From Hygrophila difformis (Eukaryota > Streptophyta > Magnoliopsida > Lamiales > Acanthaceae): 64,000 nt of DNA. The notes under the pieces were generated by a model. It saw only the letters and a program-made list of their open reading frames with translations, was not told the DNA's origin and ran no database searches. The stretch's first letter is position 1. Each line of letters begins with the position of its first letter. Where the stretch lies: assembly GCA_030278955.1 (NCBI GenBank), contig JAOANR010000003.1:25249227-25313226 (forward strand). The letters are read 5' to 3'. The translations under genes and the position numbers were made by a program. Shown piece by piece: positions 1 through 64,000 of the stretch.

Positions 1-496
1 GAAAGAAAAAAAAAACGAAGAACAAATTACGCACTTAGTTAAATTGTATGGTTAATATAAAGATTCCAACCAATCTTGATGGTGGAGGTACATACACATG
101 TCTACTGCATCACACAAACCCACCACTTTTGCTAACTACAGAAATTATTCCTGCAAAACTGTCTAGAACTTATCATTGGCTGTAAATTACAGGATCAAAA
201 AAATAACTAGGGATACTGCTAATCATACAACAGTGCAACCTAAATTGGGAGCCTTCTCATATGAATAGGCTGCCGATGATGGCTTTGTCAAAGAAAACCA
301 GATAGCAGGAGAAAGAATCCCTGCTTGTTCCCTATAATGTTGAATCGCTAGCTTTATGAGCACTAATCTGATTTGAAAGGCCATGAAGAAAGAATAAATT
401 GATGTCAAGGCCAAAACTGCCATCTCTGTTAAGCATGCCACATGAAACTGCAAGGACCAACTCATTCAACTGGAAACAATGCATCCACGCTCCTTG
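1..496 (-). other. 3' flank and probable 3'UTR of the ADA1-like gene
   Basis: This stretch lies downstream of the ADA1-like stop codon on the minus strand and should hold its 3'UTR. I see no coding homology, no repeat and no clear AATAAA on the minus strand. The short open frames here have no recognisable protein features. Confidence 0.5.
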
Positions 497-1774
497 TTAT
501 TCATCGAAAGAGCGTGTAACTATTTTCTCTAGCAACAGTGGCCAGTCCTCACCCAGTTGTCTTGGATTCAGCTCCATAGCAGCCCTAAAATCTTGCAAGG
601 AAATCGGGCAGTCAAGCTTCTGTTCTGGCAGTTGCAAATGAGCTCCACTATTTTGAATCTGAAATTGATGACCTGGTTTGACACCATTAACCAGCTTCTG
701 ATGATTTTCGAGCTTTTGCGCTTTATTCTTCACCAAATCTTGCTTTGACCTTGCTCCTGCAAGCTCAATGCAAGACTTAACTAATCCTTTTATGTAAGAA
801 TCTAAACCATGGTTCAGTATATTTGCACACTCCAGAGACACCCCTTCAAGACCTTGAGCCACAGCAATATGTTCCACTCGTTCCCTTAAAGTATGACTGT
901 CCAACAAAGTATTGTCAATTAATCCAACAAATCCACTGTAACTTGCAGAGGGTACAGCTCCGCGAGCCCCTCCAATGCTAACCGGACAGAAAGGAACCCC
1001 AAGGGGAGCCTGGAGTAGACTCCTAACAGAAGCATCTTCCCTATCATTTCTAACTAATAACTCATTCTGGTCCTCGCTATGTACAGGTGCTGAACCATCT
1101 GACGGCCTCATCAAAATCGGCATTTTGGCGGAATGGGGAACCGGGATCTCTCTTTCATTCTCTGCATATCGCATGTGATCTTGATTCTGCTGTCCAGCCC
1201 TGCCAATATCAGGCTGATGTGATCCCCCATTCTCCACGATAACGTTCAATTCACCTGACTGAGTGACAGAAGGTAGATGAAAATCAGTGCCGGTCTTCCC
1301 ATTTGGCCCCAGAGCACTACGACGGTCTCCACTTCTCCTATCACGAATAATACTCCTGGTCTTTCGGGGTGAGACTGGTAGCATGTCACCTCCATTTGAC
1401 AAATTCGGGGAACAAGAAGTATGGGCCATATTATTGTGGGACCCATTCTGGAGGTGATTGTCAGCTGAAGTCCCTTCGACACCAACTTGAGCACCATGTT
1501 CAAAAACACCATCTCTGTAACCAGCTTGTGGCGGGGATTTAGCACTACATGCATTTCTCAGTATTGAACGAATAAACTGATTGTGAAGCGGAACATTTTC
1601 CCGCCCAAGAATTCTTAGACAAAGCTTGTCAAACTCAACCTTATTCAATTTTAAACTCAAAAATCTCTGCAAGTAATAGAAGTATTGCTTAGACCCCTCT
1701 GGCCCTAGTTTCCTCACAATCTGAGTTTTCAACTCAGCAAGATTGATCCTCGAATGCTGGTGAGGCGGCTGCAT
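497..1774 (-). CDS. ADA1: ADA1/HFI1-like SAGA coactivator subunit
   Basis: A single uninterrupted 425-codon frame encodes a plant ADA1 (HFI1/TADA1) family protein, a histone-fold subunit of the SAGA transcriptional coactivator that acts in the nucleus. The N-terminus (about residues 10-75) has the family block with LAELKTQIVRKLGPEGSKQY followed by the YFYYLQRFLSLKLNK region. A second conserved block at about residues 285-340 (LRERVEHIAVAQGLEGVS, then a SYIKGLVKSCIELAG helix) is the predicted histone-fold part. The C-terminus has ISLQDFRAAMELNPRQLGED. The middle is Ser/Asn-rich, low in conservation and probably disordered. The ATG at 1774 is the first in frame and gives the expected start MQPPHQHSRINL. 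Length agrees with the plant family, which is often encoded by one coding exon. It is the only intact host gene in the window. Assignment rests on recognised motifs, not on a search. Confidence 0.88.
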   Translation of the reverse strand: MQPPHQHSRINLAELKTQIVRKLGPEGSKQYFYYLQRFLSLKLNKVEFDKLCLRILGRENVPLHNQFIRSILRNACSAKSPPQAGYRDGVFEHGAQVGVEGTSADNHLQNGSHNNMAHTSCSPNLSNGGDMLPVSPRKTRSIIRDRRSGDRRSALGPNGKTGTDFHLPSVTQSGELNVIVENGGSHQPDIGRAGQQNQDHMRYAENEREIPVPHSAKMPILMRPSDGSAPVHSEDQNELLVRNDREDASVRSLLQAPLGVPFCPVSIGGARGAVPSASYSGFVGLIDNTLLDSHTLRERVEHIAVAQGLEGVSLECANILNHGLDSYIKGLVKSCIELAGARSKQDLVKNKAQKLENHQKLVNGVKPGHQFQIQNSGAHLQLPEQKLDCPISLQDFRAAMELNPRQLGEDWPLLLEKIVTRSFDE

Positions 1775-2760
1775 CCCTCTCTATAGCTCTCTTGCCTCCA
1801 CAATAAGAAGTCACACAACAGAAAATATACCCTCCTGCAACAATTATGGAAATTTTAAACTACGCCAGGGCTGTTTTCTATTTCCAAAAGTCCATCTCCC
1901 AAACAACATTTACTCTTCCTAATAACTGACAGAATAATGTCAAAACAAAACCCATCTCCAATACCTCAACTTCTATGCACAATAACCATTGGAGGGCTGA
2001 GTTCACACCATGGGATCTCAAATTTTCAATTAAGCCCAACTCTCCCTCCAAACACCCAAATTACAGAAAATTCTCAAATTCTCCTCCACCGTAGAACAAG
2101 ATTAGAAGCTACAATACGAATGAACCCTTCATTGCCCTAAATCTCGATAACCACATAAAGATACTTCCCTGCATCTCCAAGTAAACACCGGCAAATTATC
2201 TGTATCCCGAAAATCAACGCAGCCCAAAATGCCGCACCCTCAAAAACGATTCAAGCTTGAATTCTCCACTTCAAGTTCAAATTTTTATGCTCCAAATTCA
2301 AAACTTGAAGCATATGATTCAAATGAGCATATAAAGAATTCAAACTTGATGAGAAATACGACTTCACAGGGACGAAAATTAATGGGCTGACCTTATTGAA
2401 GCTCCCCGAATTCGGATTGAGGAGAAAAAACATACATCAAAAACACTCTAAGCTTAATTCTTCCCTTTCTTCTTTTTCTCTCATTCCTCCCCTGAAGCCC
2501 AGGTAGCTTATCCCACCATTGCTCCTTATCCCTTCAAAATTCTGCTCCACATTATCCGTTTTACTCCCTCTCTTCGTATTCTTCAACAAAGAATTTCTGA
2601 ATCGGAAAATTGAAGACCCTTTTCCTTTGCCCCTTCTCCGATCGCTCTTCTCTTCGATACTGCCTTTCTCTCTCTGTCTTTCTCTATCTAATTAGAACGT
2701 AATGGCCTTCCCCTAATTTTTATTCACACGTACAACTCGCGATGCACGCAGTATGACCAA
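1775..2760 (-). promoter_or_regulatory. 5'UTR with probable intron, and proximal promoter of the ADA1-like gene
   Basis: On the minus strand a good 3' splice site (TTGTTGCAG then GAGGG) ends at 1835, about 60 bases before the start codon, so a 5'UTR intron is likely. A possible donor (AATAAG then GTCAGC) lies near 2391-2396, but I cannot fix it. About 2570-2700 is GAGA-rich on the minus strand, as in many plant 5'UTRs. No convincing TATA box was seen. Confidence 0.5.
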
Positions 2761-3505
2761 CGAGGTAGTACTTTGCCTTTGAATACTTGTACGCAATTCT
2801 GGAAGAAGGGAAAAAGATATTGGCGTAATCAATTTCTGATAAGGGAAGTTTTACGAGTGCGTCGCCGTTGAAGGCAGTGAATATCACGCGCCAATCGCGT
2901 TGGCTGCAGGGCGATGACGTGGCTAAATCTGATTGGCCAGCGCGGAGGTATCCTGAACTGCGGTTGATGACATAATTAACTCCAAGGGTTTTTTTTGTCC
3001 AATTTGTACTAGCACTAGTATTATTTTTATTTTCATTTTTTTTTTGTAATAATTGGATAATTAGTTAAAAATGGGTTTGTAACATATTAGGAAGGAATTG
3101 AACAAACCAATTGTCATTGTGCGTGGTGTGTTTTGGCAATATTCTATTTTGGCTAACGTTGGACGACCAAATGAACACACAAAGTTAACTACTTTGCAGT
3201 TTGAAGTGGCCTTATAAATACACACTCTATGTCGTGTGTATGAAAATAAATATTTAAGGGTTATATGTTGAAAGCATGTGCAAGACCATACAAAAGGTTG
3301 TTTACTCTACCAAATCGGCCAATATATTTGTTTAGTGAATAGCATATTAGGAGTAGATTTGAATTTTTGAATCATATTGAGAAGCAATGCTATTGCAAAA
3401 TTTATGCATTTGATATGTTTTATGCTAATTGTTATTTGCTATTTACCCCAACATTCTTAATTAAATCTGCTGGTCAAATCTAATCTAAATATTGTTACTC
3501 AAATC
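2761..3505. other. Intergenic AT-rich DNA
   Basis: No gene, repeat boundary or RNA gene was recognised between the ADA1-like promoter and the target-site duplication of element B. This may hold distal promoter sequence for the ADA1-like gene. Confidence 0.4.
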
Positions 3506-3515
3506 TGTTAAAATA
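3506..3515. repeat. Target-site duplication of element B, left copy
   Basis: TGTTAAAATA here is identical to 12751-12760 on the other side of element B. Ten bases is typical of Mutator-like elements. Confidence 0.88.
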
Positions 3516-4054
3516 GGAAAAAAGGATAAATAGGTCCTTTTTCTTTTCAAAAAATTCAAATCAGTCCTATTTTTATTTTATTACCAAAACAGTCCTCTAC
3601 AAATGCTAATTATGTTCAAATCAGTCATTTTTCACTAATTATATTCTAATTGCTGACGTGGCAAGGGTTTTAATTTAAACCTGACACGTGTGCATAATAT
3701 TAGTCCTTTTTCTTTTATCTTTTGCCAATTCAGTCATAAACTTTTATTTTGTTCTATTTAGTCCTCTACCCCAATCACTCATTTTTATATTAATTGGCCT
3801 CAAACCTTTCAAATTATTTCATTTAGGCCCAGAACCTTAATTTTTTTATTATTACTAATACATTTATCAAATAAATGCCCAACATACTTCCGTAAATAAA
3901 ATTAAATACCAAACCTCATACATTGGGTTTGACCGCCTTGTTACCGGGTCTTCGAAGTTCCGAATTTTACGGACTCTCTCTAACCACCCGACCGTAACGA
4001 TGGTTCATTGGTTCTGGTTTCCTTCAGCAACAATCAGCACAATCATACTTTGTG
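3516..4054. repeat. Element B left inverted arm
   Basis: This 539-bp arm is the imperfect reverse complement of 4186-4580 joined to 12622-12750. The outer part carries AGTCC/AGTCA/GGCC boxes at about 3532, 3563, 3591, 3623, 3702, 3732, 3760, 3795 and 3825, mostly 28-32 bp apart. The inner part (about 3880-4040) is the reverse complement of sequence also present in element A at about 57850-58010. Confidence 0.85.
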
Positions 4055-4185
4055 GACAATAAAATTCAGGCTATTTTTAATAATATTAATATTTTTCAAT
4101 AAAACCAAGGCTTCCTGTATCCATAACCTTCCAAAAATTCAAGTTAAATCATTTACTCAAATATTGCTACATCCTAAGGTATGAC

Positions 4186-4580
4186 GCAAAGTAAGATTCT
4201 GTTGATTGTTACTGAAGGAAACCAAAACCAATGAACAATCGGTTGCGGTCGAGTGGTTATTAGAGAGAGTCCGTAAAATTCCGGTACTTGAAAGACCCGA
4301 TAACAAAGCAGTCGAACCCAATATATGAGGTTTGGTGTTTAATTTTATTTATGGAAGTATGTTGTGCATTTATTTGATAAATGGATTAGTAATAATAAAA
4401 AATTTAAGGTTCTGGGCCTAAAATGAAATAATTTGAAAGGTTTGAGGCCAATTAATATAAAAATGAGTGATTGGGGTAGAGGACTAAATAGAACAAAATA
4501 AAAGTTTAGGACTGAATTGGCAAAAGATAAAAGAAAAAGGACTAATATTATGCACACGTGTCAGGTTTAAATTAAAACCC
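4186..4580. repeat. Element B right inverted arm, inner part
   Basis: It is the reverse complement of the inner left arm. The arm resumes at 12622 after LINE-1; the expected uninterrupted sequence across the junction can be read from the left arm near 3640-3690. The centre of the palindrome is about 4055-4185. Confidence 0.85.
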
Positions 4581-4592
4581 TTTTTTTTTTTT

Positions 4593-6321
4593 GAGGGAAA
4601 AGCAAATTTTATTGCTAATATGGCAAGAGTACACTATGACCATTTCGATTCTTGCTACCAACACTTACTCCTCTATCACCAGCAAATAGCCTAGCAATAA
4701 TAAGAAAACAACACAGATTGGCTCCACAAAACAGTATTGAAACCGTAAATCAAGAAGACACTTAGAAACTCCACAACAGCCTCAAAACAATAAAGCACCG
4801 AAGCCATTTGTCATCCGAAGCAGCAGCCACCATACCAAGCGATTCACATGCAGGACATAGCTACGGCATAAACATCCAGACTCACTTCAAGATCGTCCCA
4901 TTCTTTCCTTATTCCTCTCTTTCCAGGGTGAACCAGGCCATTTTTTGTTGTGCTTTCGGATGAGGGAACCAAATGGCACCCAAAACTTGCTTTATATTCA
5001 TATCTCCCCTGCAAGAGATTCCTAAGCCAATGCATCGAGACTAAATACTTGGATACCAGAAAACTGGGGCACGCTTAAAGGATAAGACAAAAGGAGGAGG
5101 AGGAATGGCAAGATGTAGAAAAAAAGCCCACAGGAAAGGTCTAAACAAGTTCCCCAAAAAACGCTAAAAGAAAAGCAGCATACATAGGACACCAAATCGG
5201 ATAGCCTACCCAAATATATATCAGAAAAGCTTCAAAAGACAACACTATAAACACCCATTCGACAACTATACAAAATCTCCAGCCCTAACCATCCTTAAAA
5301 TGCATAAAGTCCTATGCCTATCAACCAAACACACTCCCTCACCCATCTCACCAGACAATCAAATATGTAAACTTCCTGCTTTTACATACAGAACATGACA
5401 TTGACTTCAATTTTTTTTTTCTTTCTTTTTTCTTTTTTTTTCTTTTTTTTTATTTATACTTATATAATACTTCTTTTTTCAATCTTCTTCCTTTTTTTTT
5501 TCGGTCAGAACTCTCTCAAAACACTCTTGTTTTTGCATCTACATTTCATGGGGTGCCATCTACCATCAAAAATAACACAAGATACCCCATTCAAACCTCT
5601 CTAAGTCCCATTTAAGCTACGCATATAATACCCCCACAAATAGATGATAGACTCACACCCTCTTACAACCCAACTATTCTACCCCACCCCAAAGTTGCAG
5701 GGACCTCCAAGGAGCAACAGCTAAGGCTTATTGAGATAGTTGTCAAGTATGATCCTACAGACTCAGTGAAACAAAGAGGCTAAACGGAAGGCTCACTAGG
5801 TGTTAGTGAGAGATTGAGGATGGACAAGGAAATCAGACAGTAGGACCTATTGACCTTTTCATTTTCGATGCATTGGGATAAAAATATCCAGGATTGACAT
5901 GGATGATAAAGCAAGATTAAGTGTCAAAGTGAATCCCTCTCTTAAGCGCCCTCAAGTAATACTAAAAGTGCAAGATCTCACCCGGTAGTATGGCCAGGAA
6001 CTGTACTTTTTAGCATGAAATCCTCAGTCCGACCTTGTGATTCAAACATCAATCCCATCATATGGACATGGTTCTTCAGTGTCTTACGCTTTCTGTCGAT
6101 CGGTATTGTGAAATGATCTTCAAAATTCTCCAGGACATACTGTGAAAGTTTCCTCCTCCAATGTAGCATCAACCTTAGACCTCTGGCATGTGAGTGGCAG
6201 CACCGCTGCATGTACCTGCAACAAGAACCAATATAGAATTCCCTGAACATAAATTCCCAAGACCTTTTATTTTAAATTCTCCACCACAAGCTGCTCTACA
6301 AAAATTCCATCCCATCAGATT
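4593..6321 (-). other. Long 3' extension of LINE-1 with an exon-like segment
   Basis: From the ORF2 stop to the poly(A) tail there are about 1.73 kb, against about 215 bases in LINE-2. Positions 5982-6215 look like an exon on the minus strand: an acceptor (GTTGCAG) precedes 6215, a donor (GTGAG) follows 5982, and one frame is open throughout (78 codons, His/Arg-rich, with FTIPIDRKRKT). A second frame also reads as plausible protein until a stop, so the coding frame is uncertain. About 5405-5520 is A-rich in sense and could be an older poly(A) tail. I do not recognise the source gene. A 3' transduction or a second truncated retroposon would both fit. Confidence 0.45.
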
Positions 6322-9300
6322 TTAACACCAGTATTCGACCTTCCCTTCTCCATTAGCACCTGCTCTGGCCCAAGAATCTGCCATATCATTTCGCTCCCTG
6401 AGAATATGTTGGAATCGGACCTCTCCACTACATCTCAACACCTCCACAATTGGAGCCAATAAATGCTGAAATCGCCATGGAATGTCTTCCGGACTTTTTA
6501 GCCATGTAATGACGTTCTGTGAATCACTTTCAAATAAAATTTTAGGCAAAGGGAATCCTTGGTCACGTATAATGGCTCTACAAACCCGACTTATCGCAGT
6601 CACCTCCGCTTCACTTGCATCAGCAAACCCAATACTGTCCGATAATACAAAAATAACTGCACCTGTGTCATCTCGTATAACACCACCTACCCCAGCCCTC
6701 CCCGGGTTTCCAACGGATGAACCATCCGTGTTCACTTTCCACCATCCCTTCATAGGACGTTCCCAAACAAGACCTCTCCGATGCGCCTTAGCTTTCCTAC
6801 CTCGATTCACTATCAATGCCCCTGGAAAATTTAAGTCTGAGCTTGCCAGGTTTAATTCGGCTCCATTGTACTCGGCATGCCACCATAGGCTCACCCTCCA
6901 CCGGGTATCCTCCAGCATCCTCTTGCTATCCACTTGATTCCCTTTGAATATTACATCATTTCTATGCTTCCAAATCGACCAAATTATTGCCAATCCTGTT
7001 GAAAGCCATACTTCCCTACCTCCTTTAAAAGTATTATTACCAAGCCACCAAGCCAATAATGTGTCAATCTTTCCTGGCATTGCCCAGGACACCCCAAATG
7101 CCTCTACCATTTTATACCACACTGAGCCGACCTTGACACACCTACACAGCAGATGGTCAACCGATTCATTTTCGTCCCCGCAAAGTGGGCACAGAATTTG
7201 TGATTCTTGAATGCACCCTCTCTTAGCAAGGACTTCTCGTACAGGGTGTGCTCCTCGGACAGCTTTCCACGCTATTATCTTGATTTTCATCGGACATTTA
7301 ACCTTCCACAGGACTCGCCAGAACCATCCTTCCCCTGCCTCACCTCCACCATCCGCCCTTTTCCAACACGAACTAACAGAAAATCTTCCGTTCCCTTCGT
7401 TCTCCCAGACAACTCTATCCTTCATAAAGCGACAAAGGCGCTGTCCATTCAGCATTCTCATTAAGGCATCCCAAAGTTCAATCTCCCAGTCGAATAATGA
7501 TCTTCTCAATACGATGACCCATTCCCATACTAAACCATTCCATGTTCCATGATCAGCGACCTTCCCTTCTTTGTTCCCAGAGAGGGCATACAGTCTGGGG
7601 AATATATCCTTTAGCAACCTCCCATCCCCAATCCAATTATCTAACCAGAACTTTGTTTGCATCCCATTTCCCACTTGAATTCTAAACCCATCCCTTTGAC
7701 GCTGCACTCTCCAGTCTTCCCAGGCATTACAAATCTTGCCCCACACCGATCTCCCTAACTTTGAATCCGGAATCAAAGAGGCCGACCTCCCATAGTACTT
7801 TGCTTCAATAAGATTTTTCCATAAAGACTGTTCAGTCCCATACCTCCATTTCCACTTTAGCAGGAGAGCCAAATTGTACCTGTGGATATTGCCAATATTC
7901 AATCCTCCCACATCCTTATGGTCACATATTGCCTCCCAGTTGATAGTGTGCAACTTCCTATTCCCTTCCCATTCGTTCCAAAAGAATCTCCTTTTTATCT
8001 TTTCCAACCTATCCGCAACCGTCCTAGGCACCTTATAGATTGAGAGAAAGTATGTTGGTAGACTGGATAATACCGATTTGATTAAACAAAGCCGCCCCGC
8101 CTGAGTAAGTAGTCGTCCTTTCCACCCGGCCAATCTTTTTTCCGCCTTGTCCAAGACCGGTTGCCAAATCGCCGTTCCATTACTCCTTCCCCCAATTGGG
8201 ATCCCAAGATATTGCATTGGCCAGTTTCCAATTCCACACCCTAGTACCTCCGCTGCCTCCCTCACAAGGTCCATTGGGCAATTAATCCCGAGTATGCTAC
8301 TCTTCCCAAAGTTTATTCGCAACCCTGTAGTTAAAGTTAAACATCTCCAAATCCTCTTAATCAGTATCACTTGGCTTAACTCTCCTTCACAGAACAGGAC
8401 GGTATCGTCTGCATATTGAAGGTGTAAAATCACAGGGCTTCCCTCACCCACACTCAAGCCCTTATATAATCCCAGCTCAGCCGCCCTCTCCAATAGCCTA
8501 TTCAAAATCTCCGCCACCAAAACAAAGAGATATGGAGACAAAGGATCTCCTTGTCTCAATCCTTTCTGCATTTTAAAGAATTTCGTAGGACACCGTTAAT
8601 GAGCACTGCTGCCTCTGTTGTAGTGACACACTCTGATATCCACTTGATCCAATTCTCCTCAAAGTTCATTGCCCTTAGCACCTGAAAAAGGATTTCCCAG
8701 GACACGTTATCGTATGCCTTTGCGAAATCTAGCTTTAATACTAATCCACAACGCCCATTAACCCGACTGGAGTGTACTATTTCAGATGCAATCAATACTC
8801 CGTCTAAGATTTGCCTTCCTCTCACGAAAGCCATTTGCGCTTTACCCACCAAACCGTCTAATACCCCCTGTAGCCTCTTTGCCAATACCTTCGCGACTAT
8901 TTTATAGACACTTCCAATTAATGATATCGGTCTAAAATCCCTAAATTCCTCCGGGTTTGCCACTTTCGGGATTAAAGTAATAAACGACTTCCCCACCTCT
9001 TTAGGTAGTTTATTATCCTGCTCCAGTCCCCGAAAAACATCCAACAAGTCTTTCTTCACCTCATCCCAGAACCTTTTATAGAAACCGATGTTGTATCCAT
9101 CCGGACCCGGAGCCCTGTTACTGTCGCAACTCCACACAGCAGCTCTTATCTCCTCCTCCGAGAAATCACGAACAAGCCACCTCTTCTCTGCCTGGTCTAG
9201 ACATGACAGCCCAATGTTCTTAATATCAAACACACCTTCTTTATCCTTTGTAAATATCCCCTGGAAGTAAGCATGTGCTGCCATTTTTATATCCCTCGGC

Positions 9301-10459
9301 TCTTCTAACACAGTTCCCTCCACTTTAATTGCCCCAATAAAACTTCTCCTCCTATTTAATGCCGTGACAGCATGGAAATATCGAGTGTTTAAATCCCCCT
9401 CTTTGAGCCATCGTATCCTAGATTTTTGAAACCACCGTTGTTCTTCCGCCAACATCAACTGTTTAAGTTTCCTCTTTTTATCAACCCAAGACACCCTAGT
9501 TTCCTCCTCCACATCAGCACCTTGAAGTCTCCCCTCTAACTCCTCTATCTCCTCAAGCAGCCCCTTAATCCTATTTTCCAAATCAGCCGCGCTATATCCA
9601 CTCCACCCTCGAATCTTTTGCTTAAGAGAATCCAACCTGCCAATTAGTCTACAACCCCTAAATGGCCCGTCATCACTCCAAGCTTCTCTAACAAGATCTT
9701 TGAAGCCATTTTCATTCATCCAATAATTGAATAAACGGAATGGTTTCGGACCCCATGACTTATCCCCCACCTCAAGGCTCACCGGGTAGTGATCGGACAA
9801 CACTGAGTCACATCTTTTCTGTTTGACCGAACTCCTCAAACACAGCCATCCCGGCGACACTAAGAATCTATCTAATCTACTGCACGCCCTCCCACCCCTC
9901 CCATACCACGTGAATTGCCCGGCCTCCATTGGCAAATCGACCAACCCCAACTGATTAATGAACTCCATAAATTCCCTACTCGAGCCCGAGTCATCACTCA
10001 CACCAATCCTTTCTCCCGCCCCCCCAACCGCATTAAAATCACCGGCTAGACACCAAAACTCACCATCATCTGTGTTAAGCTTCTGTATGAGCAGATTCCA
10101 GAAACTCGCCCTTTCACTCCGATCGTTTGGCGCGTGTATGCACACTAAATTTACTACCCCATCCAGCCCGTTAATGCTCCCCTTCAGCCACAAAAAATGG
10201 TGTTCACTCTCCACTACTTGGAACCTGCTGCAGCTAGTATCCCAGATCACCAAAAGCCCTCCCGCATTCCCGATAGCAGGCTGGAAGGCAAATTCACAGT
10301 TCCTAGATCCCCATACTCGACAAACCAAATTCTCCTTGATATCCCCCATTTTTGTTTCTTGACAACACAACACATACGGCTTGGATTTTTTACACAAGCG
10401 CATCAATGCCCTCCGTTAAGTCCTCTCAAATTACATGTGATTAACCGTATCATTCTGAT
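6322..10459 (-). pseudogene. LINE-1 ORF2: endonuclease, reverse transcriptase, RNase H (frameshifted)
   Basis: ORF2 protein for target-primed reverse transcription. The start is near 10459 (MIRLITCNLRGLNGG), followed at once by a frameshift near 10412. The APE-type endonuclease spans about 9700-10400, with QETKMGD, the AGDFN motif and LSDHYPV. The reverse transcriptase includes NRAPGPDG, FRPISLIGSVYK, QGDPLSPYLF and the catalytic YADD. A zinc-like CPLCGDE...H...C motif follows, then a C-terminal RNase H with NTDGSS, a SEAEVTAI glutamate, FESDSQNV and MADSWAR. A second one-base frameshift near 8560-8570 lies just before the QGDPLSPY motif. The protein is close in sequence to the ORF2 products of LINE-2 and LINE-3. 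Confidence 0.9.
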
Positions 10460-10500
10460 AATCTTCAATCCCAATCTGAAATCCCTCACCAACCACCCTC

Positions 10501-12550
10501 TTACTTCTCCATCCCTATCTCCTCCCAAATCCTGTCCTCCACATCTTTCCTTCCCACACAGCAGCCTAGTCCCAATCTGCTAGCCAGATCAAGCGTGGCT
10601 TCCACTTCCGAGAAATCAACTAATTTTACCCCTTCTTTTGTCCGAATTGTAGAGAATTGGAGTAATGCAAACCCGTCATTCGCCTGAGCCGATTTCCTCT
10701 GTCTTAATCCACCTCCACCCCGAACCAATGCCCCTCCCTTTCTACCTTTCTTGCGCCCTCTCCGTGACCGCTTTACCCTTCCTGCCATAACCATTCCCAT
10801 CGCCTCTTCAATTTCCTTAAATACTTGCATTTCCCTCAGCGTAGCACCGGCCGACATACCACCTCCACCCCCCTCACCCACTCTTCTGTTCAAACCCTCC
10901 TCTAATTGACTCTCTCCCAAATAATCTTCCACACCTTTTTCTGAGATAATCCGGTCCGATTCCAACTGCTTCTCCATATTACTGCTATTGTGAGTCTTTG
11001 ATATGGATTCCCCTATGTTTCTTTCGTCCTCTCCACTTTTGTCTGAACCCTCAATGCCACCTATCGATGTGCCCAGTACAAAGTCACCACCATCCCTATC
11101 CACTGGATTTATGCCCACATCTTTAATTGTTGTTTTAACCCCACTCGAGGAGCCAAGGTTAACTATCCTCGGCCCATTTGAAAAGCACTCCAAGCCTACT
11201 CCAAACCTCTCACCCAGCCCGTTAGCAGAACTGTCCGATCTAGCCCAATTAAGATTTCCATCTAATACTACTCCTGGCCCATCTAGTGGTAGCTCACCTT
11301 CTAGTTCCCCAACCCCTACCTTGTCACTCGCCACCCCGTTCCCCACACCCTCCATCTCTGGCCCACCCAATTTATTACACATGACCCCCTTTACTGCTAA
11401 AAGCTCATCGACATCAATGTTAACTTTATCTTGAGAATCCCCAACGCATGCATCCACCATGAATTCAATATTATCAGCCGACTTCTCTAACGTTCCCCCT
11501 TCCCCATGCACCTTCAGCTTAGACCTTACCACTTCCCCACATACCTCAGTCCTGGACCCGCTGTACAACATCTTCTCCGACGAGTCTCCAGCCATTTTCC
11601 GATTGTCGTACTCATTCCTATCCTGTATTCGTGTCTCATCCCTCGGGGTGTCCGCCATGACCACTGCTTCACAAAAGTTCGCCACAATCCTTATTTGATA
11701 TATCCTACCTTCAACTTGGATTTTCATCTCCGATGGTACGTGCATATCGCTGTTTAATGCCACCAAAATCCTTGCCCTGTCCAGCCTCGTTTTATCTTTT
11801 GCTTCCGAATCGATATTGATAACTCGACCCCAGCCTTGCACCAAGCTATAAAAATTCTCTACACTCCATACTGTTTGTGGAAGCCCGAATATATAGATCC
11901 AAACTAATCGCTTCAAGTTTTCTGATCTCAACCACAGCCGCTCGCCGCAGCCGAGAGACATCGCTCTGTACCACCTCCAATTTGACTGGACCTTTATCTA
12001 TATCCGTTGCCCTAGGCACTTTCCCGACCCCGTCCCCTATTACTACTTCGGCATACGATCGTTCATCGCGCCATGCATCAGTATAGTTACCTCCTTTACT
12101 CACATTTCTCCTACCTTCTATGCGAAACTTAGCATGAGCATTGGGCCTGATATTTCCGACAAACCCTCCACTCCCTCGCTTTCTCGGGGTAGCCCAGTTC
12201 ACTCGCAACCTTCTCCCTAGCATAACCCATCCATTCAGTCTTCTAATCACTGCCTCCGCTTCCATTTTACTGAGGAATCTGAAGAAACCATACTTATACC
12301 CGTTTTCCGGCCAACTCCTTGCTGGGATGAAACAGTCTTGTACCTTTGCCACCTTATCAATCTCCTTCGAGACTTGCTCATTCGACACCTTCACTGATAT
12401 ATTACCAACAAAGACCCCGAAGAGTTTATTATGAAGGTTTCTCCCCCCATCACCACCGTCGCCTTTCCTCCGGAAATCATGTCGTGTTCTTTCTGCAAAA
12501 CCCTCATTCCGCCACCTACTGCCAGATCCGCTCCCCTGATGCCGACTGCC
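10501..12550 (-). pseudogene. LINE-1 ORF1: RRM-type RNA-binding protein (frameshifted)
   Basis: ORF1 is readable in two overlapping frames (about 12550-11846 and 11961-10501), with a frameshift between them. The N-terminal part has an RRM with FGVFVGNI and YKYGFFRF. A middle domain has LVWIYIFGLPQTVWSVE, shared with LINE-2 ORF1. The C-terminus has FALLQFSTIRTKEGVKLVDF. There is no zinc knuckle. RRM-type ORF1 proteins are known from plant BNR-like LINEs. The frame runs open upstream of the RRM toward 12550, but I see no clear initiator ATG, so the 5' end may be slightly truncated. Confidence 0.8.
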
Positions 12551-12600
12551 CGACTGCCACCCCCACGGTTGCCTCCCCTGAGCCCACCTACTGCCTCCCC

Positions 12601-12621
12601 TAAACCCTAAACCCTAAACCC
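12601..12621. repeat. Three telomere-type repeats at the LINE-1 5' junction
   Basis: TAAACCC occurs three times in perfect tandem, which is TTTAGGG (the plant telomere unit) on the LINE sense strand. It sits exactly between LINE-1 and the resumption of the element B arm at 12622. The matching place in the opposite arm of element B has only one AAAACCC, so the array came with the LINE insertion. Confidence 0.85.
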
Positions 12622-12750
12622 TTGTCACGTCAGCAACTAGGACTGATTTGAACATAATTAGCATTTGTAGAGGACTGTTTTGGTAATAAAATAGAAAAAT
12701 GACTGATTTGAATTTTTTGAAAAGAAAAAGGACCTATTTATCTTTTTTCC
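12622..12750. repeat. Element B right inverted arm, outer part
   Basis: Reverse complement of about 3516-3660. It ends at 12750 with TTTTTTCC and is followed by the TGTTAAAATA duplication. Confidence 0.88.
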
Positions 12751-12760
12751 TGTTAAAATA
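12751..12760. repeat. Target-site duplication of element B, right copy
   Basis: TGTTAAAATA, identical to 3506-3515. Confidence 0.88.
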
Positions 12761-13044
12761 TGTCATCTGTTATATCTAAACAAGGCTCAACATAATTACT
12801 ATTCGATCATTATCTTTCTCAATAAATATATACAATGAAAACAATTAAAGACTAAAAGGTTGTTTTTGTTAGCATTTAAATTTTAGACCCATAACTTTTA
12901 GTAAATACGGGATTTTTTTAGAAGAATTAATATTTAGATTAAATATTCTTTTGAATTTAGGTTTGAGCGAGTTCAGATATTTAAATTAACATACATATCG
13001 TACTATTCAAATCAATAATTGTTAATAAGACGAACATCGCCACT

Positions 13045-13865
13045 TGAAAGGATAACTTGGGACTTGGGAGTTAAGAGTGAATTGTATCAGGTATCCCTTG
13101 AAGTATGTCTTCGAGCACATTTTGTTGAGGTAGTGACTTCGCAACACGTCCGGAATTTTAGTGTGTGCAATGCATAGATAATTCCTATTATCCCATTACC
13201 CCTATCCGACCCAGCCATGCCCTATCACATCAATATTGATCCTATTATCCGATGCACTGTATTGTTTATGAAGTAGGGGAGATGTGCTTTGAAGCAAGTT
13301 TTCGATTGTCTTTTAGAATATCATTCGAAAGCTCTATTAATTGCTCAATTGAGTATATGAGAACATATCCTCTGATGCTGGAAATTTTGGTGGAAATGGA
13401 GAGTCAAAGGCAATGAATGGACAGCTCACATGGATATCCTAATTGCATGAATATTGCTATTGACTCATGCCGAAGCTGATCAAATGGGGAAAGGCTTGAA
13501 AGAGGAATGGCACTAGATGTAGTGTCCGCTGACTACTATTGAGGACGCATGTCTGTTGTGAATTCTTTGAAGATTAAAATTTCAGTTCCCCTAAAGGCGA
13601 GACAGGAACAGAAAGAGTGGAATTTTGGTTTTGAATTTGCAATCTTTGGATTTGGCCTGGTGGAATCTTTCCAGTAGTTGGAGGGAGTGCTCTGGATCAC
13701 AGAATGGTTGGGAAGTAGCAGATGTTTTGTTCCAAGTTCTATTGAATTTGTTTAGTTGATGGGATTGGCTTGTAGCTTGATATGATGTAAGAATGTGTAC
13801 TGATTGGTTGTCTATTTTGGAGGAATATAATACTATACTTTTCTACTCAAAAAAAAAAAAAGAAA
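13045..13865 (+). mobile_element. Retroposed sequence (non-LTR) with 18-bp TSD and poly(A)
   Basis: AAGACGAACATCGCCACT occurs at 13027-13044 and again at 13866-13883, exactly flanking an insert that ends in an A-run (13849-13865, preceded by TTCTACTC). This is the signature of LINE-driven target-primed insertion. The tail resembles the CTCCTC-plus-A ends of the LINEs in this window, so it may be a 5'-truncated LINE with a long 3' region, or a retrocopied host transcript. I recognise no protein in it. Confidence 0.85.
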
Positions 13866-13883
13866 AAGACGAACATCGCCACT

Positions 13884-14415
13884 CCATCCACGTGTAAGGT
13901 TACTAATAGGGTACGTATGCCAAAGTTATTATTTAGAGATATAGATTAAAATCTAACATAAGATCACAAAACATAAACAAATTAAATGAATGTGATCACT
14001 TAAATCAGTGCCTATCGAGGTGCTTCTTTGAGTTCTCTGAGTTGGTATTGACTTGGCATTGGAAAATTTCGAAACTTTAGAGCAATTATTTCGTATATAT
14101 AAACTTCGACTGAATTGCTCATCTATTTATGCACAATATCTTAACCCGAAATAAGTCGCCTATACATAGGGATATCGTATAATAAATCTTCATAGAAATC
14201 TCGTAAATATATGTCAAAATACATATGATCAAATAAAGAAGTATACTCTTTCAGTTTGAAAATTTGGGGAAGAAGGGGATGGTCACGTGAGAGGCTCACT
14301 TGGGTGCACATTACAATTGCTTTCAAATATTTTTTACACTCCCACTTTTCACATAATCCAATCCTACTTTTCATTCAATCCAATGTACGTTTTAAACTAT
14401 TAATTGGTATTTTTT
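13884..14415. other. AT-rich DNA without recognised genes
   Basis: This lies between the retroposed insert and the Helitron-like hairpin. A 77-codon minus-strand frame (14141-14374) has no recognisable features and I do not call it a gene. Confidence 0.4.
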
Positions 14416-14436
14416 GCCCGCGCTCCGCGCACGGGC
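14416..14436 (-). repeat. GC-rich hairpin resembling a Helitron 3' end
   Basis: GCCCG and CGGGC arms with GC-rich inner pairing form a compact hairpin in AT-rich DNA. On the minus strand it lies downstream of the RPA1-like exons, where a Helitron 3' terminus would be expected. The usual terminal CTRR is not visible about 10 nt further on (ATACCAAT is there instead), so this is tentative. Confidence 0.4.
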
Positions 14437-14654
14437 GATGCTTTTTTTTTTAATAAATAAACTTAATAATTTGTTAAGTTAATTAAGAAAATAAGTTTAC
14501 TACATTTATTTTGAGAAACCAAATTAATAAAAAAAACAATAAAATTCTTTGAAAATCAAATAAAAAAAATAATAGTATTAAAATGCGAGATACATTAAAT
14601 ATATTAATCCAATAAAATTATTTGAAAATAAAATAAAGCTAAAAAATATACTAA

Positions 14655-16068
14655 AGATCTTCAAGATCACGGGCATGCATCAGCTACCATGTCGTCAATC
14701 AGCGACCACGATACCATTAGACCTGCATATTTAAGTAAACTAATAAGCAAAAAAAACTTTGTAATTTTATTACGATGATGAGATAATTAAAATAAATTAT
14801 TGACCTTCTCCTTCTTCATTTTTTTAGGGAGACTTTTGTTCTTCCCGAACCTTCACGATCTGCATTCATGTTGTCATCGCCATCCTCAACATCAATTGTG
14901 GGCATTGTAGTGACATCTAACTCATTGAATCTTTTGAGCCGGTTTGAGTTTACAGATTTCTCGGTATCGGGTGTCTTCAATGCATTCATTGTGGTGGATG
15001 ATGGGTGCTATTAAATAAATTTATAATATATCAACAAAAATTCAACATTGATAACAATAATATATTTTTATCATAATGTATAAGGACTCCAAAAGAAACA
15101 TAGTTGTAAAGTTATCTCGAAGGTCTCGCATTCTAAACTGATGTTCTTATCATCAATGGTGATGTTTTCACTAGAATCAATTCCTTTGTGGATGCCGACT
15201 ACAGAATATTGAGTCGAACTCTTTTCCACGTTCTCCTCATTGATGCAAATCGTTAAAGCAAACTTATTCCCCACAAAAGTCTTCAAAATAGGTGGGAACT
15301 CAGCACCCTTCCCTCCTAATAAAATATAGAAGTTTATTAATAAAGAAATAAATAAATTCAGAATGTATTGTTTTATACAAACACAGGTTTAGAAAAATTT
15401 AATGTGTAGGCATATCTTTCCTGATCATCAGTATGTCATAAGCATTCTTTTGAATTATTTGTTCAACTTCCTTGTTGCCTAAAATGAAGGCAACACTTAC
15501 AGTTTCATCTCCAGCAAACATACACAACCTCATCCTAAAACAACAAAATTACATACAATTTTAAATTGATTGAATATATTTTAAAAGCAATGTTACTAAT
15601 AAACTGAAAAATCATAGTTTCACTTACATCATATCAGGGAAGGGTATAGTTCTATTGCATTTGTTGCACTTTGATTTATCATTGATTTTCTCCACCTCTT
15701 CTCGTCATGAGCTACAAACTTCGTAGCACCATTCTTTTGATTCCTTAACTTTTCGCACTGTCACTTGGCACGTAACTTCTTTCTAGTAGACAATTTATTT
15801 TAGTTGACTGATATATTTAAGCCTATTAGATTTAAGAATACTTTAAATTTTATAATACCTTAATATAGGTAGAGTCCAGTTTTCTTAGCTTAAGAACGGT
15901 CTTCACATCGGTTTGTTGGACATTTTTTTCAGGTAACTGATTTATGTTGAAACCTGATTGAGTTACCCTACAATATAAAAATAAAATATCATTAAAAAGA
16001 CATTAAAAGTTACATTGTAATGTATGTATAAGAAGGTTTAATACACATGGTTCAAGTAATATACACAT
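14655..16068 (-). pseudogene. RPA1-like single-strand DNA-binding protein, 3' exons
   Basis: Minus-strand exons encode the C-terminal half of a plant RPA1-like (replication protein A large subunit) protein. About 15865-15965 encodes SGFNINQLPEKNVQQTDVKT and then LRKLDSTYIK, before a GT donor. Near 15640-15700 there is a CNKCNRTIPF Cys motif of the C-terminal zinc-binding OB fold. About 15415-15535 encodes MRLCMFAGDETVSVAFILGN. 15071-15286 encodes VGNKFALTICINEENVEKSS. An acidic tail follows at about 14830-14990. Introns separate the pieces. The 5' half lies beyond the Tekay-like element (27085-28215). Helitrons of plants often carry RPA1-like genes, and a Helitron-like hairpin lies just downstream, but a host copy is also possible. 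Confidence 0.7.
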
Positions 16069-18637
16069 TGTAACACCCCGGATTTGATTTCCCAGGCCAG
16101 GGCATTACCGCCACACCTTTCTAAATAAGACGCGATCCAAATCGAGCTTATCTAGAGAGATGCTAAGGCTAAGTTGTACCAAACTTTAAAATAATTTAAA
16201 ACCATTCAAATTGTGCCCGAATTAAAATCAGAGTATCCCATGCATAATAGTAATAAGCAGTGCGGAAGCTAAAACGAAATGAAAGCAAGGCCAAACAGGC
16301 GGCCAAAACCAAAGTCCAAAGTCCAATTCCAATGCGGAAATTTAAAATAAAGATTAAGTGCGACAAGTCTTTATTTTCGGAAATCCCATCCCGTCGAGCC
16401 ATGACTTACTCTGCGAAAAAGAGAGAACAACAATTTATCAGTACAAACGGTACTGAGCAAGCTAACGAATAGCATAAAAATTTTTATAGTTTTTAGCAGG
16501 GTAGTCAAAGGATAAGAATTAAATAAACGAGTAACTACATTTTCGGGAATTTACACTGTACCAACACATATTTACCAATGCTCATTTTGATCGAGGACAC
16601 CAAATATGACCTTGGGAACTTACACCCACAAGGCCTCCATTAATACGATTCTAGGCCTTGGCCCTTTCGAATCAACCCACCTCTGGGACTCGTACCCACG
16701 AGGGATGTGAAAGCAGTGACCCTATACCGACCGCTCCGGAGCCCTAGACAACCCAAACGGATACATCTAGGAGTATAGACTCTTACTAACACGAAACCAC
16801 AATATAATTTGCGCCGTTTTGGCCACACAAAAAGAGGGGGCGGCCCAACGAGCTCACGCCAAGTGCACTTACCCTCTATCACATTGGGCATCCCACTCGA
16901 TCAAAACTTACAAAGTTTCAAAATTCATTTTTAACACTTTACAATACCACACCATTCCAGATTTCATATGATTTCAAAAACGAGTATCAATCGACTCGAA
17001 CAACCTCAAAATACATAAGTACGATCTAACCGACAAAGAGTAGCCACTGGCTGTTTCAGAAATCGAATTTGTAAACTTAGCAAAACATTCTCAAAAATTC
17101 CGAAATTTTTACAGGGACTAGAAAACTTCCAAATGAACATTCTTCATAGAAATAAGCTACTTCAAAATCTGACTCTAAGTGGCTTAAAAAAAATCATTTC
17201 AGAATTCACTTTTCAAGGCATAGTAATTTACTGTCTACTTCGACCACAGTTCATTTAGAAAATCATAAAAATTCCAAGAGTGATCTAAAAATTCTGAGAT
17301 TTTACAGGGATATACTAGACACATAAATGAGCAAATTTCATGAAGAAACCATCCATAAAAACGATTGCAAATAGGAGTAATACAAACAACAAAACTGACT
17401 TCACCATGAGATGAATTCTGCCAACAGGATTACAGAAAATACCAGATGAGTTCTCGTCGCCTAAACCTTGTCCAAAATTTATGAAATTTTACAGAGATCA
17501 TATTTAAGGTGTTAGGAATATTTTTCATTTAGAAACGTTTTCCCAAAAACGAACGGATCTAGACAAACAAAGATGAACAAAAGGAACTATCCTGAAGAAA
17601 CCCTAAATCACAGATTTGACAAGGAGTGGATTTCGAGTTGTATCTCCATGAATACTCAACCAAAAGCTCTAAAAATTGGTATGCACATCATTAATTTACT
17701 TCTCAACAAAGTAGTGTCGAGATCCTCCTTGGTTGTGACTCCAAAATCGTTCGAAACAGCCCCTCTCTTCCAAGATCTACCGTATGAATCCTATTTCATA
17801 AGATATGGAAGAAAATTGCTACAAAGAAGGGTGGATTCGAGTTTTAGGACAATGAATCAAGTTTAGGAACCTTACCAACCGATGGATGCTGGATTGGGAT
17901 GGCTAGAACTCGAGCAAATCCTCTAGGAATTGGAGTAACAGCCCACACACTCTCAACACTCTCTCCAATGGATGAATTTTCGAAGTGAAGTAAGGGTGGG
18001 GTTTTGGGGTCTGATTGAGGATAAAGAATGGGATGCTAAGGTTCCCAATGGTGGCTTAAAGGCCCTAGGGACTGTGAAGGACGAAGTAATGACAGTCTCC
18101 CTCGAAAATAATGCGGCCATCACCCCTCCAAACTCAATCCATCCACCTAACTCCCTCATCCAATGAACCCTCAATACTTCTACTCCAAAATAAGTTTAAT
18201 ACACTCAAAATTTGTCCAAGAGTGTCCAAATACATCCCAAGACATCCTTAATCACTAAATAATGTCTGAGCATTGAATTAAAATCGATTGGAGTCGCCTA
18301 GGCTCAAAAAAATATGGCAAAACGCGTTGAACGCGTATGGAGGCACAGCCTCTGCATGGTGGCGCGCTGGTGGCGCGCCACCGCGCGGCCACCACGCCAC
18401 CGCAGGCTGCGGCCTCTTTTTTTTTATATATATATATATTTATATTATGATTCTTAATCTTTAAAAATCATAATATGAATTATCCATGATTGTTGGATAA
18501 TCCGATAACTCACTTCGAGTTGCTATCGTCCGAAAATATTTAATTCCGCTCTCTCGGAATTATTTTGGTTGCGATAATTAAATCCAATTCTTTAATTTTC
18601 GGATTTAATAATTGATGTTGATTTCTCGGGTATTACA
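16069..18637 (-). repeat. Left LTR (3' LTR of the Tekay-like element)
   Basis: Begins TGTAACACCCCGGATTTG and ends GGGTATTACA. It matches 24517-27079 over the full length, with a few substitutions and small indels, for example in the GC-rich palindromic tract near 18350-18410. Small open frames inside it are repeated in the other LTR and are not genes. Confidence 0.93.
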
Positions 18638-18652
18638 GTCTACCCTCCTTAG
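18638..18652 (-). other. Polypurine tract
   Basis: On the minus strand AAGGAGGGTAGAC lies directly upstream of the 3' LTR, the expected position for plus-strand priming. Confidence 0.7.
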
Positions 18653-18802
18653 AAATCAACTTCGTCCTCGAAGTTGGGTCGCACTTCGGAAAAATAATAA
18701 TTGGCTCAAAGAAGATTATTGAGGCTTGCAATTTAAAATTCTTACCTCGGTTCGCGACGACTTTGCGCGGGGTGTCACATCCTCTCCCCCTTAGGACTGC
18801 AG

Positions 18803-21800
18803 TTATGCCCCCATAACTGCTCCTGAGTCGCTTTGGAAAAGTTTGGGATATTTTTGCTTCATATCCGTCTCCAATTCCCACGTCGCTTCCTCAGTGCCAT
18901 GATTTGACCATAAGATCTTCACCATCCTCACAGTCTTGTTCCTTGTGACCCTTTCTTTGACATGAAGTATCTCGATCGGGTACTCCTCGTATGTTAGATC
19001 GTCATCCAGCTCGATCACATCGGGTTGCAACACGTGAGTTGGATCGTGCACATATTTCTTCAATTGAGAAACGTGAAAGACGTTGTGCACTCATGATAAT
19101 TCCGGTGGAAGTGCCAAACGGTAAGCCAAAGTACCTACGCGATCCAGAATTTCGTACGGACCGATGTAGCGAGGACTCAGCTTTCCCCGTTTACCGAATC
19201 GCATCACCCCTCTCATGGGCGACACTTTCAGCATGACTTTGTCTCCCACCTCAAATTCCAACTCTTGCCGCCTAGTGTCGGCGTAACTCTTCTGCCTGTC
19301 TTGTGCGGCTTTCATTTTCTGTTGAACCACCTTGATTTTTGTGTTCATATCCTCAATGAGTTGTGCTCCAACAACTATCGAACTATCATCTTTTGTCCAG
19401 CACAACGGACTGCGACACTTTCGTCCATAAAGCGCTTCGAACGGTGCCATGCCAATGCTAGCGTGGTAACTGTTGTTGTACGAGAATTCAATCAACGGCA
19501 AGTGGTCTTCCCAACTTCCCTTGAATTCGAGTACGCACGCTCTTAGCATGTCCTCGAGTGTCTGAATCGTGCGCTCAGTTTGACCGTCTGTCATTGGATG
19601 AAATGTTGTGCTCATCTTGATTTGGGTACCTAAGGCTTCTTATAGTTTAGTCCAGAAGTTGGAGATGAATCTACTATCTCGGTCCGAGATAATGTCATGC
19701 GGTACTCCATGCCTTCGGACCACGTTCTCGATATATGCCTTAGCTAGTTGATCCATCGACCAATTTTCCTTCATTGGTATGAAAATGGCGGTCTTTGTTA
19801 ACCGATCAACTATTGCCCAAATTTTATTCATTCCTCGGGGAGATCTTGGTAACCCCGAAACAAAATCCATGGAGATGCTGTCCCATTTCCAATTTGGGAT
19901 CTCCAATGGCTTTACCAATCCTAACGGCTTTTGCCTCACTGCCTTTACCTTCTGGCAGGTTATGCACTTAGCCACAAAGTCGGCAACATCCTTCTTCATT
20001 CGCGGCCACCAATAGATTTTCTTTTAGTCTTTATACAACTTATCCCCACCAGGGTGGACTGAATAAGGTGTACTGTGGCCCTCTTCCATGAGTTTTCTCT
20101 TCAATTCCTCGCACTTATGAGGAACGCACCATCTCCCTTTGAATCGGATACTCCCGTCCTCATGGATTGTGAATCCTACCGCCTTTCCTTCACCAATCTT
20201 TTCTTTGATTTTATTGAGATTCTCGTCGTCCGGTTGAGCGGCTCGAATCTCGTCAAATACGGTAGATTCAAGTGTTATGGCATTCACTATTTCTACCACG
20301 GTCCCATAATGGACTAGTTCAGTATCCAACTTAGCTAGGTCCATGTACAGTCCCGAAGGTAAAATAAGTGTGTTCGCCGTATGCCTCGTCTTGCGACTCA
20401 GTGCGTCCGCAACGACGTTCGCCTTGCCCTCATGGTAGGCTATGTCCAGGTCGTAATCCTTGATCAACTCGAGCCATCTCCTTTGCCTCATATTTAACTC
20501 TTTCTGAGTAAAAATATACTTGAGGCTCTTGTGATCGGTAAACATCCGACAAGTTCGTCCATATAGGTAGTGTCGCCAGATCTTAAGAGCGAACACTACC
20601 GCTGCTAGCTCCAAATCATGTGTCGGATAGTTTTCTTCATGTGGCTTGAGTTGCCTCGATGCGCAAGCAATCACCTTTTGGTTTTGCATTAGCACGCAAC
20701 CAAGACCTTCTTTTGAAGCGTCACTATACACTTCAAAATTTTCCGTCTCTGATGGTAGTGCCAAGACCGGAGCTGTTGTGAGTCTTTTCTTGAGTTCCTG
20801 AAATGACGTCTCACAATCAGCAGACCATTCAAATTTTAATCCTTTCTTAAGCAACTGGGTCATCGGTCTTGCAATTTTCGAGAAATCTTTCACAAATCTT
20901 CGGTAGTATCCGGCTAATCCAAGGAAAATTCTCACCTCAGTTTGGCTCGTCGGTGCCGGCCAATCAGACACTGCCGATATCTTCGCGCGGGTCGACCGAT
21001 ACTCCTTTAGCCGATACTATATGACCTAGAAAGGCAACTTCTTTCATCCAAAACTCGCACTTTGACAGCTTTGCGTAGAGTTGATTTTTCCTCAAAAGTC
21101 CGAGTACTTGGTGCAAATGACTCCGATGCTCCTCTTCATTCCTCGAGTAAACTAGGATGTCGTCGATGAATACAACAACACATAAGTCTAGTAACTCTCG
21201 GAAAACACTATTCATGAGATTCATGAATACTGCAGGAGCGTTAGTCAGACCAAAGGACATTACGGTGAATTCGTAGTGTCCATATCTCGTGCGAAAGGCT
21301 GTCTTGGGTATATCCTGCTCGGCGATACGCAGTTGGTGGTATCCCGATCTCAGGTCAACTTTTGAAAATACAGCCGCTCCCTTCAACTGATCGAAGAGGT
21401 CTTCGATCCTAGGCAGCGGGTATTTATTCTTGATTGTTACGTGATTAAGGCCTCTATAATCTATGCATAGTCGAAGTCCGCCGTCTTTCTTTTTGACGAA
21501 CAGGACTGGTGCACCCCAAGGCGATGTGCTCGGCCTAATATACCCTTTTGATAACAACTCCTCGAGTTGTTCCTTCAGTTCTTTCATCTCCGCGGGCGCC
21601 ATGCGATACGGTGCCTTCGATACTGGCTCTATTCCGGGCACCAGATCGATTGTGAACTCGACTTCACGCTCAGGAGGCATACCTGGGATATCTTCTGGAA
21701 AGACGTCCGGGTATTCGTTCACGACGGGAATTCTCTCGATCTTGTTTCCCTCGTCCTCCAGATTATGTACGTAATAGGCGTACAGCTGATATCCCTTCTG

Positions 21801-22430
21801 CATGAGATTGTAGAACTTCACTGCATTTACTACCTTGGCACCCTTCTTCTGAGGCTACATGTAGTAAATGGCCTTCTTTCCTCGACTCTTGGCTAGAGAG
21901 ATTTTCTGTTTTTGACACTCAATAACTGCCTTGTATTGAGTTAGAAAGTCCATTCCTAAGATAATGTCAAAGTCCTTGAGCTCGAATTCAACTAAGTTCG
22001 CGAAAAATTCTATGTTCTTGATCACAATCGGGATTCCATCATATCGTCTTGAACACGATACCATTTTACCCGATGGTAGTTGAATTCCTAGGTTAATATT
22101 CTTAGGCGCTGGAAGATCTAAGGCAGACCTAATCCTTGTAGATAGTAAAGAACAGCTTGCGCCTGAATCGAATAAAACCTTAACAAATACGTTTAAAGCA
22201 GTAAACGTATCGGTTATTACTTCTCCCTCGGCAGCCATATCTGCCTGATTGATGACATTGAGGCGTCCGACAGGTCGCCCTTGATTTCCTTGCTGGTTCT
22301 GATTTTGAGGCGGCCCCTGTCCCTGAGGGAACCTCTGACCCTGGTGGTTCTGCTGGTTCTGCCCAGCTGGCCTATTCCCTTGAGGACGATTCAGCAAGTA
22401 TGGCCTTTTGTCGATGCGATCCTCCCTAGT
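18803..22430 (-). pseudogene. Tekay-like pol: protease, RT, RNase H, integrase, chromodomain
   Basis: This continues the gag frame. The aspartic protease has VLFDSGAS near 22190. RT spans about 21700-21000, with [22 protein letters not shown] and the catalytic FIDD. RNase H follows, with [10 protein letters not shown] and VVADALSRK. Integrase has the zinc motif (VHPGGDK, then CITCQKVK), the core D residues (SMDFVSGLP and SDRDSRF) and the glutamate in TDGQTERTIQ, then GRKCRSPLCW. The C-terminal EEYPIEILHVKERVTRNKT with ATWELE fits a chromodomain. In-frame stops occur near 22430, 21853, 20022, 19637 and 19088. A frameshift lies near 20968. Most stops are what C-to-T or G-to-A changes would produce, consistent with methylated-cytosine decay. 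No autonomous activity is expected. Confidence 0.92.
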
Positions 22431-23480
22431 TCAGCACTCCTTCTTCATATGGCCTTCTCGGCCACATCGGTAACAATGTCTTGGTTTCGGACACTCTCTC
22501 ACCAGGTGCGAAATGTTGCACTGCTGACACCTAGGTATGAAAGTGCCCTGATTCTCCGGCTTCCGATGGCCGTTACCTCCCTGGTTAAATCCTCTGTTCT
22601 CTGGCCTCCTCTGGCCTTCGTTCCTTCCCTGATTGTTTCCTCTCCTGAAGTTGTTTCCAGAGTTGTTGTTCTGGTTCCTCTTATCAAAGTTGCTAGAGCC
22701 CTTGCTCGATTCTCCATGGTCCTTGCGCTTCAGTTGTTGCAGTCGTGCGATTGCTACTGCACGATCGTAAATAGCTTGCAGCGTTGTGTACTGCCCTCCC
22801 AACAGGATCTCTCTGATGCTGATATTCAGCCCCATTTCGAACTTCTGGGCTCTGTCAGCATCGGTCGGCACAAGTCTAGGAGCAAAACGAGCAAGCTCCT
22901 TGAACTTCGTATAATACTCTTACACCGACTGAGTACCTTGACGAAGATTGATGAACTCTTCGTACTTGGCAGCTTTGGTGCTGAGGGGGTAGAACCTCTC
23001 TCTCATCATTTCCTTAAACTCCGTCCAGAAGTACTCGTGTTCACCTTCAGCCAGTCCCTCTTGGTGGTTCTGCCACCACTCGTCAGCCTCTCCACTCAGA
23101 TAATATGATGCAACTCCCACTTTCTCGTTCTCGGGACAACGGACGGCATTCAGAAGCTTGTCAAACGTTCGGATCCAATCTTCCAATTTCGCAGGATCCT
23201 CTTGTCCTTCGTAATGGGGCGGCTGGTAGGAATTTACCATCGCCAAATAGTTAATTCTTGTAGCTGGAGGCGGCACTGCAGCTTGTGCCCGATTGACTTC
23301 CGCGTTTCCCAGAGCAACGAGGACTTGTTTGACTGTTCTAAGTCGTTCATCCATTGCGTTAGGGGCAGGGTTAGGTTGAACTCCAGGATTCGACGGGTTC
23401 GCACCAGCTGGAGCATTAGCGGTTTCATTCACTGGAATCTCAACTCGGGGTCTCCCTCTCGGTGGCATTCTGATGATCAA
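22431..23480 (-). pseudogene. Tekay-like gag
   Basis: Gag capsid and nucleocapsid region. The start is probably the ATG at about 23468 (MPPRGRPRVE). The capsid part has EDWIRTFDKLLNAVRCPE and YYLSGEADEWWQ, typical of retrotransposon gag. The nucleocapsid has a CX2C pair (CQQCNISH) and a CCHC knuckle (CYRCGREGHMKKEC). One in-frame TAA at about 22918 breaks it before EYYTKFKELA. The region after it is in the same frame, so this is a single nonsense change. Gag and pol share one frame. Confidence 0.9.
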
Positions 23481-23798
23481 GCACGCAGAGGTTAGATTTG
23501 CAGTTAATATAGGTTAGTAGCCAAGTTAGACTATGGTTAGAACTCAATCTCATAGGTTCTAAGTACGAAAGACCACTGAAATGGGCGAGGAAGGAAAGAG
23601 AATACTAAACACGAAATTCCACTAGGTAATAACGATTTAATAGCAAGGCTACATCATCATATACTACTAGGTCACCGCTACATAAAATGTGGTACCATCA
23701 AGATAATCAATATGTGATAATGCTAGGTACGGAATGAAAGGAAATACTAGAAGCGATAAGCAATAAAAAGTCTATCCAAAGAGAGATCGCATGATAGC

Positions 23799-24257
23799 CT
23801 AGGGTAGATAGTCGGGAGAGTAGCCGAGCATCCTGCGGTCGGCCTCATACTCCTCGTCAGTGTCAAGAGGCAGTGGAGGATTCTCCACGACCTCCTCGGG
23901 ATCCTCGTCCACAATGTTGATAAACTCATCCGGGTCAAGTTCCTCCTCTTCTTCCTCCATTTCTGGCTCAGGGTTGAGCTGATTTTGCAGCCCAATCACA
24001 ACCTCCTCCAATGCAAATATACAGCCCTGAAGCATATGCACATGATGACGGCAATCCTCAAACTCGGCTGCCAGAGCGTCGTGGCGTGCAGCAGCTTGAT
24101 TAGTCCTAAGGGTTAATGCCTCAATCCTATCCTCCAATGCCACAATCCTATTCCTATCATTTGCGGCGTCCCTGGTAATGTGGCGAAGCTCATGCGTGAT
24201 GTCGGACATAGAGCATAATACACGCAAGATAGAGTCCTGTAATCTTGGGTCGGCCAT
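23799..24257 (-). CDS. Additional ORF upstream of gag in the Tekay-like element
   Basis: An intact 152-codon frame lies between the primer-binding site and gag, in sense orientation. It predicts an N-terminal coiled coil (HELRHITRDAANDRNRIVAL onward, heptad-like) followed by a strongly acidic tail (EPEMEEEEEELDPDEF) ending in MLGYSPDYLP. I recognise no known domain. It is intact while gag and pol are not, but it is short enough for this to be chance. It could be an accessory protein of this retrotransposon lineage. Confidence 0.5.
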   Translation of the reverse strand: MADPRLQDSILRVLCSMSDITHELRHITRDAANDRNRIVALEDRIEALTLRTNQAAARHDALAAEFEDCRHHVHMLQGCIFALEEVVIGLQNQLNPEPEMEEEEEELDPDEFINIVDEDPEEVVENPPLPLDTDEEYEADRRMLGYSPDYLP

Positions 24258-24500
24258 CTAACATACAAATTTTTCACATTAAGGGATTTGGCACATAAAA
24301 TAATTTTGTTAATGCACATGCTTTCCCCCAAAAATAATACTAATTTTAAGACTTGTCGAATTTTTGAGATATACTTTTCCATGGGTTTTAAAATAAAGTT
24401 TCTTGTCCATGGAAATAATATTTAAAATGCTTAAAAATAATATTGAATAATTTGGGCCTCTATAATGGGCCGAAAAATAATAATAGCTTTAAAATTTTCG

Positions 24501-24513
24501 GGCTCTGATACCA
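24501..24513 (-). other. Primer-binding site (initiator tRNA-Met)
   Basis: On the minus strand TGGTATCAGAGCC, complementary to the 3' end of plant tRNA-iMet, starts three bases after the 5' LTR. This fixes the element's orientation. Confidence 0.92.
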
Positions 24514-24516
24514 CTT

Positions 24517-27079
24517 TGTAACACCCCGGATTTGATTTCCCAGGCCAGGGCATTACCGCCACACCTTTCTAAATAAGACGCGATCCAAATCGAGCTTATC
24601 TAGAGAGATGCTAAGGCTAAGTTGTACCAAATTTTAAAATAATTTAAAACCATTCAAATTGTGCCCGAATTAAAATCAGAGTATCCCATGCATAATAGTA
24701 ATAAGCAGTGCGGAAGCTAAAACGAAATGAAAGCAAAGCCAAACAGGCGGCCAAAACCAAAGTCCAAAGTCCAAGTCCAATGCGGAAATTTAAAATAAAA
24801 ATTAAGTGCGACAAGTCTTTATTTTCGGAAATCCCATCCCGTCGAGCCATGACTTACTCTGCGAAAAAGAGAGAACAACAATTTATCAGTACAAACGGTA
24901 CTGAGCAAGCTAACGAATAGCATAACAAATTTTATAGTTTTTAGCAGGGTAGTCAAAGGATAAGAATTAAATAAACGAGTAACTACATTTTCGGGAATTT
25001 ACACTATACCAACACATATTTACCAATGCTCATTTTGATCGAGGACACCAAATATGACCTTGGGAACTTACACCCACAAGGCCTCCATTAATACGATTCT
25101 AGGCCTTGGCCCTTTCGAATCAACCCACCTCTGGGACTCGTACCACGAGGGATGTGAAAGCAGTGACCCTATACCAATCGCTCCGGAGCCCTAGACAACC
25201 CATACGGATACATCTAGGAGTATAGACTCTTACTAACACGAAACCACAATATAATTTGCGCCGTTTTGGCCACACAAAAAGAGGGGGCGGCCCAACGAGC
25301 TCACGTCAAGTGCACTTACCCTCTATCACATTGGGCATCCCACTCGATCAAAACTTACAAAGTTTCAAAATTCATTTTTAACACTTTACAATACCACACC
25401 ATTCCAGATTTCATATGATTTTAAAAACGAGTATCAATCGACTCGAACAACCTCAAAATACATAAGTACGATCTAACCGACAAAGAGTAGCCACTGGCAG
25501 TTTCAGAAATCGAATTTGTAAACTTAGCAAAACATTCTCAAAAATTCCGAAATTTTTACAGGGACTAGAAAACTTCCAAATGAACATTTTGCATAGAAAT
25601 AAGCTACTTCAAAATCTGACTTTAAGTGGCTTAAAAAAAATCATTTCAGAATTCACTTTTCAAGGCATAGTAATTTACTGTCTACTTCGACCACAGTTCA
25701 TTTAGAAAATCATAAAAATTCCAAGATTGATCTAAAAATTCTGAGATTTTACAGGGATATACTAGACACATAAATGAGCAACTTTCATGAAGAAACCATC
25801 CATCAAAAATGACTGCAAATAGGAGTAATACAAACAACAAAACGGACTTCACCATGAGACGAATTCTGCCAACAGGATTACAGAAAATACCAGATGAGTT
25901 CTCGTCGCCTAAACCTTGTCCAAAATTTATGAAATTTTACAGAGATCATATTCAAGGTGTTAGGAATATTTTTCATTCAGAAACGTTTTTCCAAAAAACG
26001 AACGGATCTAGACGAACAAAGATGAACAAAAGGAACTATCCTGAAGAAACCCTAAATCACAGATTTGACAAGGAGTGGATTTCGAGTTGTATCTCCATGA
26101 CTACTCAACCAAAAGCTCTAAAAATTGGTATGCACATCATTAACTTACTTCTCAACAAAGTAGTGTCGAGATCCTCCTTGGTTGTGACTCCAAAATCATT
26201 CGAAACAACCCCTCTCTTCCAAGATCTACCGTATGAATCCTATTTCAAAAGATATGGAAGAAAATTGCTACAAAGAAGGGTGGATTCGAGTTTTAGGACA
26301 ATGAATCAAGTTTAGGAACCTTACCAACCGATGGATGCTGGATTGGGATGGCTAGAACTCGAGCAAATCCTCTAGGAATTGGAGTAACAGCCCACACACT
26401 CTCAACACTCTCTCCAATGGATGAATTTTCGAAGTGAAGTAAGGGTGGGGTTTTGGGGTCTGATTGAGGATAAAGAATGGGATGCTAAGGTTCCCAATGG
26501 TGGCTTAAAGGCCCTAGGGACTGTGAAGGACGAAGTAATGACAGTCTCCCTCGAAAATAATGCGGCCATCACCCCTCCAAACTCAATCCATCCACCTAAC
26601 TCCCTCATCCAATGAACCCTCAATACTTCTACTCCAAAATAAGTTTAATACACTCAAAATTTATCCAAGAGTGTCCAAATACATCCCAAGACATCCTTAA
26701 TCACTAAATAATGTCTGAGCATTGAATTAAAATCGATTGGAGTCGCCTAGGCTGAACAAAATATTGCAAAACGCGTTGAACGCGTATGGAGGCACAGCCT
26801 CTGCATGGTGGCGCGCTGCCGCGCGGCCACCGCGCCACCACAGGCTGCGGCCTCTTTTTTTTTTTATATATATATATATATATATATTACGATTCTTAAT
26901 CTTTAAAAATCATAATATGAATTATCCATGATTGTTGGATAATCCGATAACTCACTTCAAGTTGCTATCGTCCGAAAATATTTAGTTCCGCTCTCTTGGA
27001 ATTATTTCGGTTGCGATAATTAAATCCAATTCTTTAATTTTTGGATTTAATAATCGATGTTGATTTCTCGGGTATTATA
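24517..27079 (-). repeat. Right LTR (5' LTR of the Tekay-like element)
   Basis: Begins TGTAACACCCCGG. It ends GGGTATTATA where the other LTR has GGGTATTACA, then continues into the CACAT target duplication. A (TA)n tract near 26866-26887 is longer than in the left LTR. Confidence 0.93.
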
Positions 27080-27084
27080 CACAT

Positions 27085-28215
27085 TTTCAACAGTACCTCT
27101 TCCTCATGTTTTCCACGCTACGATGATCGTAGTTTATGTAGAAAAAGGTGGCGTAGACATTTGAGACACATGGCTCACCTATTAAATCTTTAAAAAGAAA
27201 AATAATAGAATTATCAAATTAACAATCAGGAAGAATTTTTGGTAATTCATATGATTGTGATGTCAAATTTGATACCTCTATACTCAGTAACTCTGCAACT
27301 GGACATGATGACAATGATTGTATCATCACGAACTTTATCTAACTCTGAAGAAAAATCTTCAGTCAACTTGTCCCATAATGTTGCTTTGATAGAATTATTG
27401 AGCAAGATTTACATGTTAAAAAATTATCTTAGGGATTGCAACTAATAAATAACCCCTTGGACTGATACGAAAAACACCATCGGATTATGTATATATTGTT
27501 CATGTTAAAAAATACAAAAGCAATACCTTCCATCTGTAAGGGCAAACCTAAAAGTAGTTTGATCAACCCCATTTCTATTTGGCTTGCGTTGGAGATCATC
27601 TCTATCATGGAGCATACCTATGATATCTGTAGTTAATCATGTTAGTTGACATAATTATAATACAATAGTTGCCCTCGGGCTCCTTAATCAATTTTTCTAC
27701 ATCGCCAATGTCAAAGAAATCAAACTGCATTTTTCGTATTGTCGTTGAGTCATCAAGAATTGGAACTACTGTAGTATAGTTTGTGAACCGAATTTGGTTG
27801 TCCAAGTTTATGCATCAGAGGGCATCCTTGCCACAGTCTGTGACGCGAAAATTTTGGATAGAGTAGATTTCTCCTTCTTTAAAAGTGTTCTCTGTGGCAT
27901 GCTCATTATCCCGCCATATAAAGGCTTGCATCCTATCATTCTGTTATGACATAGTTTGGTAGTTAAAATGTATTATGCTAATCACTATATCAATATTATA
28001 ATAAGAGCTAATTTTGTAGAGATGATTATGTAGGAAACTAGTATATAATCACCTTGTCATCCAATAACAGCAAGTTACGTCCACAGAATTATGTTCCCGA
28101 GTTTCTATAACTGTCCCAAATACGGATCACTCTCACATGTATTCTCCAGTCGAACTTGCTGCTATTGAGTGAAGCCAAACTATAATACTTCATCACTTTC
28201 ATCATTTCTCAGAAT
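27085..28215 (-). pseudogene. RPA1-like gene, 5' exons (with stop codons)
   Basis: The N-terminal half of the RPA1-like gene interrupted at 27084. About 28051-28205 encodes MMKVMKYYSLASLNSSKFDW, then RIHVRVIRIWDSYRNSG, the start of the first OB fold (DUF223-like). It has an in-frame TAA before GRNLLLLDDK and the donor GTGAT. About 27640-27945 encodes MQAFIWRDNEHATENTFKEG, GEIYSIQNFRVTDCGKDAL, a TGA stop, then NLDNQIRFTNYTTVVPILDD. About 27528-27615 encodes DIIGMLHDRDDLQRKPNRNG and FRFALTDGR. About 27240-27375 encodes ATLWDKLTEDFSSELDKV and IVIMSSCRVTEYRGIKF. These are typical RPA1 OB-fold blocks in the right order. Two stops show decay. Confidence 0.75.
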
Positions 28216-28526
28216 CTATATAGAAGTACAAAATATTTTATTAATAATTAACTACTTTAATATAATTAGAATTGGGAAAAAAGTATTATTTCGTGCGTAT
28301 TATTATCCAGTTTGGATGTAATTAAAATTCATTTTATTTTTATTTTTGAACATTAAAATTAAAATAATAAGACCAAATAAAATATATTTACAAAATCTAA
28401 TCAAATAATTATATTAATAGATCAGAATTGCTTAACTAATTGTGTGGGATGTGAATCGTAAGCCAAATATAGGATTTGGACAATGTGCTGCGTGATGTGA
28501 ATCGCAAGTCAAAAATATAAGATTTA
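28216..28526. other. AT-rich DNA upstream of the RPA1-like exons
   Basis: No gene or repeat boundary was recognised. It includes short sequence phrases (GGATTTGGACAATGTGCTG type) repeated on either side of the MITE at 28527. Confidence 0.35.
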
Positions 28527-28694
28527 GTGTGTTTGGATAAGTGATCGTGAAACTGATTATCTGATTATTGCGTTTTTAAAATGTAAATAATCATGTTTGC
28601 AGTACCATTTTTTTTACGGTTAAACTGATTATTTGCGTTTTGAAGACGCAATAATTAGATAATCACTTTTATTACAGCTTATCCAAACAGCCTC
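28527..28694. mobile_element. Tourist-like MITE
   Basis: A 168-bp element with imperfect inverted ends: GTTTGGATAAG near the left end, and CTTATCCAAAC near the right. The inner ATTATCTGATTATTGCG is mirrored as CGCAATAATTAGATAAT. It is flanked by the trinucleotide TTA on both sides (28524-28526 and 28695-28697), as in PIF/Harbinger-derived Tourist MITEs. There is no coding capacity. Confidence 0.75.
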
Positions 28695-28697
28695 TTA

Positions 28698-29158
28698 GTG
28701 GATCGTGCATTGCAATGTGCTGTGTGATAATATAGGCTTTGGACAAAATATTTGTGGATTTACTTTTTTAAGATAAGATTTGATTTGATGAATATTATTA
28801 ATTTTACAATTATAGTAGTTTATATATGCATGCATCTCAATCCTATAGTTTTATGCAAATTGCCTACTTCCTAATTTTAAAGCTCAATTATTTAGTACAC
28901 CCACTACTTAGAAGAGATTAATATTAAAAGAAAGATAAAAAATTATTAAATGGAAATATATTTATAATTTAACCAATATTTGCATTCGAGCATTTTTAAG
29001 GTAGAAAAGTAGTTTGGGATGTCTTGTTACACTTTTACTCCTCGACCTACAATCGACTTTAAAAAATCCCTTTAATTAATAAATAAAAAAATATGATACG
29101 AAAGAGAAATTACTTGTAGTGTAGTCCTTCAATTTTTAAAATTTAAACTTGAGAGCTT
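28698..29158. other. AT-rich intergenic DNA
   Basis: Nothing recognised between the MITE and the left target duplication of element C. Confidence 0.4.
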
Positions 29159-29167
29159 TAGTTTTTA
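29159..29167. repeat. Target-site duplication of element C, left copy
   Basis: TAGTTTTTA, identical to 40621-40629. Confidence 0.85.
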
Positions 29168-29320
29168 GGGAAAATTCGAAATAAATACCTCCCACCCCAT
29201 CCTTATTACCTGTTCAGTACCCATAGGGGTTTTTTTTTTTTATCCTTTTTCAGTACCCAACACTTTTTTCGTTGGAGAGAGATTAATATTTTGACAGTTT
29301 TGCCCTTACTTAAGTCTAGT
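29168..29320. repeat. Element C left terminal inverted repeat
   Basis: It matches the reverse complement of about 40470-40620 at the tip (GGGAAAAT, then AAATACC) and again inside (GGAGAGAT followed by GACAGTTTTGCCCTTA, against GACCATTTTACCCTTA on the other side). TACC boxes lie at about 29186, 29218 and 29253, roughly 30-35 bp apart. Confidence 0.75.
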
Positions 29321-29469
29321 ACGTTTTCCTTATCGGTTTTGTACATTTTGCATATGATTTCAGTACTTTTTATATTGGGTTTCAATACCTTTTCTGGATA
29401 TTTGGTTTTATTAGCAGTTTTAGTTTTTTATTAGGGGTTTTAATTATGATCAACCAGTATAATTAACTT

Positions 29470-29706
29470 ACTTTTCTTTTTTTTTTCTTGGTCTAAGCTC
29501 CTTTCCCAGTTTCTCAATTTTCTGGCCTCTTGGTCAAGCCACACGGTTACATCCATTAGTTCTTCTATGAGACCTTTCTTGTTTAAGAGCTGTAGACATT
29601 CTATTTTTTATTCTAGTTGTATTCTAATAATTTCTTTTTTAATGCGATATCTTTCAATCGCAACTTTCTCCCTTTTACTAAAATATCTTATTATTTTATA
29701 AGTCAT
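29470..29706 (-). pseudogene. Small basic coiled-coil ORF at the 3' side of element C
   Basis: About 79 codons beginning MTYKIIRYFSKREKV just after the stop of the next ORF upstream. One internal stop lies before KIECLQLLNKKGLIEEL and DVTVWLDQEARKLRNWE. It is Lys/Arg/Glu-rich and helical. I recognise no homologue. It lies downstream of the viral promoter, where caulimovirids have leader sequence. Confidence 0.4.
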
Positions 29707-29709
29707 TTT

Positions 29710-30030
29710 TTAATGTTGATTTTTGATATGATTAATAAAATTTATTTTAGAAGTGTTTAACTCTTCTATTTTTATTTCGAGATCCGTTGCTTGGTAGCTT
29801 ATAACTTCTTCATATATGTGAACCGAATTTAGAATAATTTTTATTTCTTCGTCACGGTTTAACACATATATGAGTTCATGTGCTTCTTCTTTCCCTTCTT
29901 CTTTATATTCTGTTAACCTTACAATTGTGTCTTTAAGGTCTTTTATTTCTTTTTCAATTTTCCACATGGTTTCTTCAAGTTTTCCACATTCTGGACAAAT
30001 ATCAAAAAGTATTTGTGCTTCCATTTCCAA
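29710..30030 (-). CDS. Cys-containing coiled-coil ORF in element C, unknown function
   Basis: An intact 106-codon frame, MEMEAQILFDICPECGKLEE..., with a CX2C pair near residue 12 followed by a long predicted coiled coil (IEKEIKDLKDTIVRL and later DLEIKIEELNTSKINF). It has the same style as the two neighbouring frames and as the ORF at 37378-38082, which also joins CX2C to a coiled coil. Function unknown. It sits between the viral promoter and the left TIR. Confidence 0.5.
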   Translation of the reverse strand: MEMEAQILFDICPECGKLEETMWKIEKEIKDLKDTIVRLTEYKEEGKEEAHELIYVLNRDEEIKIILNSVHIYEEVISYQATDLEIKIEELNTSKINFINHIKNQH

Positions 30031-30440
30031 ATTAGTTATTTCTTGCTAAATGTTCTTCTTGTAATTTTTCCCATATTTTTTCTTCGAGTTCACAGGCTAT
30101 AAAATGGTTTTCACACTTTTCTATATGGTTATCTCGTAGTTTTTCTAAAACCTTATAGATCCTTATGTGCTTTTGATACCTGTTTTCTAGAATTTCTATT
30201 TCATTTTTTAGAAATTCAACTTCTTCAGTTACTTTCTATTTTATAATATTTCAAACAATCTTTGCTCTCTGCAAATCTGGTTTATTTGATTTTGTTTATT
30301 CATAAGTTTGGTAAGCCAGTTTTCACATTCTTGGCATAGAAAGTGTGTTTTCGGGTAAGGTACAATAACAAATATTGTTTCTGTATTTTTAAAAAATTCT
30401 GTTTTAAACACCTCTGTTTTAGTGTTTTAAGTGGTTTTAG
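30031..30440 (-). pseudogene. Cys-containing coiled-coil ORF in element C, broken
   Basis: The reading starts near 30405 with EVFKTEFFKNTETIFVIV and a CX2C pair in LCQECENWLTKLMNK. A stop and frameshift follow near 30240, after which the frame reads EEVEFLKNEIEILENRYQ and later KCENHFIACELEEKIWEK. Alternating charged heptads suggest a coiled coil. It may be one ORF of about 130 codons now broken. No homologue recognised. Confidence 0.4.
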
Positions 30441-30624
30441 TCATATTCTCCATTTGTTTTGATAAATGTTATTAATTATTTCAAAAGGTTTTAAAACACT
30501 GATTTTTTGTACGCGAAAAACTTATATGTCGTGATGTCTTACTAGGTACTTGCCATCTCCTATTATTCTCTTGGTAGTGTTAATTTTCTGATTATGTGTC
30601 ATGGGTCCGATTGTCCCTTTTTAT

Positions 30625-30788
30625 GGAAATATTATCATAAACATTAAGTCCGCAATCCTCTCATTACTGTCACTGATGAGATATTTTTCTGGGCCTGTTT
30701 CGGGTTTCAAATTCAAATTAGCATTATTCAGACCTAGATCTGAAATGTAAGCAGGGGGTCTACGGGGCAAATCAAAAGGGACAACATT
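30625..30788 (-). other. Partial open frame next to the assembly gap
   Basis: An open stretch enters from the gap and reads VVPFDLPRRPPAYISDLG and KPETGPEKYLISDSNERI before stopping near 30625. Its beginning is lost in the gap and I cannot identify it. Confidence 0.3.
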
Positions 30789-31288
30789 NNNNNNNNNNNN
30801 NNNNNNNNNNNNNNNNNNNNNNNNNNNNNNNNNNNNNNNNNNNNNNNNNNNNNNNNNNNNNNNNNNNNNNNNNNNNNNNNNNNNNNNNNNNNNNNNNNNN
30901 NNNNNNNNNNNNNNNNNNNNNNNNNNNNNNNNNNNNNNNNNNNNNNNNNNNNNNNNNNNNNNNNNNNNNNNNNNNNNNNNNNNNNNNNNNNNNNNNNNNN
31001 NNNNNNNNNNNNNNNNNNNNNNNNNNNNNNNNNNNNNNNNNNNNNNNNNNNNNNNNNNNNNNNNNNNNNNNNNNNNNNNNNNNNNNNNNNNNNNNNNNNN
31101 NNNNNNNNNNNNNNNNNNNNNNNNNNNNNNNNNNNNNNNNNNNNNNNNNNNNNNNNNNNNNNNNNNNNNNNNNNNNNNNNNNNNNNNNNNNNNNNNNNNN
31201 NNNNNNNNNNNNNNNNNNNNNNNNNNNNNNNNNNNNNNNNNNNNNNNNNNNNNNNNNNNNNNNNNNNNNNNNNNNNNNNNNNNNNNNN
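30789..31288. other. Assembly gap (500 N)
   Basis: Exactly 500 unknown bases, which is a placeholder length, so the true size of element C is uncertain. Confidence 0.95.
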
Positions 31289-31615
31289 AACAAAACATCA
31301 TTATGTTTAACAAACATCCCTGAATTGTGGTTCCCCTAACGAGTCTTTCTTACAGCTTTTATGGCATAAAGCCTTTTAAATTTTTGTTTTACTCCCCTAA
31401 TGGCATATCTCATCAATTAAGTGTTTTAAAAGGTTACATATTTATGTTTATAACATTATCATCCATACATAGAACAATCATACCATAACATAAATCATAA
31501 ACTAACCCATACCTTGAGAGAGGAGAGGCTTTCCCGTTCAGACGGGCCCCTGTATTTTAGAAAGTAAAGAAAAGAGGAAGCAATCCACACCGGGTCTTTC
31601 TTTACAAACTGAAAT

Positions 31616-31621
31616 TTTATT
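31616..31621 (-). terminator. Poly(A) signal of element C
   Basis: AATAAA on the minus strand, about 145 bases downstream of the TATA box. Caulimovirids place the poly(A) signal just after the transcription start, giving a terminally redundant RNA. Confidence 0.7.
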
Positions 31622-31698
31622 ACTGAAAAGGGTAGGGATACAAGAGAACAAGAGAGAGAAAGTGCTTTCGAGAGTAGCAAGAGTGCAGTCTCAAAAAC

Positions 31699-31724
31699 CT
31701 TAAGAGAGAGAGAGAGAGAGAGAG
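31699..31724 (-). repeat. (CT)n tract in the transcribed leader of element C
   Basis: An uninterrupted GA run on the plus strand, CT on the sense strand, between the TATA box and the poly(A) signal. CT-rich leader tracts act as transcription/translation enhancers in several caulimovirids. That role here is inference. Confidence 0.6.
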
Positions 31725-31762
31725 CAAAGTGAGTGTGTGTGTTACAAGTGAAGACCATCCCT

Positions 31763-31771
31763 CTATTTATA
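31763..31771 (-). promoter_or_regulatory. TATA box of the pregenomic RNA promoter of element C
   Basis: TATAAATAG on the minus strand, in the context ATCTATAAATAGAGGGATGG, a strong plant TATA box. A CCAAT-type motif lies about 40-50 bases upstream (ATTGG sense). It is followed by the CT tract and AATAAA, the order seen in 35S-type promoters. Confidence 0.75.
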
Positions 31772-32116
31772 GATGGGAATGTCATCTAAGTAATCCACAA
31801 CAACCAATAAAAACGTGCCAAGTGGCAAAGTTGTCCGATAAGGTTCGGATGAAAAATCAAACCACTAGTACAATAATGCAACAAAATAATAATGCAATAA
31901 GGAGGGGCCTAGTGCCCATTAACGTGGTTTTCCAAGAGTCACATGGCTCTTGTCGGATTTTTGACTTTTCTTGCTTTGGATTCCCTTCTTTACATGGTTG
32001 GTGGTGTTTCAAGCCGCCCCACTAGCTCTTTTTTGTTTTCTTTTTCTTTTTCGGATTCCATTATTTTCACATGCTGGACTTTAATGTAGATTCCAACTCA
32101 TTTTTGCCTGGTTTTT

Positions 32117-33584
32117 TCAATATTCTTCATCATGAAGTGGACCACCACTTTCTTTTTTCTGATTTTTGATGATTTTATTGGCCTGGTATTTTGCTTCATT
32201 TTTCTTTAGTGCTATCAGTGCACCATATCTTCCACTTTTCTTGGCTGCCATTGCTTCAGCAAAAGTAGGCCTTAGTTCCATTTCAAGCTTATGGAGAATT
32301 TCTTCTTCACTGAGGTTTTTGAATTTTCCAGTCTGTACTGGACTCATAGTTTTTGGCAAACTACCAGCCATAACCGGAATTAATGTGCTTTTACCATCTA
32401 CCGGGCTAGATGGGCTTAGTTCCTCGTTTTGGTCCTTAAAGACCTCAGGGTTAGAACTTCCCTGGTTTGGTTCAAACTCATCTGAACTTATGCTTTTTAG
32501 CAAAGCATCAGCTATCAACGGACTTGACTCGTCTTTACCGACTGCCGTTTGAGACGGACTAGATTCAAACTTTTGATCCTTTAAGATTTCAGGAGTTGAA
32601 TTTTCCTGGTTTTGCTGCATCCAGGCTTTTGCCAATTCTACTGCAGTCATAGAACTGGTGGGTTTGGGTTCTGGACCATAGACTGGTTTTTCTTCTGGCT
32701 TTGGTGTTTTCAGTGTAAGGGACACTATTTTTGAGGTCAATTTCTCGTTTTGGTTTTGAAGGATTTCAAGTTTCTTGGTGAGGTTCTCAATCTGGGCCTC
32801 TGCTTCAAGGGTTTTCATTTTTTGGTTTTCAAAATTCTGTAACCATTCAGCCTTTTGGGCTTCATACTTACAGACTTCTTTGGCCATCTTTTCACAGTGA
32901 TCACAAAACACAATATGGTTTTTGGAAGAATGTCCAATTGAGTATTGGACTGGGCCTGAGGGGTTTTGAGTTTTTGGCCTTAAACCATCAACAATATTTT
33001 TCAAACTTGGGCTTACAAAGAAATCTGGGCCCAATGTGGTTTTTGCAAATTGTATTGCAGACATTATATCATAAAATCCTTTATGAAGAGGTTTTTCATT
33101 ATCTTCATTAAGGGGTAAAATATCATTTTTATCATAAATTCCTTTTTTGTAACCTTCAAAGATTACATAATATAAAAATGGTTTTATGTTATTAAATTTT
33201 TGGAAATACATGCTTAGAGCAGAGAGACAAGTAACAATATACCTGCTGTTGTTTTTTATCAAAGGATGCTCTCCAAATGTTATCACAAAGACAGATTTGT
33301 TCCTCTGTGTAGTTCAACCCTGTGATAGGCATGTACTTCATGTTATCAAATAAAATTAATTCTACATTATTACCAGTTTCTGCTCTTCTGCCGAAGCAGA
33401 TTTTCACTCCTTTTTCTGGGAGTTTATCTTTTTTCTTTCCTTCTGGGAGGCTGGTTTTAGAAAGAATTGTGTAATATCCTTCTGGGATTTTTACCATCCC
33501 TGTGGTTTTTACTCCATTTTCATTGCTGGTTTTCAGAGAGTTTTTCTTGGAGTTTTCTGCCATTCCTGTAACAATATTATTCAA
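32117..33584 (-). pseudogene. TAV/ORF4-like protein of element C
   Basis: The last large ORF, readable in two frames joined by a frameshift near 33290. The N-terminal part starts near 33558 (MAENSKKNSLKTSNENG) with VKIPEGYYTILSKTSLPEG. The second part (to 32117) has SAIQFAKTTLGPDFFVSP, a CX2C pair (VFCDHCEKMAKEVC), a long coiled coil (AEAQIENLTKKLEILQNQNE), then repeated Ser/Pro/Glu-rich segments, and ends GGPLHDEEY. In position it matches the caulimovirid TAV or the tungrovirus ORF4. Sequence identity with TAV is not obvious, so the name is positional. An acceptor-like TTGTTACAG lies directly before the GAATGG start. Confidence 0.55.
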
Positions 33585-34333
33585 TTTTCAACATTCCAGT
33601 CCTCTCTATAAAATTGATCCCATTTTAATTTATATTTGTCCTCATAATTTTCATCATAATCATCAATTGATTCATTTTTAAATTCAGTGTCATATAATGG
33701 TTTTTCTCTTTCTTTAATCAAAATTCTAGATAGTATATCAGCAATTTTGTTATCTTCTCCTTTAATATGTTCAAATTTTATTTTGTAGCCTTTCTGACTA
33801 ATAACATCCGTAAAATTTAACCACCTTCTTCTGGACATTGATCTTTTTTCTTGGAGTTGGCTGTGAAATTTTACTATGGCTTCACAATCAGTCCTTACTG
33901 TGAATCCTGGTTTTCCAGTTAGAAACAATTCAAATTTATCGAGTGCGTATTTTATTGCCAACAGTTCTGCATCAATTGATGAAAGGTTACCCTTTTCTCT
34001 ATATTTTCCTGATGCATATTGGCAAATTTCTTCTTTACTTTTAGGTGAGTAGACATCCTTTTTTCGCAAAAGGATAGCTCCACATCCTTCATGTGATCCA
34101 TCAGTTTGCACAATAAGATAATCACTATCTTCTGGCAATACCAATTCTGGAAGTGTTTTTAATGCTTCTTTAATTTTTTGTACATTTTTTATATCTTCTT
34201 GGTTAAAATACTTTTGACCATTCTTTTCCAATTTATTATATAATGATCCTGTTAATGAGGATAAGTTTTTAATGTAGGGTCTAGCATAATTAACCAATCC
34301 CAAAAATTGTTGTAGTAATTTTGTATCTTCCAT
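33581..34333 (-). pseudogene. RNase H domain of the element C polyprotein
   Basis: The C-terminal part of the viral polymerase. Catalytic acidic positions are visible in VQTDGSHEGCGAILL, the SSIDAELLAIKYAL glutamate, TVRTDCEAIVKFH and KGEDNKIADILSR. YASGKYREKGNLSS and RRRWLNFTDVISQKGY are of badnavirus/tungrovirus style. It is open throughout but separated from RT by a frameshift/stop between 34333 and 34380. The end overlaps the start of the TAV-like ORF. Confidence 0.85.
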
Positions 34334-34379
34334 TTTATCAGAAATTCAATAGCCTTTTTAGCAATATGATCTTGGAGTT

Positions 34380-35341
34380 TTATTTTTCCTTTCCAATTTC
34401 TGCCCCAAGGAATGCTATTTTAGTTTTAGTGATTTCCATCTTTTTCTTTGAAATAATTATTCCGTGCTTTTCAAATAATCTAAACACTGTGTCAAGATGA
34501 CTCATGTGTTCAGTACTATTTTTTGAAAATACTAGAATATCATCAATGTATACCAAAACAAATTTTTGGTATGGTTTAAATATTTTATCCATTTTTTGTT
34601 GAAATATAGCTGGTGCATTCTTTAGTCCAAATGGCATTACTAGCCATTCAAATAAACTTTCCGGACATGTGAATGCAGTCCATTCGACTGACTCAGGATG
34701 CATTTTTACTTGCCAAAATCCTGACTTACAATCAAATTTGCTATATACTTTTGAGTCTTGAATCCTATTTATTAAGACTGTTTTATCTGGTATATTGTAA
34801 GCAAAATCTTTTGTATTGTCATTAAGTCTTTTATAATTAATGACTATTCTTGATTTTCCTCTTACAATTTCAGAATGTTTTCTTACAATAAAAGCTGCAG
34901 ACCTATGTCTGGAGTTTGATTCTCTAATTACTTTTAAAGCTTTTAATTCATCAATATGCATTTTGAAATCTGCTATATCCAGGTTTGTAGGATTATTTAT
35001 GCAGTTGAGATTCTCAATTCTGGATTTATTATTTCAAGCTTAAATATTGTTCCATCTTTTTCCCAATATTTCTGGATGTTATCTCCAATAATTTGGGATT
35101 TTTCTAACCTTTCAATCCATTTTGTTATGGTTTCTTCAGGCTTAAATCTAGTTATACTTATTAATTCTTTCAATTTTGGAGTTTCAGGAATGTATTCTTC
35201 TTCAAACTTTGTAACTTCTATGTTTTCTTTACAAGTTTGTTTACATGCTCCTTTTATTTTGCATTTACAGTTTTCAATATCTTTGTCTTTTAAAAGTTTT
35301 TTATTTTTTTTTGTATTAGTAGGGGCTCCACCACGCTTCTC
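34380..35341 (-). pseudogene. Reverse transcriptase domain of element C
   Basis: 34380-34961 is one open frame with SRIVINYKRLNDNT, YSKFDCKSGFWQVKM, VMPFGLKNAPAIFQ and the catalytic YIDDILVFS, then KTKIAFLGAEI. The linker (about 34990-35340) has stops but reads FKPEETITKWIERLEKSQ and a Cys-rich CKCKIKGACKQTC segment. The domain is caulimovirid RT, acting on a pregenomic RNA primed by tRNA-Met. Confidence 0.88.
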
Positions 35342-36064
35342 TCACAACTCTGATGTTGTTAAAAGCTTGGTTCCCGCATTACTAATACTAGGCGCAAACA
35401 TTGCCAAAGTTGCTTTTTCAACAATTTGGATATAGTCTTTTGTAATAAATAATCCTCCATTATTTTGTAAGAAGAATTGTAATCCTAAGATTACATCTGC
35501 ATTTATTACTAAGTCTTTTATATATGAATTATCAGGAACTCCATAGGGTTCTGATATTCCACAATTGGTTTCAAAGAATATCTGTCCTCCTGGAATAGGT
35601 TGTTTTGTTGTATATGAGATTCTCCCATCCACTAATTCTGATTTAATGGGTTTTACTAAGTTTTTCTGTAGATGTTCTGGGATGAGTTTTTCATTTATTA
35701 TTATTCTAGTACATCCTGTATCAATTATTGCATTAGTACGGAATACCAATTCTCTTAATTTAAAGATTATTGGTACCCTTAGTGTAGTTAATGATGAAGG
35801 ATCTTGGCACACATGTATGTACTCAGGGTTTTGCGCTAACATGTACTCTGTACTAGGATTTTGTTCACCATTAGATTCTTCTTCAGGAACTTCTTTTCCT
35901 TTATTTCCCGTATTCTTGGGAATTAACATATTGTATTCTTCTAGGATTTCTTCTATGTTTTCAATTCTAGTTTTCAGTTTTTTAAGATTCATCACACCTT
36001 GTAAATCAAAAAGTTTTCTTTCAATTATATCTATTCTTTTTGTGAGGAATGTATTCAGTTTCAT
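35342..36064 (-). CDS. Aspartic protease region of the element C polyprotein
   Basis: A 240-codon open frame with an N-terminal coiled coil (RIDIIERKLFDLQGVMNLKK) and a retroviral-type protease: the active site NAIIDTGCTRIIIN near residue 113, and the later VILGLQFFLQNNGG flap-distal motif. It overlaps the end of the coat-protein ORF by 44 bases and originally ran on into RT. A stop at 35342 now ends it. Confidence 0.8.
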   Translation of the reverse strand: MKLNTFLTKRIDIIERKLFDLQGVMNLKKLKTRIENIEEILEEYNMLIPKNTGNKGKEVPEEESNGEQNPSTEYMLAQNPEYIHVCQDPSSLTTLRVPIIFKLRELVFRTNAIIDTGCTRIIINEKLIPEHLQKNLVKPIKSELVDGRISYTTKQPIPGGQIFFETNCGISEPYGVPDNSYIKDLVINADVILGLQFFLQNNGGLFITKDYIQIVEKATLAMFAPSISNAGTKLLTTSEL

Positions 36065-37426
36065 ATGGCATCATATATTCTTTATATGTAATACCATTAT
36101 ATGAGTTTTCATTTGCTAGCATATTGATCATTTCATAAGGATCATTATCCCATTGCTCCTCCATAACATTTTCTTCTACTGTTACAATACTATATATCGT
36201 TTCAGTCTCAGATACATCTGAGTCTACGTCCAATATATCTTGTTGTATACATTCTGTGAGAATTGCTTCTCTAGAATGTTGGTTTTTCCTTTTAGGACAT
36301 GCTGTTGCCAAATGGCTTTCATCACCACATGTGAAACAAGCAAGTTTCTTTGTATAATTTCTATTAGGATTATATTTTCTGACGTGATGTTTTTGTTTTA
36401 AGAAAGGTCTTCTGCTATTTGATTGTTTTATGAAATACTTCTTTCTTGTCATTAATTTTGGTTTTTTCTTTAATGGTTCAGGTCTACCATAATGTTGAGG
36501 AGTGTATATATTTTTACAGAATGAGTAATCAGTTTTCTTAAGTTGTTTTTGTGCAATTATATTTGTACACTTATCTTTTAATACTTTCATCACATGGACA
36601 GCCCTCATGCTAATTGTCCATTGTTGAGGATTATTTTTAACCATTTCATTCCATTTATCTTGAATTTCTTGTCCTATTGGTCTTGGTATTTTCATAAATA
36701 GTTTTTCTCCTAACTCTTGATTAAAGGCTCCTCCTGCTAAGCCTGTATAATAGACGTATTCATTTAGAAAGTCTCTTGTTCCATACAAGTCTTCTAAATG
36801 CATTTGGTCTAGATGGATCAGGGCATCCATTTGTGTTGTTATATGTCTTGAATTACCATCTTCACCTGTTATCAAACTTGATATTTTATTTACAAAGTTA
36901 TAAGGATTTGGTCCTCTTTCTATTAAGTCTTGGTAATCCATTGGGTAATCTCTTTTAAATACTTCCCACATTGACTGTGCGAATTCTCCTAAATAGGTTT
37001 CAAGATATCCATACATTGATTCAGCTGTATCATTATAATCATTTTTGTTTTTGATATAATCAGCCACAACTATGTTTTTCCATTTTGCAATTACTGAACC
37101 CCATTCTTGAGGGCTTACATTTGTTACTTCTAATATTGCTGGATTATGGTAATATCCTCTTTCTAAAGGTTGTCTAATCCTCTAGGTTTTGTTATCATTC
37201 CAGGTTGTGTTCTTCCATAAGGATATTCTGGATGAACATGTGTTATTGAGTGTCTAGAATTATTTCCAGTATAATTAGTTCCAGGTCTCCACTCAGTTCT
37301 TCTTTGGTATGAGGCAAATGGAGTTCCAGGGACTCTTGTTATACTGTCTCCTGTGTTTTTCATGACAATATCTTGGTTCATGAATTCCTTAGATGTTTTA
37401 TTTGTTTTTTCAGAATGTAAGGACAT
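36021..37426 (-). pseudogene. Coat protein of element C
   Basis: The frame starts at 37426 (MSLHSEKTNKTSKEFMNQ), shifts near 37165, then runs open through 37067-36021. The core has EWGSVIAKWKNIVVADYIK and YGYLETYLGEFAQSMWEVFK, typical of caulimovirid capsid proteins. A basic stretch precedes the CCHC zinc knuckle CFTCGDESHLATAC, and the C-terminus is acidic. It would package the genome. Confidence 0.85.
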
Positions 37427-38082
37427 ATGTCTCCCATATATTGTTCCATTAATGTGTTTTCAGAACTTTGTCCTTCTTCTAGGGAGTTTTCTTTTAAGAA
37501 TAAGTGAGCTTCTATATCGGCTTGTTGTTCTTCCTTTATTTGTATTTTTTGTAATCTTTTCTGTACTTCTTTCTCAATAATTTCTTCTAAATTATTTTTC
37601 CATTCTTTATTTTTTCTCCTCATTTTATCCTTTAATTCTTGTTTTTGTTCATTTAGTTTTGATATTTCTCTTATCATTTCTTCATAATTGTCTATCCAAT
37701 TCTCGAAATATCCACTAAGTTTTGGACATTCTACTAAATGGATCATATCGTTTAATTTATTAGAGTGTCTTTTATCAAGATCAATTTTACAATCTTGACA
37801 ATTGTGAGGTAATATTCCTTTGTTTTTAAATTTTTTAGTCAAGGCAGAGTGCACATGTTGTGAGAAGACTCTTTCATACCTGTCATGGTATTCTCTTTTA
37901 TTTAGAATTTTTCCTCTTTTAAAGTTTTCATATTTCCTTGTTTTTAAACAAATATGTTGTATATCTTTTGCAATTCTTTCTACTTCATTTTCACTAGGGT
38001 GGAATATATGTTTTCCTTCATATTCTACATAGTTATTTGTTACTGGTTTTCCTACAATAAACATTTTCATTTGTTTATTCAT
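37378..38082 (-). CDS. Extra Cys/His coiled-coil ORF between MP and CP, element C
   Basis: An intact 234-codon frame. It overlaps the end of the movement-protein ORF by 8 bases and the start of the coat-protein ORF by 49. The N-terminal half includes KHIFHPSENEVERIAKDI and a Cys/His cluster: CQDC, then H and H, then C in MIHLVECPKLSGYFENW. The C-terminal half is a strong coiled coil (EISKLNEQKQELKDKMRR). Well-studied caulimovirids do not, as far as I recall, have a separate ORF here. It could correspond to the N-terminal part of the badnavirus capsid precursor. Function unknown. Confidence 0.6.
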   Translation of the reverse strand: MNKQMKMFIVGKPVTNNYVEYEGKHIFHPSENEVERIAKDIQHICLKTRKYENFKRGKILNKREYHDRYERVFSQHVHSALTKKFKNKGILPHNCQDCKIDLDKRHSNKLNDMIHLVECPKLSGYFENWIDNYEEMIREISKLNEQKQELKDKMRRKNKEWKNNLEEIIEKEVQKRLQKIQIKEEQQADIEAHLFLKENSLEEGQSSENTLMEQYMGDICPYILKKQIKHLRNS

Positions 38083-39039
38083 TTTCTTGGCATTCTTCTT
38101 CTGTAAAATCTATTGGCCGTTTTGCAGTTTCATAATCATTAAATCTTACTGATGTTTCTCCTCTGGAGTTAATGAAGTAATTTACATTTTTTGGAGTTAA
38201 GTTTTTGACATTTGGTTTTTCAAAGAATTTTGATAGATCCCAATTTTTGCCAGCATTTTCCTCTGATGATATTTCAGTTGGTCCTATCATTTTTACTCCT
38301 TCACTTCCTATGATACTTACCACAGTTTCAATTTTTGTTTTATGCCTAGTTTGACCATTATTTGTGATTCTTCCTAAGAAGCCTACACATATCATTAGGT
38401 TGGGACTAGTCTCCATTTCTTCATATCCTACAGTTTGAATTCCTATTTGGATATGTCTCATAAAATCTGTTATTTGTATCATATAATCTGGTGCCAAATA
38501 ACATACTCCCACATTAGGGTTCATATCAATTTCCATTAATCCTATAATAGCTTGGTTGGATTAGTCCACCTTGTGTCTAGAACAGTCATTAGGACTTTGG
38601 TTCCTAGGTTTTTTCTAGTTAATCCTTTTACTCCTATGGAGATTAATCCCATATGCATGTATTTTTGTCCTTGTCTTTGAAGCCTGATTGCTTCATTATT
38701 GCTTATCAATTTTATTAATTTTTTATCATCTTTTAGACAACTTATTGGTTCTGTATAATAATATTTGTAATAACCTGTGTTCCAATGAAGGAATCTCTGG
38801 TCATACAATAATCTTGGTTCTAATTGGATTAATGTTCTTTTCTTGAAGTTTTCAAATTCAATATCAGGGTCAATTATTTCTTCAATTATTGTTGGCCCTT
38901 CTTCAAGTTTGGCTTTTTCTCTAAACATTCTATCTATTAAAGTTTTTTCAAAGTTTGAGTTTTCAATTCTTTGGGAATTATTTCTTTCTATTAAACTGTT
39001 TTTAGATTCATTGGTAAGAGAAAAGGATCTCCTACTCAT
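38075..39039 (-). pseudogene. Movement protein of element C
   Basis: A 30K-superfamily movement protein in two frames (39039-38542 and about 38560-38075), joined by a one-base shift. Typical parts are RLQRQGQKYMHMGLISIGV, a VLMTVLDTRW strand, a GVCYLAPDYMIQITDF strand and RHIQIGIQTVGYEEM, then LMICVGFLGRITNN. The ATG at 39039 overlaps the stop of the preceding ORF (ATGA). It would act at plasmodesmata. Confidence 0.75.
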
Positions 39040-39706
39040 TTTTGTAAATATTTTTCATCTGGTTTTACAACCCAAAAATTTAGTTTTTCTTGTGGTTTAG
39101 TTTTCCTTCTAGCTTCTGCAGGTAATTTTGCAATTTATTCAGCTAGTTGTTTTATTGTATTATCTTCAGGCATTCTAACAGCTTGTATTCTTTCAAGTTT
39201 TTCATCTATGCTATCAATGGCTATTCTTAAAGCAGGGTCTTGATATTTTTTCATGTTTTCCATTTGGACATGTACATCATCAATTTTTTTCTTTAGTATT
39301 TCAGTTGTTACAAGATCTTTTAGTTTTTTATCAATTAAACTAATGTTTGTATTATTTATCCTATTATGATCTGTTATCTCTCCAATCTTTTTATGAAGAT
39401 CATTAACATTTAGTTTTACTTCTACTAATTCTTTGTTTATTTCTTTTTTTTTGAGGAAAGGAAAATTTTATTTCATGACAATAGGAGAATAGAGCTTGCA
39501 GCAGCGAGTCCATTCCTCTACCGAAACACAGCGTACACTACAATGAAAGACGGACACTTGCTACAGACCAAGAAGAAGATAAAGACAACAAATGATCACA
39601 ATATCAAACCACACAAAACAGTGAAAGTACCAGGCATGTAGCAACAGATTGACTCTTGTTTAAAATTTTCTATTGTTTCTTTAACTTCTTTCAAGGCTTT
39701 TTCCAT
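39036..39706 (-). pseudogene. Third small ORF of element C (coiled coil), split by a LINE fragment
   Basis: It starts at 39706 (MEKALKEVKETIENFK), with its ATG overlapping the TAA of the previous ORF. A LINE fragment interrupts it at about 39653-39440. It resumes with INKELVEVKLNVNDLHKKIG and VQMENMKKYQDPALRIAIDS, has one in-frame TAA near 39137, and ends FWVVKPDEKYLQK at 39036 with an ATGA overlap onto the movement protein. It is mainly coiled coil. Confidence 0.6.
39440..39653 (-). mobile_element. 5'-truncated LINE fragment in element C
   Basis: About 214 bp with the LINE 3' end signature on the minus strand: GAAATAAAATTTTCCTTTCC, then an A-run (T-run 39444-39452). It is flanked by an imperfect duplication (TCTTTGTTTA at 39430-39439 and TCTTGTTTA at 39654-39662). 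It interrupts a viral ORF, so it inserted after element C. Confidence 0.75.
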
Positions 39707-40092
39707 TATCCTTTAATAATTTTTATGATTTTATTACACATTTCATTTACATTCTCAATATTATTTTCAACAATATTTTTAATTTCTTTAATTTCTTTAT
39801 CAAGTTTTTCAACCTTATCTTGTAGTTGTTTTAATTCTTCACTATGGTTAATGATTCTCTTTGGATTTGGGACATCATTAACTAGCTTAGAACTTTCATA
39901 TTGAAGTGTTGTTATAGTTTTAGATAAGTTTTTCATTCCACTAGATGATTTATCATATTGGGTTGATAAGTATGTTTGGTTTTCTAATATTACTTTAAGA
40001 TTTGTATTATTTTGTTTTCCTAATAATTCTAATTTATCTAGTTTTGCTTCAATTGATTGAAGACTTCTTTGTATATCCATATTTTTATTCAT
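39706..40092 (-). CDS. Second small ORF of element C, coiled coil (VAP-like position)
   Basis: An intact 128-codon frame, MNKNMDIQRSLQSIEAKLDK..., almost wholly heptad-patterned (KLDKLELLGKQNNTNLKVIL and later LKQLQDKVEKLDKEIKEIK). By position and coiled-coil content it matches the virion-associated protein/ORF2 of caulimovirids. It overlaps the first ORF by 8 bases and the third by 3. Confidence 0.6.
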   Translation of the reverse strand: MNKNMDIQRSLQSIEAKLDKLELLGKQNNTNLKVILENQTYLSTQYDKSSSGMKNLSKTITTLQYESSKLVNDVPNPKRIINHSEELKQLQDKVEKLDKEIKEIKNIVENNIENVNEMCNKIIKIIKG

Positions 40093-40339
40093 GAGTTTTT
40101 AAGTGTTGTCTTAAAGCTTCTAACCTTACTATTAGTTTGCAGTAATTTTTAAAGGTTTTATTTTTCTTGAGTTTTACTCTTTTAATTTTTATTTTATTTT
40201 GTTTACATGTCTTACAATTTTTAGTTTGGTTTTTAAACAACTATTTCTTTTCAATGTCAAATATTAAAAAATTTTCATAGTTAATATTTTCATTTAATTT
40301 AATCATGTTTTGATTATCTTTTAATCCGTCATTAGCCAT
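40085..40339 (-). pseudogene. First small ORF of element C
   Basis: 85 codons from ATG at 40339, just after the primer site: MANDGLKDNQNMIKL..., one in-frame TAG at codon 33, then a CX2C pair (NCKTCKQNKIKIKRVKLKK) and a basic C-terminus ending RQHLKTHE. Function unknown. It is in the position of ORF1 of badna-/tungroviruses. Confidence 0.45.
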
Positions 40340-40362
40340 AAGCCCTAAAATCGCAACTTATT

Positions 40363-40373
40363 CTCTGATACCA
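40363..40373 (-). other. Primer-binding site of element C (tRNA-iMet)
   Basis: TGGTATCAGAG on the minus strand, 24 bases upstream of the first ORF and about 250 bases inside the right end. This is the conserved caulimovirid origin of minus-strand DNA synthesis. Confidence 0.8.
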
Positions 40374-40469
40374 TATTTTTAGAGGGGGTGTGTTTTTGGG
40401 CACTTTTTAGAGAAGTGTTAAACTCATTTAAATGGATTTTAGGTATTATTTCTTTGATTTTAGGTTTTA

Positions 40470-40620
40470 AGGGTAAAATGGTCATTAATTTAAAGTTTTA
40501 TCTCTCCATGTACCTTAAATGAATTGTTGTTTTTGGTTGGGGGGTTTAGAGGAAGAAAAATTGTTTGGGGTATTAAAGAGGTAAGTTTTTTGGAATTGGG
40601 TATTTTTTAGGTATTTTCCC
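40470..40620. repeat. Element C right terminal inverted repeat
   Basis: Imperfect inverted match to 29168-29320. Read inward on the minus strand it starts GGGAAAATACC, with a TACC box 18 nt from the tip and another 30 nt further in. Confidence 0.75.
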
Positions 40621-40629
40621 TAGTTTTTA
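40621..40629. repeat. Target-site duplication of element C, right copy
   Basis: TAGTTTTTA, identical to 29159-29167. Confidence 0.85.
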
Positions 40630-40722
40630 CCTAATAGTATCTTTTTTCCTCCTGGTTACATTTTATACTTTGGAAAGTACATATATCACATAAGGACATA
40701 AGGTACACACATTTAATACTAG

Positions 40723-40726
40723 GTTA

Positions 40727-40769
<43 letters not shown>
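40723..40769. repeat. (AAT)n microsatellite
   Basis: About 15 uninterrupted AAT/ATA units. Confidence 0.9.
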
Positions 40770-40770
<1 letters not shown>

Positions 40771-41479
40771 AAAAGAAATGAATTCTGACCGGAGGAAAGT
40801 GAAGTTTGGTGAGAGGTCTGAAGATAGTAAGTATAGGAAATACTCTTTTTTTTAGTAACTAGTACAACCCGTCCGCGGTACCTGCGGGATGTAAATTTTA
40901 AAAAATAATAAATTGATATTAATTTTAAAATTATTATATAATTAATATTATTATTATATATCATAATAATTATTATAAAATTTTAATTATTATTTTAAGT
41001 ATTTTATATAAAAATTTATAAAATTTAAAATATTTGTAGTGTTTCTACAATAAAATATTAAATGTTGATTGGCTTGCATAACGCTTATCATTCTTTAACA
41101 TAAAAAATTACAAAATCCGATTGTTTTATTCAACGTGACGCCGCAACATATAAAAAAAAACCTTGTGTAAAAATTTGATATTCTATCAAACACGAAAACA
41201 TAATTTCTCTTAAGAATTTGAATATTAAAAATATTGTAAAAGTAATTTTTTATTTCGGAAAATATATTATACTTTGATATCGCAGTTGATACAGAGATAA
41301 AGGATGCTGATATGCATAAATATAATGAAAATATAATAATTTTTGTTTCCAATTTGAAATAACTTAATTATCACAATTCATATAATAATATAAATAATAT
41401 GAAACAAAATAGAAAATGGTCAATAATTCGACAATTCAATCTTCAGTCATATGGTTCGAATAATAGACTTATACTGCCA

Positions 41480-41960
41480 ACAATATTTTAACCCCCATGA
41501 GATTTTTTCTCATTCTTGTCGGAACCAATGTAATGTCAGTTAATACTTCACCCTCCAAGCCTTTTTTCACATTATTATCGGAACCAATGTACTGCTGATC
41601 AATACTTCATCCCCCGAGATATTTTTTTCTCATTATTGTCGAAACTAATGTAATGCCAATCAATTCTTCACCCTTCAAGATATTTTTCCACACTGTTGTC
41701 AGAACCAATATATTGTCAGTCAATACTTCACCCCCCGGATATTTTTTCCCATTCTTGTCGGAACCAATGTACTGCCAGTCAATACTTCACCTTCAAAGGC
41801 ATTTTTTCCAACTTCGTTAGAACCAATGTACTTTCAGTCAATGCTTCACCCTCCAGGAAAATTTTTTCCCATTTTTTGGCGAGCCAATATTTCACCCTCC
41901 AATACTCTATCATTAGATATGTACTGCCAACAATTTTCCACAGATCATCAGGAGAAGTTA
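41480..41960. repeat. Minisatellite array, first block
   Basis: Degenerate units of about 65-70 bp around the phrase GTCAATACTTCACCC, then TTTTTTCCCATT and GTCGGAACCAATGTACTGCC. Further blocks lie at about 42715-43090, 43433-43610 and 44045-44185, each next to a helicase fragment. Confidence 0.8.
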
Positions 41961-43191
41961 TGAAGCATGACATCTGAATATAAACAAATGGTTTCTAAAA
42001 ATATGTGCAGACCCAATGATACCTCATATAACACAATTGACCCTTTAACCTAATGTCTTATTACATGTGATGAAACAATATATAACTGATCGTGTCTAAA
42101 AACTGGATCTTTCATGAACACTCCAACATGCTTTAGAGATTGACCTTCACTCTGTTGATAGTCATAATATAACAAACAATTAGTGGAAACTGACGTCTTG
42201 AAAATTTAAGCGGTATATATGATCAAATGAGGTCAAACTCATCATGTAAAGTTATTTCGTCATGTAAAGTTAAAATAATTACCAATTTTGTGCTAGACAT
42301 CCGCCCGCGCGATGCACGTGGATGTGAAGTTTAAAAAATATATATAATAAAAAATAAAGAATATTGTTCTTCTCACTATTTAAAAGTAAAAGATGAAAGA
42401 AATAAGCACAAAATTGCATGTTATTAAAAATAAAACCACTAAAAGATTATATTACATAAACTTCAACTTTTTAATCTTATTTTTGAGGCATTTAATGTAA
42501 TATATTAAATTATATGCAGACCTAAATCTAAATACTGGACCTTCAGGAACACTCAAACATGCTTTAGACATTAACTTTGGCTCTTGTTGATGTATATAGC
42601 ATAACGAACGATTAGTGGAACACTGACGCCTTAAAAATTTAAAATGTATTCTATGATCAAATGAGGTCAAACTCATTCGTGGAATAAACACTCTATCTCC
42701 ACTGCTTTCGCGAGTCAATACTTCACCCTCAGGAAATTTTTTCCATTATTGTCGGAACCAATATACTGCTAGTCAATACTTCACCCCAGGATATTTTTCC
42801 CATTATTTTCGGAACTAATTTAATGCCAGTCAATACTTCACCCTCCAAGCCATTTTTCACACTATTGTCGAAACTAATGTACTAACAGTCAATACTTCAC
42901 CCCGGGATATTTTTCTCATTCTTGTCGAAACCAATGTACTTCCAGTCAATACTTTACCCTTCAAGACATTTTTTTCCTATTATCATCGGAACCAATGTAT
43001 TGCCAGTCAATGATTCACCCTCCAGGACATTTTTCCCATTTTTTCGCGAGTCAATACTTCACCCCAACACTTTATCATTAGATATGTACTGCTAACACTT
43101 TTCCATAGATCACCAGGAGAAGTTATGAAACACTACAAAAGAATAGAAACAAATGGATTTCTCAAAATAGGTGCAGAGGCACAATAATATC

Positions 43192-43440
43192 TCATATAAC
43201 ACAACTCACCCTTATTACACGTGATGCAACAATATGTAATTGACTGTGTCTAAAAACTGGATCCTTCAAGAACACTCCAACATGCTTTAGAGATTGACCT
43301 TGGCTCTTGTTGATAGTCATAGCATAATAAACAATTAATGGAAACTGACGTCTTAAAAATTTAAACGGTATTATATGATCAGATGATGTCAAACTCATTC
43401 TTGGAATAAGCACTCTATCTCCACTGCTTTCGTGAGTCAA
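43192..43440 (-). pseudogene. Helitron PIF1-type helicase, C-terminal fragment (best copy)
   Basis: 82 codons with GDRVLIPRMSL, PFKFLRRQFPLIVYYAMTIN and KSQGQSLKHVGVFLKDPVF. These are the last conserved motifs of the RepHel helicase (superfamily 1, motif V/VI region INKSQGQS). Three other copies nearby are more degraded. There is no start codon of its own and it is a fragment only. Confidence 0.8.
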
Positions 43441-44188
43441 TACTTCACCCCTATGACATTTTTTCTCATTCTTCTCGGAACAATGTACTCACAGTCAATA
43501 TTTCACCCTCCAGAATATTTTTTTCCCACTCTTGTCGGAACCAATGTACTGCTAGTCAATGTTTCACCCTCCAGGATATTCTTTCCCGTTTATTCGCGAG
43601 TCAATACTTTTCCAAAGATCACCAGGAGAAGTTATGAAACACGACAACATAATAGAAACAAAGGGATTTCTCAAGATAGGTGCAGAGGCCCAATGATATC
43701 TCATGCACTGCCAACACATTTCCACAGATCACCAAGAGAAGTTATGAAACACGACAGAAGAATATAAACAAATATATTTCTCAAAATAGGTGCAGAGGTC
43801 CAATGATATCTCATATAACTCAATTCACCCTTATTACACGTGATGTAGCAATATATAACTGACCGTATCTAAAAACTGGATCCTTCAGGAACACTCTAAC
43901 ATGCTTTAGAGATTGACCTTGGCTCTTGTTGATAGTTATAGCATAAAAAATAATTAGTGGAAACTGACATCCTGAAAATTTAAACGGTATTCTATGATCA
44001 GATCAGGTCAAACTCATTCGTGGAATAAGCACTCTATCTCCACTTTGGTGAGTCCATACTTCACCCCAAGTATATTTTTCACATTATTGTCAGAACCAAA
44101 GTACTGCCAGTCAATACTTCACCCCCCAGGATATTTTTTCCCCATTTTTATCGAAACCAATGTACTGTCAGTCAATGTGAATATCAAT

Positions 44189-44189
<1 letters not shown>

Positions 44190-44240
<51 letters not shown>
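44190..44240. repeat. (ATT)n microsatellite
   Basis: About 16 ATT units. Confidence 0.9.
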
Positions 44241-44265
44241 ATTGAATGTAAAATATTTATTATTA

Positions 44266-44574
44266 TATGCAGGCCTAAATGAGTCAGCCCGCAGTCTGAC
44301 TGACCCATTTTAGGTCTCAATTGATTGAATATTGGTTATAGTAAGAAATACAATAATTTATTTTTTAAATAAGTATTATGATATAATCCACATAAAAAAC
44401 AACTTTATAAAACATTAAACATTGTAGGATCCTCTATTTCCAAAGCACAGTTATTAATTATAATCATTATGCAGCTATAGCTTATTGGAGTGGTACATAG
44501 AATGTACTAAATTAAATTTAAAGACAAAAAATTTAAATTATATGAACTTCAATTAGTTAACGGTATATCATTAT
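44266..44574. repeat. Tandem unit of about 330 bp, copy 1
   Basis: Starts at ATGCAGGCCTAAAT, contains TTGATTGAATATTGGTTATA, then ACAATAATTTATTTTTTAAA, and ends in the LINE-2 target. Copies 2-4 lie at about 51252-51576, 51577-51658 continued at 58271-58528, and 58529-58760. It contains a paralogous uninterrupted version of the element A insertion site. Confidence 0.8.
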
Positions 44575-44596
44575 ATTCCTTCTAGATTAGTTGTGA

Positions 44597-46777
44597 ATGG
44601 AGAGGAAAGGTCCAGCCGGCGGTGTCAGGCAGTGGAGAGTGAGGCCACATTGGAGAGGAGAAGAACATGGTCGTAAGGGGCTCGGCGGGGGTGGTGTGGC
44701 CAGTAGAGGTCAGTCGGAGAGAAAGGAGTGGATTGGGGTTTTCATAGGGAATATTCCGATGAATGCGAACAAGGGACATTTGTTGAGCGAGATAGAGAAG
44801 GTTGCGAGGATTAGGGATTGGTTCTTCCCCAACAGGAACTGGACAGAGTTAGGTGTTAAGTTCGGCTTTTTTCGTTTCTGCCGGAAGGAGGAAGCGGAGA
44901 AGGTCATTCGGACTATGCATGGGAGACTGTGGGAGGGCTTGAAACTTAAGGCAAATTGGGCGTGGCCAAGCCGGAGAAGCCGTGACGTCGGAAAAGCCAA
45001 CAAAACAGGAGGACGGGCGTGGGGGGAAAAGAGATTTCTTTCCAGAATAGGAGGGGAGGGTAGTAATCAGCGGCAAACACAAGCTGCATGGAGAGATGAA
45101 CGCACATACGTGGAGGTGACTAAGATGGGAGGGAGGAGAAACGAGGCTGGAGATAAGGTGGCTATGGGGGCCACGATGAAGTTGAATGTTGTTCCTGAAA
45201 TGCTGGAATGGCTTAGACGATCGGCGCTGGTGGAACTCAAGAGTTTAGAAACATTACTATCGTTTCAAGAGTGGATGTACGGCGGACAACACATGGATGC
45301 TGACATTCGGTATGGAGGGGGGCAGTTGTTCGTGGTCCATTTCCCAAATTCAGAGGCTCGGGATAAATACCTAGCGGACGGGGGGGACCGATTTTTTGTG
45401 GAATGGAAACGCCGATGGGAGTCAGGGACAATTGTAAGGAAGCAATTGGTATGGATCTATATTTACGGATTACCATTGGAGACCTGGGGAGAAGATAGTT
45501 TCCAAAGAGTAGTGAGCAGATGGGGGAATGTCATAAGGGTGGATAAAGAGACGGCTGAACGTAAGAGATTGGATCGAGTCAAGATACTGGTGGCGCTGAA
45601 GGAAGGGGTCACTGTTCCATTAACTTCAGTTGTTCAAGTGGGTAGAATGGTGGCCAATGTCCAAATGGTGATAAATTACAGTGAAGCGGTGGTGATTGAG
45701 GATACTCAGGGGGAGGACAAGAGTGTAGACATAGATGATCGGAGTGATTTGAAAGTCTCAGGCGAAGGGCTGCCGGAGGGGATGAAGAACAGGGAGTCCG
45801 GGAGCAAGAATCATGGGGAAATGCAACAGTCGCCCATAGAGGAGTATGGGGTTTTGAGTCCGTTAAACAGGGCGGCTGGAACTCATAATTATCCTATGGT
45901 GGCGTGCGACTGCTATTCCCCGAAAGGGCAATGTAACAGTAGGGGAGGTGTAGATGTTCTCGCATGCAATGAGGATACTGAGCTGGCTTTAAATGGGCCC
46001 AGAGACGAGAGAGTGGAATTAATTATGGGCCCAGGTTTCAAGGGCCCAGTGGACGATTCGCAAAAGGGGCCTGTGGAGACCATTATAAATAATGGCCCAT
46101 TAACTCAAGACCAAATGGATAATACGTGTTGGGAGGGAAGCCCAGAAAAGTTAAGTATGAATACTGAAAACATATCGGAGCCTGAGGGGTCAAAGGGATT
46201 ACGGGAAGTAGAGGGTATTTGTGACAAGAACAACACGGAGACGGGGGAGCAACTCTTGACAGGAATAATTGGAGGGAGGGAGGGAGGAGTGGTGACAATG
46301 AGTGAAATATGTACTGGGGCAGGGTTGGGTGAGGTATCATTGGGGGTGTGCGAGTCCAGAGAAGGGTCTGGGTTGGAATCCAGTGAGGAGGCGCAAGGGG
46401 CGGGGCAAGGGAAGGAGGCCAGGGCCGAGGTAGGTGAACACCTGATGTGTCCAGAATTGGAAGCAGCAGAGGAGGCCATGGCCAGGTTACTAAATTGGAA
46501 GAAGGAGTCTAAGCGGAAGGGTCGGAAGAAAGGAGGTAATTTGTTACCGAAAGGAAGAAAAGGAACTAGGTGCAAGGTTGAACAGAAGAAACCCGAGGTA
46601 AATGGTTTTGCCAGATTGCAATTCACCACTGTTAGGGGGCCGAAGGGGGTTAGGCTGTTGGATCTCTCGAAGGCAGAGGCGCTGGTGGACTTTGCTGAAC
46701 TATTGGGGCTGGGCTGCCTTCAAGGGAGGGAGAGGGCAGTGGTGCGGGTGAGAAAGGATCAGATTGAGGAGTTATAA
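44597..46777 (+). CDS. LINE-2 ORF1: RRM-type RNA-binding protein
   Basis: An intact 726-codon ORF. A Gly/Arg-rich N-terminus (1-45) precedes an RRM at about 48-125, with IGVFIGNIP and VKFGFFRFC as RNP-like strands. A middle domain at about 240-375 has LFVVHFPNSEARDKYL, QLVWIYIYGLPLETWG and RLDRVKILVALKEG. A long, poorly conserved Gly/Glu-rich stretch follows, then a basic patch (KKESKRKGRKKGG) and a conserved tail (FARLQFTTVRGPKGVRLL). It should bind the LINE RNA and form the RNP. There is no CCHC knuckle, so it is the RRM (BNR-like) type of plant L1 ORF1. ORF2 begins 46 bases after its stop. Confidence 0.9.
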   Translation: MERKGPAGGVRQWRVRPHWRGEEHGRKGLGGGGVASRGQSERKEWIGVFIGNIPMNANKGHLLSEIEKVARIRDWFFPNRNWTELGVKFGFFRFCRKEEAEKVIRTMHGRLWEGLKLKANWAWPSRRSRDVGKANKTGGRAWGEKRFLSRIGGEGSNQRQTQAAWRDERTYVEVTKMGGRRNEAGDKVAMGATMKLNVVPEMLEWLRRSALVELKSLETLLSFQEWMYGGQHMDADIRYGGGQLFVVHFPNSEARDKYLADGGDRFFVEWKRRWESGTIVRKQLVWIYIYGLPLETWGEDSFQRVVSRWGNVIRVDKETAERKRLDRVKILVALKEGVTVPLTSVVQVGRMVANVQMVINYSEAVVIEDTQGEDKSVDIDDRSDLKVSGEGLPEGMKNRESGSKNHGEMQQSPIEEYGVLSPLNRAAGTHNYPMVACDCYSPKGQCNSRGGVDVLACNEDTELALNGPRDERVELIMGPGFKGPVDDSQKGPVETIINNGPLTQDQMDNTCWEGSPEKLSMNTENISEPEGSKGLREVEGICDKNNTETGEQLLTGIIGGREGGVVTMSEICTGAGLGEVSLGVCESREGSGLESSEEAQGAGQGKEARAEVGEHLMCPELEAAEEAMARLLNWKKESKRKGRKKGGNLLPKGRKGTRCKVEQKKPEVNGFARLQFTTVRGPKGVRLLDLSKAEALVDFAELLGLGCLQGRERAVVRVRKDQIEEL

Positions 46778-46822
46778 GTTGTACAGCCTGTGAGGTGGAT
46801 ATTGTGGGAGTTGCTTAGCATT

Positions 46823-49800
46823 ATGCGTATCATAACGTGTAACTTAAGGGGACTCAACGGGGGTGTGCGTAGGAGGGCATTGATGAGGCTACGCAAAAGA
46901 GACAAGCCATGGGTGTTGTGTCTCCAAGAGACTAAAATGGGGGAGGTGAGGGAAAGGTTAGTTTTTCGTATTTGGGGGTCGAAGGGGTGCAACTTTAGCT
47001 ATCAGGAAGCGATGGGCAACGCGGGCGGTCTATTGGCGATTTGGGATAGCGATTTATGCTCATTAGGGGTGGTAGATCAGGGTCACCATTTTTTGTGGCT
47101 CAAAGGATCGATTAAGGAGATGGACGGGGTAGTTAACATAATATGTGTGCACGCGCCGAACAATAGAAATTATAGGGCTGAGTTCTGGGCTTTGTTATTG
47201 AGTAAATGCGATACATCGAATGGGGAGTTCTGGTGTTTTGGGGGAGATTTCAATGCGACAGTAGCCGAGGGGGAGAGGAGAGGGGTTAGCACAGATTCAG
47301 GGTCGAGCAGGGACTTCCGGGATTTCATAAATCAGCTTGGTGTAGTAGATCTTCCAATGATTGGGGGGCAATATACTTGGGTGGGGAGGAGTGGTAGGGC
47401 TTGCAGCAGATTGGACAGGTTCCTTGTGTCGCCGGGTTGGTTATGTTTGAGGGGGTCTGTGGTACAGAAACGTTGTGACTCAGTTTTGTCGGACCATTAT
47501 CCGGTGATGTTGGAAGAGGGGGAGAAATCTTGGGGGCCGAAACCGTTTAGATTTTATAGCTACTGGATGGAGGAAAAGGGCTTTTAATGATTTAGTTAAC
47601 AAGATTTGGGTAGAGGGAGGGTCAGGTAGGGGGGATGGAGGTGGCGGGGAGGGCGATGTTTTCAATAATCTTCGGAGACTCAAGAGCGATATTCGCAAGT
47701 GGGAGGGGTATGGGGCTTCGGCATTAGAGGATCGGGTTAAAAGATTATTGGTGGAGATTGGGGAACTGGAGGAGAATTTGGGCGGGGTCGGGGACAGTGA
47801 GTCTATGAGAGCTGAATGGTTTCAAAAAAGAGCGGAATTGAAAAAGACATGGTTGGCGGAGGAGAGGAGATGGTGCCAAAAATCGAGAGTTCAATGGCTT
47901 AAAGAGGGGGATCAAAACACCAAATATTTTCATGCGGTCACAAATTTAAATCGACGTAGGAACTTTATTGGTTCGGTAAATAGTAACGGAGAGTTGATCG
48001 AGGGGCCTAAGGAAATTAAACAGGCAGCGGTGGAATATTTTAGAGAATTGTTCAAAAAACAGGATGGAGAAATTTTTAATGTCGATCAACTGGGGCTACC
48101 GAGGCTGGAGGAGGGCGACAGAGAATGGTTAGAAAGAGGTTTCGGGGAGGATGAAGTAAGGGAGGCGGTGTGGAGCTGCGACGGTAACCGAGCGCCGGGG
48201 CCGGACGGCTTTAATTTGAGATTTTTCAAGAAGTACTGGGATCGTGTTAAGGGTGACGTTATGGAGGTTTTTAAAGATTTTGAGAAGGAAGGCAGATTGA
48301 AGAAAGAGATGGGGGGATCCTTTATTGTTTTAATACGAAGGTAGAAAGGCCAACGGGTTTCCACGAATATCGGCCTATCTCACTAGTCGGGAGTCTTTAC
48401 AAAATGCTAGCTAAGGCTTTGGCCAGGCGGTTACAGGGGGTTTTAAGTGGATTAGTGGGACAATCACAAATGGCTTTCATTCGGGGAAGGCAAATCCTAG
48501 ATGGAGCAATGGTGGCAGCGGAAGTGGTGCATTCGACTCGTCAGGCTGGGCGCAGCGGCTTTGTAATTAAATTGGATGTCGCCAAGGCGTACGACAACGT
48601 ATCTTGGGAAGCTCTAATAAGGATCCTCGAGGCTATGGGATTCGGAACAAAATGGACTAAATGGGTGAAGGAATGCATAAGTTCGGCGTCGGCCGCTGTG
48701 TTGATTAACGGATCACCTTCTCAATACTTCAAAATGCAAAGGGGGTTGCGACAAGGTGATCCTTTATCCCCATATCTCTTTGTATTAATGGCAGAAATTC
48801 TTAACTGTATGATGAAAGCTGCGGTTGAAAGGGGTCTGATTAAAGGTTTAGCTGTGGAAGCAAGTGGGATGGCTATATCACATTTACAATACGCCGATGA
48901 CACGATCCTATTTTGTGAAGGGGATATTGGTCAGATTATAAGTATTAAAAGGATATTGAGATGCTTTTCATATACAACAGGACTTAAGATAAATTTTGCT
49001 AAAAGTTCATTGTTGGGAATCAACTGTCCTAGTTTATTGGAAAGGGAGGCTGCCAATTTACTTGGGTGTGGTGTGGGCAGCTGGCCATTGACTTACTTGG
49101 GGATTCCAATTGGGGGGAGGATTAACAGTGTGGGGATTTGGCAACCGGTGCTTGATAAAATCGAAAAGAAGTTGGCCGGATGGAAAAGGAAAATGCTAAC
49201 GCAAGCTGGTCGGTTATGCCTTATAAAATCGGTGTTGAACAGTCTATCTCTTTACTTCATGTCTATATTCAAAATTCCTAAGTCTGTGGCTGACAGGTTG
49301 GAATTAATTAAAAGGATGTTTTTTTGGAACGAGTGGGATGGGGTGAGAAAGATTCACACTATATGTTGGGAGAAGGTTTGTTTACAGAAAGAAGCAGGGG
49401 GGCTTGGCGTTTGGGACAGCCACCGTTTTAATCACGCCTTATTATTAAAATGGAGATGGCGGTTCGGGATGGAGAAGTCTTTGTGGAAGGAGATGATAGA
49501 CAAAAAGTACTACATGGGTAAGTCTCCACTGATCCCAAATACGATACAAAGCAGGTCTATGTGGGGTAGTGTGAGTAAAGCCTGGGAGAGGTCAAACGCT
49601 GGTTTCTCTATTGGAGGTTTTAAAGTTCAGGTGGGCAATGGCGCTAGGACTCAATTTTGGCAAGACGTTTGGGTGGAGAGGGGGCAGCCTCTAAAGGTCC
49701 TATTTCCAAGAATTTTTACTTTGGCTTTGAATCAAACAGGAAGGATCTCAGACTTTGGAGATTGGAGTGGCCTAAATTGGGAATGGAATATTCCTCTCCG

Positions 49801-51007
49801 AAGGCGGCTTTTCGATTGGGAGGTGCAGGTTTGGCAAGATTTCCTGCGGGAATTAAAGAGCCAGTGTATTAAACGATTCTTAGAGGATAAGGTGGTGTGG
49901 TTGAATGAGGAAGGAGGAGAGTTGTCCACGAAATCAGGGTGGGTTAGGTCTATTGGGAGAATGTCAGGTGCTTGTGTAGGGACGGAAATGGCGCGGTTGT
50001 GGAATAGTCTGTGGGGGATAAAAATACCTATGAAAGTAAAGCTATTGGCTTGGAAGGTGGCCAACAATGCAGTCCCGGTTAAGGAGCTGTTACTAAAGAG
50101 GGGATGCGTAGTTGGTGGTGATGCATTATGCGCCTTATGTGGGAGTGAGGTGGAAAGCGCAGATCATCTTTTCTGTAAGTGTGTTTTCGCATGCTCATTG
50201 TGGTATCAAATGATCGAGTGGTTTGGATTTTCTTGTGTTCTCCCTGGAAGTGTGGGTTTCCTGTTTGCTTGGTTAATGGAGGCATGTCCGGTTATGGACA
50301 AAAGAATGCAATGGCGCTTCACAGGTCTCGCGATAGTATGGATTATCTGGAAAAGTCGCAATGGCAGAGTTTTTCAGGGACAGACGGTAAATGCAAAGGA
50401 GGCGGCAGAAGAGGTTAAATGGAGGACTAGCTTGTGGTGGAAGATCGCGGTTAAGGAATGTGCTCAGGACATTGGCAATATGGAGATGAGATTTCCGGAG
50501 GGGTTGTCTCAGCCATCTAATATGCGACATAGAATCCCAAGAAGGGGGTTGACATGGGAGAAGCCTGAAGAAGGTTGGTGGAAAGTTAACACCGACAGAT
50601 CATCAATGGGGAATCCGGGGCCTGCTGGAATCGGAGGTATAATCAGGGACGACAAGGGTGTTGTAATATTCACTCTATCGGATTTTATTGGTGTTGCGGA
50701 TTCTAATGAAGCTGAGGTAACAGCGGTAAGCCGGGTGTGTGCTGCTCTGCTGCGAGATCAGGGATTTCCTCTACCGAAAATTGTGTTCGAATGCGACTCC
50801 TCAAATGTGGTGAAATGGTTGTGTCACCTGGAGAGTTTCCCATGGAGATTTCGCCACCTGCTCAAACCGATTACAGACGTCTTGAAGTTCTCAGGGGGAT
50901 CTAAAGTGCTACATATTCTCAGGGAGCGTAATCATATGGCGGACGATTGGGCTCGACAGGGAGCTTCAGCGGCGGGAAAGGTAGAGGTTTGGCATCATCA
51001 GTTTTAA
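46823..51007 (+). pseudogene. LINE-2 ORF2: endonuclease, reverse transcriptase, RNase H (two frameshifts)
   Basis: The start ATG at 46823 gives MRIITCNLRGLNGG. The endonuclease (to about 47587) has QETKMGE, GGDFNAT and LSDHYPV. An extra T near 47585 ends that frame. The next frame runs to 48344, with KEGDQNTKYFHAVTNLNRRR and NRAPGPDG. A second frameshift near 48335 precedes the last long frame (48404-51007, 867 codons) with QMAFIRGRQILDG, QGDPLSPYLFVLMAEILN, the catalytic YADDTILFCEG, a zinc-like CALCGSE...HLFCKC, and RNase H (NTDRSS, NEAEVTAV, FECDSSNV, MADDWARQG). All catalytic residues remain, so only two single-site frameshifts separate it from an intact ORF. Confidence 0.92.
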
Positions 51008-51251
51008 TCCTAGGGACATGGATACACATGCAGATGTGTGCCAAACATTGGACGCATGTGTTCTTTGAGATTGTGTTTCTGTGACTGTGCAGCTCTAATT
51101 TCTGGTGGTTGCTGTGTTTGTGTTTGATGGGCTTGGCATCTGCTTTCTTGTGTGCAGAATGATATGCCCGGTGGTATGGTAACAAACTGTTTTGGTTTTA
51201 TGAAATAAAATATTTCTCCTCAAAAAAAAAAAAAAAACGGTATATCATTAT

Positions 51252-51576
51252 GTGCGATCCTCTAGGGCTGATCCGTCCCAAGCGATTGAATATTGGTTAT
51301 AGTATGAGGTATATTTAGTTATTTTTAAAAAAATTATTATGATAGAGTCCAATGCAATACCACTCCGATTAAATGTAGTTGCACAATCATTATAATTAAT
51401 ATATTTATGGATATTATTTAAATAGTGGATCTCTACAATGTTTAATAGTATTCTATAAGTTTTTTTTTTTAAAAAAAGAAAATATTTAAATTAAATTTAA
51501 AGATTACATATTTAAATTACATGAACTTCAATTTGTTAAGGTTATCTTTTAGGCATTTAATGTAAAATATTTATTA
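51252..51576. repeat. Tandem unit of about 330 bp, copy 2
   Basis: It includes GATTGAATATTGGTTATAGT, then TAGTTATTTTTAAAAAAATT, and later ACATGAACTTCAATTTGTTA, colinear with copies 1, 3 and 4. It too carries an uninterrupted version of the element A target region. Confidence 0.8.
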
Positions 51577-51658
51577 TTATATGCAGGCTTAAATCCCACA
51601 GACTGACCCATTCGAACCCAATCGATCGAATACTGCTTATAGGGAGAGGTATAATAAT

Positions 51659-51669
51659 TTATTTTAAAA
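51659..51669. repeat. Target-site duplication of element A, left copy
   Basis: TTATTTTAAAA, identical to 58260-58270. Equivalent unduplicated sequence is found in the neighbouring tandem units. Confidence 0.9.
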
Positions 51670-51790
51670 GGGGTAATGTTTAAAAAGGGCCACCAGAAGG
51701 AGCCATTTCCAATTTTAGGCCATTATAACTTGAATTATGAAAATAGGCCATCAGAAACATAACTTGAAGGAATTTAGGCCATAAGGACTC
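51670..51790. repeat. Element A left terminal inverted repeat
   Basis: Inverted match to about 58140-58259. GGCC boxes lie at about 51688, 51718, 51746 and 51777, roughly 30, 28 and 31 bp apart. Confidence 0.88.
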
Positions 51791-51928
51791 ATTTGAAAAG
51801 TTAACTGAACTTAACAACTTTTCATTTCTTTCATTTGAACCCCAAATAGTTTGACTTTAGACATCTTAGTCCTCTTTCAATATCCTTAATTTTTCATTAT
51901 ATAAATGACACCCAAGGCGCTTGAAAAT

Positions 51929-51940
51929 TGGTATCAGAGC
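51929..51940 (+). other. Primer-binding site of element A (tRNA-iMet)
   Basis: TGGTATCAGAGC followed by CTAGGTTT, complementary to plant tRNA-iMet, about 260 bases inside the left end and 188 bases before the first ORF. Confidence 0.88.
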
Positions 51941-52127
51941 CTAGGTTTTATTGAAGAACATATTAATTATATTAGTTATATATGGTGAAAAATTAATTAT
52001 TTAATGGATTCATTTAATTTGAAACCAACGAGTTATTTCCAAATTTTGAAAATAAAAAAAAAAAATTTCCAGAGGAAATTCTTGAACTTGTCTATAAGAC
52101 AAGATTTTATTAACAGTAATTTCTTTC

Positions 52128-52517
52128 ATGAAAATGAGAGGAACTGACTGGAAAGAAATTGATCCGGATAGCTCTAAGTTATCACACGACTTAAGAGAAA
52201 TCCAAAAAACGATTCAAGATTATGGTAACCGGGTATTAATTTTACCTGGAAAAATAGATAACTTGAATCAATCAACAGAAGAGATTTTGAAATTGTTTCA
52301 AGATCTAAAGAAAGAGATTTTGAATCTGAAATTTGACATTTCGGATATCAAGAAAAGGCAGAAGGATATCCCTGGATCTTCCAAGAATAACCAAGCCAAT
52401 ATTAGAGATGCATTCGGACCAGTACAAGCTTTACATCAAAAGGGTAAAGCAACTATGGTTCCAAAGCAGAAATCACAAGAAGAGCTTATGATCGATCTCC
52501 TGAAAACAGTCGAATGA
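52128..52517 (+). CDS. VAP-like coiled-coil protein of element A
   Basis: 129 codons, intact. A central coiled coil (ILKLFQDLKKEILNLKFDIS, then DIKKRQKDI) is followed by a basic, Gln-rich tail. Position as the first ORF after the primer site, size and coiled coil agree with a caulimovirid virion-associated protein. Its TGA overlaps the coat-protein ATG (ATGA), which suggests termination-reinitiation. The assignment is by position and form, not sequence identity. Confidence 0.6.
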   Translation: MKMRGTDWKEIDPDSSKLSHDLREIQKTIQDYGNRVLILPGKIDNLNQSTEEILKLFQDLKKEILNLKFDISDIKKRQKDIPGSSKNNQANIRDAFGPVQALHQKGKATMVPKQKSQEELMIDLLKTVE

Positions 52518-53962
52518 GTGTTTCTAGGGCAGATCTATCAGATCTACAAGAATTAGCAGAATCATTTTCCCAACTTGGGATTATGGATCTGGTTAATGTA
52601 AAACCCAATGAAGTTCTTCAATTGGGTTATACGGAAGGATCAAGATCCAACGTGACCCACGATGGACCGCCTGATGTCCCAATGAGAGAAAGTACAGACT
52701 TCTACATGAACCGGTATCCTGAGGTGCATCTCAATGCAAGACGAAACCCAGGACGGAACCCAAGTAGAGCACCAGAATCCACACCGTGGGCCAAGACGAT
52801 GTTACAACCATTAAATCCATATGGCATAACACTGAACCTCGACGTTATCGACTTCCGAAACATCGGAGACCTGATCGACGAATGGGTAGCTTCAATGAAG
52901 ATTGCAGCAACCACCCTGGAACTCGATAAAGAAAACTTTGTCAGATTGATAGAGCTAAGTCTCGAAGGATCGGCAAAGCTGGGATGGAAAAACTCCACGG
53001 CTGCTTTAAAAGAGCAAATACTCGAAGGAGAATCCAAAAGCACAATCTGTGAAAGATTTGGCCTCTTATTCAAAACCCATTTTGTAGGAGATGGTTATTT
53101 TGAAGAACAGAGAGCCGAAAAAATCAAGGTCTATACCCAAGCACTATTGGGTATGGAGTTAAGAAGTATTTGCGCAGTAGACGAATACATCTACTGGTTT
53201 CGTAAATACTGTTTTCGGAGTGAGATGAGAGCTGAAGTAGAATGTCCCATGTTCTTTGCAAAGATCTGCAGCCCATGGAGAGAGATGTTGATCCAATCGT
53301 ACACAGTACCCCCTGGTACAGTAGACTCAATAGCCCGGAGGATGTCCTTCTTAAAGGATAAGCTCAGGGAATGGTGTCAACAGGCAGCAGCCCAAAAGAA
53401 CATCAAGAGAGTCAGAGGTAAAATAAAAAGAACTCCTATTTGCTGTGAAAATAATGATTTTCCAACAATTATAGGAGAATCAGAAGAAAAGAGAAGAAAG
53501 AAGAAGAGTCGAGGCTCATACAGTAGGAGTTTCAGAAGACCTCCATTCCGAAGAAGAAGAGCATGGTGGTCCAAGGGCAAGGCCAGATCATACAAAACTG
53601 GAAAAAGAACGGGAACGGCGAAGAGTTCATCCCAAGGTTCAACTAGCTCAGCAGCAAGGAGCACGGGGAGAACGACGTCCAAGAGAACATTCAGACGAGC
53701 CCATACAAGAGCCAACGAAAGTTTCAAGGACTGCAACTGTTGGAAGTGTGGAGCCAAAGGTCATATCTCACCCGATTGCCCTCAGAATCGTGAGATACGA
53801 AGGTACGAGGCCACGCAGGATATCGTGGAAGCGGTCTACCATGGAAAACTGGTACCAGTCTATCAATTTGAAGACATCCCCTCGGATGAAAGCATCTACG
53901 AGGAAGAATTAAGAAGTGACTTGGACTCATATTCAGATGGATCTTCAACCGAGTCTGACTGA
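52514..53962 (+). CDS. Coat protein of element A
   Basis: An intact 482-codon ORF. The N-terminal part is disordered and acidic. The capsid core (about residues 110-290) includes NIGDLIDEWVASMKIAATTL, LEGSAKLGWKNSTAALKEQI and YIYWFRKYCFRSEMRAEVEC. A very basic Arg/Lys-Ser stretch at about 315-400 is followed by the CCHC knuckle CWKCGAKGHISPDC (about 411-424) and an acidic tail ending in SDLDSYSDGSSTESD. This organisation is that of caulimovirid capsid proteins, where the basic region and knuckle bind pregenomic RNA. It is the best preserved ORF of the element. Confidence 0.88.
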   Translation: MSVSRADLSDLQELAESFSQLGIMDLVNVKPNEVLQLGYTEGSRSNVTHDGPPDVPMRESTDFYMNRYPEVHLNARRNPGRNPSRAPESTPWAKTMLQPLNPYGITLNLDVIDFRNIGDLIDEWVASMKIAATTLELDKENFVRLIELSLEGSAKLGWKNSTAALKEQILEGESKSTICERFGLLFKTHFVGDGYFEEQRAEKIKVYTQALLGMELRSICAVDEYIYWFRKYCFRSEMRAEVECPMFFAKICSPWREMLIQSYTVPPGTVDSIARRMSFLKDKLREWCQQAAAQKNIKRVRGKIKRTPICCENNDFPTIIGESEEKRRKKKSRGSYSRSFRRPPFRRRRAWWSKGKARSYKTGKRTGTAKSSSQGSTSSAARSTGRTTSKRTFRRAHTRANESFKDCNCWKCGAKGHISPDCPQNREIRRYEATQDIVEAVYHGKLVPVYQFEDIPSDESIYEEELRSDLDSYSDGSSTESD

Positions 53963-54900
53963 AGAGGACATGATTCAGACCACTGAAAACCTGTCTGGAT
54001 TCTTTTCAAGGATGACGATCTCGAATCGAACCATCGAAAGAATAATGCGACAAGATTCCAACCTCAGCCCATATGACGGATTCAGAACTGGCGGGATTGG
54101 ACGATTTCTTAACCAGATGTGACTCAACCAGAGAAGACATAACATCATCTACAAGGTAAGTTCAGGTGAGTTCGCAATTCCTATGGAACTTACTTGTAAT
54201 GTGATGGATATACAATTAATTCCTAAAGAAGAAATTCTTGAGGAATTAAGTAGAATGAAAAAGGAAATCGCCATTACTATGAAATGGATCCACATAGGAG
54301 TCATTGAAGTAGTAATTAAGGCAACCTTCAAAGAAGGCATTGATTCTGAATTACATCTATCAGTTACTGATAGAAGAATCAATAACCTTAGAGATGGTCT
54401 TCTTGGAACTATGGTAGGAAATTTGTATGCTGGGAAGTTAATATTTGACATACATCCTAGAATTTCCTATAACTTAGCTGACAAAGATTTTATTAGGGTT
54501 CTAACCCTTCATCAGGATTTTAAAAAAAAGATCTGATGAAAGAAGGGAACATGCCATATTCTATAACTTATAGAATCTCTTATGCACTTTCCAATAGTCA
54601 TCATTCTGACTTATTTCTCAGGAAAGAATATATAGAAATTCCTAGAATTTTCAAGGAATTTGCTAAAGTCATGACTCCAAATCTACCCAAATTCCAAGGT
54701 TAGGAGGAGTAGACATACAGATAAGAGATCATCCAATTCTAGACAGATCAACGAGTGCTAGAATTGAGTATGCAAGCCGTATGTCTTTTTCGGAAGATAG
54801 AATTATGGCATATAAAGGAAAGGAGTTCATCAAAGATTTAACTCCTCAATCCATTGGGGTAGATAATATAAAAATTAAATGCCCTGAAGGATGGAAAAAA
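53916..54900 (+). pseudogene. Movement protein of element A (several frameshifts and stops)
   Basis: It overlaps the end of the coat-protein ORF. Pieces are readable in changing frames: MIQTTENLSGFFSRM near 53970, LDDFLTRCDSTREDITSS near 54090, and the core at 54183-54536 with KWIHIGVIEVVIKATFKEG, ELHLSVTDRRINNLRDGLLG and YAGKLIFDIHPRISYNLADK, the central strands of the 30K superfamily. The C-terminal part continues to about 54900 (SITYRISYALSNSHHSDLFL). At least three frame changes make it non-functional. Confidence 0.75.
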
Positions 54901-55160
54901 TACGAGTAATATTTGACATCACTGAAAAGATTAACCGTTTTTCATGTGATGATTTATACTACTTGCAGCAGCCATCAATTGGAACCTATGAAGGAACAAT
55001 TGAAATTGCAGGACACGAGATCAGAGTCTTAGGTACTGCCGGAAAAGATAATGGGGTTATGATTTTGGGATTAAGTTTTCTCGAAAATCATAAACCATGG
55101 GTAAGAAAGGATAATGATACAGAATTTAATCTGAAGGGTCACACCATCATAATTAAATGA
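54891..55160 (+). pseudogene. Truncated aspartic protease of element A
   Basis: An 89-codon frame with the distal half of a caulimovirid protease (GVMILGLSFLENHKPW). The catalytic D-S/T-G motif is absent, so the N-terminal half was deleted. Directly after it the polymerase resumes far downstream in RT. Confidence 0.6.
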
Positions 55161-55172
55161 CAAGCCCAGCTT

Positions 55173-55980
55173 ATATCTCAAGTCGAAATATTAAAGAGCA
55201 TATTAAACATCTTGAAATATTTTCTGATGCATGTCACAGGGAAGGTTTAGTTCTCTCTGAGAAAAAAGGCCACTATCGCTGCTAACAAAATTGAATTCTT
55301 AGGAATTCAAATTGATGAAGCAGGGATAGAGTTACAGGAACACATTGTGGAAAAAATCCGCAATTTTCCTGATATACTAAAGGACAAAAAACAACTTCAA
55401 AGTTTCTTAGGAGTTGTAAATTTTGCGGGTATGTTTATTAAAGACCTTGCAAAATATAGAAAGGATTTTAGACCACTCCTGAAAGAGACTGAAAGCTCTA
55501 GATGGAAATGGGAAGAAATCCATACAAAGAGAATTCGCGAACTAAAGCAAGTCTGTAATAGCTTGCCAAAACTCGCGATACCTCAAGATGAGGATGAGCT
55601 GGTAGTCTATACAGACGCCAATGATTTTCGATGGGCAGGAGTGCTCATGAGAAAAACAACTACGGGTCAAGAACCCTGTAGATACACAGGAGGGTTGTTC
55701 ACTGAACAACAAGCCAAACTTTGGCATATTAACGAGAAGGAATTCTTTGCAGTATGGAAAACATTTAAAAAATGGCCTTTATTCTTACTTGCAAAGAAAT
55801 TTGTATTAAAAGTTGATAATACTAATATTAGGGCTTTTCTAAAAAAATAAACTTGAATCAAAAATTGAAAAAGCTCGTATTATCAGATGGCAAGCTGAAT
55901 GTCAATATTATACTTATGATATTGATGTTATAAAATCTCATGAAAATGTTCTTGCAGATTTCTTGACAAGAGATGGAAGC
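55173..55980 (+). pseudogene. RT C-terminal tail and RNase H of element A
   Basis: It begins within the RT thumb-side sequence (EHIKHLEIFSDACHREGLVL), after which one extra base breaks the frame near 55267. NKIEFLGIQIDEAGIELQE then continues into RNase H (55347-55850): VVYTDANDFRWAGVLM, NEKEFFAVWKTFKKW and LKVDNTNIRAFLKK. Another shift near 55850 precedes WQAECQYYTYDIDVIKSHEN and LADFLTRDGSI. The palm domain with YIDD, normally several hundred codons, is missing. The element cannot encode its own reverse transcription. Confidence 0.85.
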
Positions 55981-57265
55981 ATTTGAAGCTGATTCCATCA
56001 TTACGAGATTCAGGCACCTCAGAGAGAACCTAGAGGAGCTATCAAAGCATTTTGGACTGCTCGAGATAAATGCACGAGCAGCTGGCCAAATACAACAGAG
56101 TGATGTGGACATGGTCCGCAACAATATACGAACCTCCCATATAGCAATGACGGCACTATGGGAAACAGTATTAGAGCCAATCAGGAAAGCATCATCTTCC
56201 CTGGTAAACAAAGAGAAATGTGCCCAAAAAGCTAAAGTGGTCACATATGAAGAAGCAGATTCAAGCACTGCTTCAAAGGAACCATTGTCGGATACCGACA
56301 AAAATGTTGAGAATGAGGAAAGTCACATTTCCGAAAGCTCAAGTCAACCCACAGCCTCTGGGGTAAAAGAGGAAGAAATTAACCTTAGGCCCATGACATG
56401 CACCTCTAAGGTTAATTTAGATGAGAAGGTCATATCTGCGGCCTGGGTGGACTACCAAGGAAAATGAGAATAACTGGTTTCCAAAAGGGGAATTAACCCG
56501 AGCAAAACAGTAATCGAGACATCCGGGAGATACAACAGGGTCTGGATGCTCGAAGGATCGAAGCCAGAAGAGGTTCGAAAGTGGTATGACTTTGGAGCAT
56601 TAGCATCTGTTAATACAACATCACCTGGATTTCCGGAAATCGAAAAACTTCCGGGATGGATAAGTAGCGCGGTGCACGAATTATGGCAGAACAACCCGCA
56701 CCTGCAAAGAGGAGATATTCTGGAGCTTAAGTTCATTTCAGCGGCACCGGAGATAGTTGGAAAAGGTTCTTATCCAGTCTTTCAATTTATTAAATTACAG
56801 AGACCTGATATGATTGCCTTCAACAGAGTTAAGTCTATGGATGAGAAGGCACCATTGGTATCTTCAATCAGCGAAGATGAAATCTCCACCCGACGAGCAT
56901 GGGGATTCTGGGTCTGTCTCATTGAGATGGAAAAGGTTAAATATCCGTTTAAAATATTCTCAAACAATTTAAATGGATCGTTCCTGGTTTATTCTTTAAC
57001 AGGGAAAAGCACAAAGTTTGCGGAAACCTCTTTCGAAAAGAAGAGGTTACTCATCTGGAAAAACAAATTGCCAGCAACCGAGTCTACCAGAAAGAAGGCA
57101 TGCAACATGATGCATGTTGGCCAATGGGATAACCATATATGCCCATATTGTGCAGAACGGGAAAAACCCCTATTCGGTACAAAGATCCGGGTAATCCAGA
57201 AGAAATCCGGATCCGAACAGGACAGAGGGAAGAAACATCCAAAAAACTTTCACATGCCAAAGTGA
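55973..57265 (+). pseudogene. TAV/viroplasmin-like protein of element A
   Basis: A 430-codon frame overlapping the end of pol, with two close in-frame stops at about 56465-56473. The N-terminal part is helical (FRHLRENLEELSKHFGLLE) and then acidic/Ser-rich. The middle (about 56546-56830) has WMLEGSKPEEVRKWYDFGAL, PGWISSAVHELWQNNPHLQ and ILELKFISAAPEIVGKGSYP, which fits the caulimovirid translational transactivator core. The C-terminus has a CX2C motif (NHICPYCAEREKPLFG) and a basic tail. TAV allows polycistronic translation of the pregenomic RNA and forms inclusion bodies. Confidence 0.7.
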
Positions 57266-57480
57266 GAACAGCTGGATGTAAGAGAAAAAGAGGTGTTCGG
57301 CAATACTCTATAATTGGAAGCCGACAAAGAAAGTCTAGAGTCGTTGGCAGCAAATGGCCGACAAGAGAAGGTGGAAAGTTGATAAAAAAAAGATGCCACC
57401 CGAGGACAATAATACAGCAGGATAATAATGTAACCAGCTGGAATCCAAAGCAAGTGACGAACGCAGTGACGTCACAATAA
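57139..57480 (+). other. Overlapping basic open frame at the end of the TAV-like ORF
   Basis: 113 codons in another frame, overlapping the last third of the TAV-like ORF and running into the promoter. The product would be very basic (KVRTAGCKRKRGVRQ). It is probably a shadow of the Lys/Arg-rich TAV tail, although the part after 57265 is open on its own. Confidence 0.25.
57455..57471 (+). promoter_or_regulatory. as-1-like enhancer element of element A
   Basis: Two TGACG motifs with seven bases between them (starts 12 bases apart), 53 bases upstream of the TATA box. This spacing is that of the as-1 element of 35S-type promoters, bound by TGA bZIP factors. Confidence 0.75.
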
Positions 57481-57523
57481 ATTAAAGAGTGTTTGGGATC
57501 CGTGATTGAAGTCCGCGGACGCC

Positions 57524-57530
57524 TATAAAA
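57524..57530 (+). promoter_or_regulatory. TATA box of the pregenomic RNA promoter of element A
   Basis: TATAAAA in the context CGCCTATAAAATGGAGAAG, downstream of the as-1-like element. Transcription should start near 57555. Confidence 0.78.
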
Positions 57531-57743
57531 TGGAGAAGTTTGAAGCAGATGGAAGGCATCAGAAATCCTCCCATCTCTTCAAAATAATAAGTTGTATTCC
57601 TTTCCTGCAAAATTTCTTTTCTGTATTTGTTTTTCATATGGGGTCAATCCCCCAGAGTCAAGCATCCTCATGTATGAGGAGCTAAGTGTCCGTCTTCTCC
57701 ATTAGGAGAAAAAATATTTCTGTAATATTTTTAATATTTCTTC

Positions 57744-57749
57744 AATAAA
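57744..57749 (+). terminator. Poly(A) signal of element A
   Basis: AATAAA, about 190 bases after the predicted start, preceded by TTTTTAATATTTC. This is the caulimovirid arrangement, in which the signal is bypassed on first passage. The same sequence context is present in the centre of element B (near 4070-4125). Confidence 0.72.
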
Positions 57750-57960
57750 ATCAAGGCTTCCAGTATTGCAAATATTCCGATAAATTAGTTAAAACCTATA
57801 TCTATACCTTGTTACGTCCTAAGGTAGGAAACGAAATAGGACTGTGCTGTTTGTTGCTGAAGGAACCAAGAATCGGTGAACCATCAGTTGCGGCTGCGTG
57901 GTTGGAGGAAGTCCGTAAAATCCCGGAGCTTAGGAAACCCGGCAGCTAGGCGGTCGAACC

Positions 57961-57970
57961 CAAGGTATGA
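57961..57970 (+). promoter_or_regulatory. Possible 5' splice site in the leader of element A
   Basis: CCCAAG followed by GTATG fits the plant 5' splice-site consensus, between the poly(A) signal and the right TIR. Element C has CTCAAG followed by GTATG at the equivalent place (minus strand, near 31512). Not proven. Confidence 0.4.
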
Positions 57971-58139
57971 AATTTAGTGCTTAATTTTATTATCGGAAGT
58001 ATGATGGGCGGTTATTGGACTAAATTATATGCAAAATCTAAAGTTGGGGTAAAAGGGGAATAAGGCTAAAGTTAGAAGTCAACTGTTGGGGTGAAAGTGT
58101 AATAAATCAAAAGTTGGTAGGGTCAATTGAAATTTGAAA

Positions 58140-58259
58140 AAGTCAAATGGCCTAGATCTGGTCAAAGCTAGTTTCTAATGGCCTAAAATCAAAAATGAAG
58201 TTTTAATGGCCCAAAACTGGAATAGGTGCCTTCTCATGGCCTATTTTATTAATTACCTC
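58140..58259. repeat. Element A right terminal inverted repeat
   Basis: Inverted match to 51670-51790. GGCC boxes lie at 58149, 58180, 58208 and 58238, spaced 31, 28 and 30 bp, mirroring the left end. Confidence 0.88.
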
Positions 58260-58270
58260 TTATTTTAAAA
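58260..58270. repeat. Target-site duplication of element A, right copy
   Basis: TTATTTTAAAA, identical to 51659-51669. Confidence 0.9.
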
Positions 58271-58760
58271 TTATTATCATATAGTCCACATTTTTTTTTT
58301 AAAAAAAAATCCTTATAGAATACTACTATTGAACATTATAGAGATACACTATTTAAATAAATTCCAAAGGCACATTTATTACTTATAATGATTATGCAAC
58401 TATATCTTATTGGAGTAGTACTATTGCGTGGAATGTATTTAAATTAAATTAAAAGATTACATATTAAAATGACATGAACTTCAATTTGTTAAGGTTGTTT
58501 TGAGGCATTTAATATAAAATATTTATCATTATATGTAGGTCTAAATAGATCAGCCCGCGGCAAAATGCATGACGGATGACCCGACCCAGTTGATTGAATA
58601 TTTTGTTGGCAATAATTGATTTAATATTTGTTCATAATAAGAGGTATAATAATTTATATTTTTAAAAAAATATTGCGATATAGTGCACATAAAAAGTAAC
58701 CTTAAACGTTGTAGAGATCCTCTATTTAAAAATTAAAATATATATTTCATAAATTTAATT
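58271..58760. repeat. Tandem units of about 330 bp, end of copy 3 and copy 4
   Basis: Copy 3 resumes after element A with TTATTATCATATAGTCCACA and runs to about 58528. Copy 4 begins at ATGTAGGTCTAAATA and contains TAATAAGAGGTATAATAATT, again an uninterrupted version of the element A target. Confidence 0.78.
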
Positions 58761-59102
58761 GGGTCATGTCTATTTTCCAAGCACATATTATCAAGAAAAA
58801 ATATGACAAAGAATGATGATAAAAGCCAGGTCATCTGATAAATGTGTAAAGTAAAATCTCCATACAAAAAAATATTCATAACATATAAAAACAATATGAT
58901 AAACGTTATTCTTGATTTACATATACTCCTATAAATAAATTTTATAGCATATTTTACATTATATAAGATAAAATATATTTCACCTTATTATTCAACATAT
59001 AATATATGAAATACAAACCAATATTTTTCCTAACTTTTTTCTTTAATAGGTTTATTGCATAATCAATTTGATTAATACAATTGTTATCTAAGTATTTTCA
59101 TA
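58761..59102. other. AT-rich DNA without recognised features
   Basis: Nothing recognised between the tandem repeat and the LINE-3 3' end. Confidence 0.4.
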
Positions 59103-59109
59103 TTTTTTT

Positions 59110-60980
59110 GGGGCGTAATATGGAATTTTATTCAAATGTGGCAAAACACAGTACATCAAGCTCCATACAAAATATCCTTGGCCAAGATTACAATAACCGG
59201 TTTTGAAGAATGAAATAGACCTCTAGCATCTCCAGCCCTTACACTGAAAGCAGCGAAGCTATAGCGCCATATCAGGAAATATCCAAATTCTCAATCTGCA
59301 GTAGGGCGGCACAACTAAATAACCAAAATAGCCCTTCCATTCTTACCGGGAAAAGAAAGAGAAAAACTCCATTGCCAAGACAGCCCAATAGTGGAAAAAT
59401 TCGTCCTTTTGTAGCAACCTTACTGCATCTGCAATGGCCCTCCTAGGCAGCGAAAACTCATGTCGCACAAGCTCTCGAGGGCGACTCCCAGTATTTTTTC
59501 GTGTAGTGAATCACAGTGACATCCCTTACTCTTGTTACAATCGGCATATTTCCCCTGCTATTGTCCACATCAATGTATCGGGCTAAAAACAAGAGATATT
59601 ATAGGGCCATGGTAGGGTGTAGAAGGATGAGAGAAAGGAACTCTAGGGGAAGAGTGGCCTGTCTGTAATGCTCACAGGGAGTTCTAGTCGTGATGCACAG
59701 ATAAATAACAAACTGTACATCCAAAATGGCATAACCAGTACCATTCTCACAATACTCTGAGTGCTCTCTTCACTTGCCACTCGAAACTTCTCTTCACTAG
59801 CAAATTCAAAACTGAGGCGCCCTTCGCTAGTCGAGTATCCCAGAGTATCCCAGAATAACACAGCTTTCCTGAATTTTTCTTTTTCTTTTTTCTTTCTTCC
59901 TCTTTTTTTTTTTTTTTTTTTTTGATATATGATTGCCTCATTTCCTTTCAATGTTTTTTGCAAGTGATAGGCACAGTTCAAATAGACTCTTTGGATATGT
60001 TATCCCAGTATTTGTCCGTAACCACTTCCAATATACGGAGGGAGCATTGCTCCAGTATTTCTAATTCTGATATAGACACCCCTCCCTTAAACATCATAGT
60101 AAGTTCTCACCCCCCCCCCCCCCCCCCCAAACAGATCTCCATCTCCTCTAGAGTACTAGGCACAAAGATTTGCACGCACGAAAAAACTTTCCATATGAGC
60201 ATTAACAGGCAAAACCAAAATTCCCCCAGGTGTATAGGGACTATATGGCTGTGGCATGTTTTGTTATAGGGCTCGAGATGTGGATGTAGGGGCAGGGGGA
60301 AATATCGTGTAGGTTCGGTACTTGCTTGGGCAATTTGGAAAAAGGACGTTTCCAAGAGGGTTCAAACAATCGGCCGTTTCACAATATGTCTAAGTGAGCA
60401 ATGCAGGTTCAACATAAGTGATTGAAACAATTTCTAGGATGCCAAAGTGACCATCACTAATTAATGTATGTAGAAAGCACATAAGACTCAAGGCGCAGGT
60501 CTCACCGTTTTTGCTTAACAGTTTACTTGATTAGGTCACAGCATATTTTCTTTCCTTCCATTTGTGTCTTGCACCGATTACTCTATTTATCCATGGGACT
60601 TCAACTCTTTTTGACTGTCCCAGGCAAGTATATATGCAACCGCATCCTCAAGACCGGTCAGAATTCCAGCAACAGTATCCTTCTGCAGATGAGTAGCAAT
60701 GGTTCCCTCCAAGGCCCTACACCGCAGCAACCTGAAAAAAAGAAACAAAGCAGCAACATTTATCTATTAAGTGAGAACCGCAGCCATACAGAACAATCGG
60801 GCCGTTAAAGTCACCAACTCAAAGAGCAGAAAATGATACGCCGTTCCGTCATTAATTCTCCTTGACACCCATCTTACGTCCGCCCAGCCTTCCCTCTGTC
60901 TGATTCATGTCCTCCACACATGACCACCTTCGAATTTCGCTCCTCAGTTAAGTTCTTTAGACCAATCTGCAGCAAAATTC
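59110..60980 (-). other. Long 3' extension of LINE-3 with an exon-like segment
   Basis: About 1.87 kb between the ORF2 stop and the tail. Near 60595-60735 on the minus strand an acceptor (CTTTTTTTCAG) is followed by an open frame of about 47 codons, GTIATHLQKDTVAGILTGLE then DAVAYILAWDSQKELKSHG and a stop, which looks like the last coding exon of a host gene. I do not recognise the gene. A pure A-run in sense (complement of 59908-59930) could be an inner poly(A) tail. A run of about 18 C lies at 60111-60128. As in LINE-1, this suggests transduced host sequence or two retroposons end to end. Confidence 0.45.
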
Positions 60981-63900
60981 TTAAAACCATTGTTCAACTT
61001 TTTGCTCTCCTTGAGCTCCAAGACGAGCCCAGTGGTCAGCCAACTCGTTCCTTTCCCTTAGGATATGTTGGATTCTAACCTCCCCACCAAATTGGAAAAG
61101 CGACACTATGGGATCCAGAATGTTATGGAATCTCCAAGGGGCAGTACCTGGTGTTTGCAACCAGCGGACGACATTGGAAGAATCGCATTCGAAAAGTATT
61201 TTAGGAAGTGGAAAGCCTTGGTCTCTTATGATCGCCTTGCACACTCGACTTATGGCTGTGATTTCCGCTTCGGTAGAGTCCGTGTTACCAAGTGAGTCAG
61301 ACAGTATGAATATAACTATTCCAGCCTCATCTCTTATAACTCCGCCTACACCCGACTGTCCCGGATTGCCAATAGAGGATCTGTCCGTGTTTACTTTCCA
61401 CCACCCCCGGCATGGTCTTTCCCAAAATAGTCCGGCCCGGTTTGCCTTGGAATATTTGATTACATGTCGAGACAAGTTCCCAGGGAAGCTTGAGTCCAAG
61501 CCGTTCATGTCAACACCTGTCCCCCCAGATTCCAATTGCCACCACAAATTAATTCTCCATCTAAGCTCTTCTGCAGCCCCTTTAATATCCAGCTGCTGTC
61601 CTTTGAAAATTATTGCATTTCTTTGTTTCCAAATTGACCATATTATTGCCACTCCCATCAATGTCCACGCCCTCCAGTTGCTGTTCTTCCTGGAATTCCC
61701 GAACCACCAGTCGATCAATGTATGAGACGAGCCAGGTATTGCCCATTCTACCCCGAACCAGGCCACCCCTTTATACCACAATTTGTTCATCTCTTCACAT
61801 TGGCAAAATAGGTGGTCGATGGACTCGGTGGCCCTTCCACAACAGGCACATGTTACATCAGCTCCCTGTAGAACTCCCCTCCTTACAAGTGTTTCTCGGA
61901 CAGGTAAGGCTCCTTGTACTAATTTCCAAGTTAGTAGCTTAGCTTTCATGGGACATTTAATTTTCCAAAGGATACTCCAAAACCAACCTCTGTCAGAAGC
62001 AGCATCGCCTGCCACGCATGGCCAGCATGATCTGACTGTGAAAGTTCCATTGCTGGTCTTGCGCCATCTGATCCGATCATCTATATACCGACTTATTTTG
62101 TGTGAACTGATTAGCTGCGTCAGATTATTCCATACTTCAACTTCCCAATCAAATAGCGGCCTCCTCAAACATATGTTCCATTCCCACTCAAAGCCTATCC
62201 ACTTGCCACACTCAGCAATCAGGCTGTTCTTGTTCACCGCCAGGGCATAAACTCTAGGAAAAAGGTCCTTCAGTTTATACCCACCCTCTATCCACTTGTC
62301 ATGCCAGAAACGCGATTTGCCTCCATTTCCCACCTGAATTATAAAGCTGCTGTCTGGTGCCCCAAAATCCTCCCAAGCTCGACAAATCTGTCCCCAAAGC
62401 GATCTCCCAGGTTTTGGATCGGGTATCAATGGGGCTTCTCCACCGTAGTATTTGGCGTCGATTACATTCTTCCATAAGCCAACTTCTTCCCCAAAACGCC
62501 ACCTCCATTTTAACATTAATGCAGCATTGAAATTCTGAATATCCCTCACACCGAGTCCGCCTTCGTTTTTTTGTTTACAGATTGCTCCCCACCCAATGGT
62601 GTGAAGCTTTCTAGCCCCGTCCCATTCGTTCCAGAAGAACCTCCTTTTGATGCTCTCCAATCTGTCTGCCACCGACCTTGGGGCCTTGAAGATCGAAAGA
62701 TAGTAAACAGGAAGGCTTGATAGTACTGACCTTAATAAGCATAGTCTGCCGGCTTGTGTCAACATCCTACCCTTCCTTCCACTTAGCCTCTTTTCCACCT
62801 TATCAAGGACCGGTTGCCACAGAGCCACTCCATTTGTTCTCCCTCCTATTGGAACGCCAAGGTATTTGATAGGCCAAGACCCAACAGCACAGCCCAATAC
62901 CGCTGCTGCATTGCTAATTTCCTCATCAGAGCAGTTAATTCCATTAATGCAGCTCTTACCATAGTTAATTATGAGTCCAGTAGACAGTGAAAGACAGATG
63001 AGAATCCTCTTGAGAAGTACAATTTGGTGAACATCGCCTTGGAAGAATATTATTGTGTCGTCTGCATACTGAAGGTGTGAGATTTCCGGACCATTTATTC
63101 TTACTTCCAATCCTTTGAACAACCCAGCCTCCCTCGCCCGCACCATCAATCTGTTAAGCACTTCCGCCACTAGAATAAAAATGTAAGGGGAGAGGGGATC
63201 CCCTTGCCGAATGCCTTTTTGTAATTTACAAAACTCAGTAGGGGAACCGTTGATTAGTACTGCTGCCGAAGCTGAGGAGAGGCACTCTTGCATCCAGTCA
63301 ATCCATACACTGCCAAACTCCATTGCCTTCATCACCCGGATTACCGCCTCCCACGACACATTGTCGAAAGCTTTAGCGAAGTCAAGTTTGACGATGAACC
63401 CTTTCCTGCCAGTCATCTTTGTGGAGTGGATCACCTCAGATGCCACCAAAACTCCGTCTAGAATCTGTCTCCCCTTAATAAAGGCCATTTGGGACTCCCC
63501 TACCAATCCGCCGACAACTGCCTTTAGCCTCCTGGCTAGAACTTTTGCAACTATTTTATAGATACTCCCCACCAAGGAGATGGGTCGGAATTCGCTGAGA
63601 GACAGCGGGTTTTCCACTTTAGGGATGAGCCGTATAAAAGAACTCCCCACACCCCTAGGTAGCCTGCCGTCTAGTTCAAAGTTGTGGAAGACTTCCATTA
63701 CATCCTTCTTGACCACACTCCAATATTTCTTGAAAAATCCCAAGTTGAAGCCGTCCGGCCCCGGGGCTCTGTTCCCGTCGCAGTCCCATATTCCTTCCCG
63801 GACCTCCTCCTCCGAAAATCCCCTGGCCAACCAGAGCCTGTCCGTTTCTCCCACTGTTGGGAAGCCAATGCCAGCGAAATCAAAGACTTCCTCATCTTGT

Positions 63901-64000
63901 TTACTAAACGACTCCTTAAAGAACCTGTAGGTTGCTTCCTTGATCTCGTTTGGATCTTCTGTTATTTCCCCATTGACAGTAATGGCTCCAATGTGCCCCT
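60981..64000 (-). CDS. LINE-3 ORF2: reverse transcriptase and RNase H (partial, open)
   Basis: One uninterrupted frame of about 1,006 codons from the window edge to the stop at 60981, lacking only the endonuclease end beyond the window. Visible are ITVNGEITEDPNEIKEATYR (linker), NRAPGPDGFNLGF, FRPISLVGSIYKIVAKVLAR, QGDPLSPYIFILVAEVLN, the catalytic YADDTIIFFQG, zinc-like CACCGRA...HLFCQC, and RNase H (NTDRSS, TEAEITAI, FECDSSNV, LADHWARLG). It is the best preserved ORF2 of the three LINEs here and might be functional if the rest is intact. Confidence 0.9.
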   Translation of the reverse strand, partial: GHIGAITVNGEITEDPNEIKEATYRFFKESFSKQDEEVFDFAGIGFPTVGETDRLWLARGFSEEEVREGIWDCDGNRAPGPDGFNLGFFKKYWSVVKKDVMEVFHNFELDGRLPRGVGSSFIRLIPKVENPLSLSEFRPISLVGSIYKIVAKVLARRLKAVVGGLVGESQMAFIKGRQILDGVLVASEVIHSTKMTGRKGFIVKLDFAKAFDNVSWEAVIRVMKAMEFGSVWIDWMQECLSSASAAVLINGSPTEFCKLQKGIRQGDPLSPYIFILVAEVLNRLMVRAREAGLFKGLEVRINGPEISHLQYADDTIIFFQGDVHQIVLLKRILICLSLSTGLIINYGKSCINGINCSDEEISNAAAVLGCAVGSWPIKYLGVPIGGRTNGVALWQPVLDKVEKRLSGRKGRMLTQAGRLCLLRSVLSSLPVYYLSIFKAPRSVADRLESIKRRFFWNEWDGARKLHTIGWGAICKQKNEGGLGVRDIQNFNAALMLKWRWRFGEEVGLWKNVIDAKYYGGEAPLIPDPKPGRSLWGQICRAWEDFGAPDSSFIIQVGNGGKSRFWHDKWIEGGYKLKDLFPRVYALAVNKNSLIAECGKWIGFEWEWNICLRRPLFDWEVEVWNNLTQLISSHKISRYIDDRIRWRKTSNGTFTVRSCWPCVAGDAASDRGWFWSILWKIKCPMKAKLLTWKLVQGALPVRETLVRRGVLQGADVTCACCGRATESIDHLFCQCEEMNKLWYKGVAWFGVEWAIPGSSHTLIDWWFGNSRKNSNWRAWTLMGVAIIWSIWKQRNAIIFKGQQLDIKGAAEELRWRINLWWQLESGGTGVDMNGLDSSFPGNLSRHVIKYSKANRAGLFWERPCRGWWKVNTDRSSIGNPGQSGVGGVIRDEAGIVIFILSDSLGNTDSTEAEITAISRVCKAIIRDQGFPLPKILFECDSSNVVRWLQTPGTAPWRFHNILDPIVSLFQFGGEVRIQHILRERNELADHWARLGAQGEQKVEQWF

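Follow-up and report, generated by a model that had tools for sequence, protein, structure and literature searches.

How does a caulimovirid without an integrase come to lie in host DNA between inverted repeats and a target-site duplication? This question is raised by element A, located at 51670-58259 of the window, as we call the whole 64-kb stretch of DNA that was analysed. The entry of caulimovirids into host DNA is called speculative in a 2023 review, where break repair and retrotransposon machinery are the leading ideas (PMC10377300), and another study attributes the ends of endogenous caulimovirids to repair, frequently at (TA)n and with the gain or loss of short stretches (PMC4241990).

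Ends and target duplication of element A

The following features define the ends of A and the corresponding empty site:

51659..51669, no strand: 11-bp target-site duplication TTATTTTAAAA, left copy (exact match)
51670..51897, + strand: left terminal inverted repeat (TIR), four GGCC boxes at 19, 49, 77 and 108 from the tip
58029..58259, - strand: right TIR, four GGCC boxes at distances equal to those of the left arm
58260..58270, no strand: 11-bp target-site duplication, right copy (exact match)
44241..44560, + strand: paralogous empty site, i.e. the flanking repeat without the element (junction-spanning alignment)

The initial annotation had described a perfect 11-bp target duplication and inverted repeats of 120 bp. 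The duplication was borne out, as TTATTTTAAAA is exact on both sides of A, these being its two exact + strand occurrences in the 64-kb window. The inverted ends were confirmed as well, with a local score of 112, whereas none of 1000 dinucleotide shuffles scored above 36, but their length had been underestimated, the repeats extending over approximately 226 bp (51672-51897 against inverted 58029-58257, 70% by alignment). The best left-right matches of the element were inverted; comparison of the ends in direct orientation gave a score of only 19, and no significant direct left-right match, as expected for direct terminal repeats, was detected. The host flanks of A, together with one copy of the duplication, aligned over the junction to 44241-44560 with small gaps.

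Genes and signals inside the element

Between the repeats, the following features were assigned:

51929..51941, + strand: TGGTATCAGAGCC, putative primer-binding site (exact motif)
52128..52517, + strand: ORF1, small coiled-coil-like frame (weak sub-threshold matches to coiled-coil families only)
52514..53962, + strand: coat protein ORF with CCHC zinc knuckle (PF22909 and PF00098; 88 homologues)
55168..55183, no strand: junction of an internal deletion of approximately 1.2 kb (comparison with full copies)
55347..55850, + strand: RNase H part of the polymerase (PF17919, E 8.4e-15; PF17917, E 3.3e-14)
55973..57265, + strand: viroplasmin/transactivator (TAV) region (fold match of homologues to caulimovirid TAV)
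57467..57474, + strand: TGACGTCA, promoter motif (motif search)
57523..57530, + strand: CTATAAAA, putative TATA box of the pregenomic RNA promoter (by eye)
57723..58082, + strand: leader core common to A and a foldback element family (70% to 4078-4451; inverted, 78% to 3843-4053)
57743..57757, + strand: CAATAAAATCAAGGC, putative polyadenylation signal (by eye)

Full-length copies of approximately 7.8 kb carry genes for coat, movement protein, protease-RT-RNaseH and a viroplasmin-like protein, in the order small ORF, coat, movement protein, protease-RT-RNaseH, TAV-like, which we take to resemble the order in Solendovirus and Cavemovirus. A is an internally deleted copy, and its deletion junction was spanned by one of 40 scored matches, namely A itself. 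The caulimovirid genome claimed for A was recovered as coat and RNase H ORFs in A, with PF00098 above its cut-off and PF22909 (E 8.8e-5) under its own, and as movement protein and RT in copy L066; the latter two were seen in L066 and not in A because A has lost the approximately 1.2 kb near 55168-55183. In L066 the movement protein frame, which has no counterpart in A itself, matched PF01107 (E 1.4e-31), and PF02160, PF00078 and PF17919/PF17917 (A3 protease, RT and RNase H) lie within one 612-codon frame. The TAV region of A consists of two separate frames (55973-56467 and 56546-57265). A model of the protein at the TAV position (m962faf8bd7b5, mean pLDDT 62.6) led to 14 viral matches at E≤0.001 with modest TM-scores, and the 12 named ones were all caulimovirid transactivator, inclusion-body or ORF VI proteins; comparison of the same model with the PDB gave no match at E≤0.001. 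Proteins homologous to those of the lineage are present in Sesamum, Phlomoides and Salvia.

Of the 20 fetched copies, 17 carry TGGTATCAGAGCC, which we take to be the initiator-tRNA-Met primer-binding site, at a distance from the left tip that deviates from that in A by no more than 7 bases (in 16 by no more than 3); the motif is absent from the expected place in L070, L073 and L074. TGACGTCA is presumably an as-1-like promoter motif. The exact 8-mer CTATAAAA was not present at the equivalent place in the 20 other copies, and the exact 15-mer CAATAAAATCAAGGC was found in A only among 21 sequences, with a near match in the foldback element.

As had been claimed for A, an integrase seems to be missing: in the coat, movement protein, polymerase, TAV-position and ORF1 frames of L066, L065 and L061, Pfam identified no integrase or transposase. 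A virus-encoded integrase of an unrecognised kind would explain why integration is systematic, and two candidates, ORF1 and a frame of 145-152 aa overlapping the coat gene end, have no family match above the curated cut-off. Such an enzyme is nevertheless quite improbable, as the candidate frames are short, ORF1 is coiled-coil-like, the sole long unnamed frame matches TAV models, and the lengths of duplication and TIRs agree with the Mutator kind.

A genome-wide family with fixed tips

When the host assembly (915 Mb, assigned to Lamiales from gene similarity) was scanned, the exact 23-base left tip was found at 23 places and its backward control at none. Among the 40 scored genome matches, A included, 39 begin at base 1 of the left tip and one at base 3. 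The best 20 other copies all share the left tip (mutated in one) and 12 of them also show the right tip; for the remaining 8, all copies having been chosen by their left TIR, no right tip was detected in the fetched stretch. Both ends were available for 18 copies, of which 12 are flanked by exact duplications of 9 bp (one of these in a TA run), one by 10 bp and one, A, by 11 bp. The other four lack an exact 9-11-bp duplication, with none in L069, 6 bp in L075, 9 bp with one mismatch in L079 and 6 bp after a 2-base shift in L082. Mis-paired flanks as control yielded 0 of 306 duplications at 8 bp and longer, and together with the shuffles this excludes a chance origin of the TIRs and duplications. 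Nine bp is therefore the family norm and the 11 bp of A an exception, and the transposon-style ends are a property of the family and not of one odd copy. The check suggested in the initial annotation, whether other copies end at the same base with such duplications, thus came out positive (14 of 18, control 0 of 306), and its proposal that A arrived by a transposase-like reaction is supported by these fixed tips and duplications. The integrated form of the lineage of A is a transposon-like unit, in whose TIRs the GGCC boxes are spaced by approximately 30 bp.

The fetched copies are spread over many chromosomes, and the left flanks of A and the 20 copies are unrelated, save two short inverted repeat matches (119 and 100 bp), which disfavours segmental duplication for this set. 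That a virus fragment landed in an old MULE or next to one and merely borrowed its ends is scarcely credible: nested insertions do exist here, as a LINE-like element splits a foldback element of the window, yet the left tip is common to 20 of 20 fetched copies and the right tip to 12, on many chromosomes and next to unrelated left flanks. In a hand-picked sample based on an internal gene (8 of 39 non-self places), the 601-bp window where a TIR was expected contained none in two cases.

Foldback elements and deletion derivatives

The viral leader was also found in a foldback element within the window:

3516..4582, no strand: left and central part, with two inverted copies of the viral leader core
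12641..12750, no strand: right end, split off by the LINE-like insertion

This element is flanked by the 10-bp duplication TGTTAAAATA at 3506-3515 and 12751-12760. In the corresponding family of short foldback elements, which carry the viral leader and no long ORFs, an exact 10-bp duplication was observed in 8 of 10 (control 0 of 90); as this differs from the 9 bp of the virus, a single common enzyme is not certain. Another foldback element of 1174 bp beside L061 has TIRs 76-77% like the viral ones and otherwise no match to A. Furthermore, two internally deleted copies, L062 of 2.9 kb and L070 of 1.5 kb, keep both tips and exact 9-bp duplications, and these two also fit plain DNA transposition. 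Together with the TIRs and the 9-11-bp duplications, such elements are what would be expected if a Mutator-like transposon had captured a caulimovirid genome, as in Pack-MULEs, and had multiplied purely by DNA transposition with the viral genes as passengers.

Selection on the genes and divergence of the repeats

The coding frames make this passenger scenario unlikely. Median dN/dS was 0.32 for coat (34 pairs), 0.24 for movement protein (58), 0.24 for polymerase (51) and 0.14 for TAV (74), and none of these 217 pairs reached 1 after filters that dropped pairs with dN ≥0.12, fewer than 150 codons or dS <0.05. Without the filters, some very close pairs were at 1 or above (L061-L065 TAV with 2.80 on one synonymous change, L062-L063 coat with 1.09), and the TAV frame of L076 was clearly wrong, with dN >0.2 to all other loci. 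As all four frames are under purifying selection, the lineages have not spread as passive cargo alone. The conserved place of the primer-binding motif in 17 of 20 copies argues against passengers as well, and so does a second subfamily whose genes are approximately 95% similar to the A type, yet whose TIRs are only approximately 75% similar. Rapid divergence is not peculiar to the TIRs, as the promoter region (78-80%) and the primer-site stretch (82-83%) also differ between the subfamilies.

Both arms of the TIRs have changed in concert between the two subfamilies, with a median of 8.5 columns compared to 2.4 in shuffles, and 39 of 40 copy pairs, which are not independent, lay at ≤5 of 500 shuffles; 8 of 11 A-type copies (L070, L075 and L079 omitted) and all 5 of the younger group were used. 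By eye, the first three boxes of an arm in the second subfamily read GGCCATAACAA and one right-hand box AGCCATAACAA. Concerted arms are also compatible with base pairing, and the TIRs occupy the interval from the polyadenylation signal to the primer-binding site, which in caulimovirids is the folded leader region, so the repeats might be the arms of a stem-loop in the pregenomic-RNA leader, DNA broken at the hairpin tip having been end-joined with accidental duplications. As an account of the insertions this is highly improbable: end-joining is not expected to leave perfect duplications of 9 bp, which flank 12 of 18 copies (control 0 of 306), and the co-change of boxes inside one arm, judged by eye, fits protein-binding sites better than pairing alone. 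A role of the TIRs as leader stem-loop may well be true alongside insertion by a transposase.

A probable transposase supplied in trans

Therefore, from the fixed tips, the duplications and the selected viral genes, a caulimovirid lineage was probably inserted by a transposase that acted in trans on its Mutator-type TIRs. We infer the Mutator type from the length of the TIRs and that of the duplications. The lineage would multiply by reverse transcribing a pregenomic RNA from the promoter near the right end. Transcription from this promoter would run out of a lone linear insert through the right end, so that full-length pregenomic RNA is not expected from it, and replication would therefore need a circle (or tandem) with abutting TIRs. 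In such a form the TIRs would fall between polyadenylation site and primer-binding site, the place of the leader stem-loop in other caulimovirids. A Mutator-type transposase from host MULEs would bind the repeats, cut at the tips and insert the viral DNA with a 9-bp stagger, and the short foldback elements may be non-autonomous derivatives of the right end that were moved likewise. It is quite possible, though we propose it tentatively, that the lineage no longer integrates by chance and that its leader has come, by evolution or by borrowing, to contain sites to which a host DNA transposase binds; each infection round could then plant a provirus in an obligatory-looking proviral stage, and the inverted repeats would perhaps double as RNA stem-loop and transposon ends.

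MULE transposase domains are plentiful in the host genome (150 scored of 2395 candidates). A transposase with A-type TIRs was not found, the single MULE family that was read (left ends of two copies) having an unrelated left tip. Abutted exact A-type tips (0-25 nt apart) do not occur in the assembly, and the circle was thus not seen. A Sesamum gene model, P0069, in which a piece of MULE transposase is fused to a coat piece, proved a weak lead: with the whole protein as query, the 108 matches listed start only from approximately residue 173 on and cover mainly the coat part, and the transposase part alone gave only distant relatives (34% identity in the top-scoring row). A leader 17-mer matched 4 contigs of a viral collection, which showed no further BLAST similarity to the window, and had 48 matches in prokaryote contigs, assumed to be chance; a coat alignment (A1) against viral contigs revealed no relative.

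Comparison with known systems

With endogenous caulimovirids such as florendoviruses, the lineage shares coat, movement protein, PR-RT-RNaseH and TAV-like genes, a tRNA-Met-like primer site and the absence of an integrase, but its tips, TIRs and 9-bp duplications are fixed. Long TIRs, 9-bp duplications, deletion derivatives and foldback relatives are shared with Mutator-like elements, for instance maize Mu with TIRs of approximately 215 bp and 9-bp duplications (PMC2774946). In contrast to these, what lies between the TIRs of the lineage is a reverse-transcribing virus that is under selection, and no MuDR-type transposase was recognised in the examined frames of L061, L065 and L066. LTR retrotransposons (Metaviridae) are likewise reverse transcribed and have their primer-binding site close to the left end, whereas the lineage has neither LTRs nor integrase, its repeats are inverted instead of direct, and its duplications are 9-11 bp compared to 4-6 bp (PMC12440569). 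A parallel in kind, a virus turned genome parasite by fusing with a transposon, is the piggyBac-herpesvirus fusion Teratorn of teleosts (PMC10175614), although virus class and transposon superfamily are different and here the enzyme is apparently not carried. Among the listed titles and abstract beginnings of open-access papers, no caulimovirid with TIRs and target duplications was found.

The family thus seems to enter DNA like a cut-and-paste transposon and not by the random repair that is usually assumed. With its constant tips and duplications of set length, it would provide one caulimovirid lineage with a definite, testable route via a DNA transposase, which would help explain how an integrase-free virus can attain more than 100 copies in a single genome (at least 108 coat matches) and, if true, would add a further kind of virus-transposon fusion beside Teratorn.

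Ends of element A and its surroundings

Element A, the caulimovirid copy with terminal inverted repeats (TIRs), spans 51670-58259 and is bounded on both sides by the exact 11-bp repeat TTATTTTAAAA, as the initial annotation had claimed; no further occurrence was found on this strand of the window. The inverted ends, previously put at 120 bp, proved longer, pairing over about 226 bp (70%) with an alignment score of 112 compared to at most 36 among 1000 shuffles. The element sits in a local repeat, whose second copy (44241-44560) lacks it. The alignment of this copy crosses the element A junction with a few small gaps there, as elsewhere, and judged from the sequence it is a paralogous empty site. 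Compared to complete copies element A is internally shortened by about 1.2 kb, a deletion whose junction is spanned by no other of the 40 scored genome places.

Other elements in the window, and a Mutator-like element (MULE) family elsewhere in the assembly
3516-4582 + 12641-12750: foldback element, window copy, with two inverted viral leader-core copies and a 10-bp duplication
4583-12640: LINE-like element splitting the foldback element (endonuclease, RT, zf-RVT and RNase H frames)
16064-18635 + 24512-27077: LTR retrotransposon; its long LTRs, each about 2.57 kb and in direct orientation, are 97.5% identical and enclose RT and RNase H frames
31500-39040 (approximate limits), minus strand: second, different caulimovirid (coat PF22909, E 3.9e-25, at 36021-37067; RNase H at 33581-34333)
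41470-44180: tandem-repeat array of diverged 57-61-bp units with larger nested duplications
44597-51007 and 60981-63854: two more LINE-like elements
L097:2613-8001 + L098: MULE family with 353-codon transposase frames, many identically scoring in the genome

The second caulimovirid, beside which about 30790-31288 is N in the sequence, had no DNA match to the element A genes in the window self-comparison. SAGA-Tad1 was the sole host gene recognised in the window; its best similarity is to Paulownia (68%) and Sesamum (67%), which places the host within or near Lamiales.

Tips and target-site duplications of other copies

Of the 1316 first-look candidates found in the 915-Mb assembly with the left TIR, 40 were scored; 39 of these (element A included) matched from the first TIR base and the remaining one from the third. 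The 20 best non-A matches were fetched, each with about 9.4 kb downstream. All held the left tip (L069 with its first two bases changed), and in 12 the right TIR reached the tip (L075 with its last base changed); in the other eight, selected by left TIR like the rest, no right tip was seen within the fetched stretch. Seven complete copies measured 7.73-7.86 kb. The left flanks of element A and the 20 copies were mutually unrelated, save two short inverted matches (119 and 100 bp). In the stretch G000:C6:22764100-22820005, exact left tips occur as two same-orientation pairs with about 3.1 kb between partners; these may be tandem or duplicated inserts.

The leader core led to a second, younger group (40 of 1828 candidates scored). 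All eight fetched right ends reached the TIR tip, and the left tip lay inside the fetched window in five. Seven of the eight are mutually 96-99.7% alike across the common stretch; the eighth, L087, shows about 90% similarity to them and carries a right TIR of A type. To reduce the sampling bias, eight places were chosen through an internal gene, hand-picked from 39 non-self RT-RNaseH matches, and inspected over 601 bp spanning the expected site of the right end, the only end covered. Six showed a GGCC-box TIR there, aligned to the last base in L109, L110, L111 and L116, two bases short in L112, and to position 218-220 of 234 in L115, whose tip was read by eye; L113 and L114 had unrelated DNA without a TIR in these 601 bp. 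L110, L111, L115 and L116 carry a further TIR variant ending in CATTTCCTC or near-identical.

Eighteen copies have both ends: element A, 12 from its search and five of the younger group. Exact flanking duplications were found in 14: twelve copies have 9 bp, one has 10 bp and one (element A) has 11 bp; that of L064 falls inside a TA run, which makes it weak evidence. L079 has 9 bp with one mismatch, L075 6 bp, L082 6 bp only after a 2-base shift, and L069 no flanking duplication. When left flanks were combined with the right flanks belonging to different copies, duplications of at least 8 bp occurred in 0 of 306 cases. A+T makes up 91% of the sequence in the 14 exact duplications, and 13 of them start with T. 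Shared tips and 9-11-bp duplications thus support, at that level, the earlier proposal of a transposase-like reaction, for element A and for its family as a whole.

TIR arms change in concert

In six of 16 copies (element A included) both arms carry four GGCC boxes, placed 19, 49, 77 and 108 bases in from the tip; the remaining copies miss one or two, or have boxes one base further in. Divergence between A-type and younger copies amounts to about 5% in genes, compared to about 25% in TIRs; of the other non-coding parts, the promoter region is mostly 78-80%, the primer-site stretch 82-83% and the leader core 92% identical. The arms change together: a copy pair shows joint changes in 7-9 columns (median 8.5), compared to 2.4 in shuffles, and 39 of 40 pairs lay at no more than 5 of 500 shuffles (8 of 11 A-type copies used). 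Read by eye, boxes 1 and 3 are GGCCANNAGAA on both arms of element A, and boxes 1 to 3 are GGCCATAACAA on both arms of the younger group, with one right-hand box AGCCATAACAA. Arm pairing within an RNA leader would account for the concert between arms, but covers only that part of the change; the concerted box changes fit putative protein-binding sites.

Candidate enzyme and foldback elements

Since TIRs of about 226 bp and 9-bp duplications resemble those of Mu in maize (about 215 bp and 9 bp; PMC2774946), we infer an insertion machinery of Mutator type. PMC4241990 describes empty sites of endogenous caulimovirids at which small segments were added or deleted, PMC13308828 favours filler DNA, and PMC12904150 and PMC8256270 mention an integrase-like motif in a petuvirus; among the open-licence papers listed, none was found to describe a caulimovirid that has TIRs and target duplications. 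MULE transposase domains are abundant in the assembly (150 scored of 2395 candidates). The commonest group among those scored has many identically scoring frames and a left tip unlike the viral one (two copies read). This group, the L097/L098 family with a left tip near TTAGGGTGCAATCACCC, was perhaps active recently, since its two examined copies show 98% similarity.

The foldback elements (1.22-1.25 kb) were searched by their end; all 40 scored of 1906 first-look candidates matched at at least 98%. Ten copies were fetched, nine with both ends visible, and an exact 10-bp duplication was found in eight of ten (window copy counted) compared to 0 of 90 in the mis-paired control; L107 has one mismatch and L099 fits only with its right end shifted by 7-8 bases. 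Palindromic sequence makes up most of the window copy, which has no ORF of at least 150 codons, and the elements were presumably moved by a trans-supplied enzyme. With duplications of 10 bp in these elements and 9 bp in the virus, the enzyme may differ between the two. A separate foldback family (L061:109-1282, 1174 bp; L097:1-1139) has TIRs 75-77% like the viral ones and an interior without other match to element A.

Topology, genes and selection

By eye and motif search, the right end of element A reads as-1-like box, TATA, polyadenylation signal, leader core and right TIR, and the left end TIR, then primer-binding motif. A single linear insert would therefore direct transcription outwards, so that a full pregenomic RNA would need a circular or tandem form, whose leader stem-loop would have the TIRs as its arms. 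Abutted tips of exact A type, 0-25 nt apart, were absent from the assembly.

The coat gene was recognised in element A itself. Among full-length viral copies, stop-to-stop frames of L066 encode a movement protein (MP; PF01107) and a protease-RT-RNaseH (POL; PF02160, PF00078, PF17919/PF17917); L061 has a short, coiled-coil-like ORF1 and L065 a 432-codon frame without Pfam match. A model of the latter family (mean pLDDT 62.6), based on 24 homologues from databases, gave 14 matches at E ≤ 0.001 (12 named), with modest TM-scores, to caulimovirid transactivator/viroplasmin (TAV) models and none at that threshold to solved structures. No integrase or transposase was recognised in the frames examined. 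Protein homologues are many in Sesamum and present in Phlomoides, Salvia, Perilla and Phtheirospermum. The predicted protein P0069, a Sesamum latifolium gene model, joins a MULE transposase piece to a coat piece from the viral lineage; the fusion may be an artefact of predicting one gene across adjacent elements.

For pairs of at least 150 codons with dS ≥ 0.05 and dN < 0.12, which share loci and are not independent, median dN/dS was 0.32 for the coat protein (CP; 34 pairs, 11 loci), 0.24 for MP (58 pairs, 14 loci), 0.24 for POL (51 pairs, 14 loci) and 0.14 for TAV (74 pairs, 14 loci), and no pair of any of the four reached 1. Very close pairs below the dS filter, with few changes each, scattered around and above 1, as expected of young inserts no longer under selection. 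Spread of the viral genes as passive cargo by DNA transposition alone would leave their low dN/dS unexplained; from this purifying selection on all four genes, the viral lineages seem to have been replicated through their own proteins.
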